Virus record (IMG/VR): IMGVR_UViG_3300033571_024846
Location: 1 to 32,282 of that record
Strand: one strand, 5' to 3'
DNA: 32,282 bases
From: a virus
How positions within the stretch are numbered: the stretch's first letter is position 1; every line of letters begins with the position of its first letter. Positions 1 to 32,282 of this stretch are shown one piece after another. A model generated the notes under the pieces. The model had not been told where the DNA came from. It worked only from the letters and a program-made list of their open reading frames with translations, and made no database searches. Position numbers and translations under genes: made by a program.

Positions 1-509
1 ACGGCGCCCACCAAGCCAACGCCAATCGCGCTAGTGGTCATCGCGACACCGGAAAGCAGAGCTGGCGCGTAAAAACCTGCCAGCGCCGCTGTCGCAACTG
101 CGGCATAGGGTGCGACTTGCTGCATCACACCACCCAGTGAACCCATCGCATCAGCGGTGCTCAGAAAGTATCCGGCCAATGGAATGGCAACGGCCGCGAC
201 AGTACCCAGAACGGTTCCCAACAGTCCGAAACCGGAAAGCAGTTGCGGAGCTTGCTGGGCAAATGCCTGCGTCACTGACGTTCCAGCCGCAACCTGAACA
301 GCAAAATCCTGCACCTGAAACGAGACGTTCTGAAGCCCCGTGGCGAATTGATTGGAGTTTGCTGCAGCTTTCTGCATTGGTGCTGAAAAGCTCGCGAGTT
401 TTGCCTGGGCGGTTGCGACCGGGCTCATAAGCTTCTGAACAGAATTGAAGGCCGCCGCCGTCTTGTTTGTGGCCGTGATGTCGATGGCAAGCCGCTGTGT
501 GGTGCCCAT
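1..509 (-). CDS. Tail tape measure protein, N-terminal part (cut by left window edge)
   Basis: The reading frame starts with ATG at 509-507, one base after the stop of the frameshift extension, and runs open off the left edge (169 residues seen). The start reads MGTTQRLAIDITATNKTAA. This is followed by Ala/Gln-rich helical sequence and hydrophobic stretches (for example LLSGFGLLGTVLGTVAAVAIP), as in tape measure proteins of long-tailed phages, which set tail length and sit inside the tail tube. Position supports the call: it follows tail tube and chaperone genes, as H follows G/T in lambda. The C-terminus, where lytic or membrane functions may lie, is not in the window. Confidence 0.82.
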   Translation of the reverse strand, partial: MGTTQRLAIDITATNKTAAAFNSVQKLMSPVATAQAKLASFSAPMQKAAANSNQFATGLQNVSFQVQDFAVQVAAGTSVTQAFAQQAPQLLSGFGLLGTVLGTVAAVAIPLAGYFLSTADAMGSLGGVMQQVAPYAAVATAALAGFYAPALLSGVAMTTSAIGVGLVGA

Positions 510-510
510 G

Positions 511-651
511 TCACTTGTCCCGTCCGAGAATTCTCAGGTAGGCAAACCAGCCCCTGAGCTCCTCAATGCTCATCTGTTCGATCTCTGCGACCGTCTTGTG
601 CAGCCGATCCGCCAGCCTGTAGAGGGCCAAGGCCAGGGGATCGGCTGTCAG
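511..651 (-). CDS. Tail assembly chaperone T-like extension, expressed by -1 frameshift
   Basis: The open frame from 651 to the TGA at 513-511 encodes 46 residues beginning LTADPLALALYRLADRL and ending RGWFAYLRILGRDK. It has no credible start codon of its own and is entered from the upstream chaperone frame at the A AAA AAC heptamer at 657-651. The short helical piece before the tape measure gene, with Trp and aromatic residues near its end, matches the T part of lambda gpGT and similar chaperones. The fusion would be about 162 residues. The function is inferred from position and the slippery site: GT-type fusions guide tape measure and tube assembly and are absent from the virion. Confidence 0.75.
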   Translation of the reverse strand: MTADPLALALYRLADRLHKTVAEIEQMSIEELRGWFAYLRILGRDK

Positions 652-1001
652 TTTTTTTCGTCTTCCGCCATCTGCTTCGGGCTGGTGTCGAGCTTGGCCT
701 CGGCAAGGATCGCATTGGCAATGCGCGCGACGATGGACGGATCCACCGAGGTCATCAGGTCGCGGTACTCGGCCTTCGACCAGATCTTCGCACCGGCGTC
801 GTCCATGGCACAGGCCACCACCACGCGCGCCTGCGCCTCGATGTTGTCGCCCTGGGCTTCGGCGAACACGGCCTTAAGCGTCGCGAGGTTCGGCGTCTTG
901 TAGTAGATCGTCGCCTCCCACTCCGGCACCTCGACCTTGCCGGTGCCGCGCTCCGCAAAGTGTGCTTTGGCGCGGTCTTTGATCTGCTGGCGAATATCCA
1001 T
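648..1001 (-). CDS. Tail assembly chaperone (lambda gpG-like, zero-frame product)
   Basis: The product has 117 residues from ATG 1001-999; a GTG one codon earlier (1004) is also possible. The ATG overlaps the stop of the tail tube gene (TGATG), which suggests coupled translation. The sequence is soluble, mixed alpha/beta and charged, with no membrane segment or signal. It contains EVPEWEATIYYKTPNL, a pattern common in phage tail assembly chaperones, and ends MAEDEKN at the frameshift site. The family binds the tape measure and recruits tube subunits. Identification rests on position between tube and tape measure genes and on the slippery heptamer. Confidence 0.82.
   Translation of the reverse strand: MDIRQQIKDRAKAHFAERGTGKVEVPEWEATIYYKTPNLATLKAVFAEAQGDNIEAQARVVVACAMDDAGAKIWSKAEYRDLMTSVDPSIVARIANAILAEAKLDTSPKQMAEDEKN
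651..657 (-). promoter_or_regulatory. Programmed -1 ribosomal frameshift site (A AAA AAC)
   Basis: On the minus strand the zero frame reads GAC GAA AAA AAC TGA, so the heptamer A AAA AAC sits in the correct X XXY YYZ register, one codon before the stop. Slipping back one base skips the stop and enters a 46-codon open frame that ends just before the tape measure start. This is the standard layout of tail chaperone frameshifting. Any downstream stimulatory RNA structure was not worked out. Confidence 0.85.
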
Positions 1002-1402
1002 CACGGCACCGCCCCCGTCGTCAGGGGCCCATTGCCCACGAAATTGAACGTGCGCTTGATCGTGCCCCCGTCCATCGGCGTGGTGATGACCACCTCGGTA
1101 ATTGTGGCGAGGCCGCTGTAGAACCTGTCACCGGTCTGGTTTCCCTCCGGGTGCAGGTTGAGGGTCACGGATGCGCCCACGACGAGGGTTTCCTGCCCGT
1201 TGGTGTCCGTCTCATCCCAGTGGCAGGTCAGCGAGCCGCTCCACTCCCTCATGCCGGAACCCGGAATATGGGTCTTCCAGGAATCACCCATGGCGCTGTC
1301 ATCGATGATCGCGACAGACTGCGTGAACTCGAATTCAGTGATCTCGGCAATGGTGGCCGTTCCCACCCTCACCAGACCTTCAATGCCCCAACGGGTTGCC
1401 AT
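1001..1402 (-). CDS. Major tail (tube) protein
   Basis: The product has 133 residues from ATG 1402-1400. It is beta-rich with alternating polar and hydrophobic strands and Gly/Thr turns (SGSLTCHWDETDTNGQ, FYSGLATITEVVITTPMDGG), as expected for the lambda gpV-type tube fold. It would polymerise into the tail tube around the tape measure. It sits where V sits in lambda: after the U-like gene and before the chaperone. A plausible AGGAG-type ribosome site (AAAAAGGAGAAAGCC) lies just before the start. It is shorter than lambda gpV, so an extra C-terminal Ig-like domain is absent. Confidence 0.8.
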   Translation of the reverse strand: MATRWGIEGLVRVGTATIAEITEFEFTQSVAIIDDSAMGDSWKTHIPGSGMREWSGSLTCHWDETDTNGQETLVVGASVTLNLHPEGNQTGDRFYSGLATITEVVITTPMDGGTIKRTFNFVGNGPLTTGAVP

Positions 1403-1415
1403 GGCTTTCTCCTTT

Positions 1416-1886
1416 TTAGATGTTGCTTGTGGGGTTGTTGGCGCGCGTACGGTAATTCACTCGAAAGGTCAGGACCGCATGCCCGGTACCGGCCTCGTCT
1501 TGGCCCTGCGGCGGCCGCATGCCGATCTCGGTGCGCGACAGCGATCCCGCGCGCGCCAGGGCGCGCAGCGGACTTGATCGATCGTCAAGGGCCGTGCCGA
1601 TCGCCGTCTCGACAGTGACGGCCATGCCGTCAAGTGTGTCATCGAGTGCATCATTGTCCTGCGCCACGCATTCGACGACCAGGTCAAGATCGCGCGAGAG
1701 AAAGCGCGGCGGCGTCATGGTCTCGACCGCGCTGTCCTCGGCCAGCGTGTAGACCAGCAGCGCCGGCAGGTGCTCAGCCTGCAGTGGCATCCGGCGCGTG
1801 GCGAAAACGCGGGTTCCGTAAGGCGCCGCCGTGCGCAGCAGCGTTACGACGGCCGCACGGATCGCGGCGCGCAGATGATCAGCCAT
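1416..1886 (-). CDS. Tail terminator / minor tail protein U-like
   Basis: The product has 156 residues, starting MADHLRAAIRAAVVTLLRT. The pattern of an N-terminal helix, then a RVFATRRMPLQAEHLPALLVYTLAEDSAVET segment and later strands (DLVVECVAQ, HAVLTFRVNYRT) resembles lambda gpU-type terminators, which cap the tail tube at the head-proximal end. The gene overlaps the preceding head-tail joining gene by 8 bases and precedes the tube gene, matching lambda order. The assignment rests on fold pattern and context rather than on catalytic residues. Confidence 0.65.
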   Translation of the reverse strand: MADHLRAAIRAAVVTLLRTAAPYGTRVFATRRMPLQAEHLPALLVYTLAEDSAVETMTPPRFLSRDLDLVVECVAQDNDALDDTLDGMAVTVETAIGTALDDRSSPLRALARAGSLSRTEIGMRPPQGQDEAGTGHAVLTFRVNYRTRANNPTSNI

Positions 1887-2208
1887 CGGAGACTTTCCTC
1901 AGGATGAGAACCACCATGCCGGTGCCATCGGCCTGCGGCTCCACCACCATCCAACGCTCACCCGCGATCACCAGCTGGTCGCCCTGCACCGCACGGCCCA
2001 GCAGCAACCGCGCCAGGTCATCCGCCCGGCAGGTGAACGCCACGGAAAAACCCGTGACGCCCCCCTCATTCGCATCAATGGGCATATGCTGCCGGTCGAA
2101 GATCCCGGTGATCGCAATGTCCGCCCCCACCTCCGGCTGATAGGTCGCGGTCACGCCGAAATCATCGGCGGACAGGAAGATCAGCCGGTCGGTGGCAGAC
2201 TCAATCAT
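1879..2208 (-). CDS. Head-tail joining protein (FII-like)
   Basis: The product has 109 residues, beginning MIESATDRLIFLSADDFGVTATY. It is beta-rich, with the FSVAFTCRADDLARLL segment and a terminal strand GMVVLILRKVSDG. Small proteins of this type (lambda gpFII group) close the portal complex and provide the tail docking surface. Position between the capsid block and the U-like terminator fits. No Z-like gene lies between this gene and the U-like gene, unlike lambda. Confidence 0.6.
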   Translation of the reverse strand: MIESATDRLIFLSADDFGVTATYQPEVGADIAITGIFDRQHMPIDANEGGVTGFSVAFTCRADDLARLLLGRAVQGDQLVIAGERWMVVEPQADGTGMVVLILRKVSDG

Positions 2209-2217
2209 GAGCGTGGG

Positions 2218-2415
2218 CTATCGCTTCTCGTCGATCTCGGCAGACTTGTTGGGGTTGGCCGTGCCGATTTTTTTCTTGCCCTCGACAGCCTTCCCGAAGC
2301 GCACCAGCTGCTTCAGCTCGTTCTCGTTGCTCTCATCGGCCTCGATGATCTGGCCTGGCTCAACATGTTCGCCAGCCAGGATCGTGCCGCGAATGATGGT
2401 GTATGGTTTTGACAT
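2218..2415 (-). CDS. Small protein of head operon, function unknown
   Basis: The product has 65 residues, starting MSKPYTIIRGTILAGEHVEPGQIIEADESNENELKQLVRFGKAVE, with a Lys-rich tail. A good ribosome site (GGAGGACAGGAA) precedes the ATG. It lies between capsid and head-tail joining genes, the slot of lambda FI, but at half the length it cannot be called an FI homologue. Similar short proteins with a beta pattern and a VxxGxIxE turn occur in this slot in many phages. No function can be assigned from sequence. Confidence 0.65.
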   Translation of the reverse strand: MSKPYTIIRGTILAGEHVEPGQIIEADESNENELKQLVRFGKAVEGKKKIGTANPNKSAEIDEKR

Positions 2416-2443
2416 TTCCTGTCCTCCGTTTGATGAAGCAGAA

Positions 2444-2468
2444 CCGGCGGCAGATCATTCGCCGCCGG
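2444..2468 (-). terminator. GC-rich hairpin after the capsid gene
   Basis: Perfect 8-bp arms CCGGCGGC and GCCGCCGG are separated by 9 bases, in the 73-bp gap between the capsid stop and the next gene. On the minus-strand transcript it is followed only by a weak T-rich stretch (TTCTGC). It may be a partial terminator or an mRNA-stabilising stem that raises capsid relative to downstream products. Confidence 0.5.
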
Positions 2469-2488
2469 CAATCACGCATCAGGCGCGG

Positions 2489-4426
2489 TTAGGTGGTGAG
2501 CGCGTCGAGCATCGCGCAGAAGGAGTTGGGCTGGCGCACGGCGATGTCGACGTCCTGCATGCCCACGACACGAACAGTGCCCGCCGTCGATCCGGTGTAG
2601 GGATCCACAAGCAGATCGATGCCGCTCCACTGGCCGATGATCAGGTCGGCCCAGTTGCCAAAGAAGATGGCCGAGCAGACGCCGTTGGAGGTGCCCTTCG
2701 TGAGGTTCGACCTCACCTGGTTCGAGACTTCTGCACGGTATCCGTTGACGGTACCGGACCCGTTGAGGCCCGTCTCCCAGACAAAGAGACCGGTGTTTGC
2801 TGCCTTCTCCACACTCTTCAGGCGGCCGCGCACCCTAGCATTGCTGAGATAACCCAGCGTGCCGATGTCCGCGTTGTCGACGGCAACCTCGGTTTCCATC
2901 TGGACCAGGTTGGCCCAGGTTGGGACCGCGCCGTTGACGCCAGCCGCCACGCTGTTGATGCCGGCTGTCAAGGCAAGTCCGAGCGGCTGGTTTGATGCAC
3001 CGGTGCCGTGAAGAGCTGCCAGATCGACACCCAGCGCGATCACATTGATGAGGTCATCGCGCACCAGGCTTTCCACGTCGATCGAGGACTGCAGCATCAG
3101 GCGGCGCGAAAAGTCGGTGAACGCTCCGCCGGTCTTCGGCGTCAGGCTCACCTGGTCGAAGGCCTGCTCGCTTTCGGTCGGAGCGCCGTTTTCAGCCACC
3201 CAGAAAAACGAAGAGCCGCCGGATTGCCGTGGAATGGCGACGTTGCCTTCAAGGCCGCTCATCACACGAGCGCCCATGTTCGCCACCATCATGCGGTTGC
3301 GCAGCAGGGTGATAAAGTCGCTGGCCATCAGATTGGTTGCCACCAGGTTGCCGCCGGCCGTGGCAGGGTTGACCAGCAGGTCGCGCTGCATCGGTACCGG
3401 GCTCGGTGCCCGGAGGATATCGACGGGAATGGAAAACTGGTTACCGCGCATCTGGCGGGCCGACTTCCCGGAGCGCTGCTGCTCGGCCTGGCAGACCTCG
3501 ATCTCGAACCTTGCGGCCTCATGAAGCGAGGAATTGCTGACCGGATTCATCGCCGCGGCGATCAGGCGGGTGAACCGGAACTCCTGCACTTCCTTCTTGG
3601 AAAGGCCGAGACTGTTGGCGTTCATGTTCTTCTCGGCCACGGTGTCCATTCCGAGCACGTCGATCAGGACGCCACGGAATGCGTCGAGACTGGTGCCCTT
3701 GGCAATGTGTTCACGGGCGAGATCGGAGCGGTTGAAGCGCGCGCCCAGCGACTCAATCTCCTGCCAGCGCTTGCGCTCTGCAGCGAGAATGTCGGAGGGC
3801 CTGACTTCGGTTTCGCGGGCCGGCGCGGGAGCGGCGGCGGTTTCGACGACGGGATCCATGACGGATGTCCTTTTCTGCATGTTGTTGTTGAGGATGCGCA
3901 CAGGCTTGGCATCGAGCTCGGAGTTTCGTCCCACGCCCACGGACTGGTCGGCGGGGATCGTCACAATCGACGCTTCGAGCGGTTGCCATTTGGTGACCCG
4001 GTAGACGCTTGGGCCATCTTTCTTCTCTTGGACGAGGGTCATCTCATCGATCCGGTAGCCGACGCTGACATTCGTCAGGTCGCCGGACAGCACGCGATCG
4101 CGGATTTCTTGGCTGCGCGCATTTTTGCCAAATCGCGCGAGGGCCTTACCACGGCCGCCATCAAGCCAGACCTTCACCAGCGTGCCGACTTGGTTGTCAA
4201 CCCGCGCATCATGGTCCACGAGCAGCGGTGCCCGGCCGGATGCCATCCAGCCAAGATTCACTTCGCCTGCGGTGTGGCCCAGGATTTCGACGCCGAACCA
4301 CCTCTCGTAAGGCTCTTCCGACGAGAAGGTCAGCTCGACCGTATCGCTTGCGCTGTCTTCTCCATCGCTGCGCAAGGTGATTTCTGCCGTGCGCCAAAGC
4401 GCCGGCAGCTTGATCTCTTGTTCCAT
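2489..4426 (-). CDS. Fused prohead protease and HK97-fold major capsid protein
   Basis: One 645-residue frame covers two usual phage genes. Residues 1 to about 175 carry the S78/U35-type prohead protease pattern: LLVDHD with His72, then LSGDLTNVSVGYRI with Ser121, then WQPLEASIVTIPAD. A linker rich in Ala/Pro/Glu follows (about 190-220), then a helical scaffold-like delta region (about 220-300). The HK97-type capsid part runs from about 310 to 645 (SIPVDILRAPSPVPMQRDL, then PVTGG-like strands and the GTGASNQPLGLA loop). The protease would cut the delta region during head maturation. The start is ATG 4426 with AGGAGAAC upstream. There is no internal stop, and protease-capsid fusions are known in some phages. 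Confidence 0.9.
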   Translation of the reverse strand: MEQEIKLPALWRTAEITLRSDGEDSASDTVELTFSSEEPYERWFGVEILGHTAGEVNLGWMASGRAPLLVDHDARVDNQVGTLVKVWLDGGRGKALARFGKNARSQEIRDRVLSGDLTNVSVGYRIDEMTLVQEKKDGPSVYRVTKWQPLEASIVTIPADQSVGVGRNSELDAKPVRILNNNMQKRTSVMDPVVETAAAPAPARETEVRPSDILAAERKRWQEIESLGARFNRSDLAREHIAKGTSLDAFRGVLIDVLGMDTVAEKNMNANSLGLSKKEVQEFRFTRLIAAAMNPVSNSSLHEAARFEIEVCQAEQQRSGKSARQMRGNQFSIPVDILRAPSPVPMQRDLLVNPATAGGNLVATNLMASDFITLLRNRMMVANMGARVMSGLEGNVAIPRQSGGSSFFWVAENGAPTESEQAFDQVSLTPKTGGAFTDFSRRLMLQSSIDVESLVRDDLINVIALGVDLAALHGTGASNQPLGLALTAGINSVAAGVNGAVPTWANLVQMETEVAVDNADIGTLGYLSNARVRGRLKSVEKAANTGLFVWETGLNGSGTVNGYRAEVSNQVRSNLTKGTSNGVCSAIFFGNWADLIIGQWSGIDLLVDPYTGSTAGTVRVVGMQDVDIAVRQPNSFCAMLDALTT

Positions 4427-4438
4427 CTAGTTCTCCTG

Positions 4439-5926
4439 TCAGGCAGTCCCTGCCGCGGGATCGGGAGGCGGCGCCGCCGTTTCATGCCCCGGCGGCATGG
4501 GGTTGAAGTCCAGCCCAAACTGCTCAGCCAGGACCTTGGCAGCCGCGATGTCGGCAAACACCGTTTCAAGATCCTCGCCGCGTTCGGCGACGATCTGCTG
4601 GGGCGAGCGGATCATGGCCGCCATTTCGCGCTGGTTGGCGTTTGCCTCTTCGCCTGGGCTTACATAGGCCCAACCACGCGGCCGCCAGCGCGGTTGCATG
4701 AACTTCTCGAGCTTCGAGGCGGGCAGGTTGCCCATCTGGCCCATCAGGAAGGCCATGGGCAGGAAGCGGCTGAACACCTCTTCGTGCAGGCTCTCGATGA
4801 TCCACTGCTGGACGTCGCGCCACTCCTCGCGCTCTTCTCCCTTACCGGCACGAAGGCTTGAGAAATTTACATTCGAGAGATCGTTCGCCAGGGTTGGATA
4901 TGACACGTCGAGACCGGCAGCCGCGCCCTGAAGCACAACCTGCACGAATGACTTGATCTCGCCTGAAGGATAGGCTGGATCGTGCGGCTTGAAATCCCAG
5001 CCCTGCGGCAGGGTCTCCATCATGCCGGGTTCCATTTCCCGCACAAGATGCCCGGCCTCGCTCTGCTCGCCTGTGCCCTCGATGTCGACGGGCGGTTCAG
5101 CGTTGGCCTGCTGCACGTAGAAGCCCATTTTTGCAGCTCCCACGCGGGCCGCCGTAATGGCGGCCTCCTCGTAGCCCCTCAACATGTTGAGGCGCCTCAG
5201 GGCTGTGTAAGCCCATGGCACACCCAGCAGCTGGCCAGGGCGCTCCGGCCTGAACAGACATATGATCTGCGACGCAGGCACACGGATCTTCTCACGCGCG
5301 CGGCCGGGCAGATATTCGCCCGGATGCCTGGTGAACATATGATAGGCAACCCGGCGGTTGTTGCCGTCGAGCTCGATGCCCATCCGCACCACATTGCCGT
5401 TCGGCAGATCGGCGCTCATCTCGATGTCGAGGAAATCGACCTCCAGCGGCTGCACCCTGTAGCCGAAAGCGCCGTAGGAGCGGCCCGAGTACTGGCGCAA
5501 CAGCATCGTGCCATCCCGCGCCACGGTCTGCGCCGCAAGCTTCTCGATGCCCAGCCATGAGCTTTCACCGTCGAGGCTGCATTCGCCGCGCTTTCCCCAC
5601 TTCGTCCACGCCGATTCCACGCTGTCGTTTGCGGCCTTGTCCAGGCTGCCGTCGGCGTTGCGGGCATCATTCTGAAGCTTGATGCCGTTTGCCCCGATGA
5701 CGTTGCGGCGCACAAGGGAGAGATAGGCCTTCAGATAGTCGTTGTTCTGGGCTTGCTTGCGCGAATGCGCGATCAGCCCCCTCAGATCCCAGCGGATATC
5801 TTCATTGGCCGATCTGGAGCCCCCGAAGATGTTGAACCCCGCCGCGATGCGAGAAGGCTTCGCGGCTTCATAGTTGCGGGCCGCAGCCTTCGCCGGGCGG
5901 CGAAGCATCCAGTCGAGCAGCTTCAT
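4439..5926 (-). CDS. Portal protein (lambda gpB family)
   Basis: The product has 495 residues. The N-terminus MKLLDWMLRRPAKAAARNYE is followed by ARN-rich sequence and the segment RGLIAHSRKQAQNNDYLKAY with RRNVIGANGIKLQ, characteristic of the lambda-type portal family. Later YRVQPLEVDFLDIE and PERPGQLLGVPWAYTALRRL also fit. Portal proteins form the dodecameric DNA channel at one head vertex and dock terminase. Length matches the family. AGGAGCTGAC gives a good ribosome site before ATG 5926. It sits between the W-like and protease-capsid genes as in lambda. The Pro/Ala C-terminal tail is typical. Confidence 0.92.
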   Translation of the reverse strand: MKLLDWMLRRPAKAAARNYEAAKPSRIAAGFNIFGGSRSANEDIRWDLRGLIAHSRKQAQNNDYLKAYLSLVRRNVIGANGIKLQNDARNADGSLDKAANDSVESAWTKWGKRGECSLDGESSWLGIEKLAAQTVARDGTMLLRQYSGRSYGAFGYRVQPLEVDFLDIEMSADLPNGNVVRMGIELDGNNRRVAYHMFTRHPGEYLPGRAREKIRVPASQIICLFRPERPGQLLGVPWAYTALRRLNMLRGYEEAAITAARVGAAKMGFYVQQANAEPPVDIEGTGEQSEAGHLVREMEPGMMETLPQGWDFKPHDPAYPSGEIKSFVQVVLQGAAAGLDVSYPTLANDLSNVNFSSLRAGKGEEREEWRDVQQWIIESLHEEVFSRFLPMAFLMGQMGNLPASKLEKFMQPRWRPRGWAYVSPGEEANANQREMAAMIRSPQQIVAERGEDLETVFADIAAAKVLAEQFGLDFNPMPPGHETAAPPPDPAAGTA

Positions 5927-5927
5927 G

Positions 5928-6512
5928 TCAGCTCCTGAAACTCACGGCCACCGTCCGGCCCGTTGCCTTCCCCTGGCGGGCCCGCTCTGCCTGATCTTCG
6001 CGTTGCACTTCGCGCCGGTAGTAATCGCGCCATTGCGTCAGCTCGGCTGGCGTCAGCTTGGTGAGTGAGCGGTCCTTGATCGAATAGCTGGCGACGTCCG
6101 CCACGGATCTTCCTTCGAGCAGGGCTTCGATCGCCGCCAGCATCTTGCGCGCGTGGCTGCGCGTGTCGCTGGCAGATGCCGCATAGTTGGGCAGCACGTC
6201 GATCGAACCTGACCCGACCCGGACGCGCGCACTGTCGGAGCTGCGAGTCATGTAGGCATCCCAGCGCCAGGCGCCAGGCGCCAGGGCCGCCGTCGTTGCC
6301 GGCGGCACAGTCACCTCGTAGATGGTTCCCGTCTCCGCCGCGGTGATCAGCGTCGGCGCCTCGGCCGCTCCATCGCGCTTGAACGCATAGGACAGGGTAT
6401 AGCTGGCGGGCGGATAGCTGTCGGAGAGATCGCTGCGCTTCCACGTCCACGTGTCGCCCGCAACCAGGCGGGTCGGCTCGCCTTCGGGCTTGTCGATCAG
6501 CGGGTTTGTCAT
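5928..6512 (-). CDS. Head-tail connector with W-like C-terminus and extra N-terminal beta domain
   Basis: The product has 194 residues from ATG 6512, which overlaps the terminase stop as ATGA and has AAAGG six bases upstream; ATG 6518 is too close to that site. The C-terminal part (about 125-190: MLAAIEALLEGRSVADVASYSIKDRSL, then LTPAELTQWRDYYRREVQRE) matches the lambda gpW pattern of two helices around a small hairpin. Residues 1 to about 120 form a beta-rich, Ig-like piece (TRLVAGDTWTWKRSDLSDSY) absent from lambda gpW, which is only about 68 residues. Position between terminase and portal is exactly that of W. The N-terminal domain might decorate the connector. Confidence 0.7.
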   Translation of the reverse strand: MTNPLIDKPEGEPTRLVAGDTWTWKRSDLSDSYPPASYTLSYAFKRDGAAEAPTLITAAETGTIYEVTVPPATTAALAPGAWRWDAYMTRSSDSARVRVGSGSIDVLPNYAASASDTRSHARKMLAAIEALLEGRSVADVASYSIKDRSLTKLTPAELTQWRDYYRREVQREDQAERARQGKATGRTVAVSFRS

Positions 6513-8464
6513 GCCCATCCTTTTACGAAACCGTTGGTCCGGCGCGGCAAAGGCGCCTTGCGCGGCACAGCGGTCACAGGCGCGGGTTTCGCCGACTGGG
6601 GCGTGATCATGTCCTCAAGATCGAGCTGCGCATCAGCGAGAGGTGCGCAGCGCTCGGCCTCGATCTTGGTCCACATCTTTTCGCCCATCAGAAACACGCC
6701 CGCGTGCTCCGCAGCGGCTTCCGCCTGCACCATGGTGTCAAGCATCTCGTTCCGCTGGTTCGGGTCCTTCACCCACTGCCACACGGTGAAGCCGTCCCGC
6801 CGCTTCACGGCCTTGCGGCTCTCGGCCGTCAGCTGCCGGAAGTATTCATCCTCGAGGCCGCGCGGGAAGCTCACATAGCCATAGGTGAGCGGGTCAGTCT
6901 TGGTCAGATTCCGGTACAGCGCCATCTTCATTGGGCTGGTGCCCATGTTGTAGAAGCGGCCTGCATATTTCAGCAGATCGCCCGTGCGCGAGCGTTCCTT
7001 GCGCACCTTCATCAGCCTCGGCGCTGTCTCGTGCCCCACGCCGCGCACCATGATGACGCGCGAGGCCGGGTGCCGGCGGGCCCATGCCCAGACATCCTCA
7101 GTCCAGGCATTGCCGTCAATGGCCGTCCGGTCGATGCTGATCATCCGCCCGCTTTCATGCCGCCAGGACATGCCAACCAGCTTGTCGAGGGCGGCCACCG
7201 TGTTCGGTTCCTTCACGTGGCCGGTGATGATGCCGGCATCGATCACGTGGCGGCGGTAGTCCCTGCCCCACGCCACGGCCTGCCACTCCACACGGTCGGC
7301 CTGACAGTCGATGCCGAGAGTCACGACCACGCCCCACTGCACGATTGTGCCACGGTCAAGCTGGGCATTGGCCGCACGGTCGCGGATTTCTTCCCATGGC
7401 GGCGCTTCGCCCTTGGCGTCATAGGCCAGCCCCGCGCTGTCGTTCAGGAACACCTGCTCCTGCTTCGGGTCGCCCTTGGCGCGCAGCCATTCCCGCGCGA
7501 TCTCCTCCCAGCGCTGCAGCGGCCCGTAGGCGCTCCACAGCCAGAAGCTCCGGTGATAGCGCGCGGCTTCCGGGTTCTTGGCGATCCAGCGCGCCTTGCC
7601 GCCTTCGCTTTCAGACTTCACCATCTCGGCGCGGTGATGTTCCTCGATCACGCCGCCGCATTCCGGGCAGCTGAAATGCGCCTGCTCAGGGTGGTCCTCA
7701 TCGAGGTTCGCGAGCATGTTCGCCCATTCGAGCACATGCAGGTGATCGCAGTGCGGGCACGGGACGTGATAGAACTCCTGGCTGCCCTGGTCGAAGTTGC
7801 GGCTGATCTTGCAGCCCGGGTTCACCAGCGGCGTCGAAATCTTGAATATCTTGGCGAAGGTGAAGGCGCGCGACCGGCTTTCGGCCATGGTCTCAGGGTC
7901 GCCCATGGGGGTGGTTTCCCATTTCGACAGGTCATCCTGCACCTGGCGGCCGATTGACACCATCGACAGCGATGCTGGCGAGTTGGCGCCCGAAATCAGG
8001 ATCGAGCCCCGGCCGTCGATCCGCTGCTTGAAGCCCACGGAGTCGCCGCCATCGCGGCTCTTGTCCGGGAAATGCTGGGCGATTGCCGTCGTGTTCTTCA
8101 GCATCGGCGTCAGCTTCAGCTTGGACCAGCGCGAGGCGTTCTCCTCGGTCGGGTGAATGTACATGAAATCGCAGGGGTCCATGGCCTGAGTGCCCAGCGT
8201 GAAGATGTTCGCCAGCTCGGTGCCGCCGACCTGGGCGGATTTCTTGAAGGTCACGACGCGGGCCGGGTCTTCCGGGCCAAGCGCTTTCAGGATCTCCGTG
8301 AAGAACGGGAACTGCGCCGGACTATACGGGCCAGGAAGCGGCCCGCTGCGGTAGACGATGTGGTCCACGGCCCAGCGCTCATAGTCCACCGCTTCCGGCG
8401 GCTGAATCACGGCTGCCGCCGTTGCCAGCATCAGGGCGGCGGCGTTTGCGAGGATCGTGGCCAT
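6509..8464 (-). CDS. Terminase large subunit (lambda GpA family)
   Basis: The product has 651 residues if started at ATG 8464 (MATILANAA), 7 bases after the small-subunit stop. The longer open frame to 8623 overlaps that gene and its extra 53 residues are Cys/Arg/Pro-rich out-of-frame sequence. The ATPase motif lies near residues 74-82 (KKSAQVGGT, the GpA form of Walker A). Two CxxC pairs (PCPHC, SCPEC) form a zinc ribbon around residue 220. A nuclease half follows, with conserved Asp (TLGIDCQADRVEW; ISIDRTAIDGNAW). The protein packages DNA into heads and cuts at cos. Length agrees with GpA (641). Confidence 0.93.
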   Translation of the reverse strand: MATILANAAALMLATAAAVIQPPEAVDYERWAVDHIVYRSGPLPGPYSPAQFPFFTEILKALGPEDPARVVTFKKSAQVGGTELANIFTLGTQAMDPCDFMYIHPTEENASRWSKLKLTPMLKNTTAIAQHFPDKSRDGGDSVGFKQRIDGRGSILISGANSPASLSMVSIGRQVQDDLSKWETTPMGDPETMAESRSRAFTFAKIFKISTPLVNPGCKISRNFDQGSQEFYHVPCPHCDHLHVLEWANMLANLDEDHPEQAHFSCPECGGVIEEHHRAEMVKSESEGGKARWIAKNPEAARYHRSFWLWSAYGPLQRWEEIAREWLRAKGDPKQEQVFLNDSAGLAYDAKGEAPPWEEIRDRAANAQLDRGTIVQWGVVVTLGIDCQADRVEWQAVAWGRDYRRHVIDAGIITGHVKEPNTVAALDKLVGMSWRHESGRMISIDRTAIDGNAWTEDVWAWARRHPASRVIMVRGVGHETAPRLMKVRKERSRTGDLLKYAGRFYNMGTSPMKMALYRNLTKTDPLTYGYVSFPRGLEDEYFRQLTAESRKAVKRRDGFTVWQWVKDPNQRNEMLDTMVQAEAAAEHAGVFLMGEKMWTKIEAERCAPLADAQLDLEDMITPQSAKPAPVTAVPRKAPLPRRTNGFVKGWA

Positions 8465-8471
8465 CGGGTTC

Positions 8472-9056
8472 TCAGGCGTTGATAGGGTCTGGTTCTTCAA
8501 TCGCAGCCGGCAGTGCCGAGGCCTCGGCGGCGATCTCCGCCGAGACATTGGTCCGCACGTCGCGGAAGCGTTTCTTGAGCAGGTGCAGCACGTCGCGCTG
8601 CGGCACCTTGAAGGTGGCGGCAATCTCCGTGGCGACGTCGGTGAGGCCGCCCTCGAACAGCTGCAGCAGGCGGGTGGCCAGCTTCGCCGTTTCGGCCTTC
8701 ACATCGTCCGCGCGCACATAAGTGCCTTCGCGGACCCGCTCTTCCTCGCGCAGCTTCCGGTTCCGGAACTCCGCTTCCTCGAGCTTCGCCCGCTGCAGCT
8801 TCAGCGAGATGTCATCGCTCACCGACGGCGCGGCTGGCGTCACCGATAGCGTCGCTTTCGCGCCGTTGCCCAGCGCCTGGCCGGGGTCGCGCCGCAGTTT
8901 CAGTTTCTCGATCGCTTTCGCCGCATCGATGCGGGCTTCGCGTCCTTCGCCCACCAGGCAATCACTGAGCTTGCCTTCAGAAATCATCTGCGAAACGCGG
9001 CCCGGGCTCAAGTTCACCATCTTGGCGAACTCGCCTTTAGTCACCGTGTTTAGCAT
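8472..9056 (-). CDS. Terminase small subunit (Nu1-like)
   Basis: The product has 194 residues, starting MLNTVTKGEFAKMVNLSPGRVSQMISEGKL. This is a winged-helix DNA-binding module like that of lambda Nu1, with DAAKAIEKLKLRRDPGQ after it. A long central helix (AKLEEAEFRNRKLREEERVREGTYV) would drive oligomerisation. Nu1-type proteins bind cosB and load GpA. It sits immediately upstream of the GpA-like gene. The start at 9056 has only a weak GAAAG ribosome site. The adjacent 103-bp gap is the natural place for cos. Confidence 0.88.
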   Translation of the reverse strand: MLNTVTKGEFAKMVNLSPGRVSQMISEGKLSDCLVGEGREARIDAAKAIEKLKLRRDPGQALGNGAKATLSVTPAAPSVSDDISLKLQRAKLEEAEFRNRKLREEERVREGTYVRADDVKAETAKLATRLLQLFEGGLTDVATEIAATFKVPQRDVLHLLKKRFRDVRTNVSAEIAAEASALPAAIEEPDPINA

Positions 9057-9159
9057 CTTTAGGCTTTCAATTTAGCGTCAGACTGACGAAGCTCCACGGT
9101 CCGAATTACCCGTGCGCGGGGTGGGTGGCGGAAGAACCTATGCCCCCACCCCCTCAGGC
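9057..9159. other. Non-coding gap before the small terminase gene; candidate cos region
   Basis: No gene is visible in these 103 bases. The gap holds a 13-bp palindrome CGTCAG-A-CTGACG (9076-9088) and a longer imperfect GC-rich inverted repeat, GGGGTGGG (9118-9125) with CCCACCCC (9145-9152). In lambda-type phages cos and its terminase binding sites lie just upstream of Nu1, so this is the best place for the packaging site. The actual nicking site cannot be read from sequence alone, and the palindrome could instead bind a late-gene regulator. Confidence 0.4.
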
Positions 9160-9879
9160 CTAGCGCCACTTCCCCTTGGAGCCGGAGGTGGCCATTGCGC
9201 GCTGGAAGGCGACCTCGAAGTTGATTGGCAGCCGCTCAGCGACCACTCTTTCAGCGGTTTCATAGAAGGGAAAGCGCTTCGAATATCGCGGAGAGCGGAC
9301 ACCGACGAGCACGGGCTTTACCTGTTTGCCCTTGCGCTCAAGCACCATCCCACCGGCCTTGGGGACAAAGAAAGCCTGAGCGGAACGTTTCGCTCTCGAT
9401 CTTTTTGAGCGCGATGCATTCGCATCAGCATTGGGCGAGACACGTAGCTGCGACATGATCTTGCGGATCGAACCACCACTCACGTTGCCGTAGCTGTTCA
9501 GGGCGGAGCCCCTCGCCGGGACCAGATAGCTATATCCCTTGAGCAACGGCGCGATTTGCAGCTCGTGGCTTTTCTGTGAGCGCGGTCCGCCATTGACGTT
9601 CGGGTTCAGGAAGCGCTTGGCAGGCGTTCCGCCAAAACCTTCCTTGAACTCCACGCTTGCCATCTTGGTATTGCGCGTGGCTGGCTTCACCTGCAACGCA
9701 TTGAGCGTGTAGGGCGTGGGCCTGTCAAAGACCCGCTGCATGACCCCAATCTCTTCCCATGCGACATCCCTCGCGGTCAACGTCATCGCATAGATCGTGG
9801 CAAAAGGAACCTGCTGCTTCTGCGCATCATCAAGCCAGCGGGACACTTCCTTGATGTTCGAGCGGATATCGATCTGCAT
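9160..9879 (-). CDS. Minor tail protein Z-like
   Basis: The product has 239 residues from ATG 9879 (MQIDIRSNIKEVSRWLDD). A TTG eight codons earlier would lie inside the terminator T-tract, so it is not preferred. The pattern resembles the lambda gpZ family: an N-terminal helix with QVPFATIYAMTLTARDVAWEEI, Lys/Arg-rich basic middle (SRSKRSRAKRSAQAFFVPKAG), strands VKPVLVGVRSPRYSKRFPFYE, and a final helix AERVVAERLPINFEVAFQRAM. gpZ completes the tail-to-head end. The family call is by eye and moderate. Its place upstream of terminase is unusual, since lambda Z lies between FII and U, where this genome has nothing. Confidence 0.6.
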   Translation of the reverse strand: MQIDIRSNIKEVSRWLDDAQKQQVPFATIYAMTLTARDVAWEEIGVMQRVFDRPTPYTLNALQVKPATRNTKMASVEFKEGFGGTPAKRFLNPNVNGGPRSQKSHELQIAPLLKGYSYLVPARGSALNSYGNVSGGSIRKIMSQLRVSPNADANASRSKRSRAKRSAQAFFVPKAGGMVLERKGKQVKPVLVGVRSPRYSKRFPFYETAERVVAERLPINFEVAFQRAMATSGSKGKWR

Positions 9880-9900
9880 GGCGGTGGACGCCCACAAATG

Positions 9901-9934
9901 CAAAACGCCTGGCAGCTGGTCTAGCTGCCAGGCG
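9901..9934 (-). terminator. Rho-independent terminator between replication and late operons
   Basis: Perfect 12-bp arms CGCCTGGCAGCT (9906-9917) and AGCTGCCAGGCG (9923-9934) have a 5-base loop. The minus-strand stem is followed by TTTTG (9905-9901). It lies after the 211-aa gene and before the late genes. It could be the end of the early transcript or, as with lambda tR', a terminator that a late regulator must overcome. Confidence 0.85.
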
Positions 9935-9952
9935 CAATGCGCTAACGATGGA

Positions 9953-10588
9953 TCACCTTGTCAATGATTCGCCGACATTCGTCAATCCCCTTCCGGTGAC
10001 CTTCCACCGGGTCAGGGCAAAGCCCGGCATGACATCGAGGAAGGCGAGAAACATCTCATAGAACGCCACCCATTCGGCTTCACGGCGATCAGCGATGGCC
10101 TGATCGGTGCCCTCATAATCGACCACGCAATACTCCGTCACCACGCGATCTTTCCGGTGCGCCCGGTGCCGCTGCACCAGCACATTGCCATTGCGGTCGA
10201 GCCTGGGCACCACCCTCACGCGCGAAACGCTGATGACGGGCGGCAGCTGCTGGCGCTTCTCGGCATGCGCCATCACGGAGAACGCTTGGCGAGGATCATG
10301 GGAGAACCATTCTTCAAGTTTTGCGTGGATGAGGCGCGCATCGTCATGGGGCTCATACCAGCCATTGATCAACCCGCCACTGACCCGCTCACCACGCCCG
10401 AGCCCACTCATGGCCAGCCCGGGCGTGGGGAAATGCGCGGCCTCCACTGAAGAGGCCGCCCGCACGATTTCATCCGCATAGGTCCACACCAGAACAGCCC
10501 AGGCCGTCGTTTCCCTCTTAAAACCCTCCACGGGAGGGACATTCTTTCTTACGGGAGGCAGACGGGAGGATAACGGGAGGGTGAACAT
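9953..10588 (-). CDS. Unknown protein in late-regulator (Q-like) position
   Basis: The product has 211 residues. No family is recognised. There are no Cys pairs, membrane segments or nucleotide-binding motif. A segment AWAVLVWTYADEIVRAAS is followed by a helical ARLIHAKLEEWFSHDPRQAFSVMAHAEKR stretch and a basic patch RVRVVPRLDRNGNVLVQRHRAHRKDRVV. The second half is acidic/aromatic (YCVVDYEGTD; WVAFYEMFLAFLDVMPGF). It is last in the replication operon, directly before a strong terminator and the late genes, which is where lambda keeps Q. A role as antiterminator or late activator is an inference from position only. Its first codons are made from the CCTCCCGT repeats. Confidence 0.7.
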   Translation of the reverse strand: MFTLPLSSRLPPVRKNVPPVEGFKRETTAWAVLVWTYADEIVRAASSVEAAHFPTPGLAMSGLGRGERVSGGLINGWYEPHDDARLIHAKLEEWFSHDPRQAFSVMAHAEKRQQLPPVISVSRVRVVPRLDRNGNVLVQRHRAHRKDRVVTEYCVVDYEGTDQAIADRREAEWVAFYEMFLAFLDVMPGFALTRWKVTGRGLTNVGESLTR

Positions 10589-10788
10589 TGTAATTCTCTC
10601 CTTATCTACAATGGGATGAATGTTTACGGGAGGACGGGAAGCAAATCGCAGGGTTTGCGGTTATGGAAAAATTCTTCCATGAGGCTTCAATACGAATTCG
10701 CGTCATTTGCGTCCCGTGCCTCCCGTTGCCTTTCTTTTCAATGACTTACAAACGGGAGGCAGAAACCGCCTCCCTCCCGCACGGGAGG
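10530..10788. repeat. Cluster of ACGGGAGG repeats; candidate replication origin (iterons)
   Basis: Exact ACGGGAGG copies on the plus strand start at 10530, 10551, 10562, 10573, 10626, 10752 and 10781, with a degenerate ACGGGAAG at 10634. Inverted copies lie at 10719-10726 and (GCGGGAGG form) 10773-10780; the latter makes a CCTCCCG-CA-CGGGAGG palindrome with the last direct copy. Spacings of 21, 11, 11, 53 and 126 are near multiples of a helical turn. The cluster spans the 206-bp gap after the helicase gene and the first codons of the 211-aa gene. Further copies lie at 12332 and (GCGGGAGG) 12368 inside the helicase gene. Phased iterons beside replication genes suggest an origin. Confidence 0.7.
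10586..10613 (-). promoter_or_regulatory. Start-codon hairpin with ribosome site in its loop
   Basis: The minus strand reads CATTGTA, then a 14-base loop containing AAGGAG, then TACAATG, where the final ATG is the start of the 211-aa gene. The 7-bp stem would bury the start codon while leaving the ribosome site in the loop. This could hold down translation of a gene in a late-regulator position. It is a sequence observation; no function is shown. Confidence 0.45.
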
Positions 10789-10794
10789 ATCGCG

Positions 10795-12450
10795 CTATTT
10801 TTCGCCCTCGCCGTCACCATATTCCTGCCCGGCGAAGACATCGGTGGTTTTCGTCAGCAGGATGTGACGGTAGAACATGCCGCTGTTCTTGATACGCTGC
10901 ACGCCATGGTCCTGCAGGGCGCGCGAAAAAGTCTTGGTGCCCCACGGCTTCTCGCCATAAGCCTTCGCCCAGGCAACATACAGGCGATAGATATCTGCCC
11001 CGCCGGTGCGCACCTCATCCTGCGGCCTGTCAACAGGCGGCGGGTCGACGCGAATGGTGCATTCCTTCAGGAACCGCCCAATCGGGTCACTGTCGTCACG
11101 ATAATCCGCCGTGGCCGCAAGCACCTCATCCGGCGGAGAAAGCCCGCTGTCGAGGTAATCCCTTAAGCCATCGAGAAGCCGGTTGAGGATGCCCGAAGCC
11201 TCGCGCTTCAACTTCTCCGGCAAGGCCGTGTCTCGCTCTTCGGCCGGCACCATCACCGTCCATGGCACAAGCAGGATACGCGCCCAGATGCCTTCATCCG
11301 TGCCGCGGACCTCAGGACGGTAGTTGCCTTGCATCGTCAGCTTGAAGCTCGGCCTGAACTCGAAGAAATCGCGGTTGAGGTGGCGCGCACGGAGCGGTTC
11401 TCCGCCGGTCACGAGCTTCACGAGATTCTCGGCCAGCTTTGCACCCTTCTCAGGCTCCGAGGTGCGCAGGCAGCGCACACCCGGCAGCGAGGCGATATCG
11501 GGCGAGGCCTCTCCGCCGCGGCGTGAGCGGCCACTGTCCAGGAAGCTTTCGATCGGGATGGTCTGACTGTAATCGCCCAGCACATGCGCCCAAGCATCGA
11601 CCAGCGTCGACTTGCCGTTGCGGCCCGTGCCATACCAAAAGGCCAGGCGCGCCACCTGAAGCGCCGTGAGCGATAACCCGCCCCAGGCATGCAAGTGCCG
11701 CCGCATCTTGTCATCAGGCTGAACGCGCGCCAGGAATCCATCATAGACTGGCGCTCCAGCCTCAGGGTCATATTCGACCGGAGCCAGCTTTGTCATCCGG
11801 TCTTCGCGCCGGTGCTTGTGAAAGGTGACATAGTCACCTTCCTTCTTTTTCTCAAAGCGCAGCGTGCCGTTCAACACGTTGAAGGCCATTGGATCGGCGT
11901 CGAAATCGCTGCTCTTGGCGGAGAGATAGGATTGAGCCAGCCGCGCCACAGCCATGATATGAGCCGAACTCTGGGATGCAAGGCACCAGCCGCGTAACTT
12001 GTCGGACACAAAAACCCGCTTGACCGGGTCAATCACCACGTCATCGCGCGTGCCAGCCAGCGCATCAGCCTCCTGCAAGATCGCGCGGATGGTCTCGTGC
12101 ACCGCCCGCGCCAGAATCGCATCGGCCTCGGAGGCGTTCCAGCGGCGGCCATCCCAGGCCAGCCAGCCCCATTCGGAAACAAACAGGAAGTCTTTCCCGT
12201 GCCGCTTCACAAAGCGCTCAGCATTGCCCAGATCCGTGCGCGGCAGGCTGGCGCAGGCGCGGTCTATGGACCACTCGAAACCGCCGCCCCCCGCACCCCC
12301 GCCATGCGCAGCTGAGGCCGCCTCATCCCGCACGGGAGGCATCGCACCACCAGCCTCACCAGAGGGTGCGGGAGGGGCGCCCGCGGCCAGGGTCTCGGCA
12401 TCGTCGATGCTCTTGACGATGCGCAGATGTGGCTCCCGCTGGTCGCTCAT
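10795..12450 (-). CDS. DNA primase/helicase, D5/P4-type (SF3 helicase)
   Basis: The product has 551 residues from ATG 12450, which overlaps the primase stop as ATGA. The longer frame to 12498 would run back into that gene. The N-terminal 60 residues are Gly/Ala/Pro-rich and disordered. Residues about 70-250 resemble the D5_N domain (VSEWGWLAWDGRRW; AFNVLNGTLRFEKK). Walker A GTGRNGKST is at 274-282; further SF3 motifs are RCLRTSEPEKGAKL, FKLTMQGNYRPEVRG and GIWARILLVPW with the Arg finger. The protein unwinds DNA for phage replication together with the Toprim primase upstream. The iteron cluster follows its stop. Confidence 0.92.
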   Translation of the reverse strand: MSDQREPHLRIVKSIDDAETLAAGAPPAPSGEAGGAMPPVRDEAASAAHGGGAGGGGFEWSIDRACASLPRTDLGNAERFVKRHGKDFLFVSEWGWLAWDGRRWNASEADAILARAVHETIRAILQEADALAGTRDDVVIDPVKRVFVSDKLRGWCLASQSSAHIMAVARLAQSYLSAKSSDFDADPMAFNVLNGTLRFEKKKEGDYVTFHKHRREDRMTKLAPVEYDPEAGAPVYDGFLARVQPDDKMRRHLHAWGGLSLTALQVARLAFWYGTGRNGKSTLVDAWAHVLGDYSQTIPIESFLDSGRSRRGGEASPDIASLPGVRCLRTSEPEKGAKLAENLVKLVTGGEPLRARHLNRDFFEFRPSFKLTMQGNYRPEVRGTDEGIWARILLVPWTVMVPAEERDTALPEKLKREASGILNRLLDGLRDYLDSGLSPPDEVLAATADYRDDSDPIGRFLKECTIRVDPPPVDRPQDEVRTGGADIYRLYVAWAKAYGEKPWGTKTFSRALQDHGVQRIKNSGMFYRHILLTKTTDVFAGQEYGDGEGEK

Positions 12451-13649
12451 GCAGCCCCCCGGAGCATGTCGTTGAAATCGGATCCCGCATCGGCCCATGC
12501 CGCGCGGATAGCGCGTCCCGGCCGGTGCCAGCGGGCCGCAAAGCGCAGCAGCACGTTGCGCGTGGTGAAATGGTCGCTGTCGCCATCGCCCAGCAGCAGG
12601 ATCTCATCGACGCCCGCAGGCGGGGCGATCACCGCATGGTCATTGCGGTCCGGGTCAGGCCCCGGCACACGCTGCGCCCGCGTGCGGCCTCGCGCATCAG
12701 TCAGGGTCAGCTTCGGGTGGGCAACGCTGCCGGCACTCTTGCCGCCGAGATTGTGAAGGTTCACGCTGGACCAGTACAACGTCCAGTCCGAACGTCCCGC
12801 AGCCAGTTCCGCCGCCTGCACCGAAAGCACGGTTTCGATGCCCTCCCCCACCACGAAGCGCCGCGGCCCAACCGCCGTGCCGCCGAGATGAATGTGCCCG
12901 CCCTTTTGCGATCCCCTCACCTTCTTGGCGTCAAGAATCTCGCCCGTCTCCGGGTGCATGATCTCCGCCTTGCCGGAGCGCGTGGCCAGCCGCTGATCGA
13001 TCCAGGTGATGTGACAGCCGATGAAGCGTTCATCATGCCCCTGGATAGCCGCCACCATGGCGGGCCCGGAATAGATGGCGCGCCACTCACCGCCGATGTG
13101 GTGCCAATAGGGCAGCACTGCCGCCGCGCGCAGCTTGGCGCCCGCCGGTGCTGCCACGCCCCGGTGGCGCAGATAGGCTTCCGCGATTGAGCCCTCGAGG
13201 CGGCTCGCCTCCTTCCAGATCTTGCGCGCCCGCGCGATCTCGCGAGAGCGGAAATCATTCTCCTCCGCCGCCAGGCGCTGGGCTTCCGCAGCGCGCGCTG
13301 CCTCCAGCTCCGCCACCCGCCTTGCCCGCGCCTGGCGCTCTTCCTCGGACACGCTGCGGCCGGGCGGCGGCCTGCCGGTGAGCAGCTCCACCGCCTCCAG
13401 GAAGGGGCAGGACTGCACATGGCGCGCCAGCGCAATGGCGTCGCCGCCCTCCGCACTCTTGCGGCACCAGAAGATGTTCTTGCGGATGTTGAGAGAGAAG
13501 CGGTCGGTGCCGCCGCAGCCAGGGCAAGGCCCCACAAAGCGCGTCTTGCGCGAGATGGCGTGATGCGGCGCAACGAGGTCCAGCGCCTTGCCGATCGGCA
13601 TGCGGCGCGCCTCCTCGATCCACTCATCAAAAGCGGGATCCCGGTTCAC
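12447..13649 (-). CDS. Toprim-type DNA primase with zinc-binding N-terminus
   Basis: The product has 400 residues from GTG 13649, which overlaps the upstream stop as GTGA. The N-terminal part has the CHC2-like zinc region GPCPGCGGTDRFSLNIRKN followed by IFWCRKSAEGGDAIALA. A charged helix follows. The C-terminal Toprim domain shows the VGEGIETVLS motif (glutamates, around 265) and the ILLLGDGDSDH motif (metal-binding aspartates, around 350). Such proteins make RNA primers on phage DNA. Its stop overlaps the helicase start, so the two would be made together, like the split form of a P4-alpha-type primase-helicase. Confidence 0.9.
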   Translation of the reverse strand: MNRDPAFDEWIEEARRMPIGKALDLVAPHHAISRKTRFVGPCPGCGGTDRFSLNIRKNIFWCRKSAEGGDAIALARHVQSCPFLEAVELLTGRPPPGRSVSEEERQARARRVAELEAARAAEAQRLAAEENDFRSREIARARKIWKEASRLEGSIAEAYLRHRGVAAPAGAKLRAAAVLPYWHHIGGEWRAIYSGPAMVAAIQGHDERFIGCHITWIDQRLATRSGKAEIMHPETGEILDAKKVRGSQKGGHIHLGGTAVGPRRFVVGEGIETVLSVQAAELAAGRSDWTLYWSSVNLHNLGGKSAGSVAHPKLTLTDARGRTRAQRVPGPDPDRNDHAVIAPPAGVDEILLLGDGDSDHFTTRNVLLRFAARWHRPGRAIRAAWADAGSDFNDMLRGAA

Positions 13650-13921
13650 AGAACATCCCCTGAGCGGAAAGCCATCATCAGCAGCAGCTCGGCGCGGGAA
13701 TGGGCCAACGCGCCCTTCATGAGCGGCACACGCTGCTGCTCTTCAGTCAGCACATAAATGCCGAACTGGCGTCCCCGCTCATAGGACAGCGATTCCTCAT
13801 CCCTCCAACGGCAGTCGATACAATGCTCCTTAGCGCGCCAGATCTCTTCATAGCCTTGCCGGAACAGCGGGCACGAGATGATTTCGGCGTAGCCTGCGCG
13901 GCGCGTCGCGGCCTGAGCCAT
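13646..13921 (-). CDS. Small Cys-containing protein of replication operon
   Basis: The product has 91 residues from ATG 13921 (MAQAATRRAGYAEIISCPLF), overlapping the previous stop as TGATG. The open frame reaches further up to 14245, but that part is out-of-frame reading of neighbours. It has a CIDCRWRDEE element and SYERGRQFGIYVL, with three Cys that could bind one metal ion together with His. A similar ERGRxF motif is seen in small phage proteins of unknown role. No function can be assigned. It is translationally coupled on both sides. Confidence 0.7.
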   Translation of the reverse strand: MAQAATRRAGYAEIISCPLFRQGYEEIWRAKEHCIDCRWRDEESLSYERGRQFGIYVLTEEQQRVPLMKGALAHSRAELLLMMAFRSGDVL

Positions 13922-14133
13922 CAGAACAGCCTTCCCTGCGCAGCAGGTGGAGAGGACGGGCGCGGGCGGGAGACGGCACCCGGCCCATCCTCTCCTGGTG
14001 CTGGGGCGGCACCATTCCAGATCATGTCGCGGTGGCCCTTGCAGGCCCAGCGCATCACCCCGCGCGAAGGCAGCCCCATGCCGAACAGTGGGTAACCAGG
14101 GCAGCCGGGCTTGATGCATGATTTCTCGATCAT
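13921..14133 (-). CDS. Small putative zinc-binding protein
   Basis: The product has 70 residues from ATG 14133, overlapping the methyltransferase stop as ATGA. The N-terminal half has CIKPGCPGYPLFGMG and later ACKGH, giving a CxxxxC...CxxH set that could hold a zinc ion. The last 25 residues are Pro/Ser/Ala-rich and probably disordered. A longer frame to 14193 exists but would lie inside the upstream gene. Function unknown; proteins of this kind in phage replication operons often bind nucleic acid. Confidence 0.65.
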   Translation of the reverse strand: MIEKSCIKPGCPGYPLFGMGLPSRGVMRWACKGHRDMIWNGAAPAPGEDGPGAVSRPRPSSPPAAQGRLF

Positions 14134-14723
14134 GCGTGCTGTGTCCAAAGCACGCGATTGATGACTGTGGGCCCAAGATGGCGCCGATCCCAAACAAACC
14201 AGGCAAAGTCCATTCGGGCTGAGGCTTTCGGGCCTTTCCAGCCATCCCGGTGCATCATCGGCAACCGCTTGCTGAACACGTGCACTCTGGCAAGCGCGCC
14301 AAAATCCATAATGTCGCCGCGCGTCGTGCCGGTGATGAAAGCAAGGCGCAGAAGCATCGCGACCCAGGGCGAAAGCTCAAGGGCGCGGCGCACGAAGGCC
14401 ACGGCATGCATGTAAGGAGGATTCGTCACGATGGCACGGCCGCCCGCCAGACCGTCGGCATCCGGTGACAGGAAATCAATGCCATCCGCATCCTGCAACG
14501 GCGAGCGGTAATCGACAAGATCAGTCGCCAGAACATCATGACGCCGCTCTTTCAGGACGCGCACGATGGCCCCAGGGCCGCACGCCGGCTCCCAGACGCG
14601 CCGTGGCACGCGTTCGACAGCCAGCAAAGCAAGAACAGCCTCGCGCGGCGTCTCATAAAGATCATGCCCCCGTTCCGAATATCGGTGCCGTGTGTTGCCG
14701 TCATGGTTGCCCCTTAGAACCAT
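14130..14723 (-). CDS. DNA adenine methyltransferase-like protein (NPPY motif)
   Basis: The product has 197 residues from ATG 14723, overlapping the ParB-like stop as TGATG. The S-adenosylmethionine motif is EPACGPGAIV (about 45-53), with the ATDLVDY acidic strand end (about 66-72). The catalytic motif TNPPY is at 100-104, typical of N6-adenine (or N4-cytosine) methylation. The aromatic stretch DFAWFVWDRRH near the end is typical of phage-encoded members. No separate target-recognition domain is visible, so specificity cannot be predicted. No matching restriction enzyme is nearby. It may protect phage DNA or set methylation marks read by a regulator such as the GcrA-like protein in the same operon. 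Confidence 0.85.
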   Translation of the reverse strand: MVLRGNHDGNTRHRYSERGHDLYETPREAVLALLAVERVPRRVWEPACGPGAIVRVLKERRHDVLATDLVDYRSPLQDADGIDFLSPDADGLAGGRAIVTNPPYMHAVAFVRRALELSPWVAMLLRLAFITGTTRGDIMDFGALARVHVFSKRLPMMHRDGWKGPKASARMDFAWFVWDRRHLGPTVINRVLWTQHA

Positions 14724-15544
14724 CAAACACCCCTCAAGGCGGCTTCGATCTCCGCCAGCTTGCAGCCCAACGCGGACTGGATGGCAAAGCGCGTGTGCCC
14801 GCGCTTCTTCAGCTCGCGGATACGCTCCGCCAGCAGCTGGGCATTTGCCGCCTGCTCCGGCTGCTTGCGCTTGTCTTGAAGAGACCGCCACTCGCCAATG
14901 GCGATGTCGATGGCTGCTGATTTCCAGAAGCCGGGCTGGTCTGCGCCGGGAAGAGTGCGGCCGTATCGAAGCGCCGCCGTCACGTCTTTCGCGCCAAACC
15001 GCATGATGCTTTTTCGCAGCGTGCCCAGCGCCATGGTCTCGAACGGCTTGATGACGTTTCTCGGCTTTGGATAAACAAGCGGCACCAGTCCGGCATCGGC
15101 ACAGACTTTGTCGAGTTCGAGAGCCCATTCTGTCTTCGCTGCGCGCGCCGCCTTGAACAGCTGCAAGATCGTCACGGGCGTCACGTCCCCATTCACGGCA
15201 GCGAAGATGGCAGGTTGCTCCAGCGCCGTGGCATCCACGATCGCGCAGGGCACCTTTTTGTAGCCGCGCATCAAAGCGGCTGTTGCCCTGTGCTGCCCAT
15301 CGATAATGGTGTGAAGGCCGCCGCCGTCCGGCACGCGGGCCACCAGCAAAGGCGCAAAGCGCGCCCAGGAGAACTCATTGCAGATCCTTGTGATCGTGGC
15401 CCGCCCCCTGCTGGAAATGTCACGCTGGAAACTGTCATCGATGCGCAACTGTGTGACAAAAAGCCAGTCCAGAACCGGCGGCTTGCCGGGCTCCTTTGCA
15501 CACGCGATGTTAAGCGGAAGAGCGGCCAGCGGACGCAAGCTCAT
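14723..15544 (-). CDS. ParB/Srx-like domain protein
   Basis: The product has 273 residues. The ParB N-terminal nuclease-like core is seen in FVTQLRIDDSFQRDIS, then PLLVARVPDGGGLHTIIDGQHRATAALMRGYKKVPCAIVD; the IDGQHR motif (81-86) corresponds to ParB GxRR-type motifs that bind nucleotide. The rest is helical, with a basic C-terminal helix-turn-helix-like end (KRGHTRFAIQSALGCKLAEIEAALRG). Its role in this phage is unknown; such proteins may regulate transcription or replication. It overlaps its neighbours on both sides (ATGA upstream, TGATG downstream). Confidence 0.78.
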   Translation of the reverse strand: MSLRPLAALPLNIACAKEPGKPPVLDWLFVTQLRIDDSFQRDISSRGRATITRICNEFSWARFAPLLVARVPDGGGLHTIIDGQHRATAALMRGYKKVPCAIVDATALEQPAIFAAVNGDVTPVTILQLFKAARAAKTEWALELDKVCADAGLVPLVYPKPRNVIKPFETMALGTLRKSIMRFGAKDVTAALRYGRTLPGADQPGFWKSAAIDIAIGEWRSLQDKRKQPEQAANAQLLAERIRELKKRGHTRFAIQSALGCKLAEIEAALRGV

Positions 15545-15738
15545 GGCAGCGACTCCATCCGGTTCAGGGCATCCTTCACACCCTGCGTCAACTGCCCCAG
15601 CAGCATCGCGGCGATCTTCGGTGTCAGGACCATGTCGAACTTCTGATCGCCGCGCGCCGTCGTCACCGTCAGCATCAAGCCGTCATCGGGGTGCTCATGT
15701 ACATAGGCCAGCCTCAGCTTCTCGTGCACGGTGGGCAT
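15541..15738 (-). CDS. Small conserved-looking phage protein, unknown
   Basis: The product has 65 residues from ATG 15738 (MPTVHEKLRLAYVHEHPDDGLMLTVTTARGDQKFDMVLTPKIAAMLLGQLTQGVKDAL). Two beta strands with a turn and a helix are suggested. The upstream 40 codons of the open frame belong to the GcrA-like gene in another frame. The LTPxxAxxLxxxLxxG pattern occurs in short proteins of phage replication operons. No function is assigned. Confidence 0.7.
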   Translation of the reverse strand: MPTVHEKLRLAYVHEHPDDGLMLTVTTARGDQKFDMVLTPKIAAMLLGQLTQGVKDALNRMESLP

Positions 15739-16541
15739 CAGCGGCGCGCCCCAGTGATATGCAAAGGCTTCTGCGGCCGGACAGGTCTCACAGTCACGTA
15801 GCAGCGTGCGTGGTGGTCTGCGCAATAGCTTTGCCCGTCGCCGGCAGCCGCACCGCAATAGCGCAAGGATCCATCAAGCTGGTCGATGGGAAAACGGCAC
15901 GCGCCCCACCTTGGAAGCTCAGCCAGAGACAATCGCGAGCGCTGTTCCATGAACCCCTCGCAGAACACCGCAGTGACTTTCTCTGCGCTATCACCCTTGA
16001 CGATCGTGGTGAGCCGCCAGGACGGCTGGCGCACACCGTTGGCAGGCTTTACGCCCTGGCGGCGGCGCTCCCATCGCGCCTGATAGAGCGAGATGCCGAG
16101 CGTATCGGCAACCTCCCGGTCGCAGCGCCCGGCCTTCACAAGTTCTGCCAGTTGATCAGCAACGGCAAGGGCCTGGCGCACATGGGCATTCGCCCCCCAG
16201 CCCTTAATTCTCCGCACATACCGCACATCGTCTGGCTTGATGCCGATCTCGTCGGCGATTTCACGGTCGGTCCGGCCGCCATCCAGCATGGTCCTGATCG
16301 CAGGCACATGCGCAAGGCCCGGAATGCTTCTGCCGCGCGCTGCGGGCTTGTAGTCAGGCGATTTCTGAAATGCACGCGGCCCTTCGATAACCCCCCTGTC
16401 GCGTAGCCGCATGAGGCGGCCGAGAACCGCGTTGCGGGTCATGCCGGGAAAAAGGCTTGCTATTTCTCTCGCGCTCTTGCCTTCAGCCGTGAGCGACACG
16501 ATCCGGTCGTCGGCTTCCTGCGTCCAGGAGAAATGCTTCAT
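15738..16541 (-). CDS. GcrA-like transcription regulator with two added helix-turn-helix segments
   Basis: The product has 267 residues from ATG 16541 (ATGA overlap with the CII-like gene). N-terminal FSWTQEADDRIVSLTAEGKSAREIASLF with TRNAVLGRLMRL (5-48) is the GcrA helix-turn-helix. The C-terminus has GACRFPIDQLDGSLRYCG then QSYCADHH (Cys215, Cys229, Cys240, His243/244), the GcrA knuckle. Between them lie two further helix-turn-helix-like units, REIADEIGIKPDDVRYVRR (93-111) and REVADTLGISLYQARWERR (142-160). In Caulobacter, GcrA (173 residues) helps sigma-70 RNA polymerase at promoters with methylated GANTC. This version is about 90 residues longer, which suggests extended DNA recognition. 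It may control late or replication genes or affect the host cell cycle. Confidence 0.85.
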   Translation of the reverse strand: MKHFSWTQEADDRIVSLTAEGKSAREIASLFPGMTRNAVLGRLMRLRDRGVIEGPRAFQKSPDYKPAARGRSIPGLAHVPAIRTMLDGGRTDREIADEIGIKPDDVRYVRRIKGWGANAHVRQALAVADQLAELVKAGRCDREVADTLGISLYQARWERRRQGVKPANGVRQPSWRLTTIVKGDSAEKVTAVFCEGFMEQRSRLSLAELPRWGACRFPIDQLDGSLRYCGAAAGDGQSYCADHHARCYVTVRPVRPQKPLHITGARR

Positions 16542-17023
16542 GGGCGCACCCCGTTGCTGCGGGCCACGGCGCCCGCAGCCGGGTCGAGCAGATCGGAACA
16601 AAGCCGCGTCAACGCGGCGATTGCTTCTCTGGCCTCACGGCGGATATCGCGGCGCTCGGCAGCGGACAACTGGCCATCGGCCATGGCGGTCAGGATGCCG
16701 CATTCGACATCGCGCACCTCGGTGACGATGCGCGACAGGTGCAGCAGCGGGGAGGCCTCGAAAGCTCCCTTGATGACCGCATCGACGGAATAGCCCATTC
16801 GATCGGCGAGGGCGGCGGTCACAATGGGCTGCCCGCATTCGGCTTCAAGCAGCGCCACATGGTCAATGCGCGGCCAGCGGTCAATGTGATGCGGCGCCAT
16901 CGCCTCGGAGATATGCGAGGCCTGCCCTCCGGTCACTTCGGCGGCGCGCTTCGGCCCGCCGCAGGCAATGACCAAGTCGCGGTAGAAGGCCTTGAGTTCA
17001 ATGGGTACTTTTGCGTGTGTCAT
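16538..17023 (-). CDS. Putative phage regulatory protein (CII-like)
   Basis: The product has 161 residues. The N-terminal half (YRDLVIACGGPKRAAEVTG, then QASHISEAMAPHHIDRWPRIDHVALLEAECGQPIVTAALADRMGY) has the layout of the phage CII/CP76 regulator family: a helix-turn-helix, then a residue set predicting host-chromosome type recognition. The C-terminal half is a long charged helix (GQLSAAERRDIRREAREAIAALTRLCSDLL). It is the first gene after the terminator that follows Cro, the position of cII in lambda. It may activate repressor or integrase transcription during the lysogeny decision; this is inference. Confidence 0.65.
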   Translation of the reverse strand: MTHAKVPIELKAFYRDLVIACGGPKRAAEVTGGQASHISEAMAPHHIDRWPRIDHVALLEAECGQPIVTAALADRMGYSVDAVIKGAFEASPLLHLSRIVTEVRDVECGILTAMADGQLSAAERRDIRREAREAIAALTRLCSDLLDPAAGAVARSNGVRP

Positions 17024-17122
17024 GGGATTTTCCAGAAGACCAATTCCCTTGAGGCAAAACGGACGTCAGCTATCTTCCAGCTGTCAATCGCTGCAGCTGG
17101 GGAAACGGAATGACGGATGTGG

Positions 17123-17154
17123 AAAAAATGGGCGGAGCTGAGTGCACTCCGCCC
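17123..17154 (-). terminator. Rho-independent terminator after cro (tR1-like)
   Basis: Perfect 8-bp arms GGGCGGAG (17130-17137) and CTCCGCCC (17147-17154) have a 9-base loop. On the minus strand the stem is followed by ATTTTTT (17129-17123). It lies in the 191-bp gap between Cro and the CII-like gene, the position of lambda tR1. The rest of the gap shows no gene. Confidence 0.88.
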
Positions 17155-17214
17155 AAGTCGACAGGGAGGCGTCCCGCAGATAACCCGCTGCTCCGGGATG
17201 TGGTGAGGCCGGCC

Positions 17215-17439
17215 TCACGCAACACTCGGGGCCGAGCCGCCCCCTTCTGCGTCACAACCGACAAAATCATTGGCTGTCACAGCACCTCCAGTGACCTCGG
17301 CAATGCGCGACACAGCCTCTCTGCTGGGCCAGATTTCGCCCCTGCAGATCATCGTGACGTAGGACTGCGACTTGCCGATTCGCGTGGCGAAATCGGAGCG
17401 CCGGATTTGGTGAAGTTCGAGGTACTCGGCCAGTCTCAT
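17215..17439 (-). CDS. Cro-like helix-turn-helix regulator
   Basis: The product has 74 residues from ATG 17439 (MRLAEYLELHQIRRSDFATRIGKSQSYVTMICRGEIWPSREAVSRIAEVTGG). A TTG two codons earlier also lies in frame. The helix-turn-helix is SDFATRIGKSQSYVTMICRG. It is the first gene of the minus-strand operon, divergent from the repressor, the lambda cro arrangement. The predicted -10 (TATCAA, 17451-17446) would put the transcript start at or next to the ATG, so the mRNA may be leaderless. It would bind the operator copies between the two divergent genes. Confidence 0.85.
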   Translation of the reverse strand: MRLAEYLELHQIRRSDFATRIGKSQSYVTMICRGEIWPSREAVSRIAEVTGGAVTANDFVGCDAEGGGSAPSVA

Positions 17440-17445
17440 GGCCAA

Positions 17446-17475
17446 TTGATATCAGTTTAGCTTAATCTCAGTCAA
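17446..17475 (-). promoter_or_regulatory. Predicted cro promoter (pR-like)
   Basis: TTGACT at 17475-17470 and TATCAA at 17451-17446 on the minus strand are separated by 18 bases. Both boxes lie within or beside the operator copies, so bound repressor would block polymerase. The predicted transcript start falls about 17439, the first base of the cro ATG. Confidence 0.55.
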
Positions 17476-17481
17476 GCTGAA
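17452..17481. promoter_or_regulatory. Operator array 1 (OR-like), two copies of TCAGTCAAGCTGAA-type motif
   Basis: TCAGTTTAGCTTAA (17452-17465) and TCAGTCAAGCTGAA (17468-17481) are direct copies 16 bp apart, between divergent cro and repressor genes. A weaker third copy (9 of 14 bases) may start at 17485, again one turn and a half away. The same motif occurs in three inverted copies at 18859-18905. Likely ligands are the repressor and Cro. Confidence 0.7.
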
Positions 17482-17529
17482 ATTTCAGTGCGGGTGCATG
17501 GACGGCCCCCGAGCCACATGGTGTTGCTT

Positions 17530-17880
17530 ATGGCGATGAAAGCCAATCGTGAACCACCCCCAATGAACGCGCGAAATTATGTCCGCGAATGGCGAGAGTT
17601 TCGCAAGCTCAAGCAGGAAAAGCTTGCCGAGAAGGCTGGCTATTCTGCGGCCACGATTTCGCAGTTGGAAACTGGGAAACAGGGGTATGAAGAGAAGACC
17701 CTGGTTCGCCTGGCTGCGGCCCTTGATTGCGAGCCGAGCGACCTGATCGCCGGACCCCCTGAGCTTGCGCCGCTTGTCAACCAAGTGCGCAACCTGCCTC
17801 CAGACCGCCGGGAGGACGTTATTGACGCCCTGATGCGGCTGCTGGTTGATTTGAAGCGCATCGGCAAGATTGCAGATTGA
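17530..17880 (+). CDS. Phage repressor (short XRE-type, CI role)
   Basis: The product has 116 residues if started at ATG 17530; ATGs at 17518, 17536 and 17563 and a GTG at 17488 share the frame, and none has a strong ribosome site. The helix-turn-helix reads FRKLKQEKLAEKAGYSAATISQLETGKQGYEEKTLVRLAAALDCEPSDLIAGP. After it come only about 40 residues (LVNQVRNLPPDRREDVIDALMRLLVDLKRIGKIAD), a likely dimerisation helix. There is no S24 peptidase domain, so SOS self-cleavage as in lambda CI is not expected. It is divergent from cro across operator array 1 and coupled to a membrane protein by a TTGA overlap. Confidence 0.82.
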   Translation: MAMKANREPPPMNARNYVREWREFRKLKQEKLAEKAGYSAATISQLETGKQGYEEKTLVRLAAALDCEPSDLIAGPPELAPLVNQVRNLPPDRREDVIDALMRLLVDLKRIGKIAD

Positions 17881-18146
17881 GCCACCTCCCCGGAATTGCT
17901 GGCTTTCTTCTTCACGGAGCTGCATGGGGATTGGCTGGAATCGCGAGCGCAAATGTGACCCACGGCAGCACCTTATCAAATTCCGCCTTGGGTCTGGCGT
18001 GGTTGATCGGCCTTGGTCTTTTGGGGTGGTTCTGGTCCCGCCCGCTTCCGGCAACGGCGGGCGCTGCGGCACGCAGGAGCTTGATCTCATGGGCCTGCAT
18101 GGCGGCAGGGTTGGTGCTGCTGATAACTCTTGGAAACGGCATCTAG
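17877..18146 (+). CDS. Small membrane protein coupled to the repressor; possible exclusion factor
   Basis: The product has 89 residues from TTG 17877, overlapping the repressor stop as TTGA. Three hydrophobic segments are seen: about 6-24 (GIAGFLLHGAAWGLAGIAS), 35-53 (SALGLAWLIGLGLLGWFW) and 67-88 (LISWACMAAGLVLLITLGN). No family is recognised. Being made with the repressor it should be present in lysogens, and small membrane proteins in this slot are often superinfection exclusion factors; that role is inferred. Its stop shares the CTAG at 18143-18146 with the convergent lipoprotein gene. Confidence 0.65.
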   Translation: MSHLPGIAGFLLHGAAWGLAGIASANVTHGSTLSNSALGLAWLIGLGLLGWFWSRPLPATAGAAARRSLISWACMAAGLVLLITLGNGI

Positions 18147-18766
18147 GACCCGGCGTCAAGCCTGTCAGAGTTCGAAAGCGCCTCAGCAATCCTGCCCATC
18201 GTTTCCGAAATCGCCTCCGACACCGCTCCGGACAGCGCCACCGAACCACCCTTGCATGCGGTGCCGGCTTCGGCCGTGGCGAAACCCGAGCCCTGAACGG
18301 TCTGGCCCAGCAGGCGGCCTTGCTGACTTTCAACCGTCAAGGCAGCGACGATAACGGCCTGGCCCTCAAGATCAGCCATCATCGTACCCTGTTTTGCATC
18401 GAGACGCGGGCGCAACGATTTGCCGCGAATCACAATGGAACCGCGCGCGCCCTGCTCGGCGAGTTGCCGCACGTCTGGCACAGCCGAAACCACGTGCACA
18501 TCCTCTAAGACGCTGCGAACCGTTTCGGCCGCCGATGATTTGAATGCGGCCGCGGCGGCAACCGGAAAACGCTGAGCGCTGCAGGCAAACTGCCCTTCCC
18601 CAATTTCCCGGTCGAAGCCCGGCGCCTCGACGTAGAGTAACCATTTGCCAGGGATCTTCGCAGTTCGGGAAGACACCACATCTAAAGCCGGACTGATGGG
18701 CACTTGAGCAGGATGGCTGCACCCCATAAGCAGCGGCAGAAGAGAAAACACCGCGATTTTCTTCAT
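18143..18766 (-). CDS. Lipoprotein in the immunity region (candidate lysogenic conversion or exclusion gene)
   Basis: The product has 207 residues from ATG 18766, which has GAGGG a few bases upstream; the frame extends to 18850 but without a signal there. The start MKKIAVFSLLPLLMGC is a clear lipoprotein signal with lipobox LMGC (Cys16), and Ser at +2 predicts outer-membrane sorting. The mature part is mixed alpha/beta (WLLYVEAPGFDREIGEGQFAC; GSIVIRGKSLRPRLD; LEGQAVIVAALTVESQQGR), with Cys pairs that may form a disulfide. No family is recognised. It reads towards the repressor unit from operator array 2. It probably changes the lysogen surface; the target is unknown. Confidence 0.78.
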   Translation of the reverse strand: MKKIAVFSLLPLLMGCSHPAQVPISPALDVVSSRTAKIPGKWLLYVEAPGFDREIGEGQFACSAQRFPVAAAAAFKSSAAETVRSVLEDVHVVSAVPDVRQLAEQGARGSIVIRGKSLRPRLDAKQGTMMADLEGQAVIVAALTVESQQGRLLGQTVQGSGFATAEAGTACKGGSVALSGAVSEAISETMGRIAEALSNSDRLDAGS

Positions 18767-18858
18767 TGCAGTCCCTCTCGTTACGACAACACTCAATCGC
18801 ATTTCGAGGAGGCATGCAACCCTGTCACGAGGTCCACTCCATCGCTGCAATGCTTTAC

Positions 18859-18905
18859 GTAAGCATGACTGAAGTTCTGCTTGACTGAATTTTCAGTTTG
18901 ACTTA
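18859..18905. promoter_or_regulatory. Operator array 2 (OL-like), three copies of the repressor-type motif
   Basis: On the minus strand relative to array 1, copies lie at 18859-18872 (TCAGTCATGCTTAC), 18875-18888 (TCAGTCAAGCAGAA) and 18892-18905 (TAAGTCAAACTGAA), 16 and 17 bp apart. The array lies between the divergent lipoprotein gene and the plus-strand early operon. Shared motif and spacing with array 1 argue for control of both by one regulator. The 171-bp gap 18767-18937 shows no other gene. Confidence 0.7.
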
Positions 18906-18909
18906 ACGT
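18881..18909 (+). promoter_or_regulatory. Predicted early plus-strand promoter (pL-like)
   Basis: TTGACT (18881-18886) and TAACGT (18904-18909) are 17 bases apart, overlapping two operator copies. The ribosome site GGAGG (18928-18932) and ATG 18938 follow. The -10 box is a weak match, so the call is moderate. Confidence 0.5.
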
Positions 18910-18937
18910 CCCGAGCGTCACCAATCCGGAGGCTCGC

Positions 18938-19084
18938 ATGCATCGCACACCTCTTCTGCACTGCGCCGAAACAACTTTCCGCGCCCTCAACACCAGGCCT
19001 GGCACACTTGCAGACGACCTCTGCTGCACCTTCGCCCTTTGTGCTCTCGGGGCCATCGCCTACGTCTTTCTGGTGCTGCAATGA
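18938..19084 (+). CDS. 48-aa membrane protein, first gene of early operon
   Basis: ATG 18938 has GGAGG five bases upstream, the best ribosome site in the operon. The C-terminal half (LCCTFALCALGAIAYVFLVLQ) is one membrane segment ending at the last residue; the N-terminal half is polar with several Thr/Arg. Two adjacent Cys start the segment. The stop overlaps the next start (ATGA). Tiny membrane proteins of this kind in early phage operons may modify host envelope functions. Family unknown. Confidence 0.65.
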   Translation: MHRTPLLHCAETTFRALNTRPGTLADDLCCTFALCALGAIAYVFLVLQ

Positions 19085-19257
19085 CGGCGCAGCTGGTGAA
19101 GGGCCTCAGCCGTGAAATGCTCCATAAGCAGGCGGCGGCGATTTTGAACCGCCTGCTGGCGAAGGGCCTGATCGAGGCCGATGGCGAGGACAACTACCGC
19201 ATCACCGCCACAGGCGCCGAGGTGGCGCAGCGCTACGCCGCGGCGGAGGCTGCGTGA
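19081..19257 (+). CDS. 58-aa winged-helix-like small protein
   Basis: ATG 19081 overlaps the previous stop. The sequence MTAQLVKGLSREMLHKQAAAILNRLLAKGLIEADGEDNYRITATGAEVAQRYAAAEAA has a helix, a recognition-like helix ILNRLLAKGLIE, then a wing (DNYRITATG) and a terminal helix, as at the end of MarR-like domains. It may bind DNA, but it is too short to be a full winged helix. The stop overlaps the next gene (TGATG). Confidence 0.65.
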   Translation: MTAQLVKGLSREMLHKQAAAILNRLLAKGLIEADGEDNYRITATGAEVAQRYAAAEAA

Positions 19258-19445
19258 TGGCCTACTCACTCATCGCCTTCTTTTTGTTGACCGGAGACAG
19301 TTACGTGGAGCAGCAGGGCCTTTCCCTGCAATCCTGCGCTGGCCAAGCGGCGATGGCGCGCCAAGCCTATCTCGCCGTGCTGCCCAAGCTCAACAGCCGC
19401 ATCGGCGAAGTGCGCTTCCTGTGCGTTGCGGAATCTCGCAGATGA
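19257..19445 (+). CDS. 62-aa small exported or membrane protein
   Basis: ATG 19257. N-terminal hydrophobic stretch AYSLIAFFLLTG could be a weak signal or membrane anchor. The rest is polar with two Cys about 30 residues apart (SLQSCAGQ; RFLCVAES) that could form a disulfide outside the cytoplasm. No family is recognised. The gene overlaps both neighbours by a few bases. Confidence 0.6.
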   Translation: MAYSLIAFFLLTGDSYVEQQGLSLQSCAGQAAMARQAYLAVLPKLNSRIGEVRFLCVAESRR

Positions 19446-19588
19446 TCGCCATGATCGCAAATCACCCCTACATCGCCTGCCTGCTGTTCTGGCTCATCGG
19501 CCTCATTCTCGGATGGCTGGGGTCTCAATTCACGATACCGCGTCACAAGGGCCATCAGGATGAAGACATCACGGGGATCGGCGCATGA
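19442..19588 (+). CDS. 48-aa single-pass membrane protein
   Basis: ATG 19442 overlaps the previous stop as ATGA. One membrane segment (IACLLFWLIGLILGWLGSQF) is followed by a polar tail with two His and several acidic residues. No family is recognised. The stop overlaps the start of the HD-domain gene (ATGA), which shows it is translated within the operon. Confidence 0.65.
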   Translation: MIAMIANHPYIACLLFWLIGLILGWLGSQFTIPRHKGHQDEDITGIGA

Positions 19589-20178
19589 ATGTGGTGATCA
19601 GCGCTTCGGGCCGCACCCTGTCCTTGTCCGATCCCGATCCGAAAGATGTCTCGATCCGGGACATCGCCTGCCAGCTGTCGCGCATTAACCGGTTCAGCGG
19701 AGCCACCATGCTGCCGGTGAATGTGGCGGATCATTCCCTCAACGTCGTGCGCTTCCTCAGCCAGCGCAAGGCGCCTGCCGAGATCCAGATGCTGGGCCTG
19801 CTGCATGATGCGCATGAGGCCTATCTCGGCGACATCACCTCGCCGGTGCGGCGCGAGATTGCGGCGCATGTCACCTTCGATGTGGTGCAGCGCATTGCGG
19901 ACCGCCTGGACCAGGCGATCTTCAAGGCCTTCGGCATCTGGCATGCCGCAAGCCTTGGCGCCCATGCCTGGGTGAGGACGGCGGATGAGGCCGTGGCCGC
20001 CGCGGAGTGGCGTGACCTGATTCCAGGAACCAGCCGTTCCTCCTTTGCTGCTGCCGCACCCTTTCCCATCAAGCCGCGCAGCCCGGACAAGGCGGAGGAA
20101 GAGTTTCTCAAGACCTTCGAGCAGCTGCAGCTGCGCATGGGGCCGGTGCAGGCGCCGCCCAGTTTTTCAATCGACTGA
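19585..20178 (+). CDS. HD-domain phosphohydrolase (YfbR-like)
   Basis: The product has 197 residues. The metal-binding pattern is NVADHSLNV (His50), then GLLHDAHEAYLGDI (His74-Asp75) and a later RTADEAV (Asp134), the HD-superfamily arrangement of 5'-nucleotidase-like YfbR proteins. The SLSDPDPKDVSIRDIACQLSRINRFSGATMLP lead-in is common in phage-borne members. The likely reaction is dephosphorylation of deoxynucleoside monophosphates, adjusting the nucleotide pool. The last 50 residues are Pro/Ala-rich. The substrate cannot be told from sequence. Confidence 0.85.
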   Translation: MNVVISASGRTLSLSDPDPKDVSIRDIACQLSRINRFSGATMLPVNVADHSLNVVRFLSQRKAPAEIQMLGLLHDAHEAYLGDITSPVRREIAAHVTFDVVQRIADRLDQAIFKAFGIWHAASLGAHAWVRTADEAVAAAEWRDLIPGTSRSSFAAAAPFPIKPRSPDKAEEEFLKTFEQLQLRMGPVQAPPSFSID

Positions 20179-20197
20179 CAATAACGGAGACATCGAG

Positions 20198-20389
20198 ATG
20201 GACCTGTTTTTTGTGTGCGGCCTGCTGACCGGCATGACGCTAAGCGCCGCCGCGGCCGTGGCGCTGGACCGTGCCCTCTGGAACAGACGGCGCCCGCAAG
20301 ACCCGCATCTACCCGATTTCGTGGGGCGTCAGCACAAGCCCCGCGCGGTCACCCGCCTGCGCAAAGATCACTTCACCTGGGAGATATGA
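20198..20389 (+). CDS. 63-aa membrane-anchored protein
   Basis: ATG 20198 has GGAG eight bases upstream. N-terminal segment LFFVCGLLTGMTLSAAAAVAL is one membrane span or uncleaved signal, followed by a basic tail (NRRRPQDPHLPDFVGRQHKPRAVTRLRKDHFTWEI) that should stay in the cytoplasm. Function unknown. It is the third or fourth tiny membrane protein in this operon. Confidence 0.65.
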   Translation: MDLFFVCGLLTGMTLSAAAAVALDRALWNRRRPQDPHLPDFVGRQHKPRAVTRLRKDHFTWEI

Positions 20390-20391
20390 CC

Positions 20392-20739
20392 ATGATCATC
20401 GATATCGTCGGCATGCTGAAATCCGAAAGAGCCGCCGGAGACGAAACCTCCGAACAGACCATCGAGCGCATTGACGCGCACATCCGCGACCTCGCCAGCA
20501 GGTCTGAAAGCATCGCCCTGCTGCTGACCGATCTGGAGGCCGAAAGGGCGGCCATAGACGCCAATGTACGCGACCTTGAGCTGCTTAAGGCCTGGATCAG
20601 GGACAGCGCCACGGCGCGGCGCACCGCCCTGGACGCCATCGTGGGCAGCGAGCGTGAAGACACTCCGCTGACTTTGCCCGGCAAGCCCGCCAGCGCCGCG
20701 CCCCCGGCGGAACCTGCCGGTGAAGCCGCGCAGCCCTGA
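20392..20739 (+). CDS. 115-aa coiled-coil protein, unknown
   Basis: The start at ATG 20392 is chosen because GGGAG lies eight bases upstream; ATG 20386 overlaps the previous stop but is only two bases from that site. Long amphipathic helix (EQTIERIDAHIRDLASRSESIALLLTDLEAERAAIDANVRDLELLKAWIRD) suggests a coiled-coil dimer; the last 30 residues are Pro/Ala-rich. No family is recognised. Confidence 0.65.
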   Translation: MIIDIVGMLKSERAAGDETSEQTIERIDAHIRDLASRSESIALLLTDLEAERAAIDANVRDLELLKAWIRDSATARRTALDAIVGSEREDTPLTLPGKPASAAPPAEPAGEAAQP

Positions 20740-20776
20740 ACCGCATTCCACCCCTCACTCCAGCGGAATCACCCCC

Positions 20777-22639
20777 ATGACACAATCGGCTTACTCACGC
20801 CTCGACTACATTCCATTGAGCGCGATCCACTACAACCCCGCCATCAACGCCCGCCGCGATACAGAGACAGACGTTAGCGAGCTCGCCGCCACAATCGACG
20901 CGCAGAACCTCGGCCAGCCCCTGCTGCTGCGCCCGGCAGGCCGCGACCGCTATGAGCCGGTTGACGGCGGCCGCCGCCTGCGCGCGCTGAAGCTGCTGGC
21001 CGAACAGGGCAAGGTATCGCTCGATCATCCGATCCCGGCCTACATCCGCGAACTTGACGACAAGGAGGCCATGTCGCTTTCGCTGGCGACTGTCATCACG
21101 AGGGTGGACCTTCATCCGGCGGATGAGGCGCTCGACTTCACCGACCTGGTGCAGCAAGGCATGAAGCCAGAAGAAATCGCCGTGCGCTTCGGCATCCCGC
21201 TCCGCCGGGTCAGGCAGCGCCTTGCCATCGGCAGGCTGCCCGAAGAGATCGTGGCGGCGCTCAAGGCCGGCAAGATTGGCCTCGCTGATGCGCAGGCCTT
21301 TACCCTGCTGCACGATTCAGCTCACGCGCTCAAGCTGTTCAGGCAGGGCGTGAAGGAGGAGTGGGCGATCCGGCGGGAATTCAGCAAGAAAAGGATCCCG
21401 GCGGAGACATCGGAAGCAGCCTATGTCGGCCGCGACGCCTATGCCGCCGCCGGCGGCGCCATCGATGAAGATCTTTTTTCGAACAATGTGTGGTTTGCCG
21501 ATGGCAAGCTGCTGTCGAAGCTGTTCCAGCAGAAGCTCAAAGACGATGAGAAGGCATGGCTGGCCGAGGGCTGGAGCTTTGTGGTTATCGACATTGATCC
21601 GAACACCAGAAAGACCAGCAGCTGGCCCAATCTGCAGCCCGAAGGCAAACCCAACCTGACGAAAGAGCAGACGGAGCGTGCCGATGAGCTCAAGGCCGAA
21701 ATCAAGCTGCTGAGACGCAAGGTTCAGGAGGCCGACGATAACGAAAGCTTTGAAGAGGCCGAACAGCAGCTGCAGGCCGCGGAGGACGAGCTCGAGGATC
21801 TGACCGCGAAGCATTTCACGGCGGCGCAGAAGGCGAAGTCCGGCGTCGTGGTGCGGCGAGGCTACGACAATATCCGCGTTGAGTTCGGCGCCATGAAGCC
21901 AGCCGCCGCGAAGAAAGAGGCGAAGGCCTCAAAGCAGAAGGCCCGCGACACGTCAGAGGATCCTTCGCCTGTGCGCAGCATCGAACCCGATGCCGAGGCC
22001 GACTTCACCCAGGCCCTGGCCGTGGAGATGGCCAGGGTGATGACCGATGCCATGCAGCAGGCTATTTCCAAACAGCCGTCAAAGGCGCATCGGCTCGCAG
22101 CTTCGGTGCTGATGATCATGGCAAGTTTCTCCCGCGCCGAAGGCTTTGCGATCGAGGCTCCTCGCAAGGACCGTGCTGTTCAGGGCCCGCTTTGCTTTGA
22201 TGCGGTGCGCGAGGTGGTTGACGAGGCGGACAGCGCCACAGCGCGCGTTTTCACAGCCGCCGAACAGCACCCCGATCTCGACAGGCTTGTCGCCATGAGC
22301 CTTGCCCGGCTCTTTGCCCTTGATCCCCAGTCCATGCAGGAACTGCGCGCGATCATTGACGCCTTTGACCCCGACGTTACAGGCCTATGGCTGCCCGATG
22401 CCGACTTCTATAAGCGCATGCCGCGCGAGAGCCTTGCCGCGGCACTGGCCGAGGCCGCGATCGCAGGCGTCACCCCGTCGAAGAAGAAGAAGGAACTTGT
22501 CGAGATCGCCGTGCGCGAGCTCACCCCCAAGGGCTGGCTGCCGAAGCCCCTGCGCACGCCGAGCTACAAAGGCCCGGGCTCCAACGCCTGGGCCGTTGCC
22601 GCAGGCGCCGCAGCCGCAGGTAAGGAGGAGGCGGCATGA
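20777..22639 (+). CDS. Large ParB-family protein
   Basis: The product has 620 residues from ATG 20777 (GGAA eight bases upstream). ParB N-domain: YIPLSAIHYNPAINARRDTE, then YEPVDGGRRLRALKLLAEQG (nucleotide-binding RR motif, about 59-78) and LATVITRVDLHPADEALDF. A KorB-like helix-turn-helix follows (KPEEIAVRFGIPLRRVRQRLAIGRLPEEIVAALKAGKIGLADAQAFTLL, 130-178). Around 300-350 is a coiled coil (ELKAEIKLLRRKVQEADDN). The rest is unique. ParB proteins bind parS and hydrolyse CTP; no ParA is seen here, so partition is unproven and a regulatory role is possible. It is the second ParB-like protein in the window. Confidence 0.85.
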   Translation: MTQSAYSRLDYIPLSAIHYNPAINARRDTETDVSELAATIDAQNLGQPLLLRPAGRDRYEPVDGGRRLRALKLLAEQGKVSLDHPIPAYIRELDDKEAMSLSLATVITRVDLHPADEALDFTDLVQQGMKPEEIAVRFGIPLRRVRQRLAIGRLPEEIVAALKAGKIGLADAQAFTLLHDSAHALKLFRQGVKEEWAIRREFSKKRIPAETSEAAYVGRDAYAAAGGAIDEDLFSNNVWFADGKLLSKLFQQKLKDDEKAWLAEGWSFVVIDIDPNTRKTSSWPNLQPEGKPNLTKEQTERADELKAEIKLLRRKVQEADDNESFEEAEQQLQAAEDELEDLTAKHFTAAQKAKSGVVVRRGYDNIRVEFGAMKPAAAKKEAKASKQKARDTSEDPSPVRSIEPDAEADFTQALAVEMARVMTDAMQQAISKQPSKAHRLAASVLMIMASFSRAEGFAIEAPRKDRAVQGPLCFDAVREVVDEADSATARVFTAAEQHPDLDRLVAMSLARLFALDPQSMQELRAIIDAFDPDVTGLWLPDADFYKRMPRESLAAALAEAAIAGVTPSKKKKELVEIAVRELTPKGWLPKPLRTPSYKGPGSNAWAVAAGAAAAGKEEAA

Positions 22640-23073
22640 GTGACATGCTGACACTGCGCAACCAGCAAGCGATGAAGCGGCTCTCGAAGGCGATTGGCGA
22701 CACGCGCGGCCAGGACTTTGAGGCCTTCGTGGATCTTGCTGAGGTGATTCACAACATCGAGGCCGCGAAGAACGGATTCCCGGAGGACACTCGCATTGCA
22801 GCCTGGGTCCGCATGTTCAAGATCATGAATATTGCCTTCATCGAAACGGCCCGCATCGAGCACGAAGCCATTGGCCGCGATCCAGGTGAAATCGTCGTGG
22901 ACCTGACGACCATGGCCGGAGAATGCGCAGCCATGCTTCTTGCTTCGGTCGTGTCGGCCGAAGGCCTCAGCTCCAATCTGCCTGAGCAGCTCATCGACCA
23001 CATGATTCGCGGATACCGCGCCGCGGTCGACACCGCCATCGAACAAGAACTGGCGGGGCAGAAGCATTCATGA
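22636..23073 (+). CDS. 145-aa soluble protein, unknown
   Basis: ATG 22636 overlaps the ParB-like stop (ATGA). All-helical sequence (QQAMKRLSKAIGDTRGQDFEAFVDLAEVIHNIEAAK, then IAAWVRMFKIMNIAFIETARIEHEAIG and CAAMLLASVVSAEGLSSNLPEQLIDHMIRGY). No signal or membrane segment strong enough to call. Family not recognised. Tight coupling with the ParB-like gene suggests a related job. Confidence 0.65.
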   Translation: MSDMLTLRNQQAMKRLSKAIGDTRGQDFEAFVDLAEVIHNIEAAKNGFPEDTRIAAWVRMFKIMNIAFIETARIEHEAIGRDPGEIVVDLTTMAGECAAMLLASVVSAEGLSSNLPEQLIDHMIRGYRAAVDTAIEQELAGQKHS

Positions 23074-23342
23074 GCACCATCCTAGGCATCGTGTTCATGA
23101 CCGGCGCGGGCTGCGCTTCAGCTGTTCTAGAGCTTGAGCGCACAACTGTTGCTTATCAGGTGCCCTGCGCCATCGTCATTCGGGCGCCCGTCGGCAACCC
23201 GTTCAAGCTGGCTCAACAAAAGAACGAGATCGGGGTGCCGCCAGCGGTGACGACGCTCAAGAAAGCCACCAGATGCGGCGGCAAGAAGGTTATCTGGTTG
23301 AAGCCGAGAGACGGCAAGCGCCGCTACAGGTGTGCCACATGA
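23070..23342 (+). CDS. 90-aa small basic protein, probably exported
   Basis: ATG 23070 overlaps the previous stop. N-terminal ILGIVFMTGAGCASAVLEL is a short hydrophobic segment, possibly a signal with a Cys. Two further Cys pairs (VPCAIVIRAP; ATRCGGKKVIWLKPRDGKRRYRCAT) lie in a basic, beta-rich body. No family is recognised. It ends on the first bases of the next gene (ATGA). Confidence 0.6.
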   Translation: MSTILGIVFMTGAGCASAVLELERTTVAYQVPCAIVIRAPVGNPFKLAQQKNEIGVPPAVTTLKKATRCGGKKVIWLKPRDGKRRYRCAT

Positions 23343-24007
23343 GCGATCGTCCAATCATCTTCTCCGCTCCAATGGTGCGCGCCATCCTTGAGGGCAGAAA
23401 GACGCAGACGCGGCGGGTGCTGAAAGACGCACCAAAGACACATCTCCTGGACAGATTTTCTGACGGGATTGCTTATTTCAGCGCGAGAGAAGGCGGCATC
23501 CACATGCAGAGCAAAGTGCGCTATGCCGTGGACGATCTGCTGTGGGTACGGGAAGCATTAATCGACGACGCCGCCGATTTTGGATTTGTCCGTTACGCGG
23601 CTGATGACTCCCTTGTGAAACTCGACACGCCGGAAAAAAAGCAATGGGGACACATGCGATCCGTCAGGCGCATTGTTCCCTCTATCCACATGCCGCGCTG
23701 GGCGAGCCGGATCACGCTGCGGGTGACGGGCGTCAAGGTCGAGCGGCTTCAGGACATCAGCGAGGAAGACGCAATCGCGGAATCCGCTTCGAGCCGCCGC
23801 AACAGCAAGGGCGATCTCGACTGGTCAATGGATTGGGACCAGATAGGGAAATTCTCAAAGCATTTAGGTGCAAACTTATCCCAGAATGACATTGCACTGG
23901 GCAACGCCAGATGGGCCTTCGCTTCTTATTGGAACACAGTCCACGGAGACGATGGCTGGCATGACGACCCCTGGGTGGCAGTAATCAACTTTGAGAGGCT
24001 GGCATGA
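23339..24007 (+). CDS. ASCH-like domain phage protein
   Basis: The product has 222 residues from ATG 23339. The N-terminus RPIIFSAPMVRAILEGRKTQTRRVLK is the hallmark of a phage family often labelled morphogenetic protein and related to ASCH/PUA-like RNA-binding domains. It continues VRYAVDDLLWVREALIDDA and ends WHDDPWVAVINFERL, also typical. It probably binds RNA or modified nucleic acid; the label does not establish a head-assembly role. It overlaps both neighbours. Confidence 0.8.
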   Translation: MSDRPIIFSAPMVRAILEGRKTQTRRVLKDAPKTHLLDRFSDGIAYFSAREGGIHMQSKVRYAVDDLLWVREALIDDAADFGFVRYAADDSLVKLDTPEKKQWGHMRSVRRIVPSIHMPRWASRITLRVTGVKVERLQDISEEDAIAESASSRRNSKGDLDWSMDWDQIGKFSKHLGANLSQNDIALGNARWAFASYWNTVHGDDGWHDDPWVAVINFERLA

Positions 24008-24168
24008 CCGACACTGAAATCCTCGACCTCGTCACCCGCATGCGCGACGCACAAAAGACCTACTTCCGCACCCGCACGCCGGTCGACCTCATGCGGTCGA
24101 AAGACCTCGAGAAGCAAGTGGACAAGGCGCTCTCAGACCGGCTTTTTCTTTACAAGCCGCTGATCTGA
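24004..24168 (+). CDS. 54-aa small protein, unknown
   Basis: ATG 24004 overlaps the previous stop (ATGA), and its stop overlaps the next start (TGATG). Helical and charged (TEILDLVTRMRDAQKTYFRTRTPVDLMRSKDLEKQVDKALSDRLFLYKPLI). The KTYFRTRTPVDLMRSKxLExxVD pattern is seen in short proteins near phage integrases. No function can be stated. Confidence 0.65.
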   Translation: MTDTEILDLVTRMRDAQKTYFRTRTPVDLMRSKDLEKQVDKALSDRLFLYKPLI

Positions 24169-24341
24169 TGGCCAAGCCAGCATCACGCATCACACAGTCC
24201 GAAATCGCCCGCGCGCTGCGCGTCGCGAAGGCTGAGGGTATGACGGTGGAGATCCGGCCAGACGGCGTGCTGCGGATCGTTCCGGTCGACCACCCTAACC
24301 CGGAGACGGCCCTTGCGGCAAGGCCGGTAGAAAGCTTTTGA
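24168..24341 (+). CDS. 57-aa small protein upstream of integrase
   Basis: ATG 24168. ITQSEIARALRVAKAEGMTVEIRPDGVLRIVP suggests one helix and a beta hairpin. It sits in the usual place of an excisionase, directly before integrase, but lacks the Arg-rich winged helix of Xis proteins. An excisionase role is only a guess from position. Its stop shares the A of the integrase start (TGATG). Confidence 0.65.
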   Translation: MAKPASRITQSEIARALRVAKAEGMTVEIRPDGVLRIVPVDHPNPETALAARPVESF

Positions 24342-25447
24342 TGCAGGGCATGCCCAAGCCCCGTCTCCCCCATTTGCTGCACGAGCGGACGAACCGTGGC
24401 CGCTGGGTGTGGTACTTCCGCGTCGAGAAAGGTCCGCGCATCAGGCTTCCCGATGAACCCGGAAGCCCGGAGTTCATTGCCGCCTATAATGCTGCCCTTA
24501 CCGGCCAGGCCGTCGTCTCTGCCAAGGGCAAGCCCGGCAAGGGCAGCGTGGCCTGGCTGATCGACCGTTACCGGGAGAGCAGCACATGGGCGAGTCTCTC
24601 ACCGGCCACACGCTATCAGCGCGACAGGATCTTCGCGCGCATCATCGAGAAGGCAGGCGGCGAAGACTTTGCGGGCGTCACCTCGAAAACGATCCGCAAC
24701 GGCCGCGAGGCGCGCAAGGCGACGCCCTTCATGGCAAACAACTATCTGCGCGCCGTGAAGGGCCTCTTCGCCTGGGCCACCGAGGCGGAGTTCGTGGCCG
24801 AAAACCCGGCAGCAGCGGTCACCGAAATCGCCGTCAAGACGCAGGGCCATGAGCCATGGACGATCGATGATGTGCGCCGCTACGAGGCCCGCTGGCCACT
24901 GGGCACGCGCGAGAGGGTCTGGCTGCATGTTCTGACCTACACCGGCCTGCGCCTGGGCGACGCCTGTATGGTGGGCTGGCAGCACGTCCGCGACGGGTTT
25001 GTCAGCATGAAGGCCGAGAAGACTGGAGAGCTGCTGGAGTTTCCGGTGCTGCCACCGCTCGATGAGACGCTGAAGGCGGGCCCGACGAGCGACCTTGCGT
25101 GGATCTCGAATGCTCACGGCCGGCCCTTCGTGAAGGAGAGCTTCGGCAACGCTTTTCGGGACGCCTGCAAGGCCGCCGGCATCAAGGGCAAGAGCGCCCA
25201 CGGTCTGCGGAAGATGCTCGCGAGCCTTGCCGCGGAGATCGGTGCCAGCGAGGAGCAGCTCCAGGCGTGGTTCGGCTGGCAATCGAACCGGATGAGCTCG
25301 ATCTACACGCGCGCGGCCAGCAAGAAAGCCATGGCCGGGAGGCTCGGAGAAATGTTCCGGCAGAACGCATTCGGAACAGAATCTCCCCGCGCAGGGGTAA
25401 AAAGCGCGGGGAAAAATTTGAAAACCCGTGCTAAATCAAGCAGATAA
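24341..25447 (+). CDS. int: Tyrosine integrase
   Basis: The product has 368 residues from ATG 24341. Catalytic set: Arg204 (TYTGLRLGDAC), Lys227 (KAEKTGE), His287 and Arg290 (HGLRKM), Trp313 in place of the second His (FGWQSN) and Tyr322 (SSIYTRAA). Trp at this site is known in active recombinases such as Cre. The core-binding domain is about 68-160 (WLIDRYRES to LFAWATEAEF). The N-terminal 60 residues would be the arm-binding domain. It catalyses integration and excision at attP, which appears to lie just downstream. It is the last gene of the early operon. Confidence 0.93.
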   Translation: MQGMPKPRLPHLLHERTNRGRWVWYFRVEKGPRIRLPDEPGSPEFIAAYNAALTGQAVVSAKGKPGKGSVAWLIDRYRESSTWASLSPATRYQRDRIFARIIEKAGGEDFAGVTSKTIRNGREARKATPFMANNYLRAVKGLFAWATEAEFVAENPAAAVTEIAVKTQGHEPWTIDDVRRYEARWPLGTRERVWLHVLTYTGLRLGDACMVGWQHVRDGFVSMKAEKTGELLEFPVLPPLDETLKAGPTSDLAWISNAHGRPFVKESFGNAFRDACKAAGIKGKSAHGLRKMLASLAAEIGASEEQLQAWFGWQSNRMSSIYTRAASKKAMAGRLGEMFRQNAFGTESPRAGVKSAGKNLKTRAKSSR

Positions 25448-25569
25448 AAAATAGATGGTGGGTGGTACAGAACGCCAACAACACCAAAGAAATCAATGAC
25501 TTAACTACCATGCGCGGGGAATGGTGCGGGGTTTGATTTTATTAGGCAATTTGCCGCGCTCCCCGCGCA
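25384..25569. other. Probable attP region with four arm-type repeats
   Basis: TCCCCGCGCA occurs at 25384-25393 (+) and 25560-25569 (+), with inverted copies at 25404-25412 (nine bases) and 25511-25520. The inner 98 bases (25413-25510) are AT-rich and would hold the core. The repeats lie in the end of int and in the 130-bp non-coding gap between int and the lysis operon, where temperate phages keep attP. The crossover core was not identified. Confidence 0.65.
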
Positions 25570-25570
25570 C

Positions 25571-25598
25571 AAAAAAACTACCGCCTGAGCACCAGCGG
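25571..25598 (-). terminator. Possible terminator at the end of the lysis operon
   Basis: On the minus strand CCGCTG pairs with CAGGCGG with one bulge, loop GTGCT, then the TAG stop and seven T (25577-25571). The stem overlaps the end of the last lysis gene. The stem is short, so this is a moderate call. Confidence 0.5.
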
Positions 25599-25982
25599 AC
25601 CCGCCCCGAGCATCGTCGCCACCAGCAGATAGGCCCATTCGAGGGTGACGCCCGGCGAAGGCCATGCCGTGCCAGTGATGACCTGATAGGCTGGGCTGCC
25701 GATCTGATACCAGACCAGCACCGCGACCTGCAGGAACAGGACGGCGGCCCAGGCGCGCTGCAGGATCGGCGAGCTCTTCACGGTCTCACTGGTGGCCTTT
25801 GCCGCCTCTTTTGCCGCCTGTGCCCAGGTCTCTTCCATCTTGGCGGCGGTCTCCTGCGCGGCGATCCGGACCTGTTTGTCGAAGTCCGCGCGGTCCCTCT
25901 CATTTGTAAGATACTGCTTGCCGATGTCGAGGATCTTGTCGAGCAGCCCACCCGTCAGCAGCTTGACGATTGCCGCGATCAT
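25578..25982 (-). CDS. Three-TM holin-like protein
   Basis: The product has 134 residues from ATG 25982, overlapping the upstream holin stop (ATGA). N-terminal helix IAAIVKLLTGGLLDKILDIGKQYLTNERDRADF leads into a charged coil. Then come two hydrophobic spans: WAAVLFLQVAVLVWYQIG and WAYLLVATMLGAGPLVL. SPILQRAWAAVLF...WPSPGVTLEWAYLLVATMLGAGPLVLRR is characteristic of the phage 3TM holin family. It would form membrane lesions that release the lysozyme. It is last in the operon, next to a T-tract. Confidence 0.8.
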   Translation of the reverse strand: MIAAIVKLLTGGLLDKILDIGKQYLTNERDRADFDKQVRIAAQETAAKMEETWAQAAKEAAKATSETVKSSPILQRAWAAVLFLQVAVLVWYQIGSPAYQVITGTAWPSPGVTLEWAYLLVATMLGAGPLVLRR

Positions 25983-26197
25983 GCCGGCGGCGCCTTGCCC
26001 TTGTTCTGATCGATCAGCCGGCCCATGATACCACCGACGGCAAGCGCCACGATGATCCACGGGCGCCATGACTCCGGCAGCCAAGCCGTAACCTGCGGCG
26101 GCAGCTGAGGCCACACGACGGGCAGAAGTGCGACCGCAGCGAGGGCCTGCACAGAGAACCAGCGCCAGGCCTGCTTCCAGTTTTCAACGAGCTTCAT
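25979..26197 (-). CDS. Small holin-like protein
   Basis: The product has 72 residues from ATG 26197 (AAAGGAT upstream). Two membrane spans, WRWFSVQALAAVALLPVVWPQL and WRPWIIVALAVGGIMGRLI, with a LPPQVTAWLPESW loop and a Lys-rich C-terminus (NKGKAPPA). This is the pattern of two-TM phage holins with a charged tail, seen beside lysozymes in Rhizobiales-type phages. It follows the lysozyme gene and overlaps the 3TM holin. Confidence 0.75.
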   Translation of the reverse strand: MKLVENWKQAWRWFSVQALAAVALLPVVWPQLPPQVTAWLPESWRPWIIVALAVGGIMGRLIDQNKGKAPPA

Positions 26198-26200
26198 GGT

Positions 26201-26830
26201 CTATCCTTTCATGATCCACGCGGCGAGCGCCGCGATCAGGGTTGCAGCAGCGGCCAGCACCCATGCGGCGATGCTCTGGCCATGCTGTGCAGGGGCTGGA
26301 GAAGGCACAGGAGGCAATTCCGGCATTGTGGAGGGCACGGCAGGCGGAGAGGGCGGGACGGGCTCCGGAGTGGCCGCCGGAGGCACAGCGGTCAGGAACA
26401 GCGCCCGCTCGGCCTTCCGGCGGTTCACCAGCCCCCGCAGCTCTTTCCCACCCGCCTTGTTCCACATGAGGAAGGCATCAGCCGCGCCTTGGATGTCGCC
26501 ATCGTTGAAGCGGCGGACGAGCGTGCTGCCGCCGAAGGCTCCGGGCCCGATGTTGTAACAGAGCGAGACCATCGCATCGAACTGCGGCTGGCTGGGCTGC
26601 CGGGTGAGGGCGCGGCGGACGCCGGACTCGTACTTGACGAGCGCCTGCACCAGATAGGCGTCGGCCTGCTCTTGGGTAATCCGCATGCCCTTGACCACCG
26701 GCACGATGCCCGCAGCCGAGGTGAGGCCATAGCCGATTGTCCAGATGCCCACGCTGTCCTGATAGGCTTTGAGCTTGCAACCCTCCCAGCGTTTGATCAG
26801 GTCGAGGCCCGTGCTCGAGGTTCTGATCAT
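26201..26830 (-). CDS. Endolysin (GH24 lysozyme) with C-terminal membrane anchor
   Basis: The product has 209 residues from ATG 26830. The catalytic set matches T4 lysozyme spacing: Glu16 (KRWEGC), Asp25 and Thr31 (QDSVGIWTIGYG). The lysozyme domain ends near 145. A Pro-rich linker (PPAATPEPVPPSPPAVP) leads to a C-terminal membrane span (IAAWVLAAAATLIAALAAWI) at about 186-207. No N-terminal signal is present. It cuts peptidoglycan; the anchor would need a membrane orientation placing the enzyme outside, or it may be inactive until released. SAR-type endolysins have the anchor at the N-terminus, so this layout is unusual. Confidence 0.9.
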   Translation of the reverse strand: MIRTSSTGLDLIKRWEGCKLKAYQDSVGIWTIGYGLTSAAGIVPVVKGMRITQEQADAYLVQALVKYESGVRRALTRQPSQPQFDAMVSLCYNIGPGAFGGSTLVRRFNDGDIQGAADAFLMWNKAGGKELRGLVNRRKAERALFLTAVPPAATPEPVPPSPPAVPSTMPELPPVPSPAPAQHGQSIAAWVLAAAATLIAALAAWIMKG

Positions 26831-26946
26831 CACTCGTGCTCCACGGCGATGATGCTGGAGACCGCGGGGCTGGCGTGCGGCCTGACCTCCAGCCAGCTTG
26901 CGGCAATGGCCATTGCCATGATGATGTAGGTCATCAGCGTCTTCAT
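26830..26946 (-). CDS. 38-aa membrane peptide in lysis cassette
   Basis: ATG 26946 overlaps the XhlA-like stop (ATGA), and its stop overlaps the lysozyme start (TGATG). N-terminal LMTYIIMAMAIAASWLEV is one membrane span; the rest is polar. It has no lipobox, so it is not an Rz1-type lipoprotein. Role unknown; the exact overlaps argue it is translated. Confidence 0.55.
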   Translation of the reverse strand: MKTLMTYIIMAMAIAASWLEVRPHASPAVSSIIAVEHE

Positions 26947-27110
26947 TTGATCCATCCAAAGCTGTTGGCGATAATGGTCAGCAGGAGACCGAAGCAGGTG
27001 ACAAAGATTCCCCATTCGCGGACGGCGCGCCATTTGGCGTTTTCCTTAAGGTTCCTCATCTCGGTTTCGAGCACGGCGATGCGTTCGCCCATCGGCTTTT
27101 CATCGCCCAT
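26943..27110 (-). CDS. XhlA-like protein (coiled coil plus TM)
   Basis: The product has 55 residues from ATG 27110 (AGGGAA upstream). N-terminal helix PMGERIAVLETEMRNLKENAKWRAV is a short coiled coil, and EWGIFVTCFGLLLTIIANSFGW is one membrane span. This is the layout of the haemolysin XhlA family, holin partners in lysis cassettes. It precedes the membrane peptide, lysozyme and holins. Confidence 0.7.
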   Translation of the reverse strand: MGDEKPMGERIAVLETEMRNLKENAKWRAVREWGIFVTCFGLLLTIIANSFGWIK

Positions 27111-27127
27111 GCCGGTGTTCCCTGGTT

Positions 27128-27334
27128 TCAGTCGTGTCGGAAAAGCCCCCGCACTGCTGCGAGGGCACGGAGCAAAAAATCAGGAAGGTGGCGGATCCTG
27201 AAGCCTGCGCGCCACAGCAGCAACGACAGCACGATCTCGGCCGCGCCGATGAGGAGCCATGGCCAGCCGAGGGTGGCCGCCGCCTCGAACAGCGCTTCCT
27301 GCAATGATGAGAAGCTGACAATAGCCCAGCACAT
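27128..27334 (-). CDS. 68-aa single-TM protein overlapping the upstream membrane gene
   Basis: ATG 27334. One strong span (WPWLLIGAAEIVLSLLLWRAGF) and a basic C-terminus (RIRHLPDFLLRALAAVRGLFRHD). It overlaps the end of the 163-aa gene by 155 bases in another frame. Third-codon positions here are mostly G/C in this frame and not in the other, so this frame seems to be the selected one. The ribosome site is weak. It may be lysis-related or arise from a frameshift joining the two frames. Confidence 0.5.
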   Translation of the reverse strand: MCWAIVSFSSLQEALFEAAATLGWPWLLIGAAEIVLSLLLWRAGFRIRHLPDFLLRALAAVRGLFRHD

Positions 27335-27671
27335 CAGCCCATGCCCACATTGTATCCCGTGCGATCAGCCCGGCATCGTGAACGCCGGAGATGAGTACCA
27401 TGAGCGCGAACAGGCCCGCGACAGGGATGGTTGCAGCGAAGCGGGCGCGCCACATGGCCAGCAGCAGCGCGGCGCTGGTGAGATCGGCCACGGCCTGCAC
27501 CGCGCCGGCAAGATCGAAGGCGGAGACGGCCCTGGTGGCCAGCCAGTTGCCGGCCATCACGGCAACCAGGGGAACGGCCTTCCGGTCTTGCCAGACGGCA
27601 AGCGCGCACACGATGAGCAAGGCGGCCGCCCACAATTGCGAGAAGGGCGACAGCGGGATGATCTCGATCAA
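27180..27671 (-). CDS. Multi-TM membrane protein, unknown
   Basis: The product has 163 residues from ATG 27671, overlapping the upstream stop (ATGA). Hydrophobic spans at about 10-28 (LWAAALLIVCALAVW), 34-50, 60-73, 82-98 (IPVAGLFALMVLISGV) and 112-127. After residue 127 the sequence becomes Arg/Pro-rich (HRRGRDRAVVAAVARR) and lies over the 68-aa gene in another frame, so the true C-terminus or a frameshift is uncertain. No family is recognised; it lies between fibre and lysis genes. Confidence 0.6.
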   Translation of the reverse strand: MIEIIPLSPFSQLWAAALLIVCALAVWQDRKAVPLVAVMAGNWLATRAVSAFDLAGAVQAVADLTSAALLLAMWRARFAATIPVAGLFALMVLISGVHDAGLIARDTMWAWADVLGYCQLLIIAGSAVRGGGHPRLAMAPHRRGRDRAVVAAVARRLQDPPPS

Positions 27672-28039
27672 CGCCCGCCTCTCCTGCCGCCGCCGCCGCC
27701 CATGGGCCTCAAAGCCTTTGCCTGCTTCTCGAGGATCTCCACGATGTCTTGATCGGTGGGCTCCTCAAAGCCAAGGCGGCCGAGTACCCCGCGCAGGCTT
27801 TGATGCGCCATGCGGCTAAGGCCTTCGGCGCGCGCCGCCTCGTGCAGCAGCGCCAGCGCCTGGCCTGCCTCCATTTCCTTGGCCCCCGCCTTGACCATGC
27901 CGGGAATCGTGGCCTTGACGGCTCCAATGGTGATGATGGCCTGTTCCGCCAGAGCCTCGCCCATGCGGTGCAGTTTGAGGAGCTGCGCACCGGCGTATTT
28001 GACGTCGCTGGGGCAGGGCTTCTTTTTGGTTCTCGCCAT
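27668..28039 (-). CDS. 123-aa protein with basic ends, unknown
   Basis: ATG 28039 has AAGGAC upstream; the frame extends to 28075 but the extra 12 codons lack a better site. N-terminus MARTKKKPCPSDVKYAG, then helical GEALAEQAIITIGAVKATIPGMVKAGAKEMEAGQALALLHEAARAEGLSRMAHQ, ending in a Gly/Arg tail (MGGGGGRRGGR). It may bind nucleic acid or a surface, but no function can be assigned. Confidence 0.65.
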   Translation of the reverse strand: MARTKKKPCPSDVKYAGAQLLKLHRMGEALAEQAIITIGAVKATIPGMVKAGAKEMEAGQALALLHEAARAEGLSRMAHQSLRGVLGRLGFEEPTDQDIVEILEKQAKALRPMGGGGGRRGGR

Positions 28040-28081
28040 GGTCTGTCCTTTCTTCACGGTTGATGATCGGCGCAAGGCGCA

Positions 28082-28723
28082 TCACGTCAGGATGAAGCCC
28101 TGCGCATAGGGCCGCCGGATTGCTCCGGACGGTTTCAGAAGCGAGGCATCGAGCCCCGTCAGAACATAGGCGCCGGGAGCCGCCGCCATGCGGCGCTGCA
28201 GCCTCAGCCCGGCGGCAACGCCTGTCACCGCATAGGCGCCAGGATCGGCGATGACTGTCTTAACGCTAACCCCGCCCTTGACCAGCCCGGCAGCCTGCCC
28301 GGCGAGGCCGTAGGAGCCGGGTGCTGCGGCAAGCATGCGGGCGCGCCGGAGCCCCGCGGCGGCCCCGGTGAGGCCGTAGGACGACGGATCGGCCACCAGC
28401 CTGCGCGCCACCTTCACGCCGGCGGGCTGTCCGGTGAGCGCATAGGAACCGGGATCGGCGATGAGCGTCTTGGCGGTCACGCCGCTCTTCACCAGCCCGG
28501 CATCCTGCCCGGCCAGGGCATAGGAGCCCGGCGCGGCGGCAAGCATGCGCCGCAGCGTCAGCCCGGCTGCGGCCCCGGTCACGGCATAGGACGCAGGCTC
28601 GGCGATGAGCCTGCGCGCCACCACCACGCCTGCTTGCGTGCCCGTGACACTGTACGAGCCGGGATCGGCGGTGAGCGTCCTGGAGCTTGGCGCTCCGCTG
28701 TTCTGGAACAGCAGCAGCAGCAT
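28082..28723 (-). CDS. Virion or fibre protein built from tandem repeats
   Basis: The product has 213 residues. After a hydrophobic start MLLLLFQNSGAPSS come eight repeats of the form xxADPGSYALTGxxAGLxxx, 22 residues each except every third with 26. The three-repeat order unit (22+22+26 = 70 residues) recurs. SY-xLTG is the constant core, suggesting one beta turn and strand per unit. It ends RRPYAQGFILT. It lies among structural genes upstream of lysis, so a fibre shaft or decoration protein is likely. Family not recognised. Confidence 0.75.
   Translation of the reverse strand: MLLLLFQNSGAPSSRTLTADPGSYSVTGTQAGVVVARRLIAEPASYAVTGAAAGLTLRRMLAAAPGSYALAGQDAGLVKSGVTAKTLIADPGSYALTGQPAGVKVARRLVADPSSYGLTGAAAGLRRARMLAAAPGSYGLAGQAAGLVKGGVSVKTVIADPGAYAVTGVAAGLRLQRRMAAAPGAYVLTGLDASLLKPSGAIRRPYAQGFILT
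28130..28681 (-). repeat. Nested tandem coding repeats (66/66/78 bp, 210-bp super-period)
   Basis: Units start at 28681, 28615, 28549, 28471, 28405, 28339, 28261 and 28195 on the minus strand. The 210-bp super-period is visible at DNA level, for example GGATCGGCGATGA copies near 28450 and 28241. The close DNA match of super-units suggests recent duplication or recombination. Confidence 0.8.
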
Positions 28724-28726
28724 GGC

Positions 28727-29383
28727 TTATGCGCCTCTCACGCAGATCGTGTTCGCCGCGGCTGCCGCGGCCGCGAAGCTCCAGGCGGACGGATCGACCG
28801 TGCCCAGCGGGAAGTTCTCCGCCACCACCACCGTGCTCACGCCCACGATGCTGGCGGCGAAGCGGTTGCGCGAGGAGAAGCCGGCAGGCGCACCGGTCTC
28901 ATTTTGCTGCACGCTCATGCCCAGGCACGACAACCACAGCGGAGAGCCGAAGGGCGCCACCGCCGCGAGGCTGGGCGGATCGGCCGCGACAGCACCGGCG
29001 GCCACCGTGGCAAAGGTTCCGGCGGTCGGCGCGCGCGCCGCAACACAGCCGGCAATGGTCAGCGTGACCGAGGCCAATGCCGGGTTGCCAGTCGCGTTCG
29101 TCGAATAGGTCGCGGGCTCCGTCCCGTCGAGAAACCGGAACGCCACGCGGCCGCCCAGATTAGTGATCGCGGCAGCAAGGCTGGTGAAGCCCGTCAGCAG
29201 CGTGGGCGCGGAGGCGGTGCCGGAAAACATGACGTTCACCGCCAGCAGGCCCGACTCCCTGCGGTGCGGCAGGCGCACGGTGATCGGGCCCGCCGCCGCG
29301 GCATCGAGCGAGGCATCGACAATGCGCGGCGTGCGCCTGGTGCTTAACAAGCCTTGCTGGATGGCATATTGGACGTGATCCAT
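28727..29383 (-). CDS. Putative virion protein (218 aa)
   Basis: Starts MDHVQYAIQQGLLSTRRTPRIVDASLDAAAAGPITVRLPHRRESGLLAVNVMFSGTAS. The rest is beta-rich with Gly/Ala/Thr and few charged residues (TLLTGFTSLAAAITNLGGRVAFRFLDG), typical of phage decoration or fibre-type proteins. No membrane segment, no enzyme motif. It is three bases from the repeat protein gene and one from the upstream gene. Confidence 0.65.
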   Translation of the reverse strand: MDHVQYAIQQGLLSTRRTPRIVDASLDAAAAGPITVRLPHRRESGLLAVNVMFSGTASAPTLLTGFTSLAAAITNLGGRVAFRFLDGTEPATYSTNATGNPALASVTLTIAGCVAARAPTAGTFATVAAGAVAADPPSLAAVAPFGSPLWLSCLGMSVQQNETGAPAGFSSRNRFAASIVGVSTVVVAENFPLGTVDPSAWSFAAAAAAANTICVRGA

Positions 29384-29384
29384 G

Positions 29385-30140
29385 TCAATCCAGCTGAATG
29401 GCCTTGATGGTGACGGTGATCACCTCACCCGACACCGGCGTGTAGGCATTTCTGACGCGCACGAGGAACCTGAGATCGGCCGAGCCCACAAGCGTGGCAA
29501 GGATGTTGAGGTTCGTGGCGTGGAAAAAGCCATTGCCGCCGACGTTCTCGAGCGCGAAGCCCACGCGCCCGATGCAGGTTTTGATTTCGCTGTCAGACAC
29601 CGAGAAGGCTGCATTGTCCAAGATTTGCGTGACAGCCTGGTTGAAAAAAAACACCTCGCCCTGCAGCATGGTGGCCGGGTTGGCGCTGCTCGTCACCACA
29701 ACGTCGGTGATCAGCAGCGATCCGCCGCTGCGCCGCGCGGCGTTGATCAGCTGGAAGCCGCCCACCGGCGTGGGCGCCGTGGTCGAGTTGGACAGCGCGT
29801 CGTTCACCGCATAGGCCGCCACATCCGCCTGGCGGGTGATGTCGGCCTGCACGGTCACGGGGAAGCCCAGCGGCGACACCCACAACCGTCCCCCACTCAC
29901 CTGCAGCGGCTCATAGTCGCCATTGGCGTTGGTGGCGGTGCCGGGCACGTCCTGGCGCACCGCCATGGCGATAAGGCCTGTGTCGCCATTGGCGCTCGCC
30001 TGGTCTTCGGCAACCACCTGCAGGTGCAGCGTGCTGTCCGGCGTGCCGTCGGTGATCTTGATGCGCTGATACTGCACCGTACCAATATCATCGGTGGCGA
30101 TGACTTCGCTTGCCCCCGGCAGCGTGACGTTGTCACCCAT
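29385..30140 (-). CDS. Putative tail/virion structural protein (251 aa)
   Basis: ATG 30140 overlaps the previous stop (TGATG). The segment IKITDGTPDSTLHLQVVAEDQASANGDTGLIAMAVRQDVPG is a pattern found in phage structural proteins of this genomic slot. Beta-rich to the end (LRFLVRVRNAYTPVSGEVITVTIKAIQLD). Probably part of the tail fibre or distal tail; exact role unknown. Confidence 0.68.
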   Translation of the reverse strand: MGDNVTLPGASEVIATDDIGTVQYQRIKITDGTPDSTLHLQVVAEDQASANGDTGLIAMAVRQDVPGTATNANGDYEPLQVSGGRLWVSPLGFPVTVQADITRQADVAAYAVNDALSNSTTAPTPVGGFQLINAARRSGGSLLITDVVVTSSANPATMLQGEVFFFNQAVTQILDNAAFSVSDSEIKTCIGRVGFALENVGGNGFFHATNLNILATLVGSADLRFLVRVRNAYTPVSGEVITVTIKAIQLD

Positions 30141-30361
30141 CAGGAAACCTCGATCTGCGGAACCAGCGCCTCGGCCTGGCTGATCGCGATACGGCGCTCA
30201 TAGTCATGCACCAGCTGGCGCATCTGCTGGATGCCGTGCTGGCGCAGCGCCTCGATCACCTGCGGTTCGCCCAGCTGATCGCCGAACACGGACCTTGCCG
30301 CCGCCAGAAGGCGCGGCAGATCAGCATCCGCGATTGTTACACTCAAGTTCATCACAGCCAT
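30140..30361 (-). CDS. Small helical protein (73 aa), unknown
   Basis: ATG 30361 overlaps the preceding stop (TAATG); ATG 30352 is an alternative. MNLSVTIADADLPRLLAAARSVFGDQLGEPQVIEALRQHGIQQMRQLVHDYERRIAISQAEAL is helical and resembles short proteins accompanying phage tail genes. No function can be given. Confidence 0.65.
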   Translation of the reverse strand: MAVMNLSVTIADADLPRLLAAARSVFGDQLGEPQVIEALRQHGIQQMRQLVHDYERRIAISQAEALVPQIEVS

Positions 30362-30795
30362 TATCGTATCTCCCAGAAAGGTCGTTGATCATGCAGCTCA
30401 GGCCGTTCGGCGGGGCTGAACCGTCGTGCATCCGGGTGGCTGCCGCCGATGCAGAAGGCCACCAGGCTGAACCCGGCGGGCACGGTGCGGCCCGGCGGGA
30501 TTTCTCCGCGCAGGAAGCGCTCTTCGCACACCCTGCAGTGAATCTTGTAGATGTCGGGCGCGCCCCGGCCCTGCTCGTCTTCAGTGCTCCACCACGCCTC
30601 GATGTCGGCATTGGCGGCATCCTTGCAGCAGTCGAAAGGCCGCTCCTGGAACTTGGCGAACCACTTGCCCTTGCCGCAGGCCTCGACCAGCCCCTTGACG
30701 CTCAGATAGGAAACGCGCGGGCAGGCAAGAACATGCAGGCTGTCGATCGGCTCATCCGCCAGAGACAGCGGGCGGTTGACGCGCGCGGCCTCCAT
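30361..30795 (-). CDS. Cys-rich protein (144 aa), possibly metal-binding
   Basis: ATG 30795 overlaps the previous stop (TGATG). Cys residues at DCCKDA, HCRVC and FCIGG with His (GGSHPDARR) could bind zinc. Trp/aromatic-rich centre (AWWSTEDEQGRGAPDIYKIHCRVCEERF). No family is recognised. Set among virion genes, so it may be a structural accessory. Confidence 0.6.
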   Translation of the reverse strand: MEAARVNRPLSLADEPIDSLHVLACPRVSYLSVKGLVEACGKGKWFAKFQERPFDCCKDAANADIEAWWSTEDEQGRGAPDIYKIHCRVCEERFLRGEIPPGRTVPAGFSLVAFCIGGSHPDARRFSPAERPELHDQRPFWEIR

Positions 30796-31229
30796 CAGGC
30801 GGCGGTCCAGAAGCTGGCGCCGAAGTCCAGCATCAAGGTTTCCGTATCGGCCACCACGAAGGTCGATCCGTAGTCATAGAAGTTCAGCAGCGGGTCCGCA
30901 GGCGATGTGGGCGTGTCGTCATAGATGCTCACATAGCGGCCCGTCGTCGAGTTGCCGAGGTTGCCGCCAGCCGCCGTCCAGGTGATGTCGGTGGCCACGG
31001 CCGTGATCGTGCCGCCGGTGCGGGTGGAGTCGAAGCTGATGGAGGCGCCGCCCGTCGTATAGCCGAAGGCGCCGGAAATCTGAGTGAGGTCCGCCAGCGT
31101 CGTGTCGGTGGCGGGCGCGGGCGCATCGGTGTGGATGGCGGCGCGCCAGACGTCCTGGTTGCCGAAACCATCGGCGATCCTGTTGAAGAACTGCTGGATG
31201 CCGGACTCATATTTGACGAAGGGCGCCAT
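30795..31229 (-). CDS. Putative tail/virion protein (144 aa)
   Basis: ATG 31229 with AAGGAA upstream. MAPFVKYESGIQQFFNRIADGFGNQDVWRAAIHTDAPAPATDTTLADLTQI, then beta-rich Gly/Thr sequence (STTGRYVSIYDDTPTSPADPLLNFYDYG). The low charge and repeated beta strands are as in phage tail decoration proteins. No enzyme motif. Role not established. Confidence 0.68.
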   Translation of the reverse strand: MAPFVKYESGIQQFFNRIADGFGNQDVWRAAIHTDAPAPATDTTLADLTQISGAFGYTTGGASISFDSTRTGGTITAVATDITWTAAGGNLGNSTTGRYVSIYDDTPTSPADPLLNFYDYGSTFVVADTETLMLDFGASFWTAA

Positions 31230-31242
31230 GGCCTGTTCCTTT

Positions 31243-31692
31243 CTAGTTGCGGATGACTTTGAGCGAGAGCGAGGCCAGCGTCACGCCGCTCGCCGCGTCC
31301 ACGCTGAATGACAGCACATCGCCATCGGCCAGCGCCGTGGCCCATGCGCCCAGAGACGAGGATGAAGCTTTCTGCCCGCTCACGATCTGCGGTTTCACCC
31401 CGCCGCAGATCGAGTTGGCGGCGCCCGGCGGATACCCCGCGAAGCTCGACTTCCAGATATCGATAGTGATCGAGCCGGAGTTACCAGCAACCAGCGTCCA
31501 TGACTGAATAGTGCAGGCGAAGGGCAGGATGACCGATCCCTTCAGCCCCGGAGTCAGCGCCAGGCCGCCGCCGTCCAGCACATAGGCAATCGCCGCCGGC
31601 ACATTGGCCACCGCCCCTTCAGGGCCGGGCACCAGCAGCTCAATAATGTTTTCGCTGGTGGTGATGATCTCAATCTGCGCCGCCTCAGCCAT
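31243..31692 (-). CDS. Putative tail fibre-type protein (149 aa)
   Basis: The start at ATG 31692 is preferred, with GGAG nine bases upstream; ATGs at 31710 and 31716 are in frame. It contains ELLVPGPEGAVANVPAAIAYVLDGGGLALTPGLKGSVILPFACTIQSWTLVAGNSGSITIDIWKSSF, a jelly-roll-like beta pattern of phage fibre heads. A VPGPEG segment resembles short collagen-like linkers. The receptor role is inferred. Confidence 0.65.
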   Translation of the reverse strand: MAEAAQIEIITTSENIIELLVPGPEGAVANVPAAIAYVLDGGGLALTPGLKGSVILPFACTIQSWTLVAGNSGSITIDIWKSSFAGYPPGAANSICGGVKPQIVSGQKASSSSLGAWATALADGDVLSFSVDAASGVTLASLSLKVIRN

Positions 31693-32053
31693 CGGGGTTG
31701 TCTCCGCCATAACCAATAAGCCTGCCCATAAGGATTACTTCCTCGCGGCCAGCGGTGACGCGCTGCACCTCGTAGCGTGTGACGGTCCCAGCTGGGATGG
31801 CCCTGCTTTGAGCCACCGTCATCTGCACAATGGCGCGCGCATTGGCCACGGCCTCATCCGCAGCAAGGGTGATGCCGTTGCCGACACTCAGAACAATTGC
31901 GCTCGAAGGCGTGACGTACTGGAACCTGAGTGTTGAATCGAAGGACAGCAGCGCACCGGCGGCCCCGCCCACACGGCGCCTGAAGACGATCGGGTCCGGC
32001 GCGCCGCTGTGAACAAAGAAATCCTTGCGCGGCGCAGGCATGACTGCAGACAT
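31685..32053 (-). CDS. Putative tail/virion protein (122 aa)
   Basis: ATG 32053 with AGGAGGG upstream, one of the strongest ribosome sites here. MSAVMPAPRKDFFVHSGAPDPIVFRRRVGGAAGALLSFDSTLRFQYVT, then beta-rich to the end. Pattern seen in phage proteins next to fibre genes. Overlaps the next gene by eight bases. Confidence 0.68.
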   Translation of the reverse strand: MSAVMPAPRKDFFVHSGAPDPIVFRRRVGGAAGALLSFDSTLRFQYVTPSSAIVLSVGNGITLAADEAVANARAIVQMTVAQSRAIPAGTVTRYEVQRVTAGREEVILMGRLIGYGGDNPDG

Positions 32054-32078
32054 GCGAACGGCCCTCCTAACAAAGTGG

Positions 32079-32282
32079 TTATGAATAATACTCAGTCACG
32101 ATGGTGCGGCCTGGGCCACCGGCGCCGCCGGTGGCCGCACCGGAGACCCCGCCGGATCCGCCGCCACCGAGTGTCGCGGGGTATTGAATCACACCGCTCT
32201 CGAATAGCCCGCCAGCCCCCCCGGAAGGGGATGGCGCGCCTTCAGGACTGAACTGGGAGCTTCGCGCCGCGCGCCCGGCTTC
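32079..32282 (-). CDS. Tail fibre-like protein, C-terminal end (cut by right window edge)
   Basis: The open frame enters from the right edge and ends TAA 32081-32079, giving 67 residues. The end is Gly-rich (ATLGGGGSGGVSGAATGGAGGPGRTIVTEYYS), the usual C-terminal glycine-rich sheet followed by an acidic/aromatic tail in phage fibres. The N-terminal part is outside the window. Confidence 0.7.
   Translation of the reverse strand, partial: EAGRAARSSQFSPEGAPSPSGGAGGLFESGVIQYPATLGGGGSGGVSGAATGGAGGPGRTIVTEYYS

Follow-up and report, generated by a model that had tools for sequence, protein, structure and literature searches.

The window, the 32,282-nt stretch of DNA analyzed here (record IMGVR_UViG_3300033571_024846), carries an early phage operon in which a predicted GANTC-specific NPPY adenine methyltransferase is encoded together with an enlarged GcrA-like protein of 267 aa that contains two additional helix-turn-helix (HTH) units. 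GcrA reads the adenine methylation mark GANTC, which is the host's own cell-cycle mark in alphaproteobacteria. The early operon may well encode the CcrM/GcrA switch of alphaproteobacteria in a phage form, and a relative of the phage has apparently exchanged the methyltransferase for another enzyme of the GANTC type while the GcrA-like gene was retained.

Phage setting and organization of the early operon

The window holds genes of a temperate phage, namely those for terminase, portal, major head and minor tail proteins, an integrase, divergent CI/Cro-type regulators, a primase and a D5 helicase, and the host is very probably an alphaproteobacterium. Comparison of positions 25.5-32.3 kb, at the right end of the window, with 397 genomes of one order gave a single match at 66%, which does not suffice to name the host. 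The gene for the CI-like HTH repressor (17488..17880, + strand; phrog_7241, 3.6e-13) is divergent from the operon, whose first gene encodes a Cro-like HTH protein (17215..17439; HTH_3, 3.5e-9). Leftward from Cro and likewise on the minus strand follow genes for a CII-like regulator (Phage_CP76; 16538..17023; PF06892, 4.4e-7; phrog_101, 1.6e-16), the GcrA-like protein (15738..16541), a 65-aa protein without assigned function (15541..15738), a 273-aa ParB-like protein with a ParB N-domain (14723..15544; phrog_1033, 1.9e-14) that has a homologue in Paracoccus phage Shpa, the methyltransferase (14130..14723), two conserved proteins of 70 aa (13921..14133) and 91 aa (13646..13921), a primase with zinc ribbon, DUF7146 and Toprim domains (12447..13649) and a D5-like primase/helicase (10795..12450). 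Two genes, those for the 65-aa and the ParB-like proteins, thus lie between the GcrA-like and methyltransferase genes. From the CII-like gene through the 91-aa gene, adjoining genes overlap by 1-4 nt (ATGA or TGATG), with such joints at 16541-16538, where the CII-like stop overlaps the GcrA-like start, and at 15740-15736, 15544-15541, 14725-14721 and 14133-14130. These overlaps throughout make the genes one coupled operon, and the GcrA-like protein and the methyltransferase are therefore very probably made from a single message. The shared operon claimed in an earlier reading of the sequence alone is thereby confirmed, with exact coordinates.

The methyltransferase

The NPPY methyltransferase named in that reading was recovered as a protein of 197 aa (14723-14130, minus strand) in which the NPPY motif is present. 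In METHYLTRANSFERASE, motif I (EPACGPG) precedes NPPY, and the fold is that of a class I methyltransferase, which was also returned by the fold search, although the fold alone does not separate DNA from rRNA adenine methylation. The protein matches the PHROG group phrog_799, annotated as 'DNA methyltransferase' (3.9e-52), has no match among Pfam families, and at its size leaves no space for a separate target-recognition domain. The start codon is the ATG at 14723-14721, which overlaps the ParB-like stop codon; the start of the mechanically called open reading frame at 15128 was rejected.

Among the best named phage relatives in GenBank are the enzymes of phages 16-3 (48%), phi2LM21 (42.6%), PPF1 (41.5%) and phi3LM21 (37.4%). 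Upon expression, Phi2LM21_p21 and Phi3LM21_p21 protect GANTC from HinfI, as was shown earlier for PhiLM21_p027 (PMC5537653). The latter is a more distant homologue of the window enzyme than the former two, and in trees with about 176 members a clade with a support of 0.91-0.92 unites the window enzyme with those of Phi2 and Phi3, PhiLM21_p027 lying just outside and the enzymes from phages of gammaproteobacteria and Gram-positive bacteria apart. Motif I and NPPY are invariant in the alignment with the GANTC-proven members of the phrog_799 group. The family is very common in prophages of Hyphomicrobiales. As to its genetic setting, the methyltransferase gene lies upstream of the replication module, separated by two small genes from those of the primase and the D5 helicase. 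Taken together, methylation of GANTC by the window enzyme is highly likely. The Phi2LM21 and Phi3LM21 enzymes are longer, and the ParB-like open reading frame was considered as a split piece of them, but similarity was not found. In view of the GANTC-methylating homologues, the GcrA recognition helix kept in the partner protein and the conservation of the operon in related phages, the mark made by the methyltransferase is very probably the one with which the GcrA-like protein is concerned.

The enlarged GcrA-like protein

For the GcrA-like protein, the earlier claim of 267 residues agrees exactly in size and position (16541-15738, minus strand). PF07750 is matched in two separated stretches, one of which comprises residues 147-247, with a score of 59.8 bits (cut-off 26.9), whereas the score with the NCBIfam equivalog NF050816 is 40 bits against a curated cut-off of 280; the protein is thus not an orthologue of cellular GcrA. 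The AlphaFold2 model shows a tri-helical unit at residues 8-48 and a C-terminal small beta/helix sigma-binding fold, and the two extra HTH segments predicted from the sequence appear in it as tri-helical units at residues 76-112 and 119-161. Local confidence was fair to high in all four units (block means mostly 74-96), and at a pTM of 0.35 their mutual arrangement is not interpretable.

In cellular GcrA, the N-terminal HTH binds m6A-GANTC DNA and the C-terminal domain binds region 2 of sigma70 (reviewed in PMC7403470). The first unit of the phage protein, corresponding to the GcrA DNA-binding domain (DBD; residues 5-49; 16395..16529), superimposes with an rmsd of 0.8 Å over 44 residues at 43% identity (Foldseek) on the DBD of C. 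crescentus GcrA as solved with methylated DNA (5yiv), and its recognition helix reads TRNAVLGR as compared to TRNAVIGK in GcrA. The C-terminal unit, corresponding to the sigma70-interacting domain (SID; about residues 205-250; 15792..15929) with the pattern CRFP...YCG...YC..H, matches the GcrA SID bound to sigma70 domain 2 (5yix_B) with a Foldseek probability of 0.99 and an rmsd of 2.6 Å over 45 residues, and scores 3.4e-14 with a home-made SID HMM. Binding of sigma70 by the protein is accordingly likely, while it could equally well have kept or lost the ability to read methylated GANTC. PDB matches to pentatricopeptide designs were dropped as repeat artefacts.

The two extra units (residues 76-161; 16059..16316), HTH2 (76-112) and HTH3 (119-161), resemble each other with a score reached in none of 5000 shuffles and are therefore regarded as an internal duplication. 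Unit 3 shows a weak likeness to unit 1 (43 of 5000 shuffles reach the score), and none was detected by shuffling between units 2 and 1 (637 of 5000). The extra HTHs may stem from the GcrA domain or have been brought in from elsewhere. The place of an unstructured linker in GcrA is taken here by about 150 aa that contain two confident HTH units, so that the protein is a member of the GcrA family with altered architecture and not an ordinary GcrA. The extra units may supply DNA targets of the protein's own.

Conservation and exchange in related phages

Close relatives of the 267-aa protein were found neither by 8-residue patterns in IMG/VR nor by tblastn in GenBank phages; following these direct searches, the closest relative of the phage was reached via its terminase (L283, on contig G496; 89% identity). 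Its operon is syntenic, and every gene except that of the methyltransferase is 53-83% identical: CII 73%, GcrA-like 53%, 65-aa protein 79%, ParB-like 62%, 70-aa protein 74%, 91-aa protein 71%, primase 83% and D5 83%. Both extra HTHs are kept in the L283 GcrA-like protein. By contrast, its methyltransferase is only 32% identical to the window enzyme, shares 51% identity over 208 aa with PhiLM21_p027 and groups with the latter in the tree (support 0.94). The nucleotide alignment of the two phages breaks at window position 14131 and resumes at 14739, which corresponds to the borders of the methyltransferase gene and indicates that this gene alone was exchanged cleanly. Judged by their sequences, the replaced and the replacing enzymes each come from a lineage with a GANTC-proven member, and the GcrA-like gene has been retained.

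Within the GcrA-like protein, identity to L283 is 77% in HTH2, 53% in the SID, 47% in HTH3 and 45% in the DBD, with synonymous sites nearly saturated. The strong conservation of HTH2 suggests that the phage probably makes use of the added units, in which the main specificity for DNA may reside; as the DBD is conserved less well than HTH2, GANTC may have ceased to be the main target. In L246, a more distantly related prophage of a bacterial genome, the order Cro, CII, GcrA, ParB-like, NPPY methyltransferase, 70-aa protein, primase and D5 is kept; its GcrA has 207 aa without extra HTHs, and its methyltransferase is related to the enzyme of the GcrA-bearing phage CcrRogue.

Co-occurrence of the two genes

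A PF07750 match was present in 27 of 92 IMG/VR records that had been picked solely for the methyltransferase (5/23, 16/50 and 6/19). About 70% of the methyltransferase contigs, many of which are fragments, are without a GcrA-like gene, and none was found in PhiLM21, Phi2LM21 and Phi3LM21, the phages of the experimentally tested enzymes, which implies that a phage can profit from the writer in the absence of the reader. Where both genes occur, they are close: in 20 of 24 IMG/VR contigs, from which duplicates and one weak DBD-only case had been excluded, the GcrA-like gene lies at most 3 kb from the methyltransferase gene, as compared to 5.0 expected by random placement (0 of 20,000 simulations), a test that does not separate pairing from common membership in the early module. 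On 11 of the 15 contigs of at least 40 kb, the two genes are likewise no more than 3 kb apart, as against 1.5 expected, and the smallest gaps are 21-75 bp. In a set of 185 loci, 26 distinct SID-bearing proteins were found within 6 kb of the methyltransferase, 23 of them encoded on the same strand and 7 in bacterial genomes, and reversed open reading frames of these loci, used as control, gave no SID match. Among the loci with such a pair of GcrA and methyltransferase genes are L046 and L047, which resemble prophages and belong to Rhodoplanes elegans DSM 11907. Membership of both genes in the early module, as opposed to a common task, may account for the proximity.

GANTC sites in the window

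The window contains 44 GANTC sites as compared to 102.5 expected. The same depletion (0.41-0.51) was seen in 116 other methyltransferase-bearing loci; it is a general trait of these genomes and was rejected as functional evidence. No excess over chance of promoter-like -35/-10 context was detected around the sites in the window, and 3 of 15 aligned sites are shared with L283, which is comparable to the rate for other palindromes. The sequence-only reading had proposed that the phage carries its own writer and reader for the timing of its genes: the parts of this proposal are supported as described above, whereas depletion, site context and site conservation give no support to the timing. A few sites in the phage, promoters of the host or sites specified by HTH2 and HTH3 are all conceivable as targets. 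The GANTC at 9966 has a fair -35 element (TTGACG) and is kept in L283, but it lies at the end of an open reading frame upstream of a terminator-like hairpin and was given no weight as a promoter.

Proposed role of the operon

If the operon is a phage form of the switch, the methyltransferase would, after infection or induction, place N6-methyladenine on GANTC at any stage of the cell cycle. The host CcrM is active in part of the cell cycle only. The GcrA-like protein, translated from the same transcript, would bind sigma70 via its C-terminal domain and bring host RNA polymerase to DNA through its three HTH units, of which the GcrA unit could read methylated GANTC and the two added units would widen or change the set of targets. 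This would probably serve to free phage gene expression and replication from the cell-cycle stage of the host. A precedent is the 26-gene prophage-like operon of Brevundimonas subvibrioides, the expression of which is GcrA-dependent (PMC7987155). We give functional coupling of the methyltransferase and the GcrA-like protein roughly an even chance.

Alternatively, the two proteins could serve independent early functions, the methyltransferase copying the host methylome for escape from restriction or for host-like replication or repair of phage DNA, and the GcrA-like protein acting as a methylation-independent activator whose SID recruits sigma70 polymerase to phage promoters via HTH2 and HTH3. 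The majority of phages with this methyltransferase being without GcrA, the better conservation of HTH2 than of the DBD, the site context in the window and the existence of other phage proteins in which the SID stands by itself or is joined to different DNA-binding parts, as in an HNH-AP2-GcrA fusion, are all in line with this. The repeated close pairing of the genes and the swap of the writer for another GANTC-type enzyme beside a kept GcrA speak against independent functions, which we consider a serious possibility of perhaps one chance in three. The pair might also act mainly on host chromosomal promoters, where it would keep host replication genes switched on by imposing the S-phase programme of GcrA and complete methylation of GANTC. 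Caulobacter GcrA activates replication genes and the same role has been proposed for the phiCbK GcrA (PMC3556154), the phage's own GANTC sites are few and the recognition helix is similar to that of host GcrA; since the two added HTHs and the divergence of the DBD hint at separate targets for the phage protein, such a takeover of the host appears unlikely. Most improbable is a role as decoy or antagonist, in which the protein would occupy sigma70 or GANTC sites in competition with host GcrA and thus silence the host cell-cycle programme: SID-only miniature proteins beside the methyltransferase in other phages could only compete, but the window protein retains all its DNA-binding units under apparent constraint.

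Comparison with known systems

Cellular GcrA (C. crescentus; PF07750; PDB 5YIV, 5YIX, 7YE1) shares with the window protein the recognizable N-terminal HTH and C-terminal domain for sigma70 region 2, but has about 173 aa with an unstructured linker of ~60 aa in contrast to 267 aa with a longer stretch that holds two HTH units. Phage homologues of GcrA are already known (PMC3556154; PMC6630229; PMC11836647); phiCbK gp222 and others (Gill 2012; Atu_ph08; Brucella phage Y17) belong to the same family and to alphaproteobacterial phages, yet their descriptions mention neither extra HTHs nor an operon partner. CcrRogue possesses GcrA and a distant relative of the window methyltransferase about 64 kb apart. 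Phage mimics of CcrM are known as well (PMC5537653, PMC7139368, PMC6536676). Like the window enzyme, those of Sinorhizobium phages (PhiLM21_p027, Phi2LM21_p21, Phi3LM21_p21) are NPPY m6A enzymes encoded just upstream of replication genes; unlike it, they are GANTC-proven and without GcrA in their phages, and the Phi2 and Phi3 enzymes have extra N-terminal regions. CcrM itself has the target predicted for the window enzyme (GANTC m6A), but is a beta-class enzyme (PF01555) with a C-terminal DNA-binding domain and is unrelated by sequence to the 197-aa protein, which lacks a Pfam match.

A full-text literature search, with most subscription journals and preprints outside its coverage, returned no description of a methyltransferase and GcrA in one conserved phage operon, of their recurrent pairing, of writer exchange beside a retained GcrA or of GcrA with added HTHs. 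It is a stated open question why phages of alphaproteobacteria have enzymes that imitate CcrM in specificity (PMC7139368; see also PMC5537653). A reader encoded beside the writer would offer a directly testable answer, namely that the phage brings both halves of the host switch.

Rebuilt GcrA architectures

The window protein is one among several rebuilt GcrAs. Near these methyltransferases, DBD plus SID, two DBD-like HTHs plus SID (L019, with a 225-aa frame, and L070), the DBD alone, the SID alone (frames of 77-101 aa) and an HNH_3-AP2-GcrA fusion (L020) were found. Tentatively, and with somewhat less confidence than in the coupling at this locus, we suggest a portable epigenetic module widespread in alphaproteobacterial phages, composed of a writer for GANTC and a sigma70 cofactor of the GcrA type with a modular build, in which the SID is recombined with new DNA-binding units (tandem HTHs or HNH-AP2) or with none; phages would thus rewire host polymerase through a self-written mark, and the writer could be exchanged while the mark stays the same. 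Such modular proteins would show the sigma70-binding domain to be a transplantable recruiter of RNA polymerase. Two-HTH forms of GcrA also occur away from these methyltransferases, in bacterial genomes (L228 and L230).

GcrA beside other and absent methyltransferases

In the Caulobacter phage DMCA, which infects Caulobacter CB15 (PQ480021.1, 41741-44587), the early operon ahead of the replicative helicase carries GcrA (DMCA_084) together with the adenine methyltransferase DMCA_087. The latter is a beta-class enzyme (PF01555, DPPY) and represents a third, unrelated enzyme type at the same operon position. DMCA is a possible laboratory model. A GcrA-like reader was also found without the NPPY-family writer: on contig G508, a 44 kb prophage from an IMG isolate genome with a related terminase, a GcrA-like gene comes directly after a CII-like one (locus L284, 5974-7029, minus strand), and no methyltransferase of the NPPY family was found in this phage.

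Variant GcrA architectures and paired loci

Several phages and prophages encode, next to the methyltransferase, small proteins that consist of the GcrA sigma70-interacting domain only (frames of 77-101 aa); these are located at L013:5902-6135, L124:806-1102, L136:4004-4267, L066:4690-4965 and L096:2612-2917. At L020:4824-5999 (IMGVR_UViG_3300037479_000047), an HNH_3 endonuclease domain, an AP2 domain and a complete GcrA, with both its DNA-binding and its sigma70-interacting domain, are joined in a single ORF located approximately 2 kb upstream of a predicted GANTC-type methyltransferase. Two further loci, L046 and L047, lie approximately 63 kb apart in one contig of Rhodoplanes elegans DSM 11907 (NZ_NHSK01000074.1). 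In each, the GcrA-like gene is found 1.7 kb upstream of a predicted GANTC-type methyltransferase, and their match statistics are identical; this is probably a duplicated or repeated prophage.

Other features of the window

The ORFs tested in window 25500-32282 gave no Pfam match beyond the integrase, and among 397 genomes of one order a single one showed a match to this region, which was short and at 66%. The region could represent either host flank or phage DNA not yet characterised. Among the rightward genes ahead of the integrase, a second, larger ParB-like protein (ParB_N and HTH_ParB) is encoded at 20720-22639 (plus strand). At 9900-9990, TTGACG-N17-GACAAG spans a GANTC site that is kept in the closest relative, L283. 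A hairpin and a T-rich stretch come after this sequence; the segment, between the D5 side and the packaging genes, is probably an ORF end and terminator.
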